Translations under genes and position numbers: made by a program
Shown: piece after piece, positions 1-64,000 of the stretch
Layout: every line of letters begins with the position of its first letter
Numbering within the stretch: position 1 is the first letter of the stretch
The notes under the pieces: generated by a model
What the model saw: only the letters and a program-made list of their open reading frames with translations
Databases searched by the model: none
What the model was told of the DNA's origin: nothing
Assembly (NCBI GenBank): GCA_030681615.1
Contig: JAUXSA010000016.1
Location: forward strand, 1-64,000
DNA: 64,000 bases
Reading direction: 5' to 3'
Source: Bacteroidota bacterium
Lineage (GTDB): Bacteria; Bacteroidota; Bacteroidia; B-17B0; Aurantibacillaceae

Positions 1-202
1 TCTTTTCGGGATGAGCCTTATCATCCTCAACATCTAATATATCGTTTAAAATATAAATTGAGCTTGCGGCAAAGCTAAAGATAAAGAAGGCGTATACCGA
101 TTGTAATAATTTTTCTGAATTAGCTATTTGACCTGAAAAAAAAATCGGTGCAAAAACATAAAGATTTTTTATCCAATGATTTATCCTGATGAGTTTTAGC
201 AT
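1..202 (-). CDS. UbiA-family prenyl/phosphoribosyl transferase, N-terminal part (cut by window edge)
   Basis: The first 67 codons of a minus-strand gene that runs off the left edge of the window. The start is ATG at 202. The protein opens with a short amphipathic stretch (RINHWIKNLYVFAPIFFSG), followed by a hydrophobic segment and the motif NDILDVEDDKAHPEK. This NDxxDxxxDxxHP pattern is the first Asp-rich, metal/diphosphate-binding motif of the UbiA superfamily. The RxxxWIKNxxVFAP opening is typical of the branch that contains decaprenyl-phosphate phosphoribosyltransferase. It would act in the inner membrane on a polyprenyl phosphate. The acyltransferase gene lies 55 bp upstream on the same strand, so both may serve surface polysaccharide or lipid-carrier metabolism. 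The family call is good; the substrate is inference. Confidence 0.75.
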   Translation of the reverse strand, partial: MLKLIRINHWIKNLYVFAPIFFSGQIANSEKLLQSVYAFFIFSFAASSIYILNDILDVEDDKAHPEK

Positions 203-257
203 TTAGTAAAAATAGTTAGAATTATTGAAATAAAAGCTATCCTTCATATGATTGGCT

Positions 258-1295
258 TTAAGAAAAGGATCTTTGCCTTAAATTATCAATTGGCTTTTCC
301 ACCATAAAGTGTATGATAATTGAGATAACTAACGTTATTAATAAACAAGTTACACCTGAATAGAGAGGAGGAACATTAACGCTTTTTAAATAAGTAAGTA
401 CGGGATAATGCACGATATATAAAGAGTAGGATAATTCGCCTATTAAACGATCAGTTTTACTGTTTTTGGTTAATTCAAATAGGTAAGGAACCATTATGGT
501 AAAGCATAAAATAATTATCATCGGAAATAAGGTGTAAGTAAACATAAGGCCAATACAACCTATAAAAGCAATAAGTGTTTTTTTTTCCGTTAAAACAAAA
601 TTACTGTTCTTAGAATAATGCCATGCAAGAGCACCTAAAGCAAAATAAATAAAACTGGATGGAAATAAATGATATTGATAAATTATATTAAAATTCCCTG
701 ACAATATGAAATAAAAAAAATAAAGGACTCCTATAAAAAAAAAGATCCAGATTTTTTTTAAAGATCTTAAAATAAAAGGAGCCATTATATAAAATAATAT
801 TTCTATACCAATGCTAAAAGATGGCGGATTTATTAAAAAAGAAGACCCATTAGAACTTGCATTTATATATGCTGGTAAATAATGCACCTGGCAGTTATCA
901 ATACTCACAAGCCAAAAAGAATCTGTACCCAGAATAAAAAGATTACAGCACCATACATATAATTTTATCATTATACCACAATCAGATAAAACTCGCACTA
1001 TATTTGAGCCTACTGGTGTAAAAATACAGGCTAATATCAAAACTATTATGTATGTTGGCCAAAGTCTTAAAAAGCGGTTTAGGTAAAATTTTATAGTTTT
1101 CTCTTTATATTTTGTATTAAGCACCATGGCCATATAAAAGCCTGAGATAATGTAAAATAAGGAAACAGATTGTGTTCCCTGAACCAAACTCATTGCCCAC
1201 ATATCATAGGGTTTTTCGTTGGGAAAAGGAATGCCAATGTAACCGGCATGTGAAGCTATAACAGAAAGTGCTAATAAAAACCTTAAAATGCCCAT
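258..1295 (-). CDS. Membrane acyltransferase, OafA/YrhL type (Acyltransferase_3)
   Basis: A 345-residue integral membrane protein with about ten hydrophobic segments. It begins MGILRFLLALSVIASHAG, where R5 and H16 match the conserved R...H of the acyltransferase-3 family. The next segment has the usual YxISGFYMA pattern (family: FFxLSGFL), then LNRFLRLWPTYI (family: RRxxRLxPxY). The C-terminal part contains LIGELSYSLYIVHYPVL, the family's late GxxSYxxYLxH motif. Members transfer acetyl or other acyl groups to cell-surface polysaccharides, peptidoglycan or secondary metabolites in the inner membrane. The length is close to the usual 340-380. It is followed 55 bp later by the partial UbiA gene on the same strand. 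The acceptor cannot be read from sequence. Confidence 0.85.
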   Translation of the reverse strand: MGILRFLLALSVIASHAGYIGIPFPNEKPYDMWAMSLVQGTQSVSLFYIISGFYMAMVLNTKYKEKTIKFYLNRFLRLWPTYIIVLILACIFTPVGSNIVRVLSDCGIMIKLYVWCCNLFILGTDSFWLVSIDNCQVHYLPAYINASSNGSSFLINPPSFSIGIEILFYIMAPFILRSLKKIWIFFFIGVLYFFYFILSGNFNIIYQYHLFPSSFIYFALGALAWHYSKNSNFVLTEKKTLIAFIGCIGLMFTYTLFPMIIILCFTIMVPYLFELTKNSKTDRLIGELSYSLYIVHYPVLTYLKSVNVPPLYSGVTCLLITLVISIIIHFMVEKPIDNLRQRSFS

Positions 1296-1372
1296 AATAC
1301 AATGTAGTTGTTACTTAAATTTATTCTGCATTAATGGGGCTTAAACCAAGTTAAAATTATATGAAAAAGGCT

Positions 1373-2065
1373 CTAAGCTTCTACTAAATTTAAAATACTT
1401 TCAAACAAGAATCTTCCATCTTCATTCCCTAATTCTTTATCGGCAGCACGCTCAGGGTGTGGCATCATGCCAAAAACATTCCTTTTTTCGTTACAAACGC
1501 CTGCAATATTTTCAACGGCACCGTTTGGATTAGCTTCATCAGTTACGTTACCATTCTCATCACAGTACCTGAATAAAACCTGGTCGTTTGCAGTTAGTTT
1601 TTTTATTGTATCTGCGTCGGCAAAATATTTTCCTTCGCCATGAGCAATAGGAATTTTTAACGCTTTATTTATCGGAACATGAGAAGTAATTAAGGAATTA
1701 GTTGTAGCAGCTTTTATATGTACATTTTTGCAAATGAATTTACGTGTATTATTATGTAACAAAGCACCCGGCAATAAACCGCTTTCGCATAAGATCTGGA
1801 AACCATTACAAACACCAAATAAGAAACCGCCATTGTTTGCATGTTTTATAACACTATCCATAATAGGTGAAAAGCGTGCAATAGCGCCACTTCTTAAATA
1901 GTCTCCGTAAGAGAACCCACCTGGTAAAATTATATGAGTACAACCCTCAAGATCAGTATTTTTATGCCAGAGTTTAATAGTCTCCTGCTTTAAAAGATTT
2001 TTTAAAACATATACCATATCTTCATCACAATTAGAACCGGGAAATACTACAACGCCAAATTTCAT
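1373..2065 (-). CDS. purQ: Phosphoribosylformylglycinamidine synthase, glutaminase subunit PurQ
   Basis: A class I glutamine amidotransferase of 230 residues that supplies ammonia to FGAM synthase in purine biosynthesis. The sequence starts [17 protein letters not shown], typical of PurQ. It has the nucleophile Cys86 in [10 protein letters not shown], and near the C terminus the catalytic His-x-Glu in [25 protein letters not shown] is the PurQ oxyanion/substrate segment. Length matches free-standing PurQ of the small PurL type, which implies separate purL and purS elsewhere in the genome; they are not in the window. The gene is transcribed alone, with a TANNTTTG box about 20 bp upstream of the start. 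Identification is firm. Confidence 0.95.
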
Positions 2066-2085
2066 TTTATAAATAGTTTAGGATA

Positions 2086-2093
2086 CAAAATTA
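2086..2093 (-). promoter_or_regulatory. Probable -7 box of purQ promoter
   Basis: On the minus strand the sequence reads TAATTTTG, a full match to the Bacteroidota -7 consensus TANNTTTG, 21 bp before the purQ ATG. No TTTG lies at the ideal 19-bp distance upstream (the nearest is at 22), so only the -7 element is supported. Confidence 0.45.
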
Positions 2094-2145
2094 CCAAATA
2101 ATTAAACTTAAAAAACAAGGGTTTTTAACATACTGTTAATACATG

Positions 2146-3693
2146 TTAGAACCAACCTTTTTTCTTCTTACTGCCCCCGCCAAGACCTAAAACTCCCAAT
2201 AAGCCGCGGGCAACCTCTTTCATCACGGTACGGCCCACTTGTCTTACCATGGTGTTTTCTGAAGCTTTTTCTATTATTGATTTTTCGGCTTTTTGTTTTG
2301 TTTTAGGTTTTTCATCATTCTCTTTTTTCTCTTCTTCCGCCTCACTTATTTTACCTGTCAATATCTCATAAGCGCTTTCCCTGTCTATTACCTCATTATA
2401 CTTGGCTGCAATTTTACTTGCCGCAATGTTCTCTGAAATTTCTTCGGGTGATAAAATGCCGATTCTACTTGCCGGTGCTTTTAAATGAACAGCTGCAAGT
2501 GGAGTAGGAATACCTTTTTCGTTCAATGCGCTCACAAGAGCTTGTCCAATTCCCAGGCTTGTTAACAATTCATCGGTTTTATAGAATTCGGAGATAGGAT
2601 AATTTTCGGCTGTTTTTTTAATGGCTCTTCTATCCTTTTCAGTAAAGGCCCTTAAAGCGTGCTGTACTTTTAAACCTAATTGCGAAAGCACAGTATCGGG
2701 CACATCGTAAGGGTTTTGTGTAATAAAATAAATACCGACTCCTTTTGAGCGTATCAATTTTATTATAGACTCTAATTGATCTAATAATGCTTTTGAGGCT
2801 TCGTTAAATATCAAGTGTGCTTCATCAATAAAAATACAAAGTTTTGGTTTTTCAAGATCACCGGCTTCGGGGAAAGATGCATACACTTCTGCTAAAAGAC
2901 TTAACATAAATGTTGAGAATAATTTTGGTTTATCCTGTATATCGGTTAAACGAATAACAGAGGCAATTCCTTTACCATTGTTATCTGTTCTTACAAGATC
3001 AGAAACCTCGAAACTTTTTTCTCCGAAAAATAACTCTGCTCCCTGACTTTCTAACTCAATTATTTTTCTTAGAATAGTTGATGTACTTGTGGTGGTAATA
3101 TTTCCGTATTTCTTTTTTAGTTCTTCTTTTCCATCGCCGGTTGCATATTGAAGAAGCTGTTTAAAATCCTTAAGATCCAGTAATGGTAATTTTTTGTCGT
3201 CAGCATACTTAAAAAGTATGGCAACAATGCCACTTTGTGTATCGTTAAGATCTAGTATCTTCGAAAATAATACTGGCCCAAATTCCGAAACAGTGGCCCG
3301 TAATCTAACTCCTTGCTCTTTTGATAAAGTAAAAAATTCAGTTGTATTTGCATTGGCTTTAAAATCAATACCAATTAATTTATGACGCTCTTCAATTTTT
3401 GGATTAAGTATTGCCGCTTTAGCAATACCACTTAAATCTCCTTTTAGATCCATTAACAGAACAGGAATCCCGGCCTGACACATGCTTTCGGCGAGGATCT
3501 GCAATGTTACTGTTTTTCCGGTTCCGGTTGCTCCGGCAATAAGGCCATGCCTGTTAAGTGTTTTTAATGGGATATGTATGGCTACCTCTTTTTGTGGTTG
3601 GCCTTCAAAAAGGGCAGCGCCAAGTGATATAGCAGCTCCGGTTGTTGTATAACCGGTATTTAATCTTTGTTTAAACGCATCAATTTTTTCCAT
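2146..3693 (-). CDS. HerA-like ATPase (DUF853-type helicase HerA-like protein)
   Basis: A 515-residue RecA-fold ATPase. Walker A is GATGTGKT at residues 54-61, and Walker B is CIFIDEAHLIF near residue 290, followed by a sensor-like YFITQNP. The family was named for similarity to the HerA/FtsK DNA-pumping ATPases. Its physiological role is not settled, although members are very widespread. The C terminus is a charged linker (SEAEEEKKENDEKPKTKQK) followed by a Gly-rich segment and a KKKKGWF end, as usual for this family. It starts just 1 bp past the terminator of the upstream T9SS gene, so it needs its own promoter inside or beyond that hairpin, or read-through. Family firm, function open. Confidence 0.85.
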   Translation of the reverse strand: MEKIDAFKQRLNTGYTTTGAAISLGAALFEGQPQKEVAIHIPLKTLNRHGLIAGATGTGKTVTLQILAESMCQAGIPVLLMDLKGDLSGIAKAAILNPKIEERHKLIGIDFKANANTTEFFTLSKEQGVRLRATVSEFGPVLFSKILDLNDTQSGIVAILFKYADDKKLPLLDLKDFKQLLQYATGDGKEELKKKYGNITTTSTSTILRKIIELESQGAELFFGEKSFEVSDLVRTDNNGKGIASVIRLTDIQDKPKLFSTFMLSLLAEVYASFPEAGDLEKPKLCIFIDEAHLIFNEASKALLDQLESIIKLIRSKGVGIYFITQNPYDVPDTVLSQLGLKVQHALRAFTEKDRRAIKKTAENYPISEFYKTDELLTSLGIGQALVSALNEKGIPTPLAAVHLKAPASRIGILSPEEISENIAASKIAAKYNEVIDRESAYEILTGKISEAEEEKKENDEKPKTKQKAEKSIIEKASENTMVRQVGRTVMKEVARGLLGVLGLGGGSKKKKGWF

Positions 3694-3725
3694 AAAAAAA
3701 GCCTTACCGCAAAGGTAAGGCTTTT
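3694..3725 (-). terminator. Rho-independent terminator of the T9SS protein gene
   Basis: A perfect 11-bp stem (AAAGCCTTACC pairing with GGTAAGGCTTT) around a 5-nt loop, with a T-run on the minus strand. It lies 17 bp after the stop of the 1314-residue T9SS gene and touches the start codon of the HerA-like gene. It therefore ends the upstream transcript directly at the next gene's start. Confidence 0.85.
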
Positions 3726-3742
3726 CAATAAAAAGGGTTTAT

Positions 3743-6700
3743 TTATTTCATTAAAGTAACATGTCCGGTTTTGTTATGGATCTTACCATCAATGTCTTTG
3801 TATTTTACTTTGTAAACAAATACATCTTGTTTTAAAGGATCGCTTCCTTTGTTATTAATTGTGCCATCCCATCCTAAAGTAAAATCTTTAGTGTGGAACA
3901 TTGAGTGGCCCCAACGGTCAAACACTTCCATATCATATGTCTTAAGATCTAATCCATATGGTGAGAATATTGGGATGAAGATATCATTTAAACCATCAAA
4001 GTTTGGTGTAAATGAACTTGGAATATAAATACCATGATCGTTTTTCACTTGAATAACTTTGGTTACAACATCTTTACAACCGTGAATTGTAGTGGCAGTT
4101 AAAGTAACTTCATAATCACCAGCAACAGGGAAAACAACTTTAGGGTTGACATCGTTTAACTGGTAAAGATTTGCTATTTGCCATTGGTAAATATTGTTTC
4201 CTAACACAGTACTTAAGTTAGAGAAGGTAACCTCAGGATTAGCAATTGTAATTTCATCAGGATTATAATTAAATCCTGCATGAGGCACTTCATATACATC
4301 TATAGTATTTGGAAGCGTAGCCTGTGTTGTACAACCGATCTCATCATAATAGTTAAAAGTAACAGTGTAAGAACCAGGTATAGAATAAATATGTGTAGTA
4401 CTTAAACCACTCACAGGGTCAGATCCATCTCCTAAATTCCAAAGACCTGTTCCGGTATTTGTACTTGGTGTATTAAATGTTACTTCAATTGGTGAACAAC
4501 CTTTTTCAGTGTTACTTACAATTGAAACATTTGGCACTTCATTAACCTGAATACGGATAGCGCTTGAATCTGGACATAAACTGGCTGTTGGCATTGAATG
4601 GGTTAAATATGTAATAACATTATTGTTACCAATATTAGCATTGGCAGGTGTAAATATACTTCCAACAACTCCCGGTCCTGACCATGCACCTCCCGGATTT
4701 TGAGCAATACTATTTAAATTGATAGGCGCATCGTTACGGCAATAAGGTCCGGCGTATTGTGAAAGATCAGCCGAAATAAATTGCTCAATAGTAATGGTTG
4801 TTTGGGCGTATGCTACACAAGGGCCAGCTGTTACACTATAATTAATAAGGTTATCTCCAATTATTGCAAAGCCGGGATTAAAACCTCCGTTTGGAGTTGT
4901 AGCTCCGTTGTTAGCTCCGCTGAACATGCCACCTAATGGTGATACTTGTAATTGAATTGGTGGACCACCATTACAGAAAGGCCCAACATGAGTAATTGCC
5001 GGAGCTGCTAATGAGTATACATTAACCGCTGTTGTTGCCTGCGCCGGGCATAACCCACTTGGCGAAGAAGCAGTATTATAACTGATCACAATCGTGCCAA
5101 CACCTGAGTTAGCAGGATTAAATGTAGTTCCGCTAATACCCGAACCACTCCAAACACCTAAATTATTTGTTGTAATAGGCACTAAACTTACCGGTGCTGA
5201 AGTAACACAAAGATCCGGCACGCTACCTGTTATTACAGCAGGTACATATGCTTCAATAGAAATTGTTTTCGTATCCGATACGTTACAAGTACTTGTTCCA
5301 ATAACATATTGTACGGTATTTGCACCGATTTGCGCAAGAGAAGGACTAAAAGTGCCGGCAATATTGTTATACATTGTTGCCGTCCATGTTCCGGTTGCAG
5401 GTGAAACTGCTAATTGGAAATTAGGTGCATTATCACAATATGGTCCAACCTGTGTAATAGTAGGCTGCGGCGGATTTAATACTGAAACTGTTATTGTTCG
5501 CGAATCAGGACATAATGTTGTATTTGGTACAGAGTTAGTATTATATGTTAAAGTATAAAGACCGGTAGGTAAATTAGGACTAAAATTATTTCCTGCAACA
5601 CCTGTTCCACTCCAAACCCCGGTGACCGTACTTTGCACAATGGTCATTAAATTGACCGGAGCAAATGTATTACACATATTTCCTAAACTGGATGTTAATG
5701 CTGCCGTATTAAATTGTGATACATCTATTGCTGCTGTATTGGTAGCAATACAAGATCCAATACCAACCGTATACAGCACGGTGCTCGTTCCAATTGCAGC
5801 TAACGACGGAGTAATTATACCAACAGGGCTAATAGCCGGATTTGTTGACCATGATCCACCACCGGGTATTGCACTAATCCCAACAGTTCCAAAAGAAGTA
5901 CATAATGGCGGTACAGGTGTAATTGTTGGCGACATTGGATTTACAACAGTTACAGTTAATATTTGAGTTGTAGGACAACTATATACAGTAGGCGTTACAA
6001 CTATACTATAAAATACTGTTGCAATAGTTCCTGTAATTGGTTGAGTTTGAATTTGAGTGCTTGTTGCAGTCGGTGCTGCAATACCAGGACCAGGACTCCA
6101 GCTATACGTAAAATTAGTTGGTAATACCGAAACGCAATTTCCAAAACGTGTGTTAGGCCTGTTCATTGAAAAACCTTGAGTGGCAGTACCACCACAACTG
6201 GTGGTTGCAAGATTAAACGAACCACCCCATATACATGAGTTGTATGTTGTTGCAGTATATCTTACAGATGCACATACAAAGGTCCATGGAGCGGTACCTC
6301 TACAAATATCAATTAAAATATTTGATACACCATCCCAATAATAGGGTGTAGAGAAAGTATGAGTATTCCAACCCACAACCGGCGAAAAGTTAGCTGAGTT
6401 AAATACCTGCGTTAAGCCTGCATTATCAAAAGCTGTTACTGATGTTGCGGCAGTACATTTAATTTTAATTGTGTAATTACTTAAGTTGACAACACCATTT
6501 GTAGTAGCAACATCAAAAGCCATACTCGTTAAATAGCCTGCAGAAACACCTGACGCTAATAATTCAGAAGCACGATAAATTATTTGTTGATGTGTGTCAT
6601 AATAATATTTATCATAAGGAGAAGGCGGTTGCCATGAAGCATTGAATGTTGTACCCGTACCTACATTTACTATTAGAGGGCTTGCACAGGCTGGTCCCAC

Positions 6701-7687
6701 ACCAACTGTAGAGCATGGAGTGCCGGGTAATGTTCCTAAAATTACTGAAGGTGTTATTATACCACCCTGACAAACAGTTGCTGTTATAGGTGTTACAGTA
6801 TAAGTAGGATAATTTGTTACAGTTACCTGAACAGTTTTTGTAGCAGGACAAGAACCCGGAGAAACTGTTACACTATATACACCGCTCATTGTGGCAGTAG
6901 CATTAGCTATAGTTGGATTTTGCGCAGTGCTTGAATAACTTCCAGGACCAGTCCACGTATAAGTTAAAGGTGCAGTACCAGAACCGATTGCTGCTAAATT
7001 AATTGTTTGTCCACTACATAAAGATGGTGTACTTGTTGAAGCTGTTGCCGTGATAACACCTGCAGGCGTTTGACCGATATATAAATTGTATTCTTCAGTT
7101 TCTCCATATCCATAATTATTACAAGGGTCAATTGCACTTCCTGTAATTGCCCATGCAGCCCTAACACGCATACGATAAACACCATTTGCCTGGCCAATTG
7201 GAACTACAAAACTCGCGTTGGCAAAACTTGCAGCTGCTGGTACGCCCGGTACAGAACAAACACGTTCTCCGGGTAAATTATAAACACCATTTTGATTCCA
7301 GTCAACAAAAATTGTAAAACCTTGTGCATATGTTTGACCTGATTGAAATGTACAGGTAATATTTTGACCCGGTTGAGTAACTAGATAATGCTGGCAACCA
7401 AAATAAAAATAATTTCTGATACCAACTGCAGGAAAAGTTTGCGCGTTACAGCCAGAGCCATTATTTGTGATATTTGAAATAGCACCGGCGGTACTAAAAC
7501 TATTGATAAAGTCATTAATGAAATTACCAGGAGAGTTTGATGGGCCAGGTTGGTTACATGGGATCTGAGAGTATAACGGGAAGCAGTATGGCGTTGGTGG
7601 AACCAATGCCTGTGCAGAAAGCTTCGCTTGTGAGAGCATCATCCCAACAATAATAAAAAGGCTTATTTTATTTAGTATGTTTTTCAT
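3743..7687 (-). CDS. Large secreted multi-domain protein with GEVED domain, repeats and T9SS type B (CHU_C) sorting domain
   Basis: A 1314-residue exported protein. Residues 1-26 form a signal peptide ending LSAQA. A GEVED-type domain follows at about 85-205, with FTIFVDWNQNGVYNLPGERV and YGYGETEEYNLYI. Then come repeated Ig/PKD-like modules, each with a CxxxxPxxL start and a GxWSGxGVxGxxFxP core (for example GVWSGTGVAGNNFSP and GAWSGPGVVGSIFTP), and a true PKD segment near 1085. The last 95 residues (IYIPSSFTPNFDGLNDIFIP ... VFDRWGHSMF ... GWDGTINNKG ... FVYKVKY) are the gliding-motility-associated C-terminal domain used for type IX secretion. It is likely surface-attached, adhesive or structural. 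The partner and ligand are unknown. It has its own terminator, and an unrecognised secreted protein lies just upstream. Confidence 0.9.
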   Translation of the reverse strand: MKNILNKISLFIIVGMMLSQAKLSAQALVPPTPYCFPLYSQIPCNQPGPSNSPGNFINDFINSFSTAGAISNITNNGSGCNAQTFPAVGIRNYFYFGCQHYLVTQPGQNITCTFQSGQTYAQGFTIFVDWNQNGVYNLPGERVCSVPGVPAAASFANASFVVPIGQANGVYRMRVRAAWAITGSAIDPCNNYGYGETEEYNLYIGQTPAGVITATASTSTPSLCSGQTINLAAIGSGTAPLTYTWTGPGSYSSTAQNPTIANATATMSGVYSVTVSPGSCPATKTVQVTVTNYPTYTVTPITATVCQGGIITPSVILGTLPGTPCSTVGVGPACASPLIVNVGTGTTFNASWQPPSPYDKYYYDTHQQIIYRASELLASGVSAGYLTSMAFDVATTNGVVNLSNYTIKIKCTAATSVTAFDNAGLTQVFNSANFSPVVGWNTHTFSTPYYWDGVSNILIDICRGTAPWTFVCASVRYTATTYNSCIWGGSFNLATTSCGGTATQGFSMNRPNTRFGNCVSVLPTNFTYSWSPGPGIAAPTATSTQIQTQPITGTIATVFYSIVVTPTVYSCPTTQILTVTVVNPMSPTITPVPPLCTSFGTVGISAIPGGGSWSTNPAISPVGIITPSLAAIGTSTVLYTVGIGSCIATNTAAIDVSQFNTAALTSSLGNMCNTFAPVNLMTIVQSTVTGVWSGTGVAGNNFSPNLPTGLYTLTYNTNSVPNTTLCPDSRTITVSVLNPPQPTITQVGPYCDNAPNFQLAVSPATGTWTATMYNNIAGTFSPSLAQIGANTVQYVIGTSTCNVSDTKTISIEAYVPAVITGSVPDLCVTSAPVSLVPITTNNLGVWSGSGISGTTFNPANSGVGTIVISYNTASSPSGLCPAQATTAVNVYSLAAPAITHVGPFCNGGPPIQLQVSPLGGMFSGANNGATTPNGGFNPGFAIIGDNLINYSVTAGPCVAYAQTTITIEQFISADLSQYAGPYCRNDAPINLNSIAQNPGGAWSGPGVVGSIFTPANANIGNNNVITYLTHSMPTASLCPDSSAIRIQVNEVPNVSIVSNTEKGCSPIEVTFNTPSTNTGTGLWNLGDGSDPVSGLSTTHIYSIPGSYTVTFNYYDEIGCTTQATLPNTIDVYEVPHAGFNYNPDEITIANPEVTFSNLSTVLGNNIYQWQIANLYQLNDVNPKVVFPVAGDYEVTLTATTIHGCKDVVTKVIQVKNDHGIYIPSSFTPNFDGLNDIFIPIFSPYGLDLKTYDMEVFDRWGHSMFHTKDFTLGWDGTINNKGSDPLKQDVFVYKVKYKDIDGKIHNKTGHVTLMK

Positions 7688-7698
7688 TTAAAAATAAA

Positions 7699-8094
7699 TT
7701 ACGGTTTGTAAATAAGTTTATTTGTAGGAAGTAGAACGATAACATCTTTAAAGCCAGGCATTACAACTGTAGCTTCTTCGTTTGCTTTTCTGTTACTTTC
7801 AAAACGACTGATATCAATGATCTCCTCATTAAGTGTTTCTCCTTCATTTGAAACATTACGCTTTACGTAAAACGACTCAGAAAAATACCACATCTCTTTT
7901 ACGTATTGGAATTTATTATTGGCTTTCCATGTTTGGTATTCCGCTTTGGTTGAAGCGTGTCTAAATTCTACATATGGCTCAAACTTTTTTTCTTTAACAG
8001 GATCAAGTTTTATTTTACTCCAATCTTGTGAAAAAGAAAAAAATGACATTACAGTAAAAATGCCAAGAAAAAGGAATTTAACGTTTGCTTTCAT
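7699..8094 (-). CDS. Secreted protein of unknown function, 131 aa
   Basis: I do not recognise this protein. It has a clear signal peptide (MKANVKFLFLGIFTVMSFFSFSQ) and a polar mature part of about 108 residues containing WSKIKLDPVKEKKFEPYVEFRHASTK and a C-terminal segment VVMPGFKDVIVLLPTNKLIYKP. It has no cysteines and no obvious repeats. Its stop lies 11 bp before the start of the large T9SS protein, so the two are probably co-transcribed and the small protein may be a periplasmic companion. That link is inference from position only. Confidence 0.7.
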   Translation of the reverse strand: MKANVKFLFLGIFTVMSFFSFSQDWSKIKLDPVKEKKFEPYVEFRHASTKAEYQTWKANNKFQYVKEMWYFSESFYVKRNVSNEGETLNEEIIDISRFESNRKANEEATVVMPGFKDVIVLLPTNKLIYKP

Positions 8095-8301
8095 GTATGA
8101 TCTAATTTTATAACACGAAGTTAGCTCAAAAATGAAGAAAATGTGAAGATTTCAATAAGTAAAAGGGGGTACTTACTCATTGTTACAGACAAAAAAAAGA
8201 CGTAAAAAGCTGTTTTTTTTAACAAACAAATACCTTTTTACGAATATCAACAGGTTGTGAACAAGCAATAAATCTTGCTAAAACTCTTAAAATATTGATT
8301 A

Positions 8302-8823
8302 TTAAGATATTACAGGGGGTGGCTCCATAACGGTTCCACATTTTTTACAGGTTCTTAAGTCTTTGTTCTCATAAAAGCGTTTAAATTCAATTTGGAATTG
8401 GGAAGTAATATCTGTTAACATAAAATAGGCTTCATGTAGTGGGTGATTACATTTTTCGCAGAACCATAAAAGCCCGTCTTTTTCATCCGGACGGCGTTTT
8501 CTTTCCATTACCAAACCAATGGAGTTGGCAAAACGGCGTGGGTTGTGTGGAACTTTTGCCGGTAATAAAAAAATATCGCCTTCTTTTATAGGTACTTCAA
8601 CTGCTTTTCCTTCTTCTTGAATTTGTACAATAATATCACCCTCTAATTGATAAAAGAATTCTTCGCTTTCATTGTAGTGATAATCTTTTCTTGAATTTGG
8701 CCCGCCCACAACCATTACAATAAATTCTGCATCTTTATAAACAACTTTATTATTTACAGGTGGTTTTAATAAGTGACGATTTTCTTCGATCCACTTTTTG
8801 AAATTGAACGGACGTGTTACCAT
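8302..8823 (-). CDS. nbaC: 3-hydroxyanthranilate 3,4-dioxygenase
   Basis: A cupin-fold Fe(II) dioxygenase that opens the ring of 3-hydroxyanthranilate in the kynurenine route to quinolinate/NAD or in tryptophan catabolism. The metal ligands fit the HxxxxxE...H pattern: DYHYNESEEFFYQLEGD gives His and Glu, and PAKVPHNPRRF gives the second His. The C terminus carries the bacterial rubredoxin-like second iron site, CEKC and CKKC. The length of 173 residues is typical. No other kynurenine-pathway gene is next to it. The downstream asd gene on the same strand is unrelated; about 40 bp separate them. Symbol nbaC is used as in bacteria (haaO/HAAO elsewhere). Confidence 0.93.
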   Translation of the reverse strand: MVTRPFNFKKWIEENRHLLKPPVNNKVVYKDAEFIVMVVGGPNSRKDYHYNESEEFFYQLEGDIIVQIQEEGKAVEVPIKEGDIFLLPAKVPHNPRRFANSIGLVMERKRRPDEKDGLLWFCEKCNHPLHEAYFMLTDITSQFQIEFKRFYENKDLRTCKKCGTVMEPPPVIS

Positions 8824-8862
8824 AATTTAAATTTAAGATTTAAAATTTAAGATTCAAAATTG

Positions 8863-9876
8863 TTAAGCCAGAACTTTATCTTCTGCAATAATTTTTGAAG
8901 CGATCAAGTGTTCCGCTATCTGAACAGCGTTGGTAGCAGCACCTTTGCGTAGATTATCAGAAACGATCCACATGTTCAACGTTTTTGGTTGCGATTCGTC
9001 TCTTCTTATCCTTCCAACAAATACTTCATCTTTATTGTGCGCGTTCATTGGCATTGGATAGATCTGATTTTTTATATCATCCTGCAAAATAATGCCCGGT
9101 GTGTTTTTCATTATCTCAAAAATATCTTTTACATCAAATTCTGTTTCAAATTCAATGTTCACACTTTCGCTGTGGCCACCCATTACAGGTATACGAACAG
9201 TTGTAGCGGTTAATGCAATAGAATCGTCACCCATTATCTTCCTGGTCTCGTTAACCATTTTCATTTCTTCTTTGGTGTAACCGTTATCCATAAAGACATC
9301 AATTTGCGGAATGGCGTTCATGTCAATTTTATATTTGTAAGCCATCTCATCGCTCTTACCATCCTTACGCTCATTCATCATTTGCGATACAGCTTTTACA
9401 CCAGTACCCGTAACACTTTGATATGTAGAAACTACAACACGTTTTATTTTATATTTTTTATGAAGCGGATTTAAAGCCACTACCATTTGTATGGTAGAAC
9501 AATTTGGATTCGCAATTATTTTATCTTCTGCTGTTAAAACATTTGCATTTACTTCCGGCACAACTAATTTTTTTGTTGCATCCATTCTCCATGCCGAAGA
9601 ATTATCTATTACCGTAATTCCTTTTTCTGCAAATTTTGGAGCCCATTCTTTAGAAGTATCGCCACCGGCAGAAAATAAAGCTATTTGCGGTTTTGCATCG
9701 ATGGCTTGTTGCATAGAATGTACCTTATATTTCTTCCCCTTAAATGTAATTTCTTTTCCAACCGATCTTTCAGATGCAACCGGAATTAATTCACTAACAG
9801 GAAAGTTTCTTTCTGCTAAAACTTCCAACATTTTTGTGCCAACCAAACCAGTGGCGCCAACAACTGCAATTTTCAT
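8863..9876 (-). CDS. asd: Aspartate-semialdehyde dehydrogenase
   Basis: Converts L-4-aspartyl phosphate to aspartate semialdehyde with NADPH, on the way to lysine/diaminopimelate, threonine and methionine. The N-terminal Rossmann motif is VVGATGLVGTKML. The catalytic Cys126 sits in NPNCSTIQMV, and the active-site His in RIPVMGGHSESVNIEFE. At 337 residues it has the normal size. It is on the minus strand between the CvfB-like gene (59 bp upstream) and nbaC. Identification is firm. Confidence 0.96.
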   Translation of the reverse strand: MKIAVVGATGLVGTKMLEVLAERNFPVSELIPVASERSVGKEITFKGKKYKVHSMQQAIDAKPQIALFSAGGDTSKEWAPKFAEKGITVIDNSSAWRMDATKKLVVPEVNANVLTAEDKIIANPNCSTIQMVVALNPLHKKYKIKRVVVSTYQSVTGTGVKAVSQMMNERKDGKSDEMAYKYKIDMNAIPQIDVFMDNGYTKEEMKMVNETRKIMGDDSIALTATTVRIPVMGGHSESVNIEFETEFDVKDIFEIMKNTPGIILQDDIKNQIYPMPMNAHNKDEVFVGRIRRDESQPKTLNMWIVSDNLRKGAATNAVQIAEHLIASKIIAEDKVLA

Positions 9877-9935
9877 TTCAATAATTTTTTTATAAAAATA
9901 ATAAATTCTAATATTCCAGATCTAAAATCTTATCT

Positions 9936-10808
9936 CTAACTTTTAACATCAGAAATTTCGTTTTCTTTATCTTCTTCTTTCGCCATATAAATTCCTTCGG
10001 GCTTAATTAAAATACGACGGTGACGATATAAAATGCCAATAGCTTTTTTAAACGTAGCCTTACTCATACTTAAACGAATAGAGATCTCTTCCGGCGTACT
10101 TTTATCATGCAGGTTGACGAAGCCATTATTTTTTTCAAGATATTCCATCACCACTTCGGTAGAATCCAAAACATTCTTAAAACCACTTTTTTGAAAGCTG
10201 ATATCGATCAATTTGTCTTCACGAATAGTTTTTACAAAGCCTTTCATTTCATCACCAATCTCAACGTCTTTATAAATATCGTTATGATAGATGAGGCCTT
10301 TGTGGCGCCCGTTAATAATACAACTAAAGCCAAGCGGCGATTCTTCATAAACAATAAGATCAACTTCTTCTGTTTCTTTCAACTCCAGATCTTCGTTATC
10401 AACAAACTTGTCAATTTTAGTTGAAGCAACAATTCTATTTGTTACTTCGTCCAGGTAAACAAACACAACGTAAAAATTGTCTTCAGTTAATTTATGTCTT
10501 TGCTCACTAAAAGGCACTAAAAGATCTTTCTCTATTCCCCAATCTAAAAAAGCGCCAACTTCTCCTACAGAAACTACGCGTAAATAAGCAAACTCATTTA
10601 TTTGTATGTATGGTTTTGACGTGGTTGCAATTGCTTTTCCATCAGAATCGGGATAAACAAATACTTCCAGCTCTTGGCCAACTTTATATTTTTCTTTAAC
10701 GTAAGATGCAGGTAACAGAACGTCATTCTTTTCTTCATCTCCCAAATACAAACCCACTTCGGTTTCTCTTAAAACTTTTAGCGTGTTTATTTTTCCTATT
10801 TCAATCAT
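9936..10808 (-). CDS. CvfB-like S1 RNA-binding protein
   Basis: A 290-residue cytoplasmic protein built from S1-type OB folds and a C-terminal winged helix. The first S1-like unit is at residues 1-60 (GLYLGDEEKNDVLLPASYV). The second, at about 70-140, has AYLRVVSVGEVGAFLDWGIEKDLLVPFSEQ. The third, near 150-215, has SPLGFSCIINGRHKGLIYHNDIYKDVEIGDEMKG. The last 65 residues contain a winged helix (MEYLEKNNGFVNLHDKSTPEEISIRLSMSKATFKKAIGILYRHRRI). This layout is that of CvfB/YitL, an RNA-binding factor linked to post-transcriptional control in Staphylococcus. Its role in Bacteroidota is not established. Confidence 0.85.
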   Translation of the reverse strand: MIEIGKINTLKVLRETEVGLYLGDEEKNDVLLPASYVKEKYKVGQELEVFVYPDSDGKAIATTSKPYIQINEFAYLRVVSVGEVGAFLDWGIEKDLLVPFSEQRHKLTEDNFYVVFVYLDEVTNRIVASTKIDKFVDNEDLELKETEEVDLIVYEESPLGFSCIINGRHKGLIYHNDIYKDVEIGDEMKGFVKTIREDKLIDISFQKSGFKNVLDSTEVVMEYLEKNNGFVNLHDKSTPEEISIRLSMSKATFKKAIGILYRHRRILIKPEGIYMAKEEDKENEISDVKS

Positions 10809-10830
10809 AACACAAAGATACGGTATTTTT

Positions 10831-10918
10831 TTGCCGCAGATTACGCAGATTCACTCGGATCTTTTTTGTTCTATTAAAATTTATTAATCTGTGTTATCCG
10901 CGAAATCTGTGGCTTATT
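10831..10918. repeat. Intergenic imperfect palindrome of the GCAGATTACGCAGAT type
   Basis: The left arm GCCGCAGATTACGCAGAT and the right arm, which ends ATCCGCGAAATCTGTGGC, are near-perfect inverted copies separated by about 45 bp. The right arm also repeats the unit ATCTGTG. It fills the gap between the start of the CvfB-like gene (minus) and the EamA gene (plus), that is, between two divergent genes. Similar CACAGATT/ATCTGTG palindromes occur between genes in many bacterial genomes and behave as dispersed non-coding repeats. Whether this copy affects transcription is unknown. Confidence 0.7.
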
Positions 10919-10948
10919 TTATATCGAAAATTCCACCTAAATTCGCGG

Positions 10949-11821
10949 ATGCAAAATAAAAAGCTGGCCTGGGTGCTGCTTATCATTTTATCGGTTGTTT
11001 GGGGAAGTTCGTTTATTTTAATGAAGCGTGGCCTGGATGCCTTTAGCAGCGATGAGGTAGCGGCTTTACGAATTTCTATCGCCTTTTTATTTTTAGCACC
11101 GCTTTTAATTAAATACTATAAAATAGATCTTAAAAAATACTGGCCCGGCTTAATTTTAATGGGTGTTTTTGGGAATCTTATCCCAGCTTTTTTATTTACA
11201 AAAGCCGAGACCGAGATCAGCAGCAGTTTAACGGGTATGCTAAATGCATTAACGCCTTTATTTACTGTGTTGGTTGGCTTGTTTTGGCTGAAAGTAAAGC
11301 CAAAGGCTATGCAAATTGTGGGCATTATTGTTGGTTTTATTGGTGCCGCCTGCCTTATGATCTTTGATGCGGGTAGTGGAAGTTCCAAGAACATCATTTA
11401 TGGCTTACTAGTGGTAGCGGCTACTTTCTTTTATGCTATTAGTGTTTGTGGCATTAAAAAATACCTTAGCGATATAAACTCAATAACAGCAACGGTTTGG
11501 GCCTTTTGTATCACCGGACCAATTTCCCTTATTTACCTGTTTGGCTTCTCAGATTTTACTATGCATATGGCAAATTCGCCCATGGCAATGTCATCTTTAG
11601 GTTATATAAGCATTTTGGCCATTGTTGGGTCGGCCATATCGGTAATTGCCTATAATATCCTTATTAAGAACTCGGGTACCGTTTTTGCCAGCAGCTGCAC
11701 CTATCTTATCCCTATAGTAGCCATTGGCTGGGGACTTTTTGACGGCGAAACGGTTAATTTTTACCAGATCTTTAGCATTGTGGTCATCATTTTGAGCGTT
11801 TATTTAATAAACAGGGATTAA
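10949..11821 (+). CDS. EamA-family (DMT superfamily) transporter
   Basis: A 290-residue membrane protein with ten predicted hydrophobic helices in two EamA repeats. Repeat one begins LLIILSVVWGSSFILMKRGLDAFSSDEVAALRISIAFLFLAPL, the standard drug/metabolite transporter opening (WGSxFxxxK...PxxxxxxR). Repeat two begins YGLLVVAATFFYAISVCGIKKYLSDINS. Members export amino acids, nucleosides or other metabolites across the inner membrane. The substrate cannot be assigned. It is divergent from the CvfB-like gene and ends about 75 bp before rplU, which has its own promoter. Confidence 0.9.
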   Translation: MQNKKLAWVLLIILSVVWGSSFILMKRGLDAFSSDEVAALRISIAFLFLAPLLIKYYKIDLKKYWPGLILMGVFGNLIPAFLFTKAETEISSSLTGMLNALTPLFTVLVGLFWLKVKPKAMQIVGIIVGFIGAACLMIFDAGSGSSKNIIYGLLVVAATFFYAISVCGIKKYLSDINSITATVWAFCITGPISLIYLFGFSDFTMHMANSPMAMSSLGYISILAIVGSAISVIAYNILIKNSGTVFASSCTYLIPIVAIGWGLFDGETVNFYQIFSIVVIILSVYLINRD

Positions 11822-11822
11822 A

Positions 11823-11854
11823 TTTTGTTGATTCATATCAATTGAGTATATTTG
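11823..11854 (+). promoter_or_regulatory. Bacteroidota-type promoter for rplU-rpmA
   Basis: TTTTG at 11823-11827 is followed, after exactly 19 bp, by TATATTTG at 11847-11854. This matches the Bacteroidota housekeeping consensus TTTG-N19-TANNTTTG. The rplU ATG follows 44 bp later, leaving a short leader. Confidence 0.75.
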
Positions 11855-11898
11855 CGTCCCCTTTTTAAGGGTATTATTAACAATTTAAACCAAATTAA

Positions 11899-12384
11899 AT
11901 GTACGCAATTGTAGAAATAGCCGGGCAACAATTTAAAGTGGAACGTGGAAACAAAGTTTACGTTCACCGCCTAGAGGCTAACGAGGGCGCTAAGATTGAA
12001 TTTGACAAAGTTTTCTTATTAGATAACGGCGGCAAAATTTCAGTTGGAAACCCAACCGTAGAGGGCGCTAAAGTAGCAGCCACAGTGATCTCCCACTTAA
12101 AAGGAGACAAAGTGATCATTTTCAAAAAGAAACGCCGTAAAGGTTATCAAAAATGGAACAATCACCGTCAATCTTTAACTCAGATCCTTATTCAAGGTGT
12201 TTTAGCTAAAGGCGACAAATTAGAATCAGAATTAACTGCAGTTCGCAAAATTCGCACACAAGGTCCGGTTAAAAAAGCTGAGGCAGTTGTAAGCGAAAAA
12301 GCTGTTGAGAAAAAAGCTCCTGCTAAAAAAGCAGCAGTTAAAAAAGCTCCTGCAAAAAAAGTAACTAAGAAAAAAGAAGACTAA
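11899..12384 (+). CDS. rplU: 50S ribosomal protein L21 with basic C-terminal tail
   Basis: Residues 1-103 are a normal L21 ([38 protein letters not shown] ... [22 protein letters not shown]), the rRNA-binding protein of the large subunit. A further 58 residues follow: a linker and then a Lys/Ala/Pro-rich tail containing the repeated unit KKAPAKKA. E. coli L21 ends near residue 103, so the tail is an addition. Such tails occur in Bacteroidota L21, but their role is not known. rpmA follows after 82 bp, the usual rplU-rpmA pair. Confidence 0.96.
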
Positions 12385-12466
12385 ACAGTTTTTAATGTTT
12401 AGTGCTTAGTTTTAAATAACAAGCACTATTAAAAACTAAAAACTAATAATTTAAAATTAATAAGAA

Positions 12467-12727
12467 ATGGCACACAAAAAAGGCGCGGGTTCATCAGATA
12501 ATGGTCGCGATTCGCATAGTAAACGTTTAGGCGTTAAAATTTTCGGAGGTCAAGCTTGCATTGCAGGTAACATTATTGTTCGTCAACGTGGTACAAAACA
12601 CAATCCATCTGAAGGTGTTGGTATGGGAAAAGACCATACTTTATATGCTTTAATTGATGGAAAAGTAGTTTTCAAAAAGAAAAGAGACGATCGTTCGTAC
12701 GTATCGGTTGTTCCTATTGAGGGGTAA
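12467..12727 (+). CDS. rpmA: 50S ribosomal protein L27
   Basis: An 86-residue L27 beginning [29 protein letters not shown], with the usual N-terminal arm that reaches the peptidyl-transferase centre, and [24 protein letters not shown]. There is no cleavable N-terminal extension of the Firmicutes type. It is the second gene of the rplU-rpmA operon and is closed by a terminator. Confidence 0.97.
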
Positions 12728-12746
12728 TAAATACTTTATATAAAAT

Positions 12747-12778
12747 AAAGCCCTCCATTAAATTGGTGGGCTTTTTTT
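12747..12778 (+). terminator. Rho-independent terminator after rplU-rpmA
   Basis: AAAGCCCTCC and GGTGGGCTTT pair with one mismatch around an 8-nt loop and are followed by a run of T residues. It begins 19 bp after the rpmA stop codon. Confidence 0.85.
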
Positions 12779-12843
12779 GTTTTCACCATTGTCACTCAAC
12801 ATCATTTAAAAAATTAAATTTGTATTAAAATAAACAGAACTCT

Positions 12844-14118
12844 ATGTTGCAATTAAATTATATCAGGGAAAATAAAGAAGAGGTTTTAAAACGTCTTGCC
12901 ATAAAGAATTTTAAAGATGCTGAAACCATTATTAATTCTGTTTTGATAAAAGATGCGCAACGCAGGTCACTGCAACAGGAAGGCGATGCTATAAAAGCAG
13001 AATCAAATCAAATTGCCAAACAAATTGGCGAACTGATGAAAGGCGGTAAAAAAGAAGAAGCAGAAAAAGTGAAGCTTCGCACTGCCGAATTAAAACAAAA
13101 AGAAAAAGAACTTGACGAACAATTAAAAACGGTTGAAGACGAGATCCAACAACTTTTAGTTTTGGTTCCAAACACGCCTAACCTGACTGTGCCTTTAGGA
13201 AAAACACCTGAAGATAATGCCGTTGTTTTTGAACATGGCGAAAAACCAAAGTTAGCCCCAGGTTTTGTTCCGCATTGGGACCTTACCACAAAATATAATT
13301 TAATTGATTTTGAATTAGGCGTGAAAATTGCCGGTGCAGGTTTTCCTGTTTATAAAGGTAAATGTGCACGCTTACAACGCGCTTTAATTAATTTCTTTTT
13401 AGATCGCGCAACAGCAAAAGGTTATTTAGAAATTCAACCGCCAATTGTGGTGAACGAAGATAGCGGTTATGGTACCGGCCAGTTGCCTGATAAAGAAGGA
13501 CAAATGTATCATTGCACCATTGACAATTTATATTTGATACCAACCGCAGAGGTGCCGGTTACAAATATTTACCGTGATGTTATTTTAAAAGAAGCCGATC
13601 TGCCGGTTAAAAATACAGCCTACACGCCTTGTTTTAGAAGAGAAGCAGGAAGCTATGGAAAAGATGTGCGTGGTTTAAACCGTTTACACCAATTTGATAA
13701 AGTAGAGATCGTGCAAATAACACATCCTGATAAAAGTTACGAAACGTTAGAAGAAATGCGTGAGTATGTTGCGGGTCTTTTAAAAGAATTAGAATTGCCT
13801 TTCCGTACTTTAAAATTATGTGGTGGCGATATGAGTTTTGCAAGCGCTTTAACTTATGATATGGAAGTGTGGAGTGCCGCGCAGGAACGTTGGTTAGAAG
13901 TAAGCAGTGTAAGTAATTTTGAAACTTTTCAAACCAACCGTTTAAAATGCAGATTTAAAGATGCTAATGGTAAAACACAATTAGCGCATAGCTTAAATGG
14001 TAGCGCCTTAGCCTTACCGCGTATTGTTGCAGCTTTATTAGAAAACAATCAAACGCCCGAAGGAATTAAAATCCCAAAAGTATTAGTTCCTTATTGTGGT
14101 TTTGATTTGATCAATTAA
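12844..14118 (+). CDS. serS: Seryl-tRNA synthetase
   Basis: A class II aminoacyl-tRNA synthetase of 424 residues that charges tRNA-Ser. Residues 1-105 form the N-terminal antiparallel coiled coil that grips the long variable arm (charged segment ELMKGGKKEEAEKVKLRTAELKQKEKEL). The catalytic domain has motif 2, FRREAGSYGKDVRGLNRLHQFDKVE, and motif 3, LNGSALALPRIVAALLEN. TAEVPVTN is the serine-pocket segment. A TAAATTTG box sits about 20 bp upstream. A putative lipoprotein gene starts 1 bp after the stop. Confidence 0.97.
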   Translation: MLQLNYIRENKEEVLKRLAIKNFKDAETIINSVLIKDAQRRSLQQEGDAIKAESNQIAKQIGELMKGGKKEEAEKVKLRTAELKQKEKELDEQLKTVEDEIQQLLVLVPNTPNLTVPLGKTPEDNAVVFEHGEKPKLAPGFVPHWDLTTKYNLIDFELGVKIAGAGFPVYKGKCARLQRALINFFLDRATAKGYLEIQPPIVVNEDSGYGTGQLPDKEGQMYHCTIDNLYLIPTAEVPVTNIYRDVILKEADLPVKNTAYTPCFRREAGSYGKDVRGLNRLHQFDKVEIVQITHPDKSYETLEEMREYVAGLLKELELPFRTLKLCGGDMSFASALTYDMEVWSAAQERWLEVSSVSNFETFQTNRLKCRFKDANGKTQLAHSLNGSALALPRIVAALLENNQTPEGIKIPKVLVPYCGFDLIN

Positions 14119-14119
14119 A

Positions 14120-14710
14120 ATGATAAAGACTGCTAAAAATACTTTAGTAATTATATTTTTTGCAGGAGCAGTGTTTCAATCTTGTAACAGGGTAGATATT
14201 TACGCTGTTAAAATGCAATCATTAGATAGTTTAAGTGGCGCCGTAAATAGTTCTGCCAAAGAAGTTGATAAAACAGATACGGTTATTTTAGATAAAGCCA
14301 TTTCACGTTTTAACCAATACAAACAGTTTATTCAACAAAATGTAAAAGATACGCTCACAAAAGTGGAGGCGGATTTTACGCAACAATTTTATGCAAGTGG
14401 TGCAAGCTTAGAAAATTTCGCAGTTAACAGAAGATCAATAAAAGCAAGAACGAATTTAATTAACTCACAAATTGAGAAATTAAAAACAGACGCGAAGAAC
14501 AGATCGATCTCTGAAGAAAAGTTAATTGAATTTACCAACCAGGAAAAAAAAGAAGCAGGTAATCTAATAGAAGCAAGCCAAAAGCAACAACAGTTATTTT
14601 ATACTAGTCTGCAGGAATTTAAAACTTCTTTAAAAGGCGTTGAAGATATTATAAAAGCCAGGAACAATGGGCAATTGCCAACAATAATAAAAGATACGCT
14701 TTCTTTATAA
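14120..14710 (+). CDS. Putative lipoprotein, helical, unknown function
   Basis: A 196-residue protein with a lipoprotein signal (MIKTAKNTLVIIFFAGAVFQSC, lipobox FQSC with Cys22). The rest is almost all charged alpha helix (for example ASLENFAVNRRSIKARTNLINSQIEKLKTDAKN), which suggests a helical bundle or coiled coil in the periplasm. I recognise no enzyme motif. It starts 1 bp after serS and ends 2 bp before ybeY, so it belongs to their transcript. Function unknown. Confidence 0.75.
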   Translation: MIKTAKNTLVIIFFAGAVFQSCNRVDIYAVKMQSLDSLSGAVNSSAKEVDKTDTVILDKAISRFNQYKQFIQQNVKDTLTKVEADFTQQFYASGASLENFAVNRRSIKARTNLINSQIEKLKTDAKNRSISEEKLIEFTNQEKKEAGNLIEASQKQQQLFYTSLQEFKTSLKGVEDIIKARNNGQLPTIIKDTLSL

Positions 14711-14712
14711 GT

Positions 14713-15126
14713 ATGGCTATTTCGTTTCAAAACCAAAACATAGAATTTAATTTGCCTGCAAAGGTAAAGACCAAACTGTGGATCAAAAAAATTGTTGAAT
14801 TAGAAAAAAAGCAATTAGGTCAACTAAATTTTGTTTTTACTTCAGACGAAGAGATCTTAAAAACAAATATCCACTATTTAAAGCATAATACTTATACCGA
14901 CATTATCACCTTTGATTACTGCGAAGGGAAAAAGATAAATGGTGATATTATTATCTCTGTTGAAAGAGTAAAAGAGAATGCCGCCAAATTTAAAACAGAC
15001 TTTGAAACAGAAATTAAGCGCGTGATCATTCACGGAGTGTTGCATTTATGCGGTTATAAAGATAAAAGCGAGAAAGACAGCAAGCTCATGAGAAGCAAAG
15101 AGAACACAGCTTTAAAAAAATATTAA
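14713..15126 (+). CDS. ybeY: rRNA maturation endoribonuclease YbeY
   Basis: A 137-residue zinc-dependent RNase needed for 16S rRNA 3' processing and ribosome quality control. The signature is VIIHGVLHLCGYKDKSEKD. The first two zinc-ligand histidines of HGxLHLxGYDH are present. The third position is not the usual DH: here it reads KDKSEKD. Bacteroidota YbeY commonly show GYKDK at this point, so this is probably a lineage feature rather than loss of function. It is packed between the lipoprotein gene and a small membrane protein gene (3-bp gap). Confidence 0.92.
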   Translation: MAISFQNQNIEFNLPAKVKTKLWIKKIVELEKKQLGQLNFVFTSDEEILKTNIHYLKHNTYTDIITFDYCEGKKINGDIIISVERVKENAAKFKTDFETEIKRVIIHGVLHLCGYKDKSEKDSKLMRSKENTALKKY

Positions 15127-15129
15127 TCC

Positions 15130-15573
15130 ATGGGAACCTTTACACTTATCTTTTCTATTCTTATTGCCGCAGTGTGTTTTTGGTCGAGTATTAAATTGAT
15201 AGCACTTTATTTGAAAGTAAATGCCTGGGATAAAGTAAACGCTACTGTCATTTCAAAAAAAGTTGAACTGCATAAAAAAGTCTCGACAAGAAATTCGCCT
15301 TACGCCGTTAGGGTGGAGTATAGGTATGCCTACAATGGCACAGAATATACAAACGATAAAGTTTATTTGGTTGAATTAATTGGTGGGCAAACCAATCATA
15401 TGGAATCTGCAGCTAATAAAAAAATAAATGAAATAAAAGAGACTGAGACTATTTTTGTTAACTCAAAAGATCCGCAAGAGTCTGTAATGTTTTGTAATGG
15501 TATTGTGATGTACGTTGTTGTTTTCTTATTTGGAATAATGAGCTTGTTAATAGGCTACAGTTATTATAAGTAA
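15130..15573 (+). CDS. DUF3592-type small membrane protein
   Basis: A 147-residue protein with a hydrophobic helix at each end (LIFSILIAAVCFWSSIKLIALYL and IVMYVVVFLFGIMSLLIGYSYY). Between them is a soluble segment with AWDKVNATVISKKVELHKK, YAVRVEYRYAYNGTEYTNDKVYL and ETIFVNSKDPQESVM. This W..V.A.v......... v.Y.Y.v.G..Y......v...P..P layout is that of DUF3592 proteins, whose function is not known. It is the last plus-strand gene of this cluster and converges on a TonB-type gene. Confidence 0.7.
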   Translation: MGTFTLIFSILIAAVCFWSSIKLIALYLKVNAWDKVNATVISKKVELHKKVSTRNSPYAVRVEYRYAYNGTEYTNDKVYLVELIGGQTNHMESAANKKINEIKETETIFVNSKDPQESVMFCNGIVMYVVVFLFGIMSLLIGYSYYK

Positions 15574-15589
15574 AGATTATACTTTCACT

Positions 15590-16393
15590 TTATTGCCCAA
15601 TTGATCCTGATGAACCGGAAGCGTCTTTATTAATATTTCTAAGGCTAAAAGTTATTGGGTAATTCGTCCTGTATCTTACAAACTTATTATTTAGCACAGC
15701 CGGTTGCCATTTAGTTTCTTTAATGAGTCTTAGTGCTTCTTCTGTACAACCTGTATTTACGCCTTGTTTAACAGTTATGCCTGTTATGTAGCCATTCGTT
15801 TCAACAACAAATTCAATTACTACCGTTCCTTCAACTGATCTTTCGATAGCTAATTTTGGGTATTCAATTTGAGAAAGTATAAATTCCGTTAAACCATCAT
15901 CACCATTCTTATAATATTCGGGCGATTTATCTGCTTTTGTATATATAACGTAACTGCTATCTGCAGGTAATGGTTTTTTAAGATTTAGTTTATTTTTTTG
16001 TTTAAAGTATCGGTTATATTTTTCGGTAGATAATTTAAAGATCAAAAAGTAAGGCCTGCTTTCATTTGGTAGATGCAACGTTTTGTTGAATTTCCAAAAA
16101 CCGAACATGCGGGTCAATTCGTTTCTTAAAACATTGTTATTGTTGTTCTTTAGCCCTTCAAATTTAATATTTATGGCTTTCCCTGCTGAATCAAGATCAA
16201 AAAAAGTAGTTATCTCTACATCAAAATTGGAGGTTAAGAGGATCTTTGGCAACGTTAGCTGTGTCTCCAGCACACGTTCAATTTGTTCTTTGCCACCAAT
16301 TGCTATTGCTTCATATTCCGGACTAGTACTTGAGGTTTGACCAATGGCAGAAGAAACAGCTACAAAAAATAAGAATATGTACTTTTTAACCAT
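15590..16393 (-). CDS. Secreted protein with TonB C-terminal domain
   Basis: A 267-residue protein with a signal peptide (MVKKYIFLFFVAVSSAIGQ). The last 90 residues match the TonB C-terminal domain: IEYPKLAIERSVEGTVVIEFVVETNGYITGITVKQGVNTGCTEEALRLIKETKWQPAVLNNKFVRYRTNYPITF. It differs from a true TonB in having a cleavable signal in place of an N-terminal anchor and no Pro-rich span. Proteins of this kind are frequent in Bacteroidota, and their link to TonB-dependent transport is unproven. It is convergent with the DUF3592 gene (16 bp between stops). Confidence 0.8.
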   Translation of the reverse strand: MVKKYIFLFFVAVSSAIGQTSSTSPEYEAIAIGGKEQIERVLETQLTLPKILLTSNFDVEITTFFDLDSAGKAINIKFEGLKNNNNNVLRNELTRMFGFWKFNKTLHLPNESRPYFLIFKLSTEKYNRYFKQKNKLNLKKPLPADSSYVIYTKADKSPEYYKNGDDGLTEFILSQIEYPKLAIERSVEGTVVIEFVVETNGYITGITVKQGVNTGCTEEALRLIKETKWQPAVLNNKFVRYRTNYPITFSLRNINKDASGSSGSIGQ

Positions 16394-16453
16394 ATGTAAA
16401 TATAGCCCAAAAAAAAGAAAAGTAAAAACCGGTAAACAACAATTAAATACCAG

Positions 16454-18913
16454 TTATAAACTTGTATTAATCCCTATGGTAAAGCCGGAATTGACTTTAT
16501 TATTTATACCATAGCCCAAAACATAATCAACCCGTAAAACGTTAAAGATATTCTCGAAACCAAAATTTATTTCGTAATACTGTTTTAATTTATTGCTCAT
16601 TAATAAATGACCACCAACTACTTCCTGCACCTTTAATTTTTTAAAGACAGGGATCTTATTAATGATAAAACCGTTAAAATGATGTTCGGCATGTGCTTCG
16701 GCAAACCATTTATCGGCGCTAAATGTGTAATAAGGCAACAACCTGAAACTACTTAAATAATCGTTGGTATTAAATAATGTTTGGTTCCCTAAAAAATATT
16801 TAAAATCCATAAATAATAATTTTTTAGTATTTACAAATCCCCCTCCCTTTAACCTCATGCCAAGACGGCCAAATAGACCAAGATTCAATTCATCATAGAT
16901 CATGGCACTTGCCAGGTCGTAATCTGCCGTAGTATTTAAAACAGGAAATGCTTTTTTGTAACTTACACTTAGTCTCGGATATTTACTTCCTGTAATTATT
17001 TTTTGATTAGGCAGTGTTACATATTTTTGTTTGAAGCGGAACGAAAAAGTTATTTCCGCTGTAAAGGCATTGTTGGTAGTAAATAAAGAGTCGTGGTTAA
17101 ATTCGTTCCTTGGATCATTACTGGTAAATAATTTTTGTTTGTCATCTATGATCAACAGATCAGATGTATTCTTTAAAGCATCACGTTCTACATATTTTAC
17201 GAGCGACGAAAAATAAACACCGTTTACCACTTCGGTAAAGTAGCTGGTCTCAACGCCGGTCTCTTTAAACATCTTCATAAAATTCTCGTTCAGGTATAAC
17301 GAGTATAATGAATTTACCAGTGGCGATATCGGATCTAACTGGTTGTATTGTTCTGCTATTGATTTGAATTTAATACCAACACGTGAGAATTTTTTTGGCC
17401 GGTAAAAATAATTATAACCAACTTCGCCACCCCATAAATAATTACTAAAACCATAACGCACCTGGCCGGTAAAGCGGTGTGCTTTTAGATTCTCATATTC
17501 TTTATTTACCGAAAACTTATAACTTACGTTAAAACCTTCAACCGTATTGTATTGCACACCGTTGGTAATTAACCCGGGTATAGCTACGCTTATTCGTTTC
17601 TTTGTTTTATTATAGGTGTAACCAAAAAAGATATCGTTCACGCGCAATTTATTTCCGCGTTTATCAACCGAATCTTTATATCGGTCGGTGTCCTGTACTT
17701 TTTCGGTGCTGTCTTTTTTTCGATAATCTTTATTTTCTTCTGGTGTTAATGGTGCCGGACGGTTAATGATCCAGTAATTAGAATCTTTTTTGTTTGCACC
17801 ATCTTCTACAACAAAAATTTCGTTGCTAAAAAATTTGTCGGTAATGTTTGGCGTTAGGTTGTAATTTTTTACGATGGCATTAAAATAACCGTCACCCGAA
17901 ATGCCGAAGAACACAAAATGAAAACCAAAATTATGGCTCACCGGCATCCAGATGCTGTCGCCTGCAACCGGGGCGTAGAGCTGCTTAATAGAAAGTGTAT
18001 CTACAAATTTTATTTTATTGTCTTTAAATAATTTAAGATCAATACCGGTTATACGCCACGAATTTTCCTGGATATAAATTATCCCGGTAAAACAAGGATC
18101 AGTTTCGCGTTTTGGTTTTACTTCAATTTTATTAAAGATCTTTCCGTCTTCATTAATAGTGCCTAATAATTTAAATTTGTAATACAAAAAAGCATTTCCG
18201 TTCAAGGGCGAAACAAACGGCCTGTCGCTAATGCCTCTTATAGGAACCAGGTTCTCGTAAAAATTAAATTTCATCTGGCTAAGCTGGTTAAAACTAAAAC
18301 TTTTACTTTCGCCGCTTACGCGACTGCTAAACATAATTTCCTTTTCTTTATTTGGTTTTTTAAAATAATAATTGCTTTCGCTTTCACTCAAATAAATAAC
18401 GCCATATAAAGTAGAATCTATTTCTTCGCCGCTTGTTATTTTTATGAGTTTTTTAAATTTATCGGGTAGATTAGTTAAACGCTGTAAACCTTTTATATAT
18501 GATTGGCAAGTATATTCGTTCACCTGGTTCGAATAGATCTTTCTGCGTTTAATGGCTTTGCGCATAATAGGGTAGGCGGGGTCTTCACCTGCTTTCACCG
18601 TTATTTCCTGCAGAGCAATACCATCCAGTTTTAAATTTACATTCAATGTTTTATTTTCGGTAAGATCAATTTCAATCTCCTGTTTCGAATAACCGATGTA
18701 TTGAAATATTACAACGTGTTTTCCGGCATCTAATTTTAAAGAATAGTTACCATTGTCGTTACTGTTTACACCTTTAGTGGTTCCTTTTAAATAAATGGTA
18801 GCAAAAGGCAGGCTTTCGCCGTTACCTGTAATTTTTCCTGAGAGAGTAAATTGTTGAGAAATTAAAAATTTGCTGCAGGTAAAAAAAAGTAAGATCAATA
18901 TTTTTTTATGCAT
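16454..18913 (-). CDS. DUF5686 family outer-membrane protein with carboxypeptidase-like regulatory domain
   Basis: An 819-residue protein from ATG 18913; an in-frame TTG lies 9 bp upstream. After a signal peptide (MHKKILILLFFTCSKFLISQQ), residues 22-105 form a CarboxypepD_reg-like domain: FTLSGKITGNGESLPFATIYLKGTTKGVNSNDNGNYSLKLDAGKHVVIFQYIGYSKQEIEI. The remainder is the DUF5686 body, with EDPAYPIMRKAIKRRK and a long beta-rich C-terminal half that ends in a strand (YGINNKVNSGFTIGINTSL), so an outer-membrane barrel is likely. Function is unknown; the family is largely confined to Bacteroidota. It starts 15 bp after the stop of the DUF4159 gene and is probably co-transcribed with it. Confidence 0.85.
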   Translation of the reverse strand: MHKKILILLFFTCSKFLISQQFTLSGKITGNGESLPFATIYLKGTTKGVNSNDNGNYSLKLDAGKHVVIFQYIGYSKQEIEIDLTENKTLNVNLKLDGIALQEITVKAGEDPAYPIMRKAIKRRKIYSNQVNEYTCQSYIKGLQRLTNLPDKFKKLIKITSGEEIDSTLYGVIYLSESESNYYFKKPNKEKEIMFSSRVSGESKSFSFNQLSQMKFNFYENLVPIRGISDRPFVSPLNGNAFLYYKFKLLGTINEDGKIFNKIEVKPKRETDPCFTGIIYIQENSWRITGIDLKLFKDNKIKFVDTLSIKQLYAPVAGDSIWMPVSHNFGFHFVFFGISGDGYFNAIVKNYNLTPNITDKFFSNEIFVVEDGANKKDSNYWIINRPAPLTPEENKDYRKKDSTEKVQDTDRYKDSVDKRGNKLRVNDIFFGYTYNKTKKRISVAIPGLITNGVQYNTVEGFNVSYKFSVNKEYENLKAHRFTGQVRYGFSNYLWGGEVGYNYFYRPKKFSRVGIKFKSIAEQYNQLDPISPLVNSLYSLYLNENFMKMFKETGVETSYFTEVVNGVYFSSLVKYVERDALKNTSDLLIIDDKQKLFTSNDPRNEFNHDSLFTTNNAFTAEITFSFRFKQKYVTLPNQKIITGSKYPRLSVSYKKAFPVLNTTADYDLASAMIYDELNLGLFGRLGMRLKGGGFVNTKKLLFMDFKYFLGNQTLFNTNDYLSSFRLLPYYTFSADKWFAEAHAEHHFNGFIINKIPVFKKLKVQEVVGGHLLMSNKLKQYYEINFGFENIFNVLRVDYVLGYGINNKVNSGFTIGINTSL

Positions 18914-18928
18914 AGCCCGCAAACAAAT

Positions 18929-19636
18929 TTATTTTTTGTCGAAGCCCATAAAGGCATAAGAAATTAAGTTGGCGCCCATCTTTAATGCTTTGATTCGGGT
19001 CTCTTCGCTGTCTTTATGTATTTCAGGGCTTTCCCAGCCATCACCAAGGTCGCACTCAAAATCATAAAAACAAACCAACCGGCCTTTATAAATTAAGCCA
19101 TAACCTTTTGGTGCAGAATTCTCATGCTCATGTACTTTTGGCAAACCATTGGCGAATTCAAATTTTTGATGATACACCGGGTGATTAAACGGTAACTCTA
19201 CAAGATCTAATTCGGGAAATACTTTTTTTAATTGTACGCGCACAAATTTATCCATACCGTAATTATCGCTTACGTGTAAAAAGCCACCCGCTAATAAATA
19301 ATTTCTTAAATTCTCTGCCTCCTGGCTAGAGAATATTACATTGCCATGACCCGTCATGTGCACAAAAGGATAATTATAGATCTCCATACTGCCGGCATCT
19401 ACAATTGCCTGCTCAGGATTAATAGTTGTTTTAATGTTATCGTTACAAAATTTAATAAGATTGGGTACAGATGTTTCTAAGTTGGCATACCAGTCGCCGC
19501 CACCATTATATTTTAGTACTGCAATTTGAAAACTGTAAGGGGGGATGGTATAGTACTCGCCAATTTTTAAAGCAGATCTTGACTGGCCAAAATGGAAAAT
19601 AAAAAATATTAAGATTATTTTTTTAAAAATAGCCAT
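18929..19636 (-). CDS. DUF4159 domain secreted protein
   Basis: A 235-residue exported protein with a signal peptide (MAIFKKIILIFFIFHFGQSRSA). The body is the DUF4159 domain: IAVLKYNGGGDWYANLETSVPNLIKFCND, YPFVHMTGHGNVIFSSQEAENLRNYLLAGGFLHVSDNYGMDKFVR, and GLIYKGRLVCFYDFECDLGDGWESPEI. The fold resembles the glutamine-amidotransferase-like domains of the wider family, but no catalytic Cys is evident at the usual place. It precedes the DUF5686 gene. Function unknown. Confidence 0.85.
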   Translation of the reverse strand: MAIFKKIILIFFIFHFGQSRSALKIGEYYTIPPYSFQIAVLKYNGGGDWYANLETSVPNLIKFCNDNIKTTINPEQAIVDAGSMEIYNYPFVHMTGHGNVIFSSQEAENLRNYLLAGGFLHVSDNYGMDKFVRVQLKKVFPELDLVELPFNHPVYHQKFEFANGLPKVHEHENSAPKGYGLIYKGRLVCFYDFECDLGDGWESPEIHKDSEETRIKALKMGANLISYAFMGFDKK

Positions 19637-19764
19637 TACAATTGTTTGAAATTTTCAGAGTACAAATTAGCGAAAATTTTCGGCTTTATGTCAATAATTA
19701 TTCTTTAAAAAGTACTAATAAAATAAATTAGCGCTATCAGTTTCCGCCTTTCAATTAGCAATAT

Positions 19765-20403
19765 TTATTCAGGTTTAAATTTCTTTTGCCATTCGTCTTT
19801 TGCCCAATCTATCTGTTCACCGGTTTTTTGCGTTAATTTTCCGGTAACATCCAGCCACCCTTCCCAAAACAAATATTTAGGGTCGCCATCTTTTGGTTTT
19901 TCTTTCGCCATATGCCCGCGCATATATATCTTGCCATCTTCTGTGGTTTTAACGTAAGAAACGATAGGGTTATTAAGCGCAGAATAAGCTCCAAGATTTT
20001 TATCCCATAATTGTTTCCCGGTCTTATCAAAACATACTACGCGTTCGTTTCCGCCTCTGTACACTTTGCTGTTGTATTCAAGCATAAAAACATAAAGATT
20101 TCCTTTTGTATCATCAGCAACAACTTGCGATTCCATTTCTTCAAAGCGGTCTTTGATCTTGCGTTTCCACAACTCCTTGCCTTTCTTGTCAAATTTATAA
20201 AGTGTATTATCGCCAAATGCTGCACCGCCACCATCTTTATTTAGTATCCATGGACCACCATAACCCACTTTATTAACAAAGGGCTCAAAGTAATTGGAAT
20301 ATCCGAGTCTTAACGGTGCAACTATTTTTTTTAAAGAATCTATGGTTAATTGCCCATAAACTATTGTGCTTAAAAACATAGTGGTAATAAATAAATACTT
20401 CAT
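19765..20403 (-). CDS. Secreted protein with PQQ-like beta repeats
   Basis: I choose ATG 20403 (212 residues), which begins directly with the signal peptide MKYLFITTMFLSTIVYGQ; an ATG four codons upstream is also in frame. Two PQQ-like strands are visible, LYKFDKKGKELWKRKI and VVCFDKTGKQLWDKNLG, so the protein may be a partial beta-propeller. The sequence ends FWEGWLDVTGKLTQKTGEQIDWAKDEWQKKFKPE. I do not recognise a specific family. It stands alone, with non-coding gaps of about 100-130 bp on both sides. Confidence 0.65.
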   Translation of the reverse strand: MKYLFITTMFLSTIVYGQLTIDSLKKIVAPLRLGYSNYFEPFVNKVGYGGPWILNKDGGGAAFGDNTLYKFDKKGKELWKRKIKDRFEEMESQVVADDTKGNLYVFMLEYNSKVYRGGNERVVCFDKTGKQLWDKNLGAYSALNNPIVSYVKTTEDGKIYMRGHMAKEKPKDGDPKYLFWEGWLDVTGKLTQKTGEQIDWAKDEWQKKFKPE

Positions 20404-20508
20404 ATGATTTTGCATTTAAAATTAATACAATCAGTTAATTTGAAATTACATAATAAATTTAAAATAATTTCTTCGGAATTTGTAAAAAGTATTTTGGAGA
20501 ACTTATTA

Positions 20509-21360
20509 TTATACATTTTTATAATACTCCACTAAAGCAATTGCTTGTTTAGCTTCTGTAACATCGTGTACACGCAGGATGGAAGCCCCGTTTAGCAAGG
20601 CAATGGTGTTTAAAACGGTGGTGCCGTTCAAAGAAGTTACAGGGTTGGTACCTATTATTTTATTGACCATACTTTTGCGCGAAAATCCCGCTAAAATAGG
20701 GTAATCGTTAAACTGATGTAAATTTTTTAAAAGTCGGTAATTGTGTTCCTGTGTTTTACCAAAACCAAAACCCACATCTATAATTATTTTTTTAAAATCC
20801 AGTGCGCTTAATTTTTCTAATTTTTTAGAAAGGGCGTCTTTAACTTCTGCAACCACATCTCCATAAACAGGGTTTTGTTGCATGGTTCGGGGTGTGCCCT
20901 GCATATGCATTAAAACATACGGTAAATTTAGTTTAGTTATGGTTTCAAACATGGCGGTATCCATATCGCCCCCGCTAATGTCGTTAATAATATCGGCGCC
21001 ATGCTCGGCACTTTTTTTTGCTATTGAAGCATAAAAGGTATCAATACTTATAAAAATGTCAGGAAATTTATTGCGTATGGCCGGTAGATATTTCTCTAAT
21101 CTTTCCCATTCTTCCTCAGCACTTATTGTTGTAGCTCCTGGCCTTGAAGAAGCTGCCCCAATATCAATAATATGAGCACCTTGCTTTATTTTCTCTTCTA
21201 CATCCTGCAAAATATCGTTCACATTACTGTATTTGCCGCCATCGTAAAAGCTATCGGGTGTAATGTTCACAATAGCCATTATTAAAGGTTTAATAAATGT
21301 TAATGATTTGCTATTGCAAGTGTATTCTATTGGGTTAATTTCGCTATTTTTATTGTCCAT
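20509..21360 (-). CDS. folP: Dihydropteroate synthase
   Basis: A TIM-barrel enzyme of 283 residues that joins p-aminobenzoate to 6-hydroxymethyl-dihydropterin diphosphate in folate synthesis and is the sulfonamide target. Motifs seen are IMAIVNITPDSFYDGG (loop 1), IIDIGAASSRPGA (loop 2, family DIGGESTRPGA), PYVLMHMQGTPRTMQ, IIIDVGFGFGKT, GFSRKSM and ILRVHDV. Its ATG at 21360 lies only 7 bp from the ATG of the divergent DUF1599 gene, so each gene's promoter must lie inside the other's coding region. Confidence 0.95.
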   Translation of the reverse strand: MDNKNSEINPIEYTCNSKSLTFIKPLIMAIVNITPDSFYDGGKYSNVNDILQDVEEKIKQGAHIIDIGAASSRPGATTISAEEEWERLEKYLPAIRNKFPDIFISIDTFYASIAKKSAEHGADIINDISGGDMDTAMFETITKLNLPYVLMHMQGTPRTMQQNPVYGDVVAEVKDALSKKLEKLSALDFKKIIIDVGFGFGKTQEHNYRLLKNLHQFNDYPILAGFSRKSMVNKIIGTNPVTSLNGTTVLNTIALLNGASILRVHDVTEAKQAIALVEYYKNV

Positions 21361-21367
21361 ACGCTAT

Positions 21368-21904
21368 ATGACTACTACATCAAAACAATACGACGCAGCC
21401 ATTTCTCAATGCAAAGATATCTTTTTAAAGAAGATGAAAGACTATGGCACTGCCTGGCGCAATTTAAGGCCTACTTCTTTAACCGACCAGATCTTTATAA
21501 AGGCCCAAAGGATAAAGAGTATTGAGGAAAAAGGTACCCAAAAAATAGTGGATGATATTAAAGGCGAGTATATTGGTATAATAAACTATTGCATTATAGC
21601 CCTTATTCAGCTTGAATTGGCGAATGATACACGGGTAGACCTGCCTTATGATGAGGTGGCAAATTTATACATTAAATATGCCGACCAAACCAAAAAATTA
21701 ATGGAAGACAAGAACCACGATTATGGTGAGGCCTGGCGTGATATGCGGTTAAGCTCTTTAACCGACCTGATCTTAATGAAGGTGTTTAGAGTGAAACAGA
21801 TAGAGGACAACCAGGGCAAGACCATTATTAGCGAAGGGGTTGATGCCAATTATATGGACATGATCAACTATTCGGTGTTTGCCTTAATTAAGCTGGCCAA
21901 ATAG
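21368..21904 (+). CDS. DUF1599 protein (nucleotide-modification-associated domain) with internal duplication
   Basis: From ATG 21368 the protein has 178 residues. The frame is open back to 21263, but that would overlap folP. It consists of two copies of one unit. Copy one reads CKDIFLKKMKDYGTAWRNLRPTSLTDQIFIKAQRIKSIEE. Copy two reads TKKLMEDKNHDYGEAWRDMRLSSLTDLILMKVFRVKQIED. Each is followed by a DYxxIINY/DMINYSVFALI helix. This is DUF1599 (also named Nmad1), whose biochemical role is not settled. The gene is next to folP and the DoxX-like gene, an arrangement I recall from other Bacteroidota. Confidence 0.85.
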   Translation: MTTTSKQYDAAISQCKDIFLKKMKDYGTAWRNLRPTSLTDQIFIKAQRIKSIEEKGTQKIVDDIKGEYIGIINYCIIALIQLELANDTRVDLPYDEVANLYIKYADQTKKLMEDKNHDYGEAWRDMRLSSLTDLILMKVFRVKQIEDNQGKTIISEGVDANYMDMINYSVFALIKLAK

Positions 21905-21972
21905 TTAAAAAAAATTAATTTAACTTTTATAGTACACAATACTGGATATCTTTAAAAAAACAAAGCACTGAT

Positions 21973-23292
21973 ATGAAAAAATTTTTAGCCTCAAACGCAT
22001 TTCGTTTTATTTGGTCGGCCGGATTAGCAATAATCATTTATATGATAACGCCGCCTTGTTTTAGCAGAACCACTTTAGCTATTTTAATTGCTATTGAATT
22101 ACTTTTAATTAACGGCGCTGGGTATATTGCAAAAATACCAATGATAACACATGTGGCCAGGTTTTTAGTTGGTGGTTTATTTATTTTTTCAGGTTTTATT
22201 AAGGCAAATGATCCCTTAGGTTTTTCGTATAAACTAAAAGAATATTTCGAAGTATTTCAAAACGATACAGGGATGGCATTTTTCGAATGGTTTGCGCATA
22301 TTGCATTGCCATTGGCAATTATTATTTGTGCCAGCGAAATTATTTTAGGTGTAATGTTGCTAATAGGATATCGCACTAAATTAACGTTGTGGTTATTGTT
22401 CGCTCAAATTGCTTTCTTTACTTTTTTAACTTTTTATTCTGCCTGTTTCAACAAGGTAACGCATTGCGGTTGTTTTGGCGATTTCTTAAAATTAAAACCA
22501 TGGGAAAGTTTTTGGAAAGACATTGCCTTGATGATCCTGATCACCATTTTATTTGCAGGAAAAGATAATATTCGCGAATTGTTTGCGCCAATGATCATCA
22601 GCACTTTATTTTTAATGGGTGTTGTTTTCTCAATAGGTTTTCCTATTTATGCTTACCGTAATTTACCTCCGTTAGATTTCAGAGCTTATGCACCCGGAGA
22701 GAATATTAAAGACAATATGAAACTTTTGCCTACCTATAAACCTGCAGAGTATGAAACAGGCTTTATTTATGAGAATTTAAAGAACGGTAAAAAAGAACAC
22801 TTTAATTTAAAAAATTATCCTTGGCAGGATACCCTTACCTGGAAATGGGTAGCAACCGATAATATACTGGTTAAAGATGCAGTAGATGCACCAAGGATAA
22901 CAGACTTTACGGTAAATAATTTAGATGGTGTTGCCATTACAGATTCGGTTTTAAATGATAAGAATTATAGTTTCTGGTTAATTGTTTACGATCTTAAAGA
23001 AACAGAGGATGATCCTTCGCTTATGGCTAAGATCAACGATTTTTACAAATTAGCTACAATTGAAAAATATAAATTTATTGCATTTACTGCGAGCAGTGCC
23101 AGCGATATAGATGAGTTTAAACACAAACATAATGCCTTATTTGATTTTGCATCGGTGGATGGAATTGTTCTGAAAACAATGATCCGTAGTAACCCGGGCT
23201 TAATGCTTGTAAAAGATGGAAGTGTGATCGCCAACTGGCATCACAACAACTTTCCTGGCTTTGGCGATGTGAAACAAAAACATATGAAATAA
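21973..23292 (+). CDS. DoxX/MauE-like membrane protein, BT_3928 family
   Basis: A 439-residue protein. The N-terminal 230 residues hold about seven hydrophobic helices, with the DoxX-like motif VARFLVGGLFIFSGFIKANDPLGFSYKLKEYFEVF and the MauE-like segment FNKVTHCGCFGDFLKLKPWESFWKDI (Cys pair CGC). The C-terminal 200 residues are soluble and look thioredoxin-like: FWLIVYDLKETEDDP and LMLVKDGSVIANWHHNNFP. The layout suggests membrane-linked redox or disulfide chemistry, which is inference. It follows the DUF1599 gene and ends before a strong terminator. Confidence 0.75.
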   Translation: MKKFLASNAFRFIWSAGLAIIIYMITPPCFSRTTLAILIAIELLLINGAGYIAKIPMITHVARFLVGGLFIFSGFIKANDPLGFSYKLKEYFEVFQNDTGMAFFEWFAHIALPLAIIICASEIILGVMLLIGYRTKLTLWLLFAQIAFFTFLTFYSACFNKVTHCGCFGDFLKLKPWESFWKDIALMILITILFAGKDNIRELFAPMIISTLFLMGVVFSIGFPIYAYRNLPPLDFRAYAPGENIKDNMKLLPTYKPAEYETGFIYENLKNGKKEHFNLKNYPWQDTLTWKWVATDNILVKDAVDAPRITDFTVNNLDGVAITDSVLNDKNYSFWLIVYDLKETEDDPSLMAKINDFYKLATIEKYKFIAFTASSASDIDEFKHKHNALFDFASVDGIVLKTMIRSNPGLMLVKDGSVIANWHHNNFPGFGDVKQKHMK

Positions 23293-23348
23293 TTGAGTTT
23301 AAAGTTTTGAAGGTTTAAAAAATTTTGAAAGAAATATAGATCATTATT

Positions 23349-23384
23349 AAAAACCCTTTCATGTTTTAACAGAAAGGGTTTTTT
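23349..23384 (+). terminator. Rho-independent terminator after the DoxX-like gene
   Basis: AAAAACCCTTTC pairs perfectly with GAAAGGGTTTTT around an 11-nt loop, followed by a T-run. It separates the DoxX-like gene from the next pair of genes, whose first ATG is 9 bp further on. Confidence 0.9.
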
Positions 23385-23393
23385 ATTAAAAAA

Positions 23394-23873
23394 ATGAAAG
23401 CGGCAGGTTTAAGCGATATAAAAAAGGAGTTGGAGTTTCTTGAACCTAAGAAGTTGTTGGAGCTTTGTATTGCGTTAGCAAAGTATAAAAAAGATAATAA
23501 AGAATATTTAGGTTTTTTGTTGTTTGAAGAGCATGATAAAACACAATTCATAAAAGAAGTAAAATTAGAAATTGATGAGCACTTCGAATTATTAAAATTA
23601 CAATCCAATTTATATTACGCTAAAAAAAGTCTGCGCAAATTGTTGCGTATCATTACCAAATACACCAAGTATGTTGATGACAAAGGACTTTCTGCCGAAA
23701 TGTATATTTATTTTTGTGCGAAATTAAAAAACTCCGGCATTCCTTATCACAAAAGCCAAATGCTGGTAAATTTAATGGAGCAGCAATTAAAAAAGATCAA
23801 TACTTTAATTACAACCTTGCATCCCGATCTTCAAAACGATTTTTTAAACGATCTCGAAAAAATAGATAATTAA
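23394..23873 (+). CDS. Conserved hypothetical helical protein, 159 aa
   Basis: A cytoplasmic, lysine-rich, almost fully helical protein (SDIKKELEFLEPKKLLELCIALAKYKKDNKEYLGFLLFEEHDK ... YAKKSLRKLLRIITKYTKYV). I do not recognise the family. Its stop codon TAA shares one base with the ATG of the DUF3820 gene (TAATG), so the two are translationally coupled. Confidence 0.75.
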   Translation: MKAAGLSDIKKELEFLEPKKLLELCIALAKYKKDNKEYLGFLLFEEHDKTQFIKEVKLEIDEHFELLKLQSNLYYAKKSLRKLLRIITKYTKYVDDKGLSAEMYIYFCAKLKNSGIPYHKSQMLVNLMEQQLKKINTLITTLHPDLQNDFLNDLEKIDN

Positions 23874-24112
23874 TGTCAGGCCTACCGGATCCACAAATGT
23901 TATTAGAGCTGGTAAAAATGCCAATGCCTTATGGTCGTTATAAAGGGGTAATACTTTATAAACTTCCTGTTTCTTATTTGGAATGGTTTAACCGTAAAGG
24001 TTTTCCTGCAGGAAAATTAGGGATGTTATTAAATACTTTATATGAGATAAAACTAAACGGCCTTGAGTTTTTGTTAGAGCGAATAAAAAAAGAGGCCAAT
24101 ATAAATTATTAA
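23873..24112 (+). CDS. DUF3820 family protein
   Basis: A 79-residue protein with MPMPYGRYKGVILYKLPVSYLEWFNRKGFPAGKLGMLLNTLYEIKLNGLEFLLERI. The MPFGKYKG..L..LP..YL.W...KGFP.G.LG.L......I..NGL pattern is DUF3820, a short cytoplasmic family that is also found fused to exonuclease domains; its role is not known. It is coupled to the upstream gene by a 1-bp overlap. Confidence 0.85.
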   Translation: MSGLPDPQMLLELVKMPMPYGRYKGVILYKLPVSYLEWFNRKGFPAGKLGMLLNTLYEIKLNGLEFLLERIKKEANINY

Positions 24113-24151
24113 TTAATATTTGTATTTTTAACTGTAATTAAAAACAAGCCC

Positions 24152-24604
24152 ATGAAACATATCATATTTCTTTTTTTAATTTTAATTGGATCTGTACAAA
24201 TGAATGGCCAAACAAAACCGGCTTACGATTCTACTTTAGCTAAAAAACTTGGCGCTGATGACTACGGTATGAAAAGTTATATTATGGTGTTATTAAAGAG
24301 CGGAACTTATAAAGCAAAAGATAAAAAAGAATCAGATTCACTTTTCAGGGGGCACATGGATAATATTATTAGCCTTGCAAACGCCGGAAAATTAGCTTTA
24401 GCAGGCCCCTTTGGTAAGAACGACCTTTATAGAGGTGTATTTATCTTTAATGTAAAGACTATTGATGAAGCTAAACTCTTATGCGAAAAGGATCCTGCCA
24501 TTAAAATTAACCTGTTTGCGGTTGATTATCTGCCATGGTACGGCTCTGCTGCTGTGATGGAGGTTAATAACATCCATAAGACCATCGAAAAGAAATCACA
24601 TTAG
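24152..24604 (+). CDS. Exported YCII-related domain protein
   Basis: A 150-residue protein with a signal peptide (MKHIIFLFLILIGSVQMNGQ), followed by a dimeric alpha/beta-barrel YCII-like domain: SYIMVLLKSG, FRGHMDNIISLANAGKLALAGPFGKNDLYRGVFIFNVKTIDEAKLLCEKDPAIKINLFAVDYLPWYG. The His-Asp pair typical of YCII is represented by GHMDNI. Most YCII proteins are cytoplasmic; exported forms are common in Bacteroidota, and their function is unknown. Confidence 0.85.
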   Translation: MKHIIFLFLILIGSVQMNGQTKPAYDSTLAKKLGADDYGMKSYIMVLLKSGTYKAKDKKESDSLFRGHMDNIISLANAGKLALAGPFGKNDLYRGVFIFNVKTIDEAKLLCEKDPAIKINLFAVDYLPWYGSAAVMEVNNIHKTIEKKSH

Positions 24605-24615
24605 CAATCAAATAA

Positions 24616-26820
24616 ATGAGAGTTGTTTTAATAATTCTTTTTTTCTTTTTAATAATAAAAATTCCTGCGCAAGAGGAGCAGGTAGAACTTTTATATAAAG
24701 CATTAAAAGTTGCCAAACACGATACGGTAAAACTTGGTCTCCGTTGCAGGATAGGTATTTTAGAACCTATATTACGATTACCTTATTGGGATAGTATTTT
24801 AAATGAAGCAAACAAAAAAGGATATAAATATTATGAAGGCTTAGCATTGAATGGACTTGGTACAGTGTATGATGAGATAGATGAAGGCGATACTACCAGG
24901 TCTTTTGCTGCTTTTAATAAGGCCATGAAAATTTTTGAAGAGATCGGCGATAAAAAAGAGGTAGCGCATAGTCTTCATGTAATTGGTTATATCTATTACG
25001 ATCGGGGTGATGTGCCAATATCATTAGTGTATTACAAAAAGAGTTTAAAGATCAGGCAAGAGATAGATTTTAAAGCAGGCATTGGCGAATCGTTAAACAA
25101 TATTGGATTTATATATCAAAGTCTTGGTGATATAAGTCAGGCTTTAGATTATTATCATAAAGCAATAAAAATTTTTGAAGAGATAGGTGATAAAAAAAAT
25201 GAGGCCTATCTTTTAAATAATATCGCTTTTTTATATCAGGGACAAGGAGATACAATTAAAGTGCTTGAAAATTATTATAAAAGTTTAAAGATCTCAAAAG
25301 AGATCGATGATAAGCCTGGTATTTCAGGCATTTATAATAATCTATCGGTAATATATCAAAACCGAAAAGATGTTACGAATGCATTAAAATATGCTAAGCA
25401 AAGTTTAAGCATCCGAAAAGAAATCGGTGATAAGAGAGGGATTGCCGCTTGCCTTAATAATATTGGCGCTGCTTTAGAGATCCGGGATGATCAAAGCTCT
25501 GGTAACTACAATGAACCGCTTGATTATTATATGCAGGCCTTTGAGATCCGTAAAATGATAAACGATAAGAGTGCAATTGCAAGATCATATAGTAGTATAG
25601 GGCTTATTTATTATAAGCAAAAAAATTACACCAAAGCACTGGAGTATGCTGAGAATGGTTTTAAAATATCTAAAGACCTTGGTTTTCCCGGAAACATTAG
25701 CTCTTCAGCAAAGCTCTTATATAAAATATATAAACAACAAAATAATGTGGCAAAAGCCCTCGACATGCATGAGCTTTTTATTTTTATGAAGGATAGTGTT
25801 AATAATGAGGAAACGCGTAAATCAAGTGTGAGAAAACAATTTCAATACGAATATGATAAAAAAGTTACTGCCGATAGTGTAAGAACGATTGAGGAGAAAA
25901 AAACTGTTGCCTTGCAATTAAAACAAGAAAAAACACAACGTTATGCTTTATATGGCGGCTTAATGTTAGTGCTGATATTTGCAGGTTTTATGTTTAACCG
26001 TTTTAAGATCACACAAAAACAAAAAGTTGTTATTGAACAGCAAAAAAATATTGTTGAAGAAAAACAAAAGGAGATCGTTGACTCTATTACATACGCCAAA
26101 CGTTTGCAAGAAGCAATTTTACCGGCAGAAATATTTTGGAGTCAGAATTTTAAGAATGGATTTTTTTATTATCAGCCTAAGGATATTGTTGCCGGTGATT
26201 TTTACTGGCTCGAAAAAATTGGCGATACGGTAATGTTTGCTGTTGCAGATTGTACTGGGCATGGTGTGCCGGGCGCATTGGTTTCGGTAGTTTGTAGTAA
26301 TGCTTTAAACAGAACTGTTTTAGAGTTTGACATTAATGACCCTGGCAAAATTTTAGACAAGACCCGTGAATTGGTTATTTCTACTTTCGAAAAAAGTGGT
26401 GAAGAGGTAAAAGACGGAATGGATATTAGCCTTTGTTGTTTAAATACTAAAACAAAGGAATTACAGTGGGCCGGTGCCAACAATCCCATTTGGTATGTTT
26501 CTTCTGACGATATGACCATACATGAAATAAAAGGAGATAAACAACCAATTGGCAAATATGCAATTCAAAGACCCTTTACTTCTCATAAGGTCCAATTAAA
26601 TAAAGGTGATACAATTTATCTTTTCACTGATGGTTTGGCCGACCAGTTTGGCGGGCCCAAAGGCAAAAAATTCAAGTATAAAATGTTAAAAGAGATACTC
26701 CTGGCAAACATTTCCCGGTCAATGGATGACCAAAAAGAAGTACTCGAAAATGCCTTTAATGCCTGGAAAGGCCAGCTGGAGCAGGTGGACGATGTTTGTG
26801 TTATTGGTGTAAGACTATAA
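24616..26820 (+). CDS. TPR sensor with PP2C-type SpoIIE serine phosphatase domain
   Basis: A 734-residue signalling protein. It has a signal-like N terminus (MRVVLIILFFFLIIKIPAQ), then about eight TPR units at residues 30-395 (for example SLVYYKKSLKIRQEIDFKAGIGESLNNIGFIYQSLGDISQALDYYHKAI). A transmembrane helix near 442-462 (YALYGGLMLVLIFAGFMFNRF) and a short coiled coil (KVVIEQQKNIVEEKQKEIVDSITYAKRLQEAILP) lead to a SpoIIE/PP2C phosphatase at 500-734. Metal-binding Asp motifs are seen in DIVAGDFYWLE, VADCTGHGVPGALVS, IYLFTDGLADQFGG and VDDVCVIGVRL. The TPR part is probably periplasmic and the phosphatase cytoplasmic. The likely substrate class is anti-sigma antagonists, which is inference. 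Its 3' end is followed by a duplicated tail. Confidence 0.88.
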   Translation: MRVVLIILFFFLIIKIPAQEEQVELLYKALKVAKHDTVKLGLRCRIGILEPILRLPYWDSILNEANKKGYKYYEGLALNGLGTVYDEIDEGDTTRSFAAFNKAMKIFEEIGDKKEVAHSLHVIGYIYYDRGDVPISLVYYKKSLKIRQEIDFKAGIGESLNNIGFIYQSLGDISQALDYYHKAIKIFEEIGDKKNEAYLLNNIAFLYQGQGDTIKVLENYYKSLKISKEIDDKPGISGIYNNLSVIYQNRKDVTNALKYAKQSLSIRKEIGDKRGIAACLNNIGAALEIRDDQSSGNYNEPLDYYMQAFEIRKMINDKSAIARSYSSIGLIYYKQKNYTKALEYAENGFKISKDLGFPGNISSSAKLLYKIYKQQNNVAKALDMHELFIFMKDSVNNEETRKSSVRKQFQYEYDKKVTADSVRTIEEKKTVALQLKQEKTQRYALYGGLMLVLIFAGFMFNRFKITQKQKVVIEQQKNIVEEKQKEIVDSITYAKRLQEAILPAEIFWSQNFKNGFFYYQPKDIVAGDFYWLEKIGDTVMFAVADCTGHGVPGALVSVVCSNALNRTVLEFDINDPGKILDKTRELVISTFEKSGEEVKDGMDISLCCLNTKTKELQWAGANNPIWYVSSDDMTIHEIKGDKQPIGKYAIQRPFTSHKVQLNKGDTIYLFTDGLADQFGGPKGKKFKYKMLKEILLANISRSMDDQKEVLENAFNAWKGQLEQVDDVCVIGVRL

Positions 26821-26871
26821 CACAAACGAGTCAGTTTATCCTGAGCAAAGCCGAAGGAATGTTTGTGTTAT
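26817..26871. repeat. Inverted repeat with a dispersed CCTGAGC...GAAGG element, after the SpoIIE gene
   Basis: ATAACACAAAC at 26817-26827 and GTTTGTGTTAT at 26861-26871 form a perfect 11-bp inverted repeat. The loop holds TTATCCTGAGCAAAGCCGAA, a form of the CCTGAGC-N-GAAGG intergenic element common in many bacterial genomes. The arms overlap the stop codon of the SpoIIE gene and a second copy of its tail. It may act as a weak terminator; there is no T-run. Confidence 0.6.
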
Positions 26872-26887
26872 TGGCTTTCGTTTATAA
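26858..26887 (+). pseudogene. Tail fragment of a second SpoIIE-type phosphatase gene
   Basis: These 30 bases read N-V-C-V-I-G-F-R-L-stop. The intact gene ends D-V-C-V-I-G-V-R-L-stop 38 bp upstream. The 16 bases ATGTTTGTGTTATTGG occur at 26792-26807 and again at 26859-26874. The C-terminal D-D-x-x-V-x-G-x-x is typical for this phosphatase family, so the second copy looks like the last codons of a lost paralogue left after recombination. The piece is short, so chance cannot be fully excluded. Confidence 0.5.
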
Positions 26888-27131
26888 ATACCCTCATATT
26901 TTTTGGCAAGAACTAATTATTTCAACTTATTTATTTTGCAAAAATCAACCTTTTTAGAACTTTTATTTGCAAAAAATGCAAAAAGCCAGAGCTGGTTTTG
27001 ATGAAAATATACTTTTTTTCAAAATTCAAAGACCTTCCAAAAACCCTTTTATTTTTCCGTAAGTTTTCACGCCTCGTTAAGCCGACTTTTGTTTTATAAA
27101 TTATTAATTAACTAGATAAAATAAAACACAA
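26888..27131. other. Non-coding gap, no gene seen
   Basis: AT-rich stretch between the SpoIIE tail fragment and the propeller gene. It has two TTTGCAAAAA-like words near 26934 and 26969, but no reading frame, terminator or clear promoter that I can support. Confidence 0.5.
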
Positions 27132-28307
27132 ATGAAAACACAACTACTGGTATTAGCTTTTATGATCGCAGGTTTTTTTATGAAAGCACAAACATGGACC
27201 TCTTACGATCAAACAAACGGTTTAGCGGATAACAATGTACAAGCTATTGCAATAGATGCTTATGGTAATAAATGGTTTGGTACTTATGGCAGCGGCATCT
27301 CTAAATTTGATGGTACTAACTGGACAACCTTTAGCGTTAACGATGGATTAGTGAATGATTATGTAAGAGTAATTAAAATTGATGCATTCGGAAATTTATG
27401 GATCGGAACCGATGGCGGTGTTTCAAAGTTTAATGGAACCACCTGGACAAATTATACAACATTTGAAGGCCTATCTAATAATCTTGTTTATGCTATTGAA
27501 ATAGATGCAACAGGCAATAAATGGTTTGCTACAAATATGGGTGTTTCAAAATTTAATGATGTTAGCTGGACCATTTATACAAGTGCAAATGGTTTGGCAA
27601 ATAATATTGTACCGGGTATGGCCATAGATCAGGCAAATAATTTATGGTTTGGTACCTGGGGTGGAGGAGTATCTAAATTTGATGGTAATAATTGGACAAC
27701 TTATTCGCAGGCAAATTATGTGCACGTTGTAAAACCTGATGCGGGTGGAAATATTTGGTTTGGCACTTCAACAGGTTTAAAAAAATTTGATGGAACGCTT
27801 TGGACTAACTATACAACCACCAATGGTTTACCTGCAAATAATGTACATGCCATAGCTATTGACCAGTTTAATAATAAATGGTTCGGCACAAACGCAGCAG
27901 GTATTTCAAAATATAATGGCAGCGCTTTTACAAATTACAATACAAGCAATGGTTTAATTGGCGATATGGTAAATACTTCTATTATTGATAATGCAGGAAA
28001 TTTATGGGTGGGCACCATGGATGGCGTTTCGCTTTATACAGCATCTGTTAGTGGAATAGCCGAAAATAAAATAACAAAGAGCTTTTCTTTATATCCTAAT
28101 CCAGCAACAGATTTAATTAAAATAAATTCAGAAAATGAATTAGTTGGTTTAAATTATATTATAACGGATAATACCGGCAGGCAGCTGTTAAGCGGAGAAA
28201 TTACACATTCAACAACTGAAATAGAAATAAAAGATCTGCCCGCCGGTATTTATATTTTCCAGGTCGCGGCAATAAATGGCCAAAGATGTAAAGTTGTAAA
28301 AAATTAG
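27132..28307 (+). CDS. Secreted two-component-regulator-type beta-propeller with T9SS type A sorting domain
   Basis: A 391-residue exported protein with a signal peptide (MKTQLLVLAFMIAGFFMKAQ). About seven propeller blades follow, each of the form NGLxxNxVxAIxIDxxGNKWFGTxxGVSKFDGTxWTxY (Reg_prop repeats). The last 75 residues (KSFSLYPNPATDLIKIN ... GRQLLSGEITHSTTEIEIKDLPAGIYIFQVAAINGQRCKVVKN) are a type A T9SS sorting domain. It has propeller repeats like the sensor part of hybrid two-component systems, but no kinase, so it is a free surface or secreted propeller. A terminator follows. Confidence 0.92.
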   Translation: MKTQLLVLAFMIAGFFMKAQTWTSYDQTNGLADNNVQAIAIDAYGNKWFGTYGSGISKFDGTNWTTFSVNDGLVNDYVRVIKIDAFGNLWIGTDGGVSKFNGTTWTNYTTFEGLSNNLVYAIEIDATGNKWFATNMGVSKFNDVSWTIYTSANGLANNIVPGMAIDQANNLWFGTWGGGVSKFDGNNWTTYSQANYVHVVKPDAGGNIWFGTSTGLKKFDGTLWTNYTTTNGLPANNVHAIAIDQFNNKWFGTNAAGISKYNGSAFTNYNTSNGLIGDMVNTSIIDNAGNLWVGTMDGVSLYTASVSGIAENKITKSFSLYPNPATDLIKINSENELVGLNYIITDNTGRQLLSGEITHSTTEIEIKDLPAGIYIFQVAAINGQRCKVVKN

Positions 28308-28313
28308 ATCTTT

Positions 28314-28346
28314 AAGCCTGTCGTTTTTGGGCAGGCTCTTTTTTGT
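28314..28346 (+). terminator. Rho-independent terminator after the propeller gene
   Basis: AAGCCTGTC and GGCAGGCT form a stem of about 7 bp with a short T-rich loop, followed by CTTTTTTG. It begins 7 bp after the stop codon. Confidence 0.8.
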
Positions 28347-28433
28347 CTTGTCTGACATTTGTAAGAAAAATCACTTTATTGTATCCTAATATTATTTGGT
28401 TCATAATATCTTTAGTGCATCAACCAATAAAAT

Positions 28434-28883
28434 ATGAAGAAGATAATTTTACTTATAATATTTCCTTTTATAGGATTTACGCAGAACAATACATTAGAAG
28501 GGCAAAATGGATTTAAAAACTATGTATTTGGTACTTCCCCAAATGAACTTAAAAATCTTACACTTGAGATAGATGAGGATAATACCAAGCTTTATTCATT
28601 ACCGGAAGATAATATTAAAATTGAAGGTGTAGAATTTGAATATATAAGGGTAACGTTCTCCAAAAATAAATTATCAACCATTTCAGTTCAAACGAAAAAT
28701 GCAACGGGCCCTAAGTTTCTCGAAGTATTAAAAGAAAATTATGGTGAACCCAAATTGAACGCTGCAAGGAAAAGCTTTGAATGGGCAAGTTCAAACATGC
28801 TGGTTATTTATGAAAAAAATAATTCGGGGAAAGACGCATCAATTTCTTTTTATGGCAAAAAGATCTTAGAAAGTAAGCGATAA
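28434..28883 (+). CDS. Secreted protein of unknown function, 149 aa
   Basis: A protein with a signal peptide (MKKIILLIIFPFIGFTQ). The mature part includes FKNYVFGTSPNELKNLTLEIDEDNTKLYSLPEDNIKIEGVEFEYIRVTFSKNKLSTISVQTKN and FLEVLKENYGEPKLNAARKSFEWASSNMLVIYEKNNSGKDASISFYGKKIL. The G-x-x-x-x-E-L...VxYxFxxxKLxxIxxxF...L...YGxPxxxxxxxxWxxxxxxIxL layout is seen in many small exported proteins. I cannot name the family. It stands alone. Confidence 0.75.
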   Translation: MKKIILLIIFPFIGFTQNNTLEGQNGFKNYVFGTSPNELKNLTLEIDEDNTKLYSLPEDNIKIEGVEFEYIRVTFSKNKLSTISVQTKNATGPKFLEVLKENYGEPKLNAARKSFEWASSNMLVIYEKNNSGKDASISFYGKKILESKR

Positions 28884-29027
28884 AACTTCTTAATAGATCA
28901 TATACATTCAGCTCAGCCTTAATTATCAACCGATCAGATTAAGCCAGCAGCTTTTTTAGGTCAAAATATTGTAGGTTTCACGCGTATCTTTTGGTATTTT
29001 GTGCATTATTTGCTTGAGAATAGATAT

Positions 29028-30242
29028 ATGGTTAAAACTATTACTTTCTTTTTATTTAGCACTTTCCTCTGTATTTCGAAATTGGCTAATGCCCAATTAA
29101 GTATTGATACAATATTATCTGCCGAAGAAATGGTTAAAACTATTTTTGCCGATAAAGCAGAGGTTTCTAAAATTGAGAATGTAAAATACAAAGGCTATAA
29201 AAAGTCGCTGGGCATTTTTAATTGCACAATGGTTCACAACAAAGTTATTTCAAAAGGACTTATTCTCTCTACCGGAAATGTATTTCATGCTATAGGCCCT
29301 AATGATACACCCGACAGAAGTTCTAAAACACAGAATAATACTGACGCTTCGTTGAGCTCAATTGCAAAAGGCCCGGCATATGACGCGGCCATTTTAGAGT
29401 TTGATTTTATACCGGCAGATGACAGTATTGCGTTTAATTATTTTTTTGCTTCTGAAGAATATCCTGAATATGTAAGTAAAAATGTGAATGATATATTTGG
29501 TTTTTTTCTGAGTAGCGAGGATCCGCCTGGCAGAAGGAATTTAGCTTTATTAGAACGTCATATACCGATAACAGTCGACAATATAAATTCGATAGCAAAT
29601 AAAAAATATTTTATCCGCAATTATCCGTGGGATCCGGAAAATCCTCAGAAATTTGAGCACAATAAGCCCGCTGGAGAGATGGCCTCCACTTTTCAGTTCG
29701 ATGGTTTTACAGTTGTGCTTCATGCAGGCGCAAAAGTTATTCCCGGAAAGAAATATCATATTAAAATAGCTATTGCCGATGTAGGCGATAGGCTGTATGA
29801 TTCTGCCATATTTTTAGAAGCAGGATCATTTAAAATAATGTCGTCAAAGATCATTTCGTTTGAGCAATGGGCAAAAAAGGAATTTGGTGATAAGATAATC
29901 AACGATCTTGGTAATACAGTATCGATCAATTTGAGTATAAATTTTGAAACGGCTTCTTATAAAATTGAAGGTGCCGAATCGTTCACCCAATTAAATAAAG
30001 TGCTAAACCTACTAAATAAAGATCCTAAGATAAAAGTTGAGATAAATGGTCATACTGATAATAATGGTGTAAAAGAAGAGAACAAGATCTTATCTTTAAA
30101 CCGTGCAAAAACTGTAACAGACTATTTAGTGTCAAAAGGAATAAAAGCAGGAAGGATCACTTATAATGGTTTTGGCGATTTAAAACCTATTAGCGAAAAT
30201 AAAGCGCTTAATAGGAGGGTAGAGTTTGTGTTTGTGAGGTAG
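29028..30242 (+). CDS. Choice-of-anchor-L domain protein fused to OmpA peptidoglycan-binding domain
   Basis: From ATG 29028 the protein has 404 residues; this start leads directly into the signal peptide MVKTITFFLFSTFLCISKLANAQ. Residues 60-270 are a choice-of-anchor L domain (KGLILSTGNVFHAIGPNDTPDRSS, YDAAILEFDFIPADDSIAFNYFFASEEYPEYV, NDIFGFFLS, FDGFTVVLHAGAKVIPGKKYHIKIAIADVGDRLYDSAIFLEAGSF). Residues 300-404 are an OmpA C-terminal domain (INFETASYKIEGAESFTQLNKVLNLLNKDPKIKVEINGHTDNNGVKEENKILSLNRAKTVTDYLV). The former is usually found in T9SS-secreted proteins; here OmpA would hold it to peptidoglycan in the periplasm. Confidence 0.88.
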   Translation: MVKTITFFLFSTFLCISKLANAQLSIDTILSAEEMVKTIFADKAEVSKIENVKYKGYKKSLGIFNCTMVHNKVISKGLILSTGNVFHAIGPNDTPDRSSKTQNNTDASLSSIAKGPAYDAAILEFDFIPADDSIAFNYFFASEEYPEYVSKNVNDIFGFFLSSEDPPGRRNLALLERHIPITVDNINSIANKKYFIRNYPWDPENPQKFEHNKPAGEMASTFQFDGFTVVLHAGAKVIPGKKYHIKIAIADVGDRLYDSAIFLEAGSFKIMSSKIISFEQWAKKEFGDKIINDLGNTVSINLSINFETASYKIEGAESFTQLNKVLNLLNKDPKIKVEINGHTDNNGVKEENKILSLNRAKTVTDYLVSKGIKAGRITYNGFGDLKPISENKALNRRVEFVFVR

Positions 30243-30377
30243 TGCCGGTAAAAATGTTTGTTATACTTCACGTCACACAATATATTAAAATAGGTTAAGG
30301 TCGTTATTATGGTTTTTCAGGCTCCCTACTTTAAACTTTAGTCTGGCATGATTTGTTGTATATAAAAAATAAGTAAA

Positions 30378-31187
30378 ATGAAACAGATAAAAAACATCAT
30401 CGTTGCTACCGATTTCTCCATTACCGCGCGTAATGCATATCGTTATGCAAGTGCATTGGCAAACACATTAAATGCTGGTCTTACAGTTGTTCATATAAAA
30501 GAGGGCCTCCCTAATAATGAGGATCAAGGATTAATAAGAGATATCGAGCAACTTATAGCAGAAGAGAATAGTGCCACCCCTAATATAATAGAAAGAAATG
30601 TCAATATAAAAATATTACAGGGCGATCCGGTTATGGTTCTAACAGAGTTGTCAAATAATACTGAAACTGATTTAATAGTTATTGGCACAACCGGCTTATC
30701 AGATGTATTGGCCAAAATATTTGGATCGGTATCTATTAAAGTTTCTAATAAAGCACGATGCCCTGTTATATTAGTGCCAAGAGACGCGAAATGGGAGCCT
30801 ATTAAAAATATTATGTTCGCGAGCAATTATGACTCTGCAACTAAACAGGTTGTACAGTATATAACTTCTTTTGCTACGGCTATACAAGCAAAAATTCATT
30901 TTGTAAATATAAAAAAAGCACATCTTTCACCTGAAGAAAAGGAAAAGGAGTGGGATCAATTTATTGTAGAGGTTGAGTCTGGTCTATCACATGAAAAGCA
31001 TACAATTTATGGAGATTATCCAGTAGATAGATTAAAAAAATATAGTGAAAAAAATAATATAAATTTGTTAGCATTTGTAAGTAAACACCGTAATTTTTGG
31101 GAGAATTTAATGCATGAAAGTATTACTGAAAACATGGCGTTATCTGTTATTACACCATTAATGGTAATGCATATTGATGATGAATAA
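30378..31187 (+). CDS. Universal stress protein, tandem UspA domains
   Basis: A 269-residue cytoplasmic protein with two UspA-like halves. The first half is complete: NIIVATDFSITARNAYRYASALANTLNAGLTVVHI and the ATP-binding GTTGLSDVLAKIFGSVSIKVSNKARCPVILVP (G-x2-G-x9-G-S). The second half (IKNIMFASNYDSATKQVVQYITSFATAIQAKIHFVNIK ... LLAFVSKHRNFWENLMHESITENMALSVITPLMVMH) lacks that glycine pattern, so it probably does not bind ATP. This one-active, one-degenerate arrangement is common in Bacteroidota. It is the last typical housekeeping-style gene before the island. Confidence 0.9.
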   Translation: MKQIKNIIVATDFSITARNAYRYASALANTLNAGLTVVHIKEGLPNNEDQGLIRDIEQLIAEENSATPNIIERNVNIKILQGDPVMVLTELSNNTETDLIVIGTTGLSDVLAKIFGSVSIKVSNKARCPVILVPRDAKWEPIKNIMFASNYDSATKQVVQYITSFATAIQAKIHFVNIKKAHLSPEEKEKEWDQFIVEVESGLSHEKHTIYGDYPVDRLKKYSEKNNINLLAFVSKHRNFWENLMHESITENMALSVITPLMVMHIDDE

Positions 31188-31248
31188 GTTGATAGTTATT
31201 TTTTGTATACGAATAGTTGCACTGATTTTCTGAAAAATGATTTCTAAA

Positions 31249-31584
31249 ATGAAAAATATAATTACACTTTTTGGAATTTTATTCTTTACCCAGGTTGTAT
31301 CTGCGCAAAAAATAAGTGATGATTTTACTGGTAGATGGAAAGCGCCAAAAGGTGCTATTATAATTGTTACAAAAACTACGGATGGTTATATTGGTAAAAC
31401 AGAATTAGAAAAAGCAGTAGTATTGAAAGATGTAAAATTTGCGAATGATAAATGGACGGCCATAGTTTTAAATCCAAAAGAAAATTTAGTTGCCAATTGC
31501 GAATTAGTCTTGCAGCAAAGTAAACTAAAAATTATTGTAAGAAAAGGAATATTGTATAGAACAATTATTTGGGTAAAACAATAA
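31249..31584 (+). CDS. Small secreted protein, DUF2147-like
   Basis: From ATG 31249 it has 111 residues; an ATG four codons upstream is also possible. It has a signal peptide (MKNIITLFGILFFTQVVSAQ). The mature part (SDDFTGRWKAPKGAIIIVTKTTDGYIGKTELEKAVVLKDVKFANDKWTAIVLNPKENLVANCELVLQQSKLKIIVRKGILYRTIIWVK) has the G.W......I.I.......G.........L..........W.G.......G..Y.......L.....G pattern of DUF2147 lipocalin-like proteins, though shorter. Function unknown. Confidence 0.7.
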   Translation: MKNIITLFGILFFTQVVSAQKISDDFTGRWKAPKGAIIIVTKTTDGYIGKTELEKAVVLKDVKFANDKWTAIVLNPKENLVANCELVLQQSKLKIIVRKGILYRTIIWVKQ

Positions 31585-31623
31585 AACTCCAATCTAGTAT
31601 TGTAAATGCCGTGAAATAACCCT

Positions 31624-31842
<219 letters not shown>

Positions 31843-31940
31843 CTACATTCGAACGAAATCCTTGAAGAATTGAAGAAATTAACCAATTTGAGGATTTAGA
31901 TTTTATCATTGTAAAATGCTGAAGAAACCCATTTTACCGC

Positions 31941-31966
31941 CATTGACGATAAATTTAGTGTCAATG
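31941..31966. repeat. CATTGAC...GTCAATG inverted repeat, shared with the right end of the island
   Basis: CATTGAC and GTCAATG form a perfect 7-bp inverted repeat around 12 bp. The first 13 bases, CATTGACGATAAA, are identical to 63881-63893 near the other end of the accessory region. The words resemble the half-sites of the WYL-associated element at 46.6 and 47.6 kb. It is 6 bp from the stop of the ccdA-like gene. Confidence 0.5.
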
Positions 31967-31972
31967 TGCCGA

Positions 31973-32662
31973 TTAAAGTAAATCAATAAATACCTTCATA
32001 TAATAGACCCCCACAAAAAGTAGGGCTAAACCACTAACAATTTGTATTGTGCGTCTTAGCCAAGAAAGTCGAGCAAAACGAGTTACTGCGCCCGAAAAGA
32101 ATCCAACTAATAAAAAAGGTAATCCTCTACCGATCCCGAAAGAAAAAGCAAGTATAAGTCCGTAAAAAGCACTCCCTTGCGTTGCTGCAACAGCTAAGAG
32201 TAATAAAAGAGGCGCTGCTGAAGTACCCAGACTAAAAATAAATCCATAAATAAAACTTCCTCCTATTCCGGGTTTTCTTAGTGCAGCTAACTTATCGGTT
32301 TTTATTCGTGGGCCATAAAAGGCAATAATAGCAGCTAACACCGAAATAAGAACCATTGCTAAAGCCCAATATTTTCCAAAGCTTTCAGTAAGAACAATTC
32401 CTAACCTACCTGCCAACGCTCCAAGAATAGTCAGGTTAACAACTATACCCGAAAAAAAAGCAAACGCAACTAAAAAGCCTTGTTTTGAGGATTTGTCCTC
32501 CGAGGTACTACTTACTAATCCCGCTACCCCAATACCAACAGGAAGCGTACAAGGACACACTCCACTTGCAACAATTCCTGCGAGGAGGGCAACTCCAAGA
32601 CTTAAAACAGAACCTTCCGGTAAATTTGAGCCAAAGCTCTTTAAAAATTCTTCAAGTGTCAT
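31973..32662 (-). CDS. CcdA-like six-helix membrane protein with CPC motif
   Basis: A 229-residue membrane protein with about six helices, of the CcdA/DsbD-beta superfamily. Helix one carries VASGVCPCTLPVGIGVAGLV (family: SPCxLPxxP). The matching segment of the second half, FIFSLGTSAAPLLLLLAVAATQG, has no Cys, whereas thiol-shuttling CcdA has one there. FSFGIGRGLPFLLVG is the usual later motif. Missing the partner Cys, it may handle metal or a single thiol rather than pass electrons as a disulfide. It is the last gene of the CsoR-type operon, 16 bp after the thiolase gene. Confidence 0.75.
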   Translation of the reverse strand: MTLEEFLKSFGSNLPEGSVLSLGVALLAGIVASGVCPCTLPVGIGVAGLVSSTSEDKSSKQGFLVAFAFFSGIVVNLTILGALAGRLGIVLTESFGKYWALAMVLISVLAAIIAFYGPRIKTDKLAALRKPGIGGSFIYGFIFSLGTSAAPLLLLLAVAATQGSAFYGLILAFSFGIGRGLPFLLVGFFSGAVTRFARLSWLRRTIQIVSGLALLFVGVYYMKVFIDLL

Positions 32663-32678
32663 ATTCTTTGGTTATCTA

Positions 32679-33959
32679 TTATTTTTCCATAATCATTGTA
32701 ATTCCTTGTCCCCTTGCTGCGCATATTGAAATAAATCCCTTGCCTGATCCTTTCTCATGGAGTAATTTTGCCATTGTAGCTATAACACGAGTACCCGTAG
32801 CTGCGAAAGGGTGACCAGCGGGAATGCTACTACCTGTAACATTCATTTTTGCCCTATCAATATTACCTAATGGTTGATCTATTCCAAATGATTTTGAAAG
32901 ATCTGCGCTACCCCATATTTTTAATGTTGCCAAAACTTGTGCAGAGAAAGCTTCATGAATCTCATAAAAGTCAAAATCCTGTAAATTCATCCCTGCTTTT
33001 TTTAGCATTCGGGAAGATGCATGAATAGGCGCAAGTAAAAGATTTTGTTTATTCTTCAAGTATTCAATAGTCGCTATTTCTGCAAAAGTAATGTAAGCCA
33101 ATACTGGCAAATTGTGAGTGCGTGCCCATTCTTCACTTGCTAATAATATACATGAAGCCCCGTCCGTTAAAGCGGAAGAGTTACCCGCAGTTAGTGTACC
33201 CTTCTGCTTGTCAAAGGCAGGTTTCAGTTTTGCTAATTTTTCTAAACTGGTATCTGTTCTTAAATTATTGTCACGATTCAAACCTAAATAAGGGCTAAGC
33301 ATATCATCAAAAAAACCTCTCTCATAAGCCTTAGCCATTTTCTGATGGCTTTCTAAAGCAAACTTATCCTGCTCTTCACGAGATATACCGTAATGTTTGG
33401 CTGTGATTTCTGTATGACCTCCCATTGTTAATCCGGTGCGAGGTTCAGTATTAGGTGGAACAACAGGGTGTAGATCACTTAACCTAATTTTAATTAATTG
33501 TTTGATCTTCTCCATCGTAGTTTTACTTCTACGTGTATTAAGCAGTATTTTTCTGAGCCTTTCACCTAAAACAAGGGGAACATTACTTGTGGAATCAACA
33601 CCACCTGCAATTCCTACTTCAATTTGTCCTAAAGCAATTTTATTAGCTATATAAATGGCAGCCTCAATTCCTGTATCACAAGCTTGTTGTATATCACATG
33701 CGGGCGTTCCGGGATCAAGCGAAGTGTTTAAAACACATTCACGCATAAATATAGATTCCCATGTATGTTTTATCACAGCTCCTCCCGCCACTTCACCCAA
33801 TAGCTCACCTTTTAAATTGTAACGATCTATTAAACCGTTAAGAGCAGCAGTCATCATGTCTATATTGCCAACTTCAGCATAAGCCGTATTTTGACGGGCA
33901 AATGGTATCCGGTTGTATCCAACAACTGCAACTCTTTGAATCTCTCTGTTAATTAACAT
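32679..33959 (-). CDS. Acetyl-CoA acetyltransferase / 3-ketoacyl-CoA thiolase
   Basis: A 426-residue thiolase of the FadI/trifunctional-beta type. It begins VAVVGYNRIPFARQNTAYAEV. The nucleophilic Cys is in ACDIQQACDTGIEAAI (family: NxxCxSG). The catalytic His is in FYEIHEAFSAQVLATL, and the second Cys in ISICAARGQGITM, where the family has CxGGGxG; Arg replaces one Gly here. TAGNSSALTDGASCILLASEEWA and IPAGHPFAATGTRVIATMAKLLHEKGSGKG are standard. It cleaves or condenses acyl-CoA. Its place inside a metal-regulated operon, between an HMA lipoprotein and a CcdA-like protein, is unusual and unexplained. Confidence 0.9.
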   Translation of the reverse strand: MLINREIQRVAVVGYNRIPFARQNTAYAEVGNIDMMTAALNGLIDRYNLKGELLGEVAGGAVIKHTWESIFMRECVLNTSLDPGTPACDIQQACDTGIEAAIYIANKIALGQIEVGIAGGVDSTSNVPLVLGERLRKILLNTRRSKTTMEKIKQLIKIRLSDLHPVVPPNTEPRTGLTMGGHTEITAKHYGISREEQDKFALESHQKMAKAYERGFFDDMLSPYLGLNRDNNLRTDTSLEKLAKLKPAFDKQKGTLTAGNSSALTDGASCILLASEEWARTHNLPVLAYITFAEIATIEYLKNKQNLLLAPIHASSRMLKKAGMNLQDFDFYEIHEAFSAQVLATLKIWGSADLSKSFGIDQPLGNIDRAKMNVTGSSIPAGHPFAATGTRVIATMAKLLHEKGSGKGFISICAARGQGITMIMEK

Positions 33960-33986
33960 GACATATATTTTAGAATAATTTGGTGT

Positions 33987-34343
33987 CTACTTAGGGGTTC
34001 CTGCGGTATAACCAAGTTCATTAAAAACCTTTACCATAGAGTCAGGTAAAACAATTTTATCATTGTAAGAAACTGTTACATTTCTTTTCTCAAGACTTAC
34101 TTCAACTTTATTAACTCCCTCCATAGTAGAAATAGTTTTTTTAACTCTTGATACACAAGCCCCACAAGTCATGCCTTCTATGGGAATAGTTGTGGTTTTA
34201 AGATTTTCCTGCGAAATAGCAGCAGTATTATCTTCAGCTTTTTTATTTTTCTCTGCGCAACTTGTTATCAGAGTTGAAAATAAAAGGAGAAATCCTATCG
34301 CTATCATTGTCAGAGGATGAGTGATGTTATTTTTTGCTTTCAT
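33987..34343 (-). CDS. HMA-domain lipoprotein (MerP/CopZ-like)
   Basis: A 118-residue protein with a lipoprotein signal (TMIAIGFLLLFSTLITSC, Cys at the end) and a linker. It then has one heavy-metal-associated domain: TTIPIEGMTCGACVSRVKKTISTMEGVNKVEVSLEKRNVTVSYNDKIVLPDSMVKVFNELGYTAG. The metal-binding CxxC is GMTCGAC. It would hold a soft metal such as Cu+ or Hg2+ outside the inner membrane. Its ATG overlaps the stop of the upstream HcnC-like gene by 4 bp. Confidence 0.9.
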   Translation of the reverse strand: MKAKNNITHPLTMIAIGFLLLFSTLITSCAEKNKKAEDNTAAISQENLKTTTIPIEGMTCGACVSRVKKTISTMEGVNKVEVSLEKRNVTVSYNDKIVLPDSMVKVFNELGYTAGTPK

Positions 34344-35578
34344 TGAATTGAGGTTTTATGATTTGAATTTTCATTATTAGTTAAACTTTGTAATCTTTCT
34401 TCAGAGAGTAAAAATGGTTCTATTGGAAACGATAGTTGATCTTCATTAATCATTTCGGAAATCAATAAACCTGTTAATGGTGAGTTTAATATCCCTGTTC
34501 TAAAATGTCCGCATGCGTTAATATAGCCTTCCACTCCTTTAACCTTGCCTAATATTGGTAATTCATCCGCAGTACCGGGACGTAATCCCGACCATACTCT
34601 TTTTACTTTTGCTTTTTCAAGAAACGGAATAGCCCTTACAGCTCCCTTGCAGAGACTATTGATTGCAGAAGGTGTTATGTCGGTATTGAAACCGGTCTCT
34701 TCTGTAGTGCTGCCTATAATTATTTCTCCATGATGTTTTTGAGCGATATAACAATCATTTGTGGAGATACAGGCTGAAAGTATCTTAGGCATTGCTTCAG
34801 TTCCAATAATTTGTCCTCTTACTGGATAAACCGGAATTTCAACCCCTGCCATTTCACCGACTTGGGCAGCCCATGCTCCGGCAGCATTTACAACATATTT
34901 ACTTGGAAAAAATCCCGCCTTGGTTTCAACTCCACTTACCCTTCCTGCATTTATTTTTATTCCAGTTACTTCTGTATGGGTAATAATTGTTGCACCTAAT
35001 TTTCTTGCAGCTTCACGATAACCATCTGCCAAGGCGTAGGGATTAACCTGATTATCTCCGTTAAAACGTAAAGCACCAAGAATATTATGTGTAATAGCAG
35101 GTTCCGAATGTTTTACTTCAAAAGGCGTTAACCAATCAATACGAGAATTACCACAAGGACAATTACCATAAAGAGTTTTGGCGAATGCAACATCAGCATC
35201 GTCATACATTAAAAATAAAAGCGAAGTTTCTTCGTACTCAAAATCAATACCCGATAATTCTTTTATTGCTCCTGTAAGACTTGGAAACATTTCGTTAGAC
35301 TGAATTGCAAAGTCAAGAAAGCTTTTTGGTAATTGTGGCGGAATATGTGAATCCGCAGGTAGAAGACCTTTTTCTATCATTGCCTTATGAAAGATTACGC
35401 CACATCCCAAACCAATAGACTCTCCCAATGGCCACAAGCCACCTGCGGAAGCAGATGTTGCACGCCCTCTTTTGGGTTGGTCAATAAGCATTACATTGAT
35501 GCCTTTCTTCGCAACATAGTAAGCCACAGCACAGCCAATTACTCCACCCCCGATAATTATGACTTCATTATTTTTCAT
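34340..35578 (-). CDS. FAD-dependent amine oxidoreductase, HcnC / hydroxyproline dehydrogenase beta-like
   Basis: A 412-residue DAO-fold flavoprotein. The dinucleotide-binding motif is VIIIGGGVIGCAVAYYVAKKGINVMLID, followed by SASAGGLWPLG and, later, PVRGQIIGTE and RVWSGLRPGTADELPILGKVKGVEGYINACGHFRTGILNSPLTGLLISEMI, as in glycine oxidase, HcnC and the beta subunit of D-hydroxyproline/opine oxidases. With the two genes before it, it matches the gene order and sizes of hcnABC (small 2Fe-2S, FAD/BFD subunit, DAO subunit). It would oxidise an amino or imino acid; glycine to cyanide is one possibility. It overlaps its neighbours by 11 and 4 bp. Confidence 0.85.
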   Translation of the reverse strand: MKNNEVIIIGGGVIGCAVAYYVAKKGINVMLIDQPKRGRATSASAGGLWPLGESIGLGCGVIFHKAMIEKGLLPADSHIPPQLPKSFLDFAIQSNEMFPSLTGAIKELSGIDFEYEETSLLFLMYDDADVAFAKTLYGNCPCGNSRIDWLTPFEVKHSEPAITHNILGALRFNGDNQVNPYALADGYREAARKLGATIITHTEVTGIKINAGRVSGVETKAGFFPSKYVVNAAGAWAAQVGEMAGVEIPVYPVRGQIIGTEAMPKILSACISTNDCYIAQKHHGEIIIGSTTEETGFNTDITPSAINSLCKGAVRAIPFLEKAKVKRVWSGLRPGTADELPILGKVKGVEGYINACGHFRTGILNSPLTGLLISEMINEDQLSFPIEPFLLSEERLQSLTNNENSNHKTSIQ

Positions 35579-37052
35579 AATAGCCTCCAGTGTTTATTGC
35601 GTCATACGAATCATTTTGATGAGAATCTTTAGTAATTGTCATATTTGCCAAAGCGCCCAATGTTACAGGCTTAACAGGAGGGCGTGGATTGATCCTGCCA
35701 ACCTGATAAGCAGTCTTATTTAATTTTTCACACAAGTACATTCCCATAGAAGGAGAACAATTTTTTCCCTGACATGCACCCATTCCAAGGCGTGTTAATA
35801 GTTTTACAGATTGAAGATCGCCCGCACCTTCTGTAATTGCTTTATCAACATCTGAGAGGCGAACTTCCTCGCATCTGCAAACTAATGTTTTATGTGTGGC
35901 AAGTTCAAGCAATCCCGACTTTACCGATGTAACTTCATTTAAATGTTTGCGAAATTTTTCAAAGGAATGAATACGAGAAAAATATTTTTCTGATCTTTTT
36001 TCTGCATCAACAGCTTGGATGGCCTCGCAATTTTGTGCGGCTTTAATGCCGGCAATTCGACCTTCTTCTTCCGCAATTATAGCACCACTTATTCTCGCAC
36101 CATCACCTACAGCAAATATTCCTTGTTGGCTTGTTTGCATCCATTCATCTCTAATTACAGTCCATCCGATACCGGGATAAAATTCATGTTTGCATTCCGC
36201 AAGTTCTGTTAGTTCGGTATTCGGAACAAATCCGAATCCTAAAGCAACAAGATCAGCATTTACAGTTTTGGTAGTATCCTCCAAAGGCTTCCAATTTTCG
36301 GGGTTTAATGCTCCATAGGTTACACTTTCTGCTTCATCCTTACCGTTAATCTTAAAAACTGTATGATTAAATAAAATTGGAATATTGTTTTGTTTTAACT
36401 CTAAAAGATCAGCTGCAATGTCATGTGCAAAATCTGCATCTCCCCATTGATTGATAAAGTCAGGTGAAGCCCACGAAGGCGAACCTGCTTCTAAAACGGC
36501 AAGCACATTAACTCCGATATCATGCAACTTGTTTGCGGTGCTTATAAGGAGTGGGCCTGTTCCTGCTATTAAGGCTGTCTCTCCCGGTTTTATAAACATT
36601 GTTTTAATGAATGATTTTACTCCGCCAACAGTCATTACTCCCGGTAGCGTCCAGCCGGGAAAAGGTACAGGTCGTTCGTATGCACCAGTTGCAATAATTA
36701 TTTGTTCCGCCTCAATTACTCCTGATGCGTCATTTGAAGACCACATTACTTCACGGTTCTTCCATACTCCCAATACAGAAGTTGAAGTAAGTATTTTTAT
36801 TTTGTCGCTAACTTCTTCTAATTCCTCATGTAATTTTTTTCCACGCTTTTGCTCGGCAGTTAGCATCTCTTTTTCTTTTACCTGAAACTCTTTTGAATTT
36901 TTTCGGTAAACCTGTCCTCCGGGAAATCTTCCTTCATCTATTAAGATACAGGAAGCACCTGCACGGGCAGCCTCTATTGCTGCACCCATTCCTGCTGGGC
37001 CAGCACCAATAATAACTATAGGTTTCCTGTTTTTCATTATACTGTTTTCCAT
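35568..37052 (-). CDS. FAD/NAD(P) oxidoreductase with BFD-like iron-sulfur domain, HcnB-like subunit
   Basis: A 494-residue protein. The N-terminal FAD motif is IVIIGAGPAGMGAAIEAARAGASCILID, followed by GRFPGGQVYR and a second nucleotide motif (ETALIAGTGPLLISTANKL). The C-terminal 100 residues hold a BFD-type [2Fe-2S] site, TLVCRCEEVRLSDV and LGMGACQGKNCSPSMG (C-x-C and C-x4-C). This is the layout of HcnB, NoxA/OoxA and the alpha subunit of hydroxyproline or proline dehydrogenases. Its start overlaps the 2Fe-2S gene by 16 bp and its end overlaps the DAO gene by 11 bp. The three products surely form one complex. Confidence 0.87.
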   Translation of the reverse strand: MENSIMKNRKPIVIIGAGPAGMGAAIEAARAGASCILIDEGRFPGGQVYRKNSKEFQVKEKEMLTAEQKRGKKLHEELEEVSDKIKILTSTSVLGVWKNREVMWSSNDASGVIEAEQIIIATGAYERPVPFPGWTLPGVMTVGGVKSFIKTMFIKPGETALIAGTGPLLISTANKLHDIGVNVLAVLEAGSPSWASPDFINQWGDADFAHDIAADLLELKQNNIPILFNHTVFKINGKDEAESVTYGALNPENWKPLEDTTKTVNADLVALGFGFVPNTELTELAECKHEFYPGIGWTVIRDEWMQTSQQGIFAVGDGARISGAIIAEEEGRIAGIKAAQNCEAIQAVDAEKRSEKYFSRIHSFEKFRKHLNEVTSVKSGLLELATHKTLVCRCEEVRLSDVDKAITEGAGDLQSVKLLTRLGMGACQGKNCSPSMGMYLCEKLNKTAYQVGRINPRPPVKPVTLGALANMTITKDSHQNDSYDAINTGGYYEK

Positions 37053-37357
37053 TTCCCTTCAGCCTGCTGTGTTTCTATAAACATACCTTCTCTAACAAAT
37101 GTCTGACAGGTTCTTGTATTTGGAATGTTATCAATTGTCATTACACATTCAAAGCACATTCCTATTCCGCAATACATTCCACGCAAACTGTTTTCTTTGG
37201 TAGTACTTCGTGAAATTCTCTGTCCATTAGCAAATAATGCTGCTGCCACACTTTCTCCTTCAAATGCCTTGACAGACTCGCCGTCAACGATTATTTCAAT
37301 TTCTTTTCCTCTTATCACTCCTTTATTAATTCGGAGATCTTTTTCTGAAGTTTTCAT
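37037..37357 (-). CDS. (2Fe-2S)-binding subunit, HcnA-like
   Basis: A 106-residue ferredoxin-fold subunit: IEIIVDGESVKAFEGESVAAALFANGQRISRST, then RGMYCGIGMCFECVMTIDNIPNTRTCQTFVREGMFIET. The four cysteines C-x4-C-x2-C-x12-C bind a plant-type [2Fe-2S] cluster. It is the first gene of the hcnABC-like trio and starts 16 bp after the P-type ATPase gene, so it is in the metal operon rather than an independent unit. Confidence 0.87.
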   Translation of the reverse strand: MKTSEKDLRINKGVIRGKEIEIIVDGESVKAFEGESVAAALFANGQRISRSTTKENSLRGMYCGIGMCFECVMTIDNIPNTRTCQTFVREGMFIETQQAEGKWKTV

Positions 37358-37373
37358 ATTGAATTTTTATATT

Positions 37374-39773
37374 TTATACTTCCACAGCTTTATAACCTTC
37401 TTCATTCAGTATTTCTTTAATCTTAATTAATTCAATTTTAGACGGTTCATATTTCAGGTAAACATGCTTTTGCCTCACTTTAGGTTTGATCTCATGGATG
37501 CCCGGCACTTTATCTAAAATGGATGTAATTCTTTCTGCACAGCCTTCGCAAACCATATTAGAAACCAATAATTCAGTTTCGGCAAGCGTCTGTTTTTCTT
37601 CGATGGGTTTACTTCGCTCTAATTTTAATGCTCTTACTCTTAAAGTATTAGCAAGTATTCCAACAATACTTACAATCATAAAAAGAATGGCAAAAACAGG
37701 AGTGATATAACCAAAGGCAGCCAACAGTATCCCTACAATATTAAATAATACCGCAACAGCTACATTTATCTGCATTGTTCTATAACTTGCTTTCCCAAGA
37801 ACTAAAGCATTATAAACATCATTAAGCCTGTCACCAATTATAATAACTCCAGCCGATTCAATAGCCACATCTGTTCCTGCGCCAACAGCAATACCCACAT
37901 CAGATTGCAACAATGCAGGGCCATCGTTTATGCCATCTCCAACCATCGCCACTTTTTTACCGGCTTTTTGTAGTTTTTCTATTTCATTCACTTTTTGCTC
38001 AGGTAAAAGTTGTGCATGTGTTTCCTTTATTCCAAGCTGCAAAGCAATATTTTCAGCGACAGCTTTTGAATCACCTGTTAGCATCACTGTATTAATATTG
38101 CGGGCATGCAAGTTTTGAAACAAGCTTTCAATTCCTTTTCTTGGGCTATCCTGTAGCGCAATTATTCCTATAATTATTTTATCTCGTAAAACTAAAATAG
38201 CAGTTTTCCCTTGTGACGAAAGTTGGTCTATATGCTTTTGCGCTTCAGCGGATATTACAGCACCCTGCTTGTCTATAAAATAAGAGTTACCAATAAATAA
38301 CTCATTACCCTCTACCGTTCCTTTTACACCTTGCCCCGGTGTTGATCGGAAATCGCTAATGGCAACAGGAGTGATGTTTTTTGATTGAGCATAAAAAACT
38401 ATTGCACCTCCTAAAGGATGTTCCGACTTCTTTTCAATAGAAGATACCCATTGCAATAATTGATTTTCTTCTACTCCAACAGGAATAACATCTGTAACCG
38501 TAGGTCTCCCGTAAGTTAATGTTCCCGTTTTATCAAATACAACGGTATCAACCTGTGCAAGCTGCTGAAATACTTCTCCTGATTTAACCAATAAACCAAT
38601 AGATATTCCTTTACCTCCGGCAATTGCAGCAAGCATTGGAGTGGTCATTCCAAGAGCGCATGGATAGCCCATTATTAAAACGGAGAGAAAAACGATTGTT
38701 GCTTGATATGGATCATGTGTAGCGATGAGCCATCCTATAAAAGATAATGCAGATAAAATAAGTACCGTAGGGCCGTAATAGTTCATGATCTTATCTGCCA
38801 TAAGCTCCAATGGAACTTTTTTATCAGAGACACGACTCATTAGTTTAATTAACTGATTTAAGAATGTGTCTTCACCCACTTTGGTAACTAAAATATGCAA
38901 TGAACCATCAAGATTTAGTGTCCCACCAATCACTTTGCTTCCTGTTTCTTTTGATGCAGGAACGGATTCGCCTGTAAAGCTTGATTCGTCCACGCTTGCA
39001 ATACCCTGAATAACTTCGCCATCCAACGGTATTCTTTCGCCCGGCTTAATAACAACGGTTTCTCCTTTGGATATGTCTGTTATATTAACTTCAACTTCAC
39101 CACCGCCTCTAATAACTGTTGCTTTTGAAGGTTGAAGATTCATTAATCCTTTGACCGCTTCTGCTGCTTTTAAATTTGTGCCGAGTTTAAAATAATTAGA
39201 AAATATGTGCAAAGACATAAGCCATGCAGCAACTGGCAAAAAGTTAGGCCAGCGTGAATCAACAAGGGAAAGTCCTCCAATAATTAATGAACCCCAAGCG
39301 GCAGAAGAAAGTAAAACATTAGCATTTACTACCCCTTTTTTAAGCACCAAAAGCGTTCTTTGTAAAACTGGCTTTCCTACCCATATAAGTACAAATAAAG
39401 CAACGATTAAACTGAATATGGTACGGTACATAACCGGAAGTCCGAAAATATTCAGTGTATCAACCAAGACAATGATAGCTGATAAACTCATTCCAAGCCA
39501 ACCTCTCCACCTCACCATTTTATGAAAGGCTTGATTTTTTGCCATCTGCTGGCTTTCAGTTGCAGAAACAGGATAACCGAGTTCTTCAACTTCCTTTGAT
39601 AATTTTTCCTTGGTAATTAAAGATGTGTCGGCATCAATTAAAATAACCCCATGAACTAAATTTACCATTACGCTCTTTACTCCGGGAAGTTTTTTTAATC
39701 CGTTCTCTACGCTCATCGTGCAGAAAGAACACATCATGCCGGATGCCTTTATTTGAATTGTTTCAGTTGCCAT
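37374..39773 (-). CDS. P1B-type heavy-metal ATPase with N- and C-terminal HMA domains and a YPC motif
   Basis: A 799-residue soft-metal exporter. HMA one is at 4-70 (SGMMCSFCTMSVENGLKKLPGV, CxxC at 15-18). Eight helices and the P-type core follow: TGES in SSFTGESVPA, DKTGTLT with phosphorylated Asp414, KSEHPLGGA (the HP motif), and MVGDGINDGPAL. HMA two is at 730-799 (VSNMVCEGCAERITSILDKVPGI). The transport-site motif in helix 6 is GYPCALGMTTP: Tyr370-Pro-Cys372 in place of CPC/SPC/TPC. Helix 7 has FNIVGILLAAFG (usual YN) and helix 8 has MIVS without the MxxSS of Cu pumps. The metal is therefore uncertain. The position with HMA proteins and a CsoR-type regulator suggests Cu/Ag or Hg. Confidence 0.9.
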   Translation of the reverse strand: MATETIQIKASGMMCSFCTMSVENGLKKLPGVKSVMVNLVHGVILIDADTSLITKEKLSKEVEELGYPVSATESQQMAKNQAFHKMVRWRGWLGMSLSAIIVLVDTLNIFGLPVMYRTIFSLIVALFVLIWVGKPVLQRTLLVLKKGVVNANVLLSSAAWGSLIIGGLSLVDSRWPNFLPVAAWLMSLHIFSNYFKLGTNLKAAEAVKGLMNLQPSKATVIRGGGEVEVNITDISKGETVVIKPGERIPLDGEVIQGIASVDESSFTGESVPASKETGSKVIGGTLNLDGSLHILVTKVGEDTFLNQLIKLMSRVSDKKVPLELMADKIMNYYGPTVLILSALSFIGWLIATHDPYQATIVFLSVLIMGYPCALGMTTPMLAAIAGGKGISIGLLVKSGEVFQQLAQVDTVVFDKTGTLTYGRPTVTDVIPVGVEENQLLQWVSSIEKKSEHPLGGAIVFYAQSKNITPVAISDFRSTPGQGVKGTVEGNELFIGNSYFIDKQGAVISAEAQKHIDQLSSQGKTAILVLRDKIIIGIIALQDSPRKGIESLFQNLHARNINTVMLTGDSKAVAENIALQLGIKETHAQLLPEQKVNEIEKLQKAGKKVAMVGDGINDGPALLQSDVGIAVGAGTDVAIESAGVIIIGDRLNDVYNALVLGKASYRTMQINVAVAVLFNIVGILLAAFGYITPVFAILFMIVSIVGILANTLRVRALKLERSKPIEEKQTLAETELLVSNMVCEGCAERITSILDKVPGIHEIKPKVRQKHVYLKYEPSKIELIKIKEILNEEGYKAVEV

Positions 39774-39794
39774 ATTCCGTAATTGAAATTTGTT

Positions 39795-40058
39795 TTAATT
39801 ATTTTGAATCTGTTGTTCTAATTTGTTGTTCTCAAAATACTTTTTGTAATCAAGTATTTTGCCGTCCACCACTACTGAAGGGACTGAGTTGATTTGATAT
39901 TCTTTGACTTTATTTATACACTCCTCATCGTTCCATTGCTCATACAAATTGTAAATTGTTACATCACAGTTTTCAAGCCCATTTACCAGCTTTATAACGG
40001 CTTCACAAAGTGGACAGCCTGCTGTGAATACTTCTATTTTTCTTCTATAATCTTTCAT
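39795..40058 (-). CDS. Thioredoxin/glutaredoxin-like protein
   Basis: An 87-residue protein with the thioredoxin fold: KIEVFTAGCPLCEAVIKLVNGLENCDVTIYNLYE ... VKEYQINSVPSVVVDGKILDYKKY. The active-site-type CPLC and the cis-Pro segment SVPSVVVDG are present. There is no signal peptide, so it is cytoplasmic. Similar small proteins accompany mercury and copper genes and may reduce or relay metal-bound thiols. It lies 21 bp upstream of the ATPase gene. Confidence 0.82.
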   Translation of the reverse strand: MKDYRRKIEVFTAGCPLCEAVIKLVNGLENCDVTIYNLYEQWNDEECINKVKEYQINSVPSVVVDGKILDYKKYFENNKLEQQIQNN

Positions 40059-40086
40059 CTTTCTTTTCTTTGAGTTCTCTGATAAT

Positions 40087-40437
40087 TTATTTTTTTGCTT
40101 CTAACACTTTTGCCTTGAATCCTCTCGCTTCAATTATTTCAATAATTTGCTTTTCAGTAATTATACTTTCATCAAAAGTAATTTCGCTATTACTGTTATC
40201 GAAAGTGGTTTTAGTTTCTATAACACCCGGAACATTTTTAAACTTTTTATCCAAGCCATCCGCGCAACCTTGCTGGCAGCTCATTCCCTTAACTTCTATG
40301 TTTACTGTTTTCATTTTTGTTTGTTTTTCGATATTACTTGTTTGATTTTTTTTGTCAGTCTGAGCTTTTGAAGGTGTAGCAAAAGCAAATAATGCAATAA
40401 GCATTAAAAAGCCTGTTGTTGATTTTAATGTTTTCAT
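40087..40437 (-). CDS. Secreted HMA-domain protein with CxxxC site
   Basis: A 116-residue protein with a signal peptide (MKTLKSTTGFLMLIALFAFATPSKAQ), a polar linker, and an HMA domain: MKTVNIEVKGMSCQQGCADGLDKKFKNVPGVIETKTTFDNSNSEITFDESIITEKQIIEIIEARGFKAKV. The metal loop is GMSCQQGC, with one extra residue between the cysteines relative to CxxC; this form is frequent in Bacteroidota. It is the first gene of the nine-gene metal run, directly behind a promoter with a C-rich operator. Confidence 0.87.
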   Translation of the reverse strand: MKTLKSTTGFLMLIALFAFATPSKAQTDKKNQTSNIEKQTKMKTVNIEVKGMSCQQGCADGLDKKFKNVPGVIETKTTFDNSNSEITFDESIITEKQIIEIIEARGFKAKVLEAKK

Positions 40438-40463
40438 TTTTTTAGTTGTTTAAGTTTATGATA

Positions 40464-40500
40464 CAAATGTAGAATGAGGGGTGGGGTGGTCTCCAAATTT
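40464..40500 (-). promoter_or_regulatory. Promoter with C-rich CsoR-type operator in front of the metal operon
   Basis: On the minus strand TACATTTG (40471-40464) is a perfect -7 box. GGAGACCACCCC starts 23 bp before it, and TTTG of the same region may serve as -33. The same word, GGAGACTACCCC, stands exactly 23 bp before the -7-like box of the regulator gene. A C/G tract next to AT-rich DNA is typical of CsoR/RcnR/FrmR operators. Confidence 0.65.
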
Positions 40501-40503
40501 TTT

Positions 40504-40869
40504 TTATTTCTTTTTGTTGTGGCGATCCACGCCTTCTCCAATCTTATCTATTTCTTTTAATTTTTTGACCAACTCCTCTATCTTGAAGCTGGGGAACTGT
40601 TTTTTTATAAACTCTATCTTTTCTTCATTCCCACAATTACCCGGGCAAGCATCTGCTACTTCCACAATTTTTATTGCAAGCGCTTTTCTATAAACCTCAT
40701 CCAGTAATAATTCATAAGCTACATCCAAGCCGCTGTTAACCGCCTTAAACTGATTAATTATATTAGCATGGTCGGATTCTTTATCAAGCATTTTGATAAG
40801 TCCGTCAACTTGACCTCTAATTATTGTAAGTCGAGTTTTGATGTCTTGCGTAAGATCTGTTGGTAGCAT
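40504..40869 (-). CDS. CsoR/RcnR-family (DUF156) metal-responsive repressor, atypical
   Basis: A 121-residue protein with the family core: DIKTRLTIIRGQVDGLIKMLDKESDHANIINQFKAVNSGLDVAYELLLDEVYRKAL. The R-L-x-I-x-G-Q-x-x-G motif is clear. The metal ligands are changed: where CsoR has Cys at the start of helix 2 there is His or Ala (DHANII), and the His/Cys pair of HLxxC is replaced by DEVYRKAL. A C-terminal extension carries CPGNC, a possible new metal site. It precedes the HMA/ATPase operon and probably represses it and itself through the shared C-rich element. Confidence 0.8.
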   Translation of the reverse strand: MLPTDLTQDIKTRLTIIRGQVDGLIKMLDKESDHANIINQFKAVNSGLDVAYELLLDEVYRKALAIKIVEVADACPGNCGNEEKIEFIKKQFPSFKIEELVKKLKEIDKIGEGVDRHNKKK

Positions 40870-40897
40870 ATTATATTTCTAGGTTTTAATTTGAAAG

Positions 40898-40931
40898 TAA
40901 AAGTAATTCCTATAGGGGGGTAGTCTCCTAA
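40898..40931 (-). promoter_or_regulatory. Promoter/operator of the CsoR-type regulator gene
   Basis: The minus strand reads GGAGACTACCCCCCTATAGG, and TACTTTTA (40905-40898) begins 23 bp after the first base of GGAGAC. Word and spacing match the operator in front of the HMA gene. The core TACCCCCCTATAG resembles published RcnR/FrmR-type operators. This suggests autoregulation. Confidence 0.6.
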
Positions 40932-41124
40932 TAATATTTATAACTTGTTGATATTCAACTGCTACATTTTCAACAAGATCTTTTTTATTTTTTTATGTAA
41001 ACAAATGAGATGTGAAAATGATTGCAATCTCTGCTGTTCAAATTACAATAAAAGATACTACTATTGAAACTTGATCAATGTTTGAAGTGAAGAACATTGC
41101 AGGCTATTTTGGCTATACTTTTTC

Positions 41125-41196
41125 TTAGTGCATACGTTCAATTCCATCGAATTGTCCTCTCACAATATGTAATCGTTTATGAGATCTGCTGTTAAA
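41125..41196 (-). pseudogene. Fragment of a second CsoR-type regulator
   Basis: A short frame between stops reads FNSRSHKRLHIVRGQFDGI and then ERMH. The R-L-x-I-x-G-Q-x-x-G-I-E-R-M pattern is the first helix of CsoR/RcnR proteins. The rest of the gene is missing. It is a remnant in a 500-bp stretch without intact genes. Confidence 0.6.
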
Positions 41197-41217
41197 TCAC
41201 CCTCTTTTGTAGAAGCT

Positions 41218-41346
41218 TAAGCAGTGGTTGTTCCTTCCGTTTTCGTATAAGGGCAATCAGTAGTTCCTTTTTTTAGGACAATTTTTTAATAAAGGGCATT
41301 CAGCAGTTCCTTTTTTAGGACAATCTTTAATTAATGGGCAATCTGG
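41218..41346 (-). pseudogene. Cys-rich repeat remnant (CPxxKxCPKKGT units)
   Basis: Across one frameshift, these bases encode three units of the type D/E-C-P-L-x-K-x-C-P-K-K-G-T, ending DCPYTKTEG. The shift lies at a poly-A tract that has one more A than its sister repeat. The DNA itself is a tandem repeat of about 45 bp. There is no start codon. It looks like the 3' part of a small Cys-rich metal-binding protein, lost after decay. Confidence 0.55.
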
Positions 41347-41373
41347 TTATTTCAGAGTAAACGGTTTAGTGTA

Positions 41374-41721
41374 TTACAATTTCTTACAGCAGGAGTGAAG
41401 GTTTGCGTATGCCTTCGAGTCAGCAGGTATATCATCAGCATCGTAACCCGCCATCGTAATCGCTTTACGAATTTTTGCAGGAGAGGTTTTGGTCGGATTA
41501 TAAACCACTGTTATAAAATTGGTTTTAAGGTCAAGTGTTTTTTCCTGTAAACCATCCACTTTTGACAGCGCTTTACTAATGGTGGCTTTGCACATTCCAC
41601 ACACAGCAGATGTTTTTATTTTAACTTTTACTGAAGTAGCATCGCCTTTTTTTTGCGCAAAGAGTGATGAAACACTCATCAAGGCAACTAAAAGTAGGGA
41701 GATAAACATTTTTGTTTTCAT
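41374..41721 (-). CDS. Secreted HMA-domain protein with C-terminal CC
   Basis: A 115-residue exported protein. Signal peptide: MKTKMFISLLLVALMSVSSLFAQ. HMA domain: VKVKIKTSAVCGMCKATISKALSKVDGLQEKTLDLKTNFITVVYNPTKTSPAKIRKAITMAGYDADDIPADSKAYANLHSCCKKL. The metal loop is AVCGMC (CxxC), and the tail SCC adds two thiols, as in some mercury-binding proteins. It lies between decayed metal genes at the end of the mer region. It may belong to the mer transcript or have been left alone by decay around it. Confidence 0.85.
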   Translation of the reverse strand: MKTKMFISLLLVALMSVSSLFAQKKGDATSVKVKIKTSAVCGMCKATISKALSKVDGLQEKTLDLKTNFITVVYNPTKTSPAKIRKAITMAGYDADDIPADSKAYANLHSCCKKL

Positions 41722-41754
41722 TTTTTTGAGGTTTAATGAGCAATAATTAATTGG

Positions 41755-42027
41755 TTATTTTTCAAGTGCCATTCCACATTTTGGGCAGTCGCCTAGTTTT
41801 GTCTGATTCGATTTCGGAGTGCATTGAGCAGGTTAGGTAGTCTTTGCCGCCAGATTCTCTTTTCCTGCGGGACCGCCTTCAAACCATGTAGTTTTTAACC
41901 TGGTTTCACTTATAATTCGCTGTGCAATTGACCGTAATTGAAAGTCAGATAATTCTTGTAAATCAACGGCTTTATCATTCTCTGTTCCATTTAGAATTAT
42001 AAAATCAATTAACTCCTGCCTTTCCAT
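41755..42027 (-). pseudogene. Decayed gene ending in a heavy-metal-binding (HMBD) domain, two frame changes
   Basis: The first 64 codons are open (MERQELIDFIILNGTENDKAVDLQELSDFQLRSIAQRIISE ... KENLAAKTT-stop). In a second frame, overlapping the stop, comes DYLTCSMHSEIESDKT. A third frame then gives LGDCPKCGMALEK-stop. Joined, the last two match the HMBD pattern YTCPMHPxxxSDKPGxCPKCGMAL. So the gene needs two frame corrections. A start at 42027 may still give a 64-residue product; I do not recognise its N-terminal part. Confidence 0.6.
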
Positions 42028-42032
42028 TGCTA

Positions 42033-42146
42033 TTATTTAAAAATCATTTTCTGTTTTCTTACCGCATTTAAAATAGCCAACAATGCCACACCTACATCAG
42101 CAAACCAGCTTCCCATACTTTTATTGATGAATTTCTGCTCTTTCAT
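42033..42146 (-). pseudogene. C-terminal tail of a P-type ATPase (37 codons)
   Basis: A 37-codon frame reads MKEQKFINKSMGSWFADVGVALLAILNAVRKQKMIFK. ADVGVALLAILNAVR is the end of heavy-metal P-type ATPases of the ZntA/CadA kind (family: ADMGxxLLVxLNxLRL). The frame starts with ATG 24 bp after the merA stop, so it could be expressed as a membrane micro-protein. As a family match it is only the last helix of a lost ATPase. Confidence 0.55.
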
Positions 42147-42170
42147 GGTTTATTTTAAACGCACTATTTT

Positions 42171-43814
42171 TTAACTCGCACAACAACTTAATTTCGTGAT
42201 ATCGGATGTAAATCCAATTGACGCAAGCTTAACGCCTTCCGATAAGGTTAAGTAAGGATGTAAAGTAGATACAAGATCTTTTACTTTTATCCCATACTTT
42301 ATAGCAAGGTTTATTTCCATTGTAAGTTCGCTGCCTTCGGGGGCTACTATTCTTGCGCCAATCAATTGGTCGGTTTCAGTATTGCGTATCAACTTAATAA
42401 ATCCTCTTGTATCTAATGCCGCAAGAGAACGAGGAACTTCAGTTAAAGGCAATACACTAATCTGATATGGAATCTTGTTCTTTTCTGCTTCCTTTTCATC
42501 CATGCCAACGCCTGCTACTTGGGGATCAGTAAAAACTACCCAAGGCAAAGCAGTGAATTCAACTTTAAGTTGGGTTCCTTGAAAAGCATTACTTACAGCA
42601 ATATTCCCCTCATACGCAGCTGTATAAACAAAAGGAGGCAAATTTGTAACATCACCAACAGCAAAAACATTCGGAACGTTTGTTTCTAAATGTTCATTGA
42701 CTTTTATATGTCCGTTTGTATTAAGCTCTAAGCCAATTTTGTGTGGCGCTAATTTTTCAATATTGGCTTTTATTCCTGTAGCAACCAAGATATGAGAGGT
42801 TTCCAAAGTTGCCTTTTTACCTGACTTAGAATATTCAAGTTTAATTTTATCCCCATCTTTTGAAACTCTTTCGATATTGGTTCCGGTAAGAATATTTATT
42901 CCTTCAGCAATTAAATGCTTAGAAAGTTCATCTGTAACATCTTTTGCTTCTTTTGATAAGATATTTTCAGATCGTTGTAAAATTGTTACTTCTGTTCCAA
43001 AACGTTGATACGCTTGTGCAATTTCTAAAGCTATATAGCCTGCTCCTAAAATGATAAGTGATTGTGGCAGCTCTTCTAATTCAAATAAACTTTCATTTGT
43101 CAGATAAGGGACTTTCTCGAGTCCTTCGATCTTTGGGATAGCAGTTGTAGAGCCTGTGGCAATAATAAATTTGAGAGCTGAATATTTTTCATTGCCATTT
43201 ACAACAATAGTTTTGGTGTCTTCAAACTGGGCAAAACCTTCAATCACTTTTACAAATTCCAAATCAGTCAAAAGATTGAGGTATTTCTTTTTTTGCAATG
43301 CACTTACCAGTTCTCTTTTCTGCTGTATGATTTGCTTGAAATCAAATGTTGGCTTAACAGGCTTAATTCCCTTAAATGGGGAGTGGGAAGCCTTGTGTAT
43401 GTTTTCTGCTGCACGTATTAAAAATTTAGAGGGTACACAGCCCACATTAACGCAAGTTCCCCCTAATGGCAAACCGCCATTAACTAAAAGTGTTTTTAAT
43501 TTTAGTCCGTTTGCTTTTAAAGCTGCGGAAAAAGCTGAAGAACCGCCACCAATTATTATTAAGTCATAATTATTAGCTTCGTTAGCATCAGTTAGAATGT
43601 TCGAAACCTTGTAATTCCCAATTTTATCAATAGCTTCTATTAGCTCATCTTTAGAAATCTTGTTGGTATCAATTGTAAACTCTCCTTTTCCTTGCTTATA
43701 GCTGATAGACTTATCAATGATCCCTGCTTTACCCTCAAGTTGCTTCTCAATACCTTTAGCACAATGCTCACAAGTCATTCCCGTAATTTCAACTTGAATT
43801 TTTTCCTCTTTCAT
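42171..43814 (-). CDS. merA: Mercuric reductase with N-terminal HMA domain
   Basis: A 547-residue flavoenzyme that reduces Hg2+ to volatile Hg0 with NADPH. The HMA domain at 1-68 has GMTCEHC (C15, C18). The FAD motif is LIIIGGGSSAFSAALKA, and the redox-active pair C121/C126 is in GGTCVNVGCVPSK. NVFAVGDVTNLPPFVYTAAYEG is standard, as is HPYLTLSEGVKLASIGFTSDITKLSCCAS, with the C-terminal vicinal Cys pair that is diagnostic for MerA over other disulfide oxidoreductases. It is the last intact enzyme gene of the mer operon; no merB is present. Confidence 0.96.
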   Translation of the reverse strand: MKEEKIQVEITGMTCEHCAKGIEKQLEGKAGIIDKSISYKQGKGEFTIDTNKISKDELIEAIDKIGNYKVSNILTDANEANNYDLIIIGGGSSAFSAALKANGLKLKTLLVNGGLPLGGTCVNVGCVPSKFLIRAAENIHKASHSPFKGIKPVKPTFDFKQIIQQKRELVSALQKKKYLNLLTDLEFVKVIEGFAQFEDTKTIVVNGNEKYSALKFIIATGSTTAIPKIEGLEKVPYLTNESLFELEELPQSLIILGAGYIALEIAQAYQRFGTEVTILQRSENILSKEAKDVTDELSKHLIAEGINILTGTNIERVSKDGDKIKLEYSKSGKKATLETSHILVATGIKANIEKLAPHKIGLELNTNGHIKVNEHLETNVPNVFAVGDVTNLPPFVYTAAYEGNIAVSNAFQGTQLKVEFTALPWVVFTDPQVAGVGMDEKEAEKNKIPYQISVLPLTEVPRSLAALDTRGFIKLIRNTETDQLIGARIVAPEGSELTMEINLAIKYGIKVKDLVSTLHPYLTLSEGVKLASIGFTSDITKLSCCAS

Positions 43815-43844
43815 TAAGTTTGATTTAATTTTTAATAATAAAAT

Positions 43845-44072
43845 TTATTTCTTGTTACAGCTTTCGTTTCCTTTTTTATCTTTCTCACAACAGGATTTTT
43901 TACCATCCTTCTCGCACTTTTCCTTTTTCAATGTTTGATACTCCTCAAAAAAACCAGCTACGCTATCAGCTCGTTCCTTCCCTATGTGTTTAACATATAT
44001 CTGGTATCCATCCTTTCTCCATTTTTCATTAGTTTCCTCAGATTTTAGCTCATCGCAAGTTCTTACAACCAC
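43845..44072 (-). CDS. Small Cys-rich protein in the mer operon, unknown
   Basis: A 75-residue product from GTG 44072, the first base of which is the last base of the upstream stop codon (TAGTG), so it is translationally coupled. The N-terminal part is VVRTCDELKSEETNEKWRKDGYQIYVKHIGKERADSVAGFFEEYQTLKK. The tail KCEKDGKKSCCEKDKKGNESCNKK holds four cysteines among lysines and acidic residues. I do not recognise it. The tail suits binding of soft metal; a cytoplasmic mercury-buffering role is inference. Confidence 0.6.
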   Translation of the reverse strand: MVVRTCDELKSEETNEKWRKDGYQIYVKHIGKERADSVAGFFEEYQTLKKEKCEKDGKKSCCEKDKKGNESCNKK

Positions 44073-44623
44073 TAATTCCTTTTTAAATATGCCTCTAAGT
44101 CGTTTTTAATTGCTGCCTTCTCTGTCTCATTAATAATTCCTTTGTCTTGTGCGAACTTGGTTAAATCTTCTGCAATCACTCCTGCCTCTTCAAGACTTAA
44201 ATTATCTACCTCCATTCCTTTATACCACTGATCCTTTTTCATGCTTGCCACATAGTCAGCAATTTCTTTATCATTTGAAATTAACTTAGCATCAATAGCA
44301 TTCTTTTTAAAAAGAGGCTGGATTGAATTTTCTCTCGCACCTCCATCGGTAGCAGTTGCATCCCAAATGATAGCGATAATAGTTCCGGCTCTGTTTGACC
44401 ATGACTCTTTTATTTGCTTTTCTTTTTCGGTATCCATAAAGAAAGGCTTGATACGACTTCCACAACCTATCTCAGGAGCAGCTCCACATACTAATGGAAC
44501 CTCATAGAAGGAAATAATATTTCCTTCTTCTGTTGTTGTGTTTTCCCCACCGCATCCGGGTACAGATACTATTGCAATTGTAACAGCAATAATTGAGAGA
44601 AATTTTAGGATTGTTTTTTTCAT
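44072..44623 (-). CDS. Lipoprotein in the mer operon, unknown
   Basis: A 183-residue protein with a lipoprotein signal (MKKTILKFLSIIAVTIAIVSVPGC, lipobox VPGC). The mature start holds a two-Cys segment, ISFYEVPLVCGAAPEIGCGSRIKPFFMDTEKEKQIKESWSNRAGTIIAIIWDATATDGG. The rest is helical and ends LTKFAQDKGIINETEKAAIKNDLEAYLKRN. I do not recognise the family. It is placed 6 bp after merTP and coupled to the next small Cys-rich gene. That points to an accessory periplasmic mercury protein, which is inference from context and the cysteines. Confidence 0.65.
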   Translation of the reverse strand: MKKTILKFLSIIAVTIAIVSVPGCGGENTTTEEGNIISFYEVPLVCGAAPEIGCGSRIKPFFMDTEKEKQIKESWSNRAGTIIAIIWDATATDGGARENSIQPLFKKNAIDAKLISNDKEIADYVASMKKDQWYKGMEVDNLSLEEAGVIAEDLTKFAQDKGIINETEKAAIKNDLEAYLKRN

Positions 44624-44629
44624 TGCCTT

Positions 44630-45247
44630 TTATTTTTTTATTTCTGAGTGTGTAACCTTATAACCTGTAGAATTAATTGCTTTTTCAATTTCAGCAATGT
44701 TAGTTTCTGTAATATCAAATTGAACTTCTGCATTTGCATTTTCAAATGACGCTTCGGCTTTTATTATTCCATCAAGTTTATTGATTTCGTGCTTAACACT
44801 TTCCGTACAGGCTTCACAATCCATTCCACTGATTTTGAAAACAGAGATCTGAATATTGTTTTTATCAACAACAATAATTTGCTTTTCATTTTTCGGAAAG
44901 AATATGCTTGAGTAATAAGGAAATGCAAGCATCAACGCTGCAAACACCGTTACAATCAATAAAAACTTTTTAGATTGCAAGAAAGATGGTTTTTCATCCT
45001 CTTCGCAAGCACAATCAATTTCTTCTTTAGTTCGAGGTTTTAATTTCTGATACCAAGCAAATCCTAAAACGAGAACTGTTAATCCAATTAAATATGGTCT
45101 TGCAGGTTCAATCCACGAAAATGCAGAAGCAGCACCGCTTGCACCCGCAATCAAGGCTAAAACAGGCGTGATGCAACATAAGGAGGCAGCAATAGCGGAT
45201 ATAACTCCCGCACCCATTAATCCTTTAGACGTGTTTTTAGTTTTCAT
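44630..45247 (-). CDS. merT: Mercuric transport fusion protein MerTP
   Basis: A 205-residue membrane protein joining MerT and MerP. The MerT part has helix one with the mercury-binding vicinal pair, GAGVISAIAASLCCITPVLALIAG, then a second helix (PYLIGLTVLVLGFAWYQKLKP) and a Cys pair in the loop (EEIDCACEEDEK). A third helix leads to a periplasmic MerP-like HMA domain (ISVFKISGMDCEACTESVKHEINKLDGIIKAEASFENANAEVQFD). It takes up Hg2+ and hands it to MerA. It overlaps the arsR-type regulator gene by 11 bp. The fusion form is typical of Bacteroidota. Confidence 0.93.
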   Translation of the reverse strand: MKTKNTSKGLMGAGVISAIAASLCCITPVLALIAGASGAASAFSWIEPARPYLIGLTVLVLGFAWYQKLKPRTKEEIDCACEEDEKPSFLQSKKFLLIVTVFAALMLAFPYYSSIFFPKNEKQIIVVDKNNIQISVFKISGMDCEACTESVKHEINKLDGIIKAEASFENANAEVQFDITETNIAEIEKAINSTGYKVTHSEIKK

Positions 45248-45620
45248 CTGATTGCGTTTGTAAATTTTGCTTATTGATATACTTAAAGAAGGGTTTTAAT
45301 ATTTTTAAATGCTCCGCTTTCAATGAGTAATAAATGGTTTGACCAACTTTCCGAGTTACTACAACATTTCCATCCTTCAATTTTCTCAGATGCTGTGAAA
45401 TAGCAGGAATACTCATCCCAAGAATATCACTAATATCGCAAGGACAAAGTTCTTTTTCCTCTTCCATTAAATAAAGAATTTTTAATCGCACCTCATTCCC
45501 TGCAAGAGCAAGAACACCTGAAAGCTGCTCAAAGGATTTCTCATTGGCTTTGACCTTTGCTTTACATTCTTTAATCTGAATTGGGTCAGCTAAGACTCTT
45601 ATGCACGTATTGTTTTCCAT
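45237..45620 (-). CDS. ArsR/SmtB-family repressor of the mer operon
   Basis: A 127-residue winged-helix regulator: LSGVLALAGNEVRLKILYLMEEEKELCPCDISDILGMSIPAISQHLRKLKDGNVVVTRKVGQTIYYSLKAEHL. ELCPCDI is the alpha-3 metal site of ArsR-type sensors (family ELCVCD). In the N terminus, NTC and KEC could add thiol ligands. It is the first gene of the mer operon, replacing the MerR regulator used in Proteobacteria. A perfect palindrome over the -33 box upstream fits repression relieved by Hg2+. Confidence 0.9.
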   Translation of the reverse strand: MENNTCIRVLADPIQIKECKAKVKANEKSFEQLSGVLALAGNEVRLKILYLMEEEKELCPCDISDILGMSIPAISQHLRKLKDGNVVVTRKVGQTIYYSLKAEHLKILKPFFKYINKQNLQTQSDEN

Positions 45621-45642
45621 AGTTATTGTTTCAAGAACAGTA

Positions 45643-45684
45643 CAAATGTATTGATCTTTTCTTATTTAAGCAAATACTTAAATA
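45643..45684 (-). promoter_or_regulatory. mer promoter with ArsR-type operator over the -33 box
   Basis: TATTTAAG-N6-CTTAAATA (45663-45684) is a perfect 8-bp inverted repeat. On the minus strand its spacer contributes TTTG, which stands 20 bp before a perfect -7 box TACATTTG (45650-45643). The operator thus covers -33, and bound ArsR-type protein would block polymerase. The start codon is 22 bp after the -7 box. Confidence 0.8.
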
Positions 45685-45794
45685 TATTTAACTAAAGGCA
45701 CTTCCTTTACACTTTCAGCATTGTACATTTGGTATAAAATCAGTTCTAAGGCATATTATCCCGTTGCTGGCTGAGTCAGACAATCTATTTTCAC

Positions 45795-46595
45795 TTACCG
45801 TTTCCTTTTCCCTTCTACTAAAGACATTGTATAGTCTTTATAAGCGTCCTTAATGCTGTTAAATATCTTAGGTTCATAATCATTTTTTGACTTATGAATG
45901 CTTGATGAGTGGTTACTTTGCCAGTTTTTGCTTAAATCAATATCAAAAATATTTGCTAATGATTCCACAATTTTCGTTATTTCTCCCTTCCCATTATTTA
46001 TAAATCCGGAAGAGTGTAGTCCGTAAATTAGTTGAACAAATTCGTTTCTATTTTCTCTACTTCCTGTCCATTTAATTAAAGCAGAATTATTTATAGATGC
46101 CTGCGCAGCTTTTTCATTTTCAACCTGAATTTCTTTTGTTAATGAAGGTAGAATATCACTTTTAATGAATAGAACCCTTAAATTTTTCTCTATTTCCTTA
46201 AAAGCCAGAAATCGGATAAAAAAATGCTTTAGTTTATTTGGGTTCATCACAAATTCCCTCAGTTCCTTTTCTTCATCGCTGATATAAATCGGCAGAGATA
46301 CACCGTTCTCAACCTTTCTAAAATCTAACTCATCTTTGACGTCTTCGCCATAAACTTTGCGAATAAAAAGTAGGACTTCTTCTACGTTTTCTCCTCTTTT
46401 ATAATAGGTTACAAAAGTATCGACCATTTTCTCCTTGTGTTCACCTGCGACCTGTATTACATTTAAAAAGGCAAATTCTCTTTCAATTTCGCTCCGGACA
46501 AATTCTTTATCCTTTGCTTTATTGTACCGTTTTTCAATGTTGCGCTCAGCCATTACACTATAACGATTAAGCAATTCTTCAAATGTCTGTTTCAT
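45795..46595 (-). CDS. RteC-domain protein, divergent from the WYL regulator
   Basis: I choose ATG 46595 (266 residues). The frame extends 37 codons upstream, but that would run across the shared operator into the WYL gene. The C-terminal 95 residues match the RteC domain of Bacteroides conjugative transposons: LIKWTGSRENRNEFVQLIYGLHSSGFINNGKGEITKIVESLANIFDIDLSKN. The N-terminal part is charged and helical (KQTFEELLNRYSVMAERNIEKRYNKAKDKEFVRSEIEREFAFLN). RteC controls excision genes in CTnDOT-like elements. Here it faces a defence-type operon, which points to mobile-element ancestry or a regulatory role. Confidence 0.8.
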   Translation of the reverse strand: MKQTFEELLNRYSVMAERNIEKRYNKAKDKEFVRSEIEREFAFLNVIQVAGEHKEKMVDTFVTYYKRGENVEEVLLFIRKVYGEDVKDELDFRKVENGVSLPIYISDEEKELREFVMNPNKLKHFFIRFLAFKEIEKNLRVLFIKSDILPSLTKEIQVENEKAAQASINNSALIKWTGSRENRNEFVQLIYGLHSSGFINNGKGEITKIVESLANIFDIDLSKNWQSNHSSSIHKSKNDYEPKIFNSIKDAYKDYTMSLVEGKRKR

Positions 46596-46635
46596 AATCA
46601 ATTCTTTAGAGTTGGCACAAAATAACAAAAGGTCA

Positions 46636-46666
46636 TTGTCAATTTCCGTCAAAAGGTATATATTTA
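46636..46666. promoter_or_regulatory. Divergent control region: 17-bp WYL-associated operator and WYL promoter
   Basis: TTGTCAATTTCCGTCAA at 46636-46652 is the exact reverse complement of TTGACGGAAATTGACAA at 47583-47599. For the WYL gene, TTG at its edge and TATATTTA (46659-46666) form a near-consensus -33/-7 pair, so the operator lies between them. On the minus strand TTATTTTG begins 24 bp after the TTG of the element, giving the probable -7 of the RteC gene. Confidence 0.7.
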
Positions 46667-46682
46667 CTTTAAATACAGGCAC

Positions 46683-47582
46683 ATGAACGATCAGGCAAAA
46701 TTTCAAAGGATGTTGGAAATACTTATGAAGTTATCCGGCAGTTATGGATATAGTGTTAAACAACTTGCTGAAGATTTTGAATCATCCGAAAGAACTATAT
46801 ACAGGTACTTGACAACTTTTAAAAATGCTGGATTTCTATTAGATAATCACAATGGGTATTTTAAAATAGATAAAAAGTCTCCGGATTATAAAGACCTGAG
46901 TAAGCTAATTCATTTCTCGGAAGAAGAAGCACACGTCCTAAGCAAAGCAATTCATTTAATTGATGATGAAAGTAAATTCAAGAATGATTTGTATGAAAAA
47001 CTGTATGTCCTTTTCGATTCGGACAAGGCGGTAAATAAGATTGTGAGAAAGGAGAGTTCCGAGAATGTTATAAGTCTAAAAGGAGCAATTAAAAACAAGG
47101 AGCAGGTAATTTTTCATGGATATAGATCATCTAATAGCGATAATATCCGAGATCGGCTATTAGAGCCATTTGCCTTCACATCAAATTACAACTATGTGTG
47201 GTGTTACGATATCGAGGCTAAATCATCTAAAACTTTTAAAGTTGCCCGGATTAAAGAGGTAAAAATAACTGATAAGAAATGGAAGAATGAGAAGCTTCAT
47301 AAACGTAATGAAATTGATGTATTTAGGATTGGTGGGGAGAAAACTATTCCGGTAAAACTCACATTAAGCCTTATGGCTTATAATCTTTTACTAGAAGAAT
47401 ACCCTCTATCTGAAAAATTTTTAATGAAAAGCAAGGATAATAAGTACAAATTTGATGGATGGGTCTGTGATTTTAACGGTGTAGGGCGGTTTGTATTAGG
47501 TATGATAGATCAAGTAGAGATAATAAGTCCAAAAAGCTTAAAAGACTATTTAAACGGTAAAATAAAGAATAAACGATTTTAA
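46683..47582 (+). CDS. HTH-WYL transcriptional regulator of the defence operon
   Basis: A 299-residue protein. An N-terminal HTH_11-type winged helix (MNDQAKFQRMLEILMKLSGSYGYSVKQLAEDFESSERTIYRYLTTFKNAGFLL) is followed by a WYL domain (VIFHGYRSSNSDNIRDRLLEPFAFTSNYNYVWCYDIEAKSSKTFKVARIKEVKIT) and a WYL C-terminal extension. WYL proteins (BrxR, CapW and relatives) sense a nucleic-acid ligand or damage and often repress defence operons. Its stop codon is followed at once by one copy of the 17-bp element, and the other copy is in its own promoter, so it very probably binds that element. Confidence 0.88.
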   Translation: MNDQAKFQRMLEILMKLSGSYGYSVKQLAEDFESSERTIYRYLTTFKNAGFLLDNHNGYFKIDKKSPDYKDLSKLIHFSEEEAHVLSKAIHLIDDESKFKNDLYEKLYVLFDSDKAVNKIVRKESSENVISLKGAIKNKEQVIFHGYRSSNSDNIRDRLLEPFAFTSNYNYVWCYDIEAKSSKTFKVARIKEVKITDKKWKNEKLHKRNEIDVFRIGGEKTIPVKLTLSLMAYNLLLEEYPLSEKFLMKSKDNKYKFDGWVCDFNGVGRFVLGMIDQVEIISPKSLKDYLNGKIKNKRF

Positions 47583-47617
47583 TTGACGGAAATTGACAAA
47601 CAGCGGCTGTAATTTTG
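47583..47617 (+). promoter_or_regulatory. Operator and promoter of the SMC/nuclease operon
   Basis: TTGACGGAAATTGACAA (47583-47599) begins one base after the WYL stop codon. TAATTTTG (47610-47617) is a perfect TANNTTTG -7 box, 24 bp after the TTG of the element, the same distance and orientation as at the RteC promoter. The first ATG of the operon follows 17 bp later. Confidence 0.75.
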
Positions 47618-47633
47618 AACTTAGCAATAACGA

Positions 47634-48824
47634 ATGTTAACCTTTAACTCCATAAAAGAACTTATCAAAAGCTTGGATTGGTCAAAAGACCTTCTATCCG
47701 AGATGTTTGAGAAACGGAATTCCTTTTCATATAAATATGAAATGGCTCTGGAAATTTTGGAGGAAGACAGAATTGAAAAGCTAATCGAAAAAGAAGTTCT
47801 CCGGAGGAATGGTGCTTTTCTTGAGATAGATGAAAAATACCTCCAATTTTTTGAGTTGGTTTTAGAAGTCAACGAGCAAGTAAGCACAGCCTTTATTCAC
47901 GAAAATATCCAATATGTAAAAGAAAGCATCAATTACTATTTAAAGGAGAACGGCTCGGATAAGCAGTATTCTTATTTAAAAGTGATTAAATCCTCATTAC
48001 AAAAAATTGGAAGGATAACTCATCGAAGTATTATTGACCTTAATAGAAATATTGAAAACACATTTAAAACGGAACCCACCTATAAAGTAAAAATTGCAAA
48101 GCTTGAGAATTTTGACATCAAAAGAAAGGACATAGAATTTCTCATTCAACAAACTGAGAAATTAGTTACGGAAGAAGAACTTACTTTCTTTAAAGCTGCA
48201 TTGGACGAAGAGTTAAAACGGATTACTAATTCCTTGAGAATAAAGTTGAATGAAGGGAGACACAATTTAATTGAGACCCAAAAACAAATAATAAATTATT
48301 TAAATCAAATAAAATATCAAAGTGAGTTTATTGAGAAAATAAGGCAAATAAAATATTTAAGGGATCAATTTGAACTGAAGTCTAAAACTAATTTCTTAGA
48401 GGTTCTCTCTAATAACAACTCGGTTATTTTTGAACCAAAATCTTCATATCCGCTGAAATTATCGATAGATTACTTGCAAACAGATGAAGCCTATCAAAGT
48501 ATATTAAAAATAAGTAAAAAGTTTACCAATGGTCACAAAAATATAGCATTAGCAGAAGCAATAGAGGATTCTTATTTGGTAACCGAAACAGAAGAAGAAA
48601 TTTTTATCAATTTGGAAGAAGTGAAAAATGGCTTCATGGCTTCAGGCAATAATCTATATGACTTTGTACAGAGTTATCGTTTCCCTAAGGATGTTTCATT
48701 TGAGGAGCGGTTAACTTTTTTCTGTCAGATGATCTCACAATACGAAAGCGAGTTTAACATCGCTGATACATACAATAAGAAAAATGAAATAGAGTTCGTA
48801 ATGGTTTACCCCAAAAATAATTAA
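47634..48824 (+). CDS. Kleisin-like subunit of a Wadjet/Mks-type SMC complex (JetA/MksF position)
   Basis: A 396-residue, mostly helical protein, first gene of the operon. Residues 1-90 look like a winged-helix region (ALEILEEDRIEKLIEKEVLRRNGAFLEIDEKYLQFFELVLEVNEQVS). A long helical middle (IEFLIQQTEKLVTEEELTFFKAALDEELKRITNSLRIKLNEGRHNLIETQKQIINYLNQIKY) and a small C-terminal domain follow. This matches the MukF/MksF/JetA plan of N-terminal wHTH, middle helices and C-terminal wHTH that caps the SMC head. There is no diagnostic motif, so the call rests on architecture and on gene order before a MukE-like gene and an SMC ATPase. It is shorter than typical JetA (about 480). Confidence 0.6.
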   Translation: MLTFNSIKELIKSLDWSKDLLSEMFEKRNSFSYKYEMALEILEEDRIEKLIEKEVLRRNGAFLEIDEKYLQFFELVLEVNEQVSTAFIHENIQYVKESINYYLKENGSDKQYSYLKVIKSSLQKIGRITHRSIIDLNRNIENTFKTEPTYKVKIAKLENFDIKRKDIEFLIQQTEKLVTEEELTFFKAALDEELKRITNSLRIKLNEGRHNLIETQKQIINYLNQIKYQSEFIEKIRQIKYLRDQFELKSKTNFLEVLSNNNSVIFEPKSSYPLKLSIDYLQTDEAYQSILKISKKFTNGHKNIALAEAIEDSYLVTETEEEIFINLEEVKNGFMASGNNLYDFVQSYRFPKDVSFEERLTFFCQMISQYESEFNIADTYNKKNEIEFVMVYPKNN

Positions 48825-48826
48825 CT

Positions 48827-49396
48827 ATGAATATTCCTCAAACAGGTGAAATTTTTGAAATACTTAGCAAGGGTCAGTTTATTTCCTCCAATAGTGCTGA
48901 CCATAATTTGCGGAAGTTATATGATATTATAAATGATGAAAATAATTTTGAAGAACTGTGCGATTATTTTCATGCAATAAATTTTATCCTAGAGAGAGGC
49001 GATGAGTATTTCTTTTTCTCAAAATCTGAAATCAAAGCTGAACTTGATAGAAAAATTGAGATAGCATATAAATGGATTGATATTTTAGACTTTTTGAAAG
49101 CGTATGATAATTCTTTCGGCTCCAACTTTCGGTTTGACTACAGCCACATGGCAGGACAAATTGGTAGAGATGTAAACCTCAAGGATAAGTTAGAGGGATT
49201 AAGAAAATACACTGGTGAAGGAAGTTATTTAGAACGAATAAAAAACCTTGTTGGTCTACTTGTAAAGGAAGGATTTGTCGAGTTAGAAAATGAAATTACC
49301 AATCAATACAAAGTTGTTGCTTCTTTCGGATATATGGAAAGACTAGTGAATAGTATTAACATCCCAAATGAATTACAAAATGAGATACCTCAATAA
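48827..49396 (+). CDS. MukE/JetB-like subunit
   Basis: A 189-residue protein starting 2 bp after the kleisin-like gene. It has two winged-helix-like parts: PQTGEIFEILSKGQFISSNSADHNLRKLYDIINDENNFEELCDYFHAINFILERGDEYFFFSKSE, and YLERIKNLVGLLVKEGFVELENEITNQYKVVASFGYMERLVNSI. MukE, MksE and JetB are dimers of such tandem winged helices that bind the kleisin. The EYFFFSKSE strand pair resembles the wing seen in this family (for example GYFYL). Its end overlaps the SMC gene by 17 bp. Assignment is by size, fold pattern and order. Confidence 0.62.
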   Translation: MNIPQTGEIFEILSKGQFISSNSADHNLRKLYDIINDENNFEELCDYFHAINFILERGDEYFFFSKSEIKAELDRKIEIAYKWIDILDFLKAYDNSFGSNFRFDYSHMAGQIGRDVNLKDKLEGLRKYTGEGSYLERIKNLVGLLVKEGFVELENEITNQYKVVASFGYMERLVNSINIPNELQNEIPQ

Positions 49397-52300
49397 AATA
49401 GTATTTATAAATAGCGCCACAATTAAATATTCAGAAATATTTACAGGCGGTAACGTTCATTTAATAGGAACCCAAGGTGTTGGTAAGAGTACTATTTTAA
49501 GAGCCATCTTGTTTTTTTATAATGCGGATAGCCAAAAGCTAGGAATAAAGCCCGGCCAAAAAAGTTTTTCTGAATACTATTTTCCCTACCAAAATTCTTA
49601 TATCATATATGAAATAGTAAAAGAAACTGGCGTTTATTCTATTCTATGTTACAAATCTCAGGGTAAGGTTTGCTTTAGGTTTTTTGAAGGGGAGTATAAC
49701 AAAGACTATTTTATAAAAGACAACTATGCTTTTGAATCATGGGAACAGGTAAGCAATCAGCTTAATCAAAGCAAAATATATTATTCGAGAAAGATTGACC
49801 GTAACGAAGAATACCGGGATATACTATATGGTAATAATGAAGGTAAAAGCGAACTTAAAAAGTTTGCATTAATGGAAAGCAAGCAATATCAAAATATTCC
49901 TCGCACAATTCAAAATGTACTTTTAAACTCTGAACTCAAGGCTGAATTTATAAAGCAAACGATTATCCGATCTCTAGAAGATGAAGATATTGTTATAAGT
50001 TTAGAAGATTATCAGCATCATCTTACTGGATTTGAAAGTCAACTTTCAGACATAAGAAAATGGACAGAGAAAAACAAAAACGGTGAAATACCTGTAAAAA
50101 CACAATCTGAAAAAATAATTCAGTTAAGATCTGCCATTAAATTTTTAGAAAGAGAGAAAATAACACTGGCCAAGCAGTTGGCGTGGGCGATAAATTCAAT
50201 TGAAAAGAGTACACCTAAAATTCAGAAAAAATTAGAATCCCAGGAATTAAAGGAAGTACAAGTAAAAGTCAAGTTAACTGAACTTGATAGTAAATTTGAG
50301 TCCAAAAAAGAAAATATACAGAATGATATCAGTGTGTTTGATAATAAAATAAAGGAAGCAGAAACAAAAACACAGGAGTATAAAAAAATAAACATTGAAG
50401 CTATAATTGAAGCCGTTTCTAAAAAGGACACCTTATTGGTTGAACAAGGAAATCTTAATAAGGAAAAAGAAATATTGACTTCTAAGTACGCAGAAATAAC
50501 TCAAAAATATTCCATGTTGTTAACTGAGCTTCTAAATCAGTTAAAAAGTATAGAAACAGATTGTGAAAAGCAGAAATTGATGCTACAATCCAATTTTCTT
50601 TCCTTTAAGGAAAACACAACTAATCAATATGGCGATATCATTAAAGAAATCCGGAACAACAGTTTGTTGGCGTTGGACACTGCTAAAAACGCTGTTAACG
50701 AGAAGAAGGATCAATCTCAAGAGCTTCTAATAAAAAAGGCAGAAATTAATCATAAGCGGTTTTATGAAAATGAAATAGAGCAATTAAAAACAACTCTTCA
50801 AAAATTAAAAAACGATAAGATAAATGCTGAAAGCCAAGTTAAATTCAACAATGAACAAATAAAAACATTCCAAACGCAATGGGAGACTGAAGAAAACGGA
50901 AAAAAAGAAAGCCATAATCTAAAACTGGAAAAATTGAACGATTCTGTATTAAATATACAGAACGAAGTGAATTCGATTGAAACAAAAATTATGAACAGCA
51001 AGGATTCATTTTATGGTTGGCTAAATGAAAAGTATCCAAATTGGGAAAACACAATAGGAAAAGTATGCACGGATGATATACTCTTCCATAATGAACTTTC
51101 CCCGGAAATAATAAACTCGAAGGAATTAAACTTTTTTGGAGTTAAGATAGATTTACGAGAAATAACCAAAAAAGTAAAAACAGTTGCCGATTACGAAAAA
51201 GATAAGGAAGAACTAAATGGGCAAATAGAATTACAAAAAAAACAAATACTTGCAGCCAGTGAAACTTTGGAATCTGAAATAATTAAATTAAAAACGAAGT
51301 ATCAGCCTAAGATAAAAGCAAGCAAGGATTTAATAAATGAGTACAATTATACAATTGAAACTAACACCGCCAAAACAGAAGAGGCGACTAACACGCTGAA
51401 CGATCTAACTCAAAAAGCTGTTAATGAGAAACAAAGTTTACTGAAGGAAATACAAAAACAAATAGATCAACTGTCAGAAGAAATAATAGTAGCAGGAAAG
51501 AAGCTTAAAGCATTGGAAGAGCAAATTTCTATTGAGGAGAAGGCAAAACAAGCGGAAAAAGACAACCTGATACTGGAAGAAGAAAAAAAGACTATTGGAG
51601 CCAAGGCTGAAATCGATACAACTTTTAAAACAAAAAAAACCGAGCATTCACAGCGAGAATTAGAGATAAAGGAGAAGCAAAAAAAGGAACTTTCCGATAA
51701 AGGCGCAAATACCTCTAGGATCGCAGAAATTGATAAACAATTAGAAAAGTTAAAAGCGAAACTTGAGTATATAGAAAATAATTGGGATAAGGTTGTAGAA
51801 TACAAAAAGGACAAAAGAGAATTATTTGATAAAGAGGAAGAGTTCAAAATTAAAAAGAAGAGTTTACAAGAGCAGCTTATTAATGAACAGCAAAAACACA
51901 CGCAACAGAAGGGATCATTATTTACTGAACTCACTGAGCTTACACGAATAATTTCAGAAATAAAGAAAATTCTGGAAGATTATGAGGCAGATTTAAATGA
52001 GCTGGATTTGTTTAAGAGCAGGAATTCTGAAAGCTATTCTGACCTTAACATTTATCTTTCAGACCCAAAGGAGGAAAATGCAGTCAATAAACCCGGTCGG
52101 GAACTAATCCGTGAATTGGAACAAAAAGATTATTCGCGAAAAGATCGTTTGGGTGAAATGAAAGAAACAATAAATAAGTTCTTGGGTAATTTTTCGGAAA
52201 AGAACATTTTTAATTTTAAAATTATTTTGATTGATTCAATAGAATATGTTCAGTTTGCGGATGAACTAAATGATTTCATTGAAGAAAGAAAAATAGAACA

Positions 52301-53051
52301 GTTTGAAAAAAGAATAAATGAACGCTTTGCTTCTATAATCACGTCCATAGGCAAGGAAACTGGTAGTTTAATGTCCAAAGGAGGAGAAATTCAAAAGGTA
52401 ATTCATAGTATTAATAAGGATTTTGAACAAAGAAATTTTGTTGGGGCGATCAAAAAAATAGAATTACAATGGGATAATAGTAGCAACCCTGTTGTGAGTA
52501 TATTGCTCGCTATAAAAAAATTTAATGATGAAAATATAAATGAATTAGGTACTCCAAACTTATTTTCCGGGAATGACCAAGGTTCAAAAAACAAAACGGC
52601 TGTTGATCTGCTTAAAGAACTAATTAAACAAATTACAACTTTTGGAAAGAAAACCATCTCGCTTTCAGATTCCTTTGAATTAAAGTTCAGGATTCAGGAA
52701 AATCAAAACGATACCGGATGGGTAGAGAAGCTCGCAAATGTAGGAAGTGATGGCACGGACATTCTTGTTAAAGCCATGATAAATATTATGCTCTTGAATG
52801 TGTTTAAAGATGGAGCATCCAAGAGGTTTAAAGATTTCAGGTTACACTGTGTTATGGATGAAATAGGCAAGCTTCATCCTAACAATATCAAAGGGATATT
52901 AAAATTTGCTAATGATCGTAATATTCTTTTGGTCAATGGTTCTCCAACGGAAAATAATGCAATTGATTACAAACACATTTATAAACTTGAAAAGGATGAA
53001 AAAAGCTTTTCTAAAATAAAAAGAATTATTACTAATCACGCTTTAGCATGA
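49380..53051 (+). CDS. SMC-like ATPase, JetC/MksB type
   Basis: From ATG 49380 the protein has 1223 residues (an in-frame ATG at 49368 is possible). The head opens MRYLNKIVFINSATIKYSEIFTGGNVHLIGTQGVGKSTILRAILFFYN, with Walker A at about 30-38. Two long coiled coils (roughly 230-530 and 610-980) flank a globular middle at about 541-605 (FYGWLNEKYPNWENTIGKVCTDDILFHNEL ... NFFGVKIDLREI), the hinge position. The C-terminal head has the signature region VGSDGTDILVKAMINIMLLNVF near 1120-1140 and Walker B LHCVMDEIGKL (Asp1160, Glu1161). This is the plan of MukB/MksB/JetC. In Wadjet such ATPases extrude loops of circular plasmid DNA. Confidence 0.85.
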   Translation: MRYLNKIVFINSATIKYSEIFTGGNVHLIGTQGVGKSTILRAILFFYNADSQKLGIKPGQKSFSEYYFPYQNSYIIYEIVKETGVYSILCYKSQGKVCFRFFEGEYNKDYFIKDNYAFESWEQVSNQLNQSKIYYSRKIDRNEEYRDILYGNNEGKSELKKFALMESKQYQNIPRTIQNVLLNSELKAEFIKQTIIRSLEDEDIVISLEDYQHHLTGFESQLSDIRKWTEKNKNGEIPVKTQSEKIIQLRSAIKFLEREKITLAKQLAWAINSIEKSTPKIQKKLESQELKEVQVKVKLTELDSKFESKKENIQNDISVFDNKIKEAETKTQEYKKINIEAIIEAVSKKDTLLVEQGNLNKEKEILTSKYAEITQKYSMLLTELLNQLKSIETDCEKQKLMLQSNFLSFKENTTNQYGDIIKEIRNNSLLALDTAKNAVNEKKDQSQELLIKKAEINHKRFYENEIEQLKTTLQKLKNDKINAESQVKFNNEQIKTFQTQWETEENGKKESHNLKLEKLNDSVLNIQNEVNSIETKIMNSKDSFYGWLNEKYPNWENTIGKVCTDDILFHNELSPEIINSKELNFFGVKIDLREITKKVKTVADYEKDKEELNGQIELQKKQILAASETLESEIIKLKTKYQPKIKASKDLINEYNYTIETNTAKTEEATNTLNDLTQKAVNEKQSLLKEIQKQIDQLSEEIIVAGKKLKALEEQISIEEKAKQAEKDNLILEEEKKTIGAKAEIDTTFKTKKTEHSQRELEIKEKQKKELSDKGANTSRIAEIDKQLEKLKAKLEYIENNWDKVVEYKKDKRELFDKEEEFKIKKKSLQEQLINEQQKHTQQKGSLFTELTELTRIISEIKKILEDYEADLNELDLFKSRNSESYSDLNIYLSDPKEENAVNKPGRELIRELEQKDYSRKDRLGEMKETINKFLGNFSEKNIFNFKIILIDSIEYVQFADELNDFIEERKIEQFEKRINERFASIITSIGKETGSLMSKGGEIQKVIHSINKDFEQRNFVGAIKKIELQWDNSSNPVVSILLAIKKFNDENINELGTPNLFSGNDQGSKNKTAVDLLKELIKQITTFGKKTISLSDSFELKFRIQENQNDTGWVEKLANVGSDGTDILVKAMINIMLLNVFKDGASKRFKDFRLHCVMDEIGKLHPNNIKGILKFANDRNILLVNGSPTENNAIDYKHIYKLEKDEKSFSKIKRIITNHALA

Positions 53052-53902
53052 GTTTACCATTGAACATAGCGGAAAAATTAAAACAGATGCTTGATAAGGT
53101 AGAAATACCATCAAGTAAACTCAAACATGATGTAATAACCGGCCTAATTGAGGATGGTGTAATACAAGTTAGAAATATTGGTAAAAGTCAACGAATGTAT
53201 TATGTAAATAAGCCGGAAAGTTTAACAGCATACATTGAGAATCACTTTGGAATTTCCAGTTTAGAAAATTATATTGAGTATCAAAAAAATGATACAGGAA
53301 CAAGAAATGAATCAGTTTTAATAAGTTCGGATTCCAAGTTAAAGCAGGTTAGGACATTTAAAGGATTTCTAGTTAATTGTTATCAACCAATTGATGCGCT
53401 TCTTTTTGAAAAGCCATTTATAATTAATCCTTTAGAAGGAACATACACTTTTATATATGATTATGAGCATTTTAAAGTTCCGGCCAACGTAACAATTGTC
53501 GGAATTGAAAACCCGGAAAACTTTAAAGAAATTAAAAAGCAGAAGTCCTTATTCAATAATGTTTCTCCCCTGTTCGTGTCTCGATATCCGCAAAATAAAG
53601 ACTTAGTAAAGTGGTTAGGAAAGATTCCCAATAAATATTTGCACTTTGGAGATTTCGACTTTGAGGGGGTTAACATTTATCTTAATGAATATAAAAAGCA
53701 CTTGAATGAAAAAGCCTCATTTTTTATTCCGGATCATATTGAAAGTTTATTAAAAACTAACGGAAATAGAGAATTATATAATAGGCAACTTGAAAGAAGG
53801 CCTGACGAAAAACAAATTACAGAAAAAGAAATTATAAAGTTAATTGCACTTATTGACAAATATAAAAAGGGATTAGAACAGGAAATATTTATTAATAACT
53901 AA
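53048..53902 (+). CDS. Toprim-domain nuclease-like subunit, JetD/MksG position
   Basis: A 284-residue protein overlapping the SMC gene by 4 bp. The N-terminal 70 residues form a winged helix (EKLKQMLDKVEIPSSKLKHDVITGLIEDGVIQVRNIGKSQRMYYV). The C-terminal half is Toprim-like: VTIVGIENPENFKEI, with Glu154 as the lone acidic residue of strand one, and KYLHFGDFDFEGVNIYLNEY, with Asp202, Asp204 and Glu206 as the DxD-type motif. The same E...DxD pattern is used by topoisomerase VI A and by JetD/MksG, which cuts the plasmid. JetD is usually about 390 residues, so this one is short. The full set of acidic residues suggests it is active. Confidence 0.68.
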   Translation: MSLPLNIAEKLKQMLDKVEIPSSKLKHDVITGLIEDGVIQVRNIGKSQRMYYVNKPESLTAYIENHFGISSLENYIEYQKNDTGTRNESVLISSDSKLKQVRTFKGFLVNCYQPIDALLFEKPFIINPLEGTYTFIYDYEHFKVPANVTIVGIENPENFKEIKKQKSLFNNVSPLFVSRYPQNKDLVKWLGKIPNKYLHFGDFDFEGVNIYLNEYKKHLNEKASFFIPDHIESLLKTNGNRELYNRQLERRPDEKQITEKEIIKLIALIDKYKKGLEQEIFINN

Positions 53903-53905
53903 GCA

Positions 53906-54997
53906 ATGGGAAAGTTAGCCAAAGGTAAAAAAGTGATTAAAGCTGTTACCAAAACCGCAAAAAATCTTCGTCAGGCAAAGCCAAAGACTGTTGTTGTAAA
54001 GAAGATCGCTACAAAGAAATTTCCTGCGCCATCAACCTTAAAAAGTATTGACTATTCTAAATTCGGCTATGATGAGAGAAAATACCAAAAGCATTTTAAA
54101 GGAATAAAACTTGAGAAATATTTATACGGTCAAGAGGTCAAGAATAAAGAAGGATCATTTTATTTAATTACAAATACCGAACAAATTGATTTCCCTGTTG
54201 TAAATAAAGAATCAGCTAAAAACAAATTGTACGCTGAGCTTACCCTAATTGATGGAATAGCAAGATTAAAGGAAAAAGAATTAAAAATTTTCGGTTATAA
54301 TAAGATCGAAGATTTATTGAGCCACCATAAATTTCAATTTAAAGCCAAGGAGCTTTTATCATTTATAGATAACCATGATGGGCATTCAATTCATAAATGG
54401 GTAAGGCGAAGAAATGATTATCCTAAATACAATACTACCGGATTTTCAGTTTCAAGTTTTTTTAATCCTGAAGATTTTATTGTGATTGATTTGGAAACAT
54501 TAGGTTTCAATAGCCCGGCATTTCTTATTGGAATTGGTTACATGAGAAACGGGAAATTTAATGTAGACCAACTATTAGCTAGAGATTTAGATGAGGAGGG
54601 TGCAATTTTCTCGCACCTTAAAGAGTATCTGAAAGGTAAAAACGCTTTGCTTACCTATAATGGAGCTTCTTTTGATGTGCCTCTAATTAAGTCAAGGGCA
54701 AATTCTCTAGGAATAGACCTTCTAATAGATCATGCCCATTTTGACATGTATTATTTTTGCAAACGGGCTTTTGATGGTGTTTGTTATGATTACAAATTAA
54801 AAACATTAGAAAGCGAAATATTGGGACATCATAGAAGAGGAGATGTTCCTGGATTTCTTGTCCCGTCTTTTTATAGTGCATACATGTCAACTGGCAATAT
54901 TGGTACTGTTATTCCAATCATAGACCATAATAAACAAGATATTATTACAACATTTAAATTATTTGAATACCTACACTTAAAAGAAGTTAGTTTTTAA
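53906..54997 (+). CDS. RNase H-fold 3'-5' exonuclease (YprB/RNase_H_2 type)
   Basis: A 363-residue protein 3 bp after the Toprim gene. Residues 1-50 are very basic (MGKLAKGKKVIKAVTKTAKN ... VVVKKIATKKFPAP), suited to DNA binding. Residues 50-180 are helical. Residues 188-360 are a DEDD-type nuclease: FIVIDLETLGFNSPAFLIGIGY (Asp195, Glu197), LLTYNGASFDVPLIKSRANSLG (Asp257) and IDHNKQDIITTFKLFEYL (Asp345, with the nearby His). This is the YprB-like RNase_H_2 pattern. It is not a normal Wadjet component. It probably degrades ends made by the Toprim subunit, which is inference. Confidence 0.82.
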   Translation: MGKLAKGKKVIKAVTKTAKNLRQAKPKTVVVKKIATKKFPAPSTLKSIDYSKFGYDERKYQKHFKGIKLEKYLYGQEVKNKEGSFYLITNTEQIDFPVVNKESAKNKLYAELTLIDGIARLKEKELKIFGYNKIEDLLSHHKFQFKAKELLSFIDNHDGHSIHKWVRRRNDYPKYNTTGFSVSSFFNPEDFIVIDLETLGFNSPAFLIGIGYMRNGKFNVDQLLARDLDEEGAIFSHLKEYLKGKNALLTYNGASFDVPLIKSRANSLGIDLLIDHAHFDMYYFCKRAFDGVCYDYKLKTLESEILGHHRRGDVPGFLVPSFYSAYMSTGNIGTVIPIIDHNKQDIITTFKLFEYLHLKEVSF

Positions 54998-54998
54998 T

Positions 54999-56225
54999 AT
55001 GGAAGAAAATAAGCAATATAGGCTGTCAGAACTTATTTCATTTGTGAAAGGTATTCTTGATGCTAACCTGAATACATATTTTTATGTTATTGGTGAAATA
55101 TCTAATTATAACGGAATCGAGCCCAACAAACATCTATATCCCCGCTTAATTGAAAGGAAGAATGGAGTGACAACTGCGGAAATAAAGACGTGTATTTTTA
55201 GAGGAAGCGTTTATCAGTTAACCGAATTTGAGAGAAAAACCGGAATTAAATTTGAAAACGGAATTGAAGTTTTATTAAAAGTGAAAGTCGAGTTGCATCC
55301 GATTTATGGTCTTTCCTTAATAATGAATTCTATCGATCATAATTATACTCTTGGTAAAATTCAGGATGAGAAGCTTAAGACATTGATAAGGCTTGAAAAA
55401 GAAAAAATTATTAGACTAATTGAACCGGGCGTTTACGAAACTCATAATAAAAAATTAGATCGTCCGTCTGTTATACAAAGAATTGCCCTAATTTCTTCCG
55501 TAAATACAAAAGGCTATACCGATTTTAAAGCAGCCCTTCTTGAAAATAAATACGGGTATAAATTTACTGTAACCGATTTTCCTGCTATGATGCAAGGAAA
55601 TGAAGCGGCTAAATCAATGTTGAGTCAACTTCAAACAATAGATAAGCGACAGGAAGAATATGATGCAGTTGCCATTATTCGTGGTGGTGGAGATGATACC
55701 GGATTTATTTGTTTTGATGATTATGAATTGAGCAAAGCCGTTGCCAATTATAAATTACCAATTATAACTGGCATTGGTCACGAACAAAATAAAAGTATTG
55801 TCGATATGATGGCAAATATTTTCACTATGGTTCCTGCTATGGCAGCGAAAAGCATTATTGAACATAACAAAGAGTTTGAAAATTCTATTATAGAATTAGG
55901 ACATCAAATTGCAAATGCAAGCAAGGAAGTCATTGATTCCGAAAGGCATGACTTAGTGGAATTAGATGGGCAACTTAAGCATGGATTTAAACTTCTTATC
56001 CAAAACGAAAAGGATACCTTAAACCAATTGATTCGAGATGTTAAGAATTTTAGTCCGGAAAACACTTTGGCTCGTGGATATGCTATAATCACCTTTGAAG
56101 GAAGCATTTTGAATGACACTAAGCAATTAAAATCCGGCAACAAAATAAAAACAATAACTAGTTCAAGTATTATTGAAAGTAACATAACCAAAATTGAAAA
56201 AAGAAATGGCAACGCTAACTTATAA
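54999..56225 (+). CDS. Exodeoxyribonuclease VII large subunit, divergent
   Basis: A 408-residue XseA homologue, 1 bp after the exonuclease gene. It has an N-terminal OB fold (YRLSELISFVKGILDANLNTYFYVIGEISNYNG ... CIFRGSVYQL ... GIEVLLKVKVELHPIYGLSLIMNSIDHNYTLGKI), then the catalytic domain and a coiled coil. Active-site elements seen are Asp175 (NTKGYTDFKAAL), Arg228 (AIIRGGGDDTGFICFDD) and His261 in GIGHEQNKSIVDMMAN. The family motif is GHExD; here Asp is Asn264. The usual RAPTPSAAAE is FTMVPAMAAKS. E. coli XseA has 456 residues. It may be an altered or specialised ExoVII, working with the XseB gene that overlaps it. Confidence 0.88.
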   Translation: MEENKQYRLSELISFVKGILDANLNTYFYVIGEISNYNGIEPNKHLYPRLIERKNGVTTAEIKTCIFRGSVYQLTEFERKTGIKFENGIEVLLKVKVELHPIYGLSLIMNSIDHNYTLGKIQDEKLKTLIRLEKEKIIRLIEPGVYETHNKKLDRPSVIQRIALISSVNTKGYTDFKAALLENKYGYKFTVTDFPAMMQGNEAAKSMLSQLQTIDKRQEEYDAVAIIRGGGDDTGFICFDDYELSKAVANYKLPIITGIGHEQNKSIVDMMANIFTMVPAMAAKSIIEHNKEFENSIIELGHQIANASKEVIDSERHDLVELDGQLKHGFKLLIQNEKDTLNQLIRDVKNFSPENTLARGYAIITFEGSILNDTKQLKSGNKIKTITSSSIIESNITKIEKRNGNANL

Positions 56226-56394
56226 AAAGGCTTCAGAAGAACTGCAAAAAATAGTTTCGGATATTGAAGATGGAAAAGTATCAATAGACAATCTATATGC
56301 TAAACTTGAAAGAGCAAAGGAGCTGATTGAAATTTGTCAATCTAAACTTAAGCAAACCGATGGCGAAGTGAAAAAATTACTTGCTAAAAAGTAA
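56206..56394 (+). CDS. xseB: Exodeoxyribonuclease VII small subunit
   Basis: A 62-residue protein from ATG 56206, overlapping xseA by 20 bp; four more codons upstream are in frame. MATLTYKKASEELQKIVSDIEDGKVSIDNLYAKLERAKELIEICQSKLKQTDGEVKKLLAKK fits XseB: two helices with the ELExIVxxLExGxxSLDxxLxxxExGxxLxxxCxxxLxxAExxVxxL pattern. XseB helices wrap the coiled coil of XseA to form the active ExoVII. Having both subunits inside a defence-type operon indicates a dedicated enzyme separate from the housekeeping one. Confidence 0.88.
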   Translation: MATLTYKKASEELQKIVSDIEDGKVSIDNLYAKLERAKELIEICQSKLKQTDGEVKKLLAKK

Positions 56395-56417
56395 ACGTAT
56401 ATCTAAAACTGTTTGAG

Positions 56418-57626
56418 ATGGAAGATGATAAAATAAATAAATTGCTAGGGATTAATTCCTTTAATAGAATTAATTCATTAGAAAATAAATTAAAACATTT
56501 GGATGGCCTTTCCAAACTTGCTAATATTAGTAATCCAATGCAAAATCACATGAAACAAATGAATTCATTTTTAAAGGTTTCTGATATTTTAAACTCAGTT
56601 GCTCCCAAACAAAGTATGTGGGATTATATTTCCAACCCAACAAAAAACATGCATTTCATGTTCGATGCAGTTAAAGAAAAAGCGAATAATGATAGTTTAA
56701 AATCAAAAATAATTTTTGGTGGCTCCACAGTTTCAGATATAGCAAAATATATTAATGCTAATGAAACTGCAAGCAAAGTCTCCAAAAGTATGTTAGGATT
56801 AAACGCATTAAATGATATAACTCAAACGGTTAATCGGTTTTCAAATGCTTATGACAAGCAACTTAGCATAACTGAGGGCTTATTTAAATCATATTCACAG
56901 ACTAAGCATCTTAATTTGTCCGGAAACCTTTCTGAACTCTTCAATGGTAATAATTTTTATAACAGAAAAAAGGTAAATGCTTTCGATGTATTATCAGGAA
57001 GTGCATTTACAAACATTGCAAGATTGTATGAAGCAAGCCCAGAATCAGCTTCTTTGGAAGAAGAACTTGGTTTGATAGAAGAGGAATTTAAGCAAAATCC
57101 GTATTTAATTAAGGAAGTGCAAAACCTGATGGATGCAGTTTGCGCAACCGAGTCAGAAACTTATAAAAAGTGGGATGATAAACTCACAGAATGGGTAGAT
57201 GCATTAACAAGACGGTTTGGGTGGTCAAAACAGAAAGCATACTATATTGCTTTTATGATTGGATCGGTATGTAGCATTATTATTGGTGTTTCGGCAAAAG
57301 CTGTTTACGATTCCTATACAAAAAAGCCACAGATAGTAATAAATGCACCAATAACAATTAACAAAAATATGTATGTTTCAAATGAGAAATTTGTAAATGA
57401 CATAATATTTAAACAAGCGCCTGTCTATCCCAAAAATTTGACCAGTACAAGAAAATTGGGCGTGTTTAAAGAAAATGCGGTCGTTAAGATTATTCAAATG
57501 AAAAACGGTTGGTGCAATGCTGAAGGTTTAGTTGAGATAATAAAAAAACAAAATGGAAAAAAAATTAAGTCTGACTCTTTGATGAGAGTTTGGGTTCAAC
57601 AGATTTATCTAAAATCATTTCAATAA
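56418..57626 (+). CDS. Membrane protein with SH3-like C-terminal domain, unknown
   Basis: A 402-residue protein I cannot assign to a family. Residues 1-230 are polar and helical (LLGINSFNRINSLENKLKHLDGLSKLANI). About 240-275 is a charged helical patch (KKWDDKLTEWVDALTRRFGW). A single transmembrane helix, YYIAFMIGSVCSIIIGVSAKAV, lies near 278-298. The last 85 residues look like a bacterial SH3 fold (KQAPVYPKNLTSTRKLGVFKENAVVKIIQMKNGWCNAEGL ... MRVWVQQIYLKSF). The N-terminal side is probably cytoplasmic. As the only membrane protein of the operon it may tether the complex or act as an effector; this is inference. Confidence 0.65.
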   Translation: MEDDKINKLLGINSFNRINSLENKLKHLDGLSKLANISNPMQNHMKQMNSFLKVSDILNSVAPKQSMWDYISNPTKNMHFMFDAVKEKANNDSLKSKIIFGGSTVSDIAKYINANETASKVSKSMLGLNALNDITQTVNRFSNAYDKQLSITEGLFKSYSQTKHLNLSGNLSELFNGNNFYNRKKVNAFDVLSGSAFTNIARLYEASPESASLEEELGLIEEEFKQNPYLIKEVQNLMDAVCATESETYKKWDDKLTEWVDALTRRFGWSKQKAYYIAFMIGSVCSIIIGVSAKAVYDSYTKKPQIVINAPITINKNMYVSNEKFVNDIIFKQAPVYPKNLTSTRKLGVFKENAVVKIIQMKNGWCNAEGLVEIIKKQNGKKIKSDSLMRVWVQQIYLKSFQ

Positions 57627-57666
57627 TCATTGTTTAAGAATGACTTGATAAAAACAAAAATAAGTA

Positions 57667-59247
57667 ATGGCATATAAAATAGACGAAATAATAGCTCCCT
57701 TTTGGGCGGAGAGTGGAGGAATATCTAGAGGGCGTGATCCCTTGGCAATCCAAAATAGTTCTGTTGCAACTTATGTTAAACTTCTTCCGGGGCTTACTAA
57801 TGTTACAACTCGATTACGCTATTATGGTTTCTATCTTTGGGTTATAGAAGAGTTTACAAAAAATAAATTCATTAAAAATAATGATAATTATGATGAGCAA
57901 ATAAAATTTATAAGGAGATCAGAACTAATATTAGCATTTATTACTCGTATAAATTTTGATAAAGTAAATGGAATTAGCGGAAGTTTATATGCTAGCCAAC
58001 AAATTAAAATTGGTGATGCCTCTTCGTTTTATGATATTGCTTATGGAGCTGATCGAGGAAGAACAAATACATACTGGGGTCTAAGTACTGGGGCGTTTGG
58101 CCAGTATTACATTGGAGTATTAAAATTTCTCCATTTGATTAACGAACCAACTGACTTCACCGATTATAATATTTATTTAAACTCAAGTAAAGGAAGAAAA
58201 CTTGCTGAAGAATTTGATAAAAATATTCCTGCAAAACAGAAAGAACTATTCTTTCAATCAGTTATTAATGGAAAGCTTAATAAAAATGAAATTCCCGAAT
58301 TTCAAAATTTTTCACTTGCAGAAATACCATATAACACAGGTGAATGGAAGTTTTATATAGAAATGGTTCTAAATAAGGATGACATTAGTGAGTACGATGC
58401 GTTTAATCACACTTTCCGAAAACAAACCGTCAAGTTATTCTTGCAATATATTAAAGACTCCCCCGAAAAGAGTAATCGAGAAGAATTTTTAAACTATCTC
58501 TATAATAGAAGAACGATTGAGGATTTAGAGAATAATAAAGCGTTTACCGGATGGTATTATTATAAGGTTAATGAGTTAATGCATGATGCTTATGAAACTA
58601 TTTTCTGTTCCTTTCTTTTCAAGTTAGAAGAACAAAAATTTTCGGTTGACCTTAAATGGCTAATTTCAGAATTGAAAAAGGATACTTTTAGATTCATTAA
58701 AGAGGAATTTGCGATTAAAAATCCGGAAGCTTTCCTTTTCAAAGAACTAATAACGTTGTTAAAGAAAACTGAAACCGGAACATTACAAGAACAGGCCACA
58801 GAAGGATATAACGAGGGTAACTATGGAAAATCAATTTCATATAGTTTGCATCTTATAATTGCAGTGTATGAGGAAAATAAAATCAATTTAAATCGACTTT
58901 ATGATTTCGCTTTAAAAAACAATGTTGAGCGTAACGGCTACATAAAACAATTAGTAGAAGAGTTAATTCTTTTGAAAAAGGAACTTACGCTTGATGAATA
59001 CTTGGATTTTATTCTTTACAAAGCTATTAACGACCATATTTATTCTTCCTTTCAAAAATTTAATATAGGACAGGCGGAGGTTCAAACATTTTTAATGGAA
59101 GATAGCCATGTCAGGTTTCTTCGTGAGATCAATCCCAGTCCGACAACTCCACGGATACAAATATTGCACAGTTTTTTGATAGATTTAAAATTAATTGATG
59201 GCAATAAGCTTACCCCAATTGGATCTGAAATACTCAATCAGCTATGA
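57667..59247 (+). CDS. Unknown 526-aa protein coupled to the PLD nuclease
   Basis: I do not recognise this family with certainty. It opens AYKIDEIIAPFWAESGGISRGRDPLAIQNSSVATYVKLLPGLTNVTTRLRYYGFYLWVIEEFTKN. The segment PGLTNVTTRLRYYGFYLW, an R-x-R-Y-Y motif near the N terminus, recalls DUF6361-like defence proteins, but this is only a resemblance. The middle is helical, with LLQYIKDSPEKSNREEFLNYL. The end, VRFLREINPSPTTPRIQILHSFLIDLKLIDGNKLTPIGSEILNQL, looks like a winged helix. Its stop overlaps the start of the PLD gene by 4 bp (ATGA), so the two products are made together and probably form a complex. Confidence 0.6.
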   Translation: MAYKIDEIIAPFWAESGGISRGRDPLAIQNSSVATYVKLLPGLTNVTTRLRYYGFYLWVIEEFTKNKFIKNNDNYDEQIKFIRRSELILAFITRINFDKVNGISGSLYASQQIKIGDASSFYDIAYGADRGRTNTYWGLSTGAFGQYYIGVLKFLHLINEPTDFTDYNIYLNSSKGRKLAEEFDKNIPAKQKELFFQSVINGKLNKNEIPEFQNFSLAEIPYNTGEWKFYIEMVLNKDDISEYDAFNHTFRKQTVKLFLQYIKDSPEKSNREEFLNYLYNRRTIEDLENNKAFTGWYYYKVNELMHDAYETIFCSFLFKLEEQKFSVDLKWLISELKKDTFRFIKEEFAIKNPEAFLFKELITLLKKTETGTLQEQATEGYNEGNYGKSISYSLHLIIAVYEENKINLNRLYDFALKNNVERNGYIKQLVEELILLKKELTLDEYLDFILYKAINDHIYSSFQKFNIGQAEVQTFLMEDSHVRFLREINPSPTTPRIQILHSFLIDLKLIDGNKLTPIGSEILNQL

Positions 59248-61898
59248 TAACAAAAAAATTATTTCCGGAAATTCCTGGTGGAGGTAAGTTTCATTCTGCT
59301 GTGCTTACCACTTATTCCTTAAATTTTTATTATTTGGAGGAGCAAATAGTACGATTACTGCATAGCAAGGAAATTTATAATATCTCTGTTCTTGCTGATT
59401 CTCAAATGTTGAATGATCAATTAGGAAAACTTACTCATAAAACAACTCCAAAGAACAGAAGCTATACACTGAATGGAATTAAATCGACAGGCGCTTTCCA
59501 TCCTAAGGTAAATTTATTCGTTGGCGATAATAGTGCGCTTATTTTAATTGGTTCCGGTAATTTAACAACCTCCGGTCACGGAAAAAATCATGAGGTTTGG
59601 AATTCGATCTATATCAATTCAAAGGACGACCCTAAGATTGAGTTATTACATCAAGTGTGGAGTTATCTGAGTTTCCTTAATAAACAGCTATTTGGAATAG
59701 CGAAAAATAAATTTGATCTAATAAAAAGTCATTGTAATTTATTAAAGGATGCGACTCTTCAGGTCGATTGGTCAGAAGTGAAAATAGATGAAGATTTATG
59801 GATGCAATTAATTGCTGACAATGATAATAAATCCATTTACCAACAACTGGTAGCAGTCTTGAATAAAGATGTTATTAATCAAGCAACAATTCTTGCGCCA
59901 TTCTATGACATAGATGGTCGACTTGTGTCCACGTTACAAAAGGACTTAGGTGATCCTTCCTTTAACCTAATTTTACAGAATCACTACGGACAGTTACCTA
60001 TTCGAATACCAAAAAACAATGTGAAGTTTTATGACTGGCGAGATGTATTTGAAAATAACAGAAAAGATTCGGTTGTTCATGCTAAAGTGTTTTATTTTGA
60101 AGGTGAAAAATTTAATTACTGCTTAATAGGAAGTGCCAACGCATCTCTAGCAGCTTTCGGAACCTCGAAGCAAAGAGGAAATAATTCAGAATGCTGTTTT
60201 CTTTTTAAAAAGCCAAAAGAAAATTTTTTACAAGCACTTGGAATTAACCTTGGTAATAAAACAAAATCAATTTCCGATTTTGAAGTAGGATTTCAAAATG
60301 AAGAACATGTCATATTGGAGGGAAGAAATTATTTTTTTATTATTTCAATTGACAAACATTTTAATGGTCTGGAATTATTTTTAAAAGAGTGCACTAAAAG
60401 CGGAGAATTTATTTTAGGCATTCACAATGCAGCAGGTGATTTCATAGAAAAAATTGAAATACAAATACAAAAAGAAAAAAACTCTTATTTCATTCCTAAA
60501 AACAATCTTTGGAAGGAGGATTTGTTTCATTTTGTTTCTTTGTATGAAGGTGAAGCGAAAAACCTTGAGATATGTTCAAATAAACAATTGATGCAGGATG
60601 TGGAACTCATAAGTAACACTAATCCCTCCATAGAAAGCAGAAAATTTAATGCTTTAATAAGAACAATAGAAAATGGACTATACAATCCTATAGAAATAAT
60701 TGACTATCTCAATACAATTCAATCTGAAACATTCAAAGATTCCTCTTCCTTATCTAAAGCTTCCCTTATTTATAAGGATAATAAAAGTAAAGTAGATGAA
60801 ATTCTAAACATTTCTCATAAAAGTTATGAGGAGTTTGTTGCACTGTCTGAAACAAATGATTTACATCGACATTCTAAGGCGTATTCACAGCATCACTTAG
60901 TTAAAATGTGGGACTCGGTTCTTCTATCACTAACAAAAAGCATTGATGCTCAAGAAGCTGCTCAAATCGATGAAGAAGAATTGGAAAAAGTTGACGAGTC
61001 ATCCGGAAGAAACATTGATGAAAAATTACAACTTCCGGATTCTTACTCAGGAAAGCAATTTGATAGATTTCAAAATCAATTGTTTAAATTTCTCAATAGA
61101 TATAACGAATCGATTTACTTTGAGAATTATATGGAAAATATAAATGGAGTTCCTAAATTGTCTTTGGTTGATCTTGCTATGTTTTTAGTTGCGCTCCAAT
61201 TGTTAATTGATTTGGGGGACAAGGGCTTCAGAATTAATGAAGGAGAGGGCGAAGACGAAGTTGTCAAAATTATTCCTGCCAAGATACAGGTTAAAGGAGA
61301 TGAAAGCTTTAGCAGTTATTGTTTGGAGTTTCTTGGCCGATTCCTTCTATTGGTTTCTAGGAGTGGTGGTTTCTCAGAATCCGATGATCATTATTACAAT
61401 GAAAAATTAAAGTTTTATAAATCACTTGTTTACAAAAAAGGAGTTTCATCACTTGCACTTCTTAAGGAAATTAATAATGAACGGGATTCAATATTTACAT
61501 TGTTGGATGTTGTTGGACTAAATTTGCAAAAGTATTTTGGTGATGTCGGAACCACAATTAATAATCGTGATTTAGATACTTTGCTCGCTAATTCGAGTTT
61601 TAACGTCCTGACGAAAGAAAGGTTAATCCATCATGTACGAAACTTTGAAACTGATAGTAAAGAAATGTGCAATAACGATCAAATTTTAAACGATAAGGGT
61701 TATTGTATTTTGGCAGAAGATGGATTTGCCGGGATATTTAATACTTTACCTAGAAATAAGGAATATATAAGATTAGCTCACCCTGGATATGAATATAACG
61801 AAGATTTGAAGGATTATGTGAACCCCAAATACTACAATATAAAATCTCAAAAATGGCTAGAGAGTGTTCAGTCATATAAAAAGAATCTTTATACTTAG
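59244..61898 (+). CDS. Large phospholipase D-type nuclease, two HKD motifs
   Basis: An 884-residue protein. The first HKD-type motif is GAFHPKVNLFVGDNSALILIGSGNLTTSGHGKNHE (His86, Lys88, Asn106, Glu117). The second is SVVHAKVFYFEGEKFNYCLIGSANASLAAFGTSKQRGNNSE (His279, Lys281). Both are complete H-x-K ... G-S-x-N ... E forms, as in PLD-superfamily nucleases that join helicases in defence systems. The remaining 550 residues are helical and unassigned, with a very acidic patch (AAQIDEEELEKVDESSGRN). There is no helicase motif. It is coupled to the 526-residue protein, and DNA or RNA cleavage is the likely activity. Confidence 0.82.
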   Translation: MITKKLFPEIPGGGKFHSAVLTTYSLNFYYLEEQIVRLLHSKEIYNISVLADSQMLNDQLGKLTHKTTPKNRSYTLNGIKSTGAFHPKVNLFVGDNSALILIGSGNLTTSGHGKNHEVWNSIYINSKDDPKIELLHQVWSYLSFLNKQLFGIAKNKFDLIKSHCNLLKDATLQVDWSEVKIDEDLWMQLIADNDNKSIYQQLVAVLNKDVINQATILAPFYDIDGRLVSTLQKDLGDPSFNLILQNHYGQLPIRIPKNNVKFYDWRDVFENNRKDSVVHAKVFYFEGEKFNYCLIGSANASLAAFGTSKQRGNNSECCFLFKKPKENFLQALGINLGNKTKSISDFEVGFQNEEHVILEGRNYFFIISIDKHFNGLELFLKECTKSGEFILGIHNAAGDFIEKIEIQIQKEKNSYFIPKNNLWKEDLFHFVSLYEGEAKNLEICSNKQLMQDVELISNTNPSIESRKFNALIRTIENGLYNPIEIIDYLNTIQSETFKDSSSLSKASLIYKDNKSKVDEILNISHKSYEEFVALSETNDLHRHSKAYSQHHLVKMWDSVLLSLTKSIDAQEAAQIDEEELEKVDESSGRNIDEKLQLPDSYSGKQFDRFQNQLFKFLNRYNESIYFENYMENINGVPKLSLVDLAMFLVALQLLIDLGDKGFRINEGEGEDEVVKIIPAKIQVKGDESFSSYCLEFLGRFLLLVSRSGGFSESDDHYYNEKLKFYKSLVYKKGVSSLALLKEINNERDSIFTLLDVVGLNLQKYFGDVGTTINNRDLDTLLANSSFNVLTKERLIHHVRNFETDSKEMCNNDQILNDKGYCILAEDGFAGIFNTLPRNKEYIRLAHPGYEYNEDLKDYVNPKYYNIKSQKWLESVQSYKKNLYT

Positions 61899-61946
61899 TA
61901 TGACCCGGAAATACAATTATTAGTTAAGGATTTATATTAAAAATAA

Positions 61947-63680
61947 ATGACATTTTCATTAGATAAGATAAAGAATTTTTTTAAGCGCAAGAAACAGTTT
62001 GCGTGGCCAATTTCGGAGCATGAAATGAAACTGCTCGAAACAGCAGTTAAAAAAAACATGCTGCCATCCCTAAATATTCTTAATGCTTTTGTTAAAGGAG
62101 GAAATTACACTATTGAATTAGAATATCTAAATACTAAAACGAAAGCCTCAGAAAAGAAAGAATTTCCTCTTATTATTTTTTACGATGAAAGAAAAAATGG
62201 AATTCCGTTCAAAATTAAACTTAAAGAGTATCCTTCTGTTTCAGGCGTAATGCATAAAGAAAGTTATGGACTTACTAGAAAATTAAGGTTTTATAATGAG
62301 TCCGGTATTTATGAAGTAAAATCTAATTCAATAATCGATTTTAAAACTGTGTTTCCGAAATTACCACAAACTCTTGAAGGTGGCTTTTTAAATATTAGAA
62401 CAATTAATAATAAAACATATGATAATAATTATCTAAGATTAATTATTCAGGTAAAAGACAACGATATGATGTATCCGTCAGCGATATTAGATTGTGAACA
62501 AAATCATATTAAATTTGATAATCAAAACTGGGATCGTCAAAGTTCATTGATGGGGCTACCATTTGTTTCTACTAAAGGGATGTTTATTAATGTAAGAGTT
62601 AAACATTATACATTTCATTTTTACGCTATTGAAGCAGTTAATTCATATTTCATCGACTCAACTGATAAAATTCCTTTTGAAGAGTTCAAGGAAATAACAC
62701 ATAGAATTAGAGTTGCGTTTGGTTTTCTATCCGGTAAGTATTATAAAGACACAGTGTTCTATTTGACTTCAGAACAGCCGGATTTTAATTTAATTGATAA
62801 TTACGCTATCGAAGTTGAAGACCCTTCAATAATTACGAATAATCAAATAATTAATTCCACTTTTTTTTACGGACATTATGAAAAGCAAAATGAAGCACAA
62901 AAAAATATTTTAAGGAAATATCATAAACCTTTTCCTAGCGCTATTTTCAGTCAATTCTGCGAAAAGTTATATGAGAATCCGGAATTATTAAGAAGCACCG
63001 AAATGATAATAAATGCCGGATCTATGCGTAGTCCGATTCAGAAAGGAGCTTTATATTCTGTTGCTATTGAAACATTGACGGAATTTCTAAAAGAAAAAAA
63101 TGAATCAGTATTTAAACCTATCTCAGATAAATCTCTTTCAAAAGAAATCAGAGAAAAACTTTTGGATGATTTAGGAAAATATAGCACTAAAATCGATTCT
63201 CGTGGATTTGAAATTCTAAAAAAGAAAGTAGAAAATATAAACTCACCTACTAATGCCGACAAACTTTCAAAGTCCTTTGAATTATACAAAATCGATTTAT
63301 CGGAAAAGGATTTAGAAGCTTTAAGGCACAGAAATGATTATTTGCATGGAAGAAAACCTATCGAGTCAGATGTTATTTTAGAGTTGGATCAAAAGGCTCT
63401 TCATTTGCATAGTTTAATCGGAAAACTTATTCTGAAATATGTTGGCTACGAAGGGCATTATATAAACTTATCATCTTGGAACTTATTACACAATAATAAT
63501 TTACAGTTGGAAGAAATTGAAAAAATTGATTTTCAAGATATTTCACAAATATTGGAGAAAGTAAATAGTAAAGACTTTAGTAATGTAGAGGAAATAGAGG
63601 TTGCCAAAACCAAATTACTAGAATTCCAAAAACTTTTTGAAACCGCTCAAGAGATTGATAATCTTGTTCAAATAATTTAG
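61947..63680 (+). CDS. ApeA-like protein with C-terminal HEPN ribonuclease motif
   Basis: A 577-residue protein. The N-terminal 300 residues are beta-rich (NYTIELEYLNTKTKASEKKEFPLIIFYDERKNG ... YGLTRKLRFYNESGIYEVKS), like the N-terminal domain of ApeA-type defence proteins. A helical HEPN domain follows at about 360-510, with DLSEKDLEALRHRNDYLHGRKP, which has Arg462-x4-His467, the HEPN R-x4-6-H RNase motif. Then come helices LHLHSLIGKLILKYVGYEGHYINL. HEPN proteins of this type cut RNA, often tRNA, when triggered. It is the last gene of the operon, 48 bp after the PLD gene. ApeA kinship is by pattern only. Confidence 0.72.
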   Translation: MTFSLDKIKNFFKRKKQFAWPISEHEMKLLETAVKKNMLPSLNILNAFVKGGNYTIELEYLNTKTKASEKKEFPLIIFYDERKNGIPFKIKLKEYPSVSGVMHKESYGLTRKLRFYNESGIYEVKSNSIIDFKTVFPKLPQTLEGGFLNIRTINNKTYDNNYLRLIIQVKDNDMMYPSAILDCEQNHIKFDNQNWDRQSSLMGLPFVSTKGMFINVRVKHYTFHFYAIEAVNSYFIDSTDKIPFEEFKEITHRIRVAFGFLSGKYYKDTVFYLTSEQPDFNLIDNYAIEVEDPSIITNNQIINSTFFYGHYEKQNEAQKNILRKYHKPFPSAIFSQFCEKLYENPELLRSTEMIINAGSMRSPIQKGALYSVAIETLTEFLKEKNESVFKPISDKSLSKEIREKLLDDLGKYSTKIDSRGFEILKKKVENINSPTNADKLSKSFELYKIDLSEKDLEALRHRNDYLHGRKPIESDVILELDQKALHLHSLIGKLILKYVGYEGHYINLSSWNLLHNNNLQLEEIEKIDFQDISQILEKVNSKDFSNVEEIEVAKTKLLEFQKLFETAQEIDNLVQII

Positions 63681-63858
63681 GATTAATAAATCCGTAAGAA
63701 AGTCAATAGTTTAGGTTGCAACCTGCAAGCTATATTATGTGGATTTTGAAAATGAACGGATAGTAAAGTAATTCAAGCCATTTCCAAAAAATCCTCTCCC
63801 ACCTTGCTCCAAGTAGGAGCTAAATCCAAAACCCATATCGTTACTTTGTTCCCGTCAA
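63681..63858. other. Gap after the operon, no gene seen
   Basis: No reading frame. A small hairpin GCTCC-AAGTA-GGAGC lies at 63806-63820. It has no T-run, so it is not a convincing terminator. Confidence 0.4.
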
Positions 63859-63958
63859 TGACGATAAGGAACTGATAAACCATTGACGATAAACAAGACA
63901 ATAATTGACGGTAAAAACAAAACAAAGAGAGAAAGTAGACGGTAATTGACAGTAAAAA
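63859..63958 (+). repeat. Array of TTGACGRTAAA-type direct repeats
   Basis: Five related words follow each other in one orientation: ATGACGATAA (from 63858), CATTGACGATAAA (63881), AATTGACGGTAAAA (63903), AGACGGTAATTG (63937) and ATTGACAGTAAAA (63944). The first three are 22-25 bp apart, close to two helical turns. TAGACGGTAATTGACAG matches the WYL-associated 17-mer at 14 of 17 positions. The array ends about 20 bp before a start codon. It may be an operator cluster for the same regulator or an iteron-like replication site. Confidence 0.6.
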
Positions 63959-63979
63959 GGATTAAAAAAGGAGGGTAAT

Positions 63980-64000
63980 ATGAGCAATAGCGGAGACAAT
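63980..64000 (+). CDS. Start of a gene cut by the window edge
   Basis: ATG 63980 begins MSNSGDN and runs to the last base. GGAGG lies 5 bp before the ATG, a strong Shine-Dalgarno sequence that is unusual for Bacteroidota and absent from the other genes here. Product unknown. Confidence 0.5.

What the first reader, a model, noticed from the sequence alone, without database searches (positions are those of the whole stretch)
54999..56394. Exonuclease VII recruited into the operon, with Asn in place of the GHExD Asp
XseA and XseB are normally housekeeping genes elsewhere on the chromosome. Here both subunits are in the defence operon, next to an RNase H-fold exonuclease. The large subunit has GHEQN (Asn264) where the family has GHExD, and FTMVPAMAAK where it has RAPTPSAAAE. 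The other expected catalytic residues (Asp175, Arg228, His261) remain. This could change metal use or substrate, or make a binding-only subunit.
Basis: partly seen in the sequence, partly recalled or inferred. Interest (0 to 1): 0.65.

Follow-up and report, generated by a model that had tools for sequence, protein, structure and literature searches.

The report
Wadjet-like operon with swappable exonuclease cassette
A bacterial operon that probably cuts foreign circular DNA carries its own exonuclease VII and a second exonuclease; the odd Asn is ordinary for this bacterial group, but a nearly identical operon carries a different DNA-end nuclease in the same slot, which suggests an exchangeable clean-up module.

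Summary
The genes are real: XseA (408 aa) and XseB end a tight co-directional run, WYL-JetA-MksE-SMC-JetD-RNaseH2-XseA-XseB. XseA has GHEQN (N264) and keeps D175, R228 and H261.

This is the only xseAB in the genome, and most genomes of its order have none. Among 135 XseA, site 264 is Asp in 71 and Asn in 64; Asn follows phylogeny and is the state of the sole xseA in Pedobacter, Flavobacterium, Spirosoma and Chitinophaga genomes. The second oddity (T-P-T/S changed to V-P-A) is lineage-specific.

The stronger finding is modularity. A genome of another family carries the same WYL-JetABCD at 97% DNA identity, but directly after JetD it has SbcCD instead of RNaseH2-XseAB. A more distant operon has RmuC downstream. 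A phylogenetically separate RNaseH2-XseAB follows another WYL gene in two relatives, once leading into a type I Wadjet.

I infer that JetABCD linearises circular DNA and the cassette degrades the ends. Purifying selection on xseA (dN/dS 0.08) argues against decay. Defence function and enzyme activity are untested.

The parts
46683..47582 (+). WYL-domain transcriptional regulator, first gene of the run
   Evidence: PF13280 4.7e-6 over cut-off; 99% and 90% and 81% identical copies head three different SMC loci in G300
47634..48824 (+). JetA/MksF-like subunit (kleisin position)
   Evidence: position and length; no family match above cut-off; conserved as an operon partner in relatives
48827..49396 (+). 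MksE (KITE) subunit
   Evidence: PF21980 3.4e-36
49368..53051 (+). SMC/MksB-like ATPase
   Evidence: PF12128 DUF3584 1.9e-60
53048..53902 (+). JetD/MksG-like TOPRIM nuclease
   Evidence: PF23947 DUF7281 8.8e-8 over cut-off, PF09983 JetD_C below cut-off; GDFDFEG with D202 and D204
53894..53906 (+). junction where the 97% identity with the G300 operon ends and its SbcCD begins
   Evidence: blastn of window against L107
53906..54997 (+). RNase H-fold DEDD-type exonuclease, first gene of the cassette
   Evidence: PF13482 1.4e-31; D195, E197, D257, D345 kept in both cassette lineages
54999..56225 (+). XseA, exonuclease VII large subunit, with N264 and VPA loop
   Evidence: TIGR00237 2.6e-66; D175, R228, H261 kept; model matches PDB 8txr
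56203..56394 (+). XseB, exonuclease VII small subunit, overlapping xseA by 23 bases
   Evidence: TIGR01280 7.3e-14; identity with G052 ends here

Best explanation
The locus is a Wadjet-like (MksBEFG-type) system with an exchangeable DNA-end-nuclease cassette. Proposed steps: (1) the JetA/MksE/SMC motor loads on DNA and senses small circles (inferred from Wadjet/MksBEFG); (2) the JetD/MksG-like nuclease opens the circle (inferred); (3) the cassette, here a DEDD-type RNase H-fold exonuclease and exonuclease VII, degrades the ends and single strands so that the cut cannot be reversed (inferred). Shown by sequence: one tight gene run; catalytic residues kept in all three nucleases; purifying selection; horizontal movement of the block; exchange of the cassette against SbcCD directly after JetD; a separate RNaseH2-XseAB unit beside another WYL gene and, once, a type I Wadjet. 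Asn264 is an inherited Bacteroidota state and needs no special explanation.
For: Gaps within the run are 51, 2, -29, -4, 3, 1 and -23 bases. Identity with G052 (94% DNA, another genus) ends at the XseB stop, while housekeeping MksB of the two genomes is 77% identical. G300 (another family) has the same WYL-JetABCD at 96.9%, ending in the last codons of JetD, then SbcD and SbcC. A second SbcCD in G300 follows a different SMC/JetD-like core behind a 90% identical WYL. G120 has RmuC downstream of a related core. A second RNaseH2-XseAB precedes a type I Wadjet in G047. AU test rejects one clade for the two XseA lineages, p 0.00135. dN/dS is 0.084 for XseA, 0.022 for XseB, 0.20 for RNaseH2.
Against: No experiment links the cassette to the core. 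The exchanges seen are few (SbcCD twice in one genome, RmuC once and 120 bp away behind a Bro-N gene). Several complete relatives have nothing or unknown genes after JetD, so the cassette is not essential. In G300 an unrelated ABC-3C system follows SbcCD, so the region after JetD also takes other defence genes. PADLOC does not recognise the core as Wadjet. No enrichment test was done.
Confidence: 0.5

Rival explanations
1. Defence-island neighbours: RNaseH2-XseAB and SbcCD are independent units that landed after JetD and act on their own, for example as stand-alone anti-phage or repair nucleases, without sharing work with JetABCD.
For: The B-type cassette has its own WYL gene and an unknown 382-aa gene; the region after JetD also receives an ABC-3C system and unknown genes; other likely defence genes follow in the window.
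Against: Spacing of 3, 1 and -23 bases with no intervening promoter-like excess or terminator; identity with G052 ends at the XseB stop; the replaced segment in G300 begins directly at JetD and is again a DNA-end nuclease.
Confidence: 0.33
2. The XseA of this operon is a binding-only or altered-activity subunit, because of its active-site changes.
For: V278-P-A280 replaces a T-P-T/S that is kept in 130-133 of 135 XseA, and the branch is long.
Against: D175, R228 and H261 are kept; Asn264 is shared with sole-copy xseA of many genera; the B-type cassette XseA keeps KTPT; dN/dS 0.084.
Confidence: 0.11
3. It is the lineage's ordinary housekeeping ExoVII that has moved into the operon by chance.
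For: It is the only xseA and xseB in a 97.8% complete assembly.
Against: 74 of 87 genomes of the order have no xseA match at all, so there was probably no resident copy to move; the operon XseA does not group with the chromosomal XseA of relatives; the block moves between genera.
Confidence: 0.06

Closest known systems
Wadjet type I / MksBEFG plasmid-defence system (JetABCD; reviewed in PMC10586767; C. glutamicum MksBEFG in PMC10123090)
   Same: Gene order kleisin-KITE-SMC-TOPRIM nuclease; MksE domain; JetD-like nuclease with DxD
   Different: JetA lacks DUF3375, PADLOC Wadjet models give only E about 1e-4 on SMC and JetD, and none of the four-gene systems described there carries exonuclease VII or SbcCD
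Exonuclease VII (XseA-XseB; E. coli ExoVII H238A, PDB 8txr)
   Same: Both subunits, OB-fold domain, conserved D/R/H, predicted fold
   Different: N264 as in many Bacteroidota, V-P-A loop, short coiled coil (75 residues between two fixed prolines against 97-163 in most compared relatives, 75 in Spirosoma), encoded in an SMC operon
SbcCD (Mre11-Rad50) after the same JetABCD in G300
   Same: Occupies the same slot directly after JetD
   Different: Unrelated enzyme; by established knowledge acts on double-strand ends and hairpins, where ExoVII acts on single strands
RmuC after a related core in G120
   Same: Putative DNA-recombination nuclease downstream of JetD, only RmuC of that genome
   Different: 120 bp gap and a Bro-N gene between JetD and RmuC; biochemical role unknown

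Membership tests
Exonuclease VII (XseA/XseB) | large subunit passes the xseA equivalog cut-off | tested here: met
   TIGR00237 224.4 bits, cut-off 180
Exonuclease VII (XseA/XseB) | small subunit encoded next to it | tested here: met
   TIGR01280 51.6 bits, cut-off 35; 23-base overlap
Exonuclease VII (XseA/XseB) | catalytic Asp, Arg and His (E. coli H238 position and partners) | tested here: met
   D175, R228, H261 in the alignment of 135
Exonuclease VII (XseA/XseB) | Asp at the GHExD site | tested here: not met
   N264; but Asn occurs in 64 of 135 XseA, so Asp is not a defining feature in Bacteroidota
Exonuclease VII (XseA/XseB) | single-strand exonuclease activity | not testable with these tools
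   needs purified protein
Wadjet (PADLOC types I-III) | PADLOC JetA, JetB, JetC and JetD models all matched | tested here: not met
   only weak partial matches to JetC (6.5e-5) and JetD (1e-4), none to JetA or JetB
MksBEFG-like SMC defence system | operon of MksF/JetA-like, MksE, SMC ATPase and MksG/JetD-like nuclease | tested here: met
   MksE 3.4e-36, DUF3584 1.9e-60, DUF7281 over cut-off; JetA by position only
MksBEFG-like SMC defence system | restriction of small circular DNA | not testable with these tools
   needs a plasmid assay

The most novel reading that the evidence does not exclude
Wadjet-like SMC defence operons of Bacteroidota have a true effector slot: a conserved motor-and-cutter core is combined with interchangeable DNA-end degradation modules (ExoVII plus a DEDD exonuclease, SbcCD, RmuC) that act together with the core so that a cut circle is destroyed at once, and the XseA here is a dedicated ExoVII with a remodelled active-site loop.
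Probability: 0.3. Interest if true: 0.75.

Novelty: new variant of a known kind. Interest (0 to 1): 0.5.

Why it matters
What clears the linear DNA after Wadjet cuts a circle is not addressed in the papers I could read. A core that stays nearly identical while ExoVII or SbcCD is swapped behind it gives natural pairs for testing whether a dedicated end-nuclease makes restriction stronger or irreversible. The work also removes a tempting but wrong marker: Asn at the GHExD site does not signal a dead or repurposed ExoVII in Bacteroidota.

Tried and rejected
Asn264 as the mark of an SMC-tied clade: rejected. A second canonical xseAB in the genome: none. The two cassette XseA as one clade: rejected by AU test. 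Cassette on plasmids or viral contigs: the only plasmid match to the window RNase H2 is a Geobacillus protein of unknown function; the haloarchaeal matches to the B-type RNase H2 that were opened have no annotated xseA beside them; the 382-aa protein had no plasmid match; no viral relatives. JetA relatives in viral contigs: none. The plasmid xseA that were opened (Bacteroides, Acinetobacter, Pseudomonas, Chryseobacterium) have no SMC genes annotated near. XseA beside MksE or DUF3375 in 395 genomes of the class: comparing the listed places by eye, none besides window and G052 (the XseA list was cut at the weak end). RNase H2-like genes in 345 genomes of the phylum: four weak matches besides the window, surroundings not examined. 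Literature on Wadjet with exonuclease VII, RmuC or SbcCD in one operon: nothing on point. No open paper on the ExoVII active site was found.

Full report
Observation. The coordinates are right. XseA is 54999-56225 (+) and XseB 56203-56394 (+). XseA scores 224 bits on TIGR00237 (cut-off 180) and XseB 51.6 on TIGR01280 (cut-off 35). D175, R228, H261, N264 and FTMVPAMAAK are present as described. A predicted model (pLDDT 89.5) has E. coli ExoVII(H238A), PDB 8txr, as its best structural match, E 1.2e-24; whole-chain TM-scores are low (0.34-0.51), presumably because the domains lie differently along the coiled coil.

Setting. The run is WYL regulator 46683, JetA-like 47634, MksE 48827, SMC 49368, JetD-like 53048, RNase_H_2 protein 53906, XseA, XseB. 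Gaps are 51, 2, -29, -4, 3, 1 and -23 bases. The core is Wadjet/MksBEFG-like by domains and order, but PADLOC's Wadjet models do not recognise it. A more distant JetA-like gene occurs in most genomes of the order (75 of 87); the window genome has such a MksE-SMC pair on contig C153 without a JetD-like gene beside it, which I read as the housekeeping condensin. The gene upstream, 45795-46706, is RteC-like (PF09357, 1.4e-12), a regulator known from Bacteroides conjugative transposons, and beyond it lies a mercury-resistance-like cluster, so the setting looks like a mobile island.

Asn264. First, xseA and xseB occur once in the genome, here; in the whole order only 13 of 87 genomes have any XseA match. 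Second, in an alignment of 135 XseA the site is Asp in 71 and Asn in 64, while D175, R228 and H261 do not vary apart from one gap. Ninety-odd of these came from a scan whose patterns include GIGH and RGG, so the invariance of H261 and R228 is partly by construction there; the 39 taken from a profile search that did not use the motif (chosen by hand for spread over families) also keep all three, and 13 of them have Asn. On a tree of 119 XseA the Asp/Asn label needs 4 changes, against 39.8 when shuffled. Asn-bearing xseA is the only full-length copy in 16 of 16 genomes checked, among them Pedobacter, Flavobacterium, Spirosoma, Chitinophaga and Sphingobacterium, and in Spirosoma it follows what reads as pheS. 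Asn264 is therefore an inherited state, not a sign of recruitment or inactivation.

The other oddity. T278 is present in 130 of 135 XseA and T or S at 280 in 133, whereas the window lineage has V278 and A280, and Met at 277 in place of the usual Lys. The second operon-linked XseA lineage keeps KTPT. The change is thus specific to the window's lineage, whose branch is long. dN/dS between window and G052 is 0.084 for XseA and 0.022 for XseB, so the genes are under purifying selection. An altered enzyme is possible; a decaying one is unlikely.

Cassette exchange. G052 (another genus) holds the same unit at 94% DNA identity, and the identity ends at the XseB stop; the housekeeping MksB genes of the two genomes are 77% identical, so the block has moved horizontally. 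G300 (another family) holds WYL-JetA-MksE-SMC-JetD at 96.9% over window 46255-53894. The match stops in the last codons of JetD and the next genes are SbcD and SbcC, then an ABC-3C system. G300 carries a second SbcCD, behind a different SMC/JetD-like core that follows a WYL gene 90% identical to the window's, and a third SMC core behind an 81% identical WYL without SbcCD. In G120 a related core (46-54% identity) is followed at 120 bp by a Bro-N gene and then RmuC, the only RmuC of that genome. G047 and G040 have another RNaseH2-XseA-XseB (36% identity in XseA, 26% in RNase H2) behind a different WYL gene and an unknown 382-386-aa gene; in G047 it leads into a typical type I Wadjet, and in G040 into a WYL gene like the window's at the contig end, so what follows there is unknown. 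The AU test rejects a single clade for the two XseA lineages (p 0.00135). Other complete relatives of the core have nothing directly in the slot (L102, L104, L147, L148, L149, L219) or unknown genes (L101).

Mechanism. Shown: gene order, tight spacing, kept catalytic residues, purifying selection, horizontal movement of the block, and exchange of the segment after JetD. From the literature on Wadjet/MksBEFG (PMC10586767, PMC10123090): such cores cut circular and not linear DNA. Inferred here: RNase H2 and ExoVII remove the ends and single strands left by the cut, and SbcCD or RmuC does the equivalent in relatives, making the cut irreversible. That the swapped neighbours belong to different families but share a DNA-end or repair-nuclease role is the main argument; the number of exchanges seen is small.

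Limits. Co-location of XseA with SMC genes in the class sample was judged by eye from listed coordinates, and that list was cut at the weak end. No enrichment statistic for nucleases in the slot was computed. There is no biochemical or genetic evidence.

Noticed in passing
window 42171-46706 (-): RteC-like gene (conjugative-transposon regulator family) directly upstream and divergent from the defence run, then ArsR-type regulator, MerT-HMA fusion and a MerA-like reductase with an HMA domain, with a P-type metal ATPase further on (37374-39773): a mercury/metal-resistance island beside the defence operon.
   Followed up: partly
window 59244-61898 (+): 884-aa phospholipase D-like protein with weak matches to defence models ZacB, PDC-M27B and DrmC, preceded by unknown 402- and 526-aa proteins and followed by an unknown 577-aa protein; may be a second defence system.
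   Followed up: no
L222 2965-13496 and L224 5507-12849: Two further SMC/MksE/JetD-like operons in genome G300, each headed by a WYL gene 81-90% identical to the window's, hardly recognised by Pfam or PADLOC: possibly uncatalogued Wadjet-like types.
   Followed up: partly
L004 11758-12906 and L003 3391-4551: Unknown 382-386-aa protein between the WYL gene and RNase H2 of the second cassette, with no Pfam or PADLOC match.
   Followed up: no
L005 14082-14325: The SMC gene of the G052 copy is split into two ORFs (551 and 594 aa), so that copy of the core may be broken or mis-sequenced.
   Followed up: no
L153 1462-2490: G014 has only a truncated window-type JetA (342 aa) next to a MutS-like gene, which looks like a remnant of a lost operon.
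   Followed up: no
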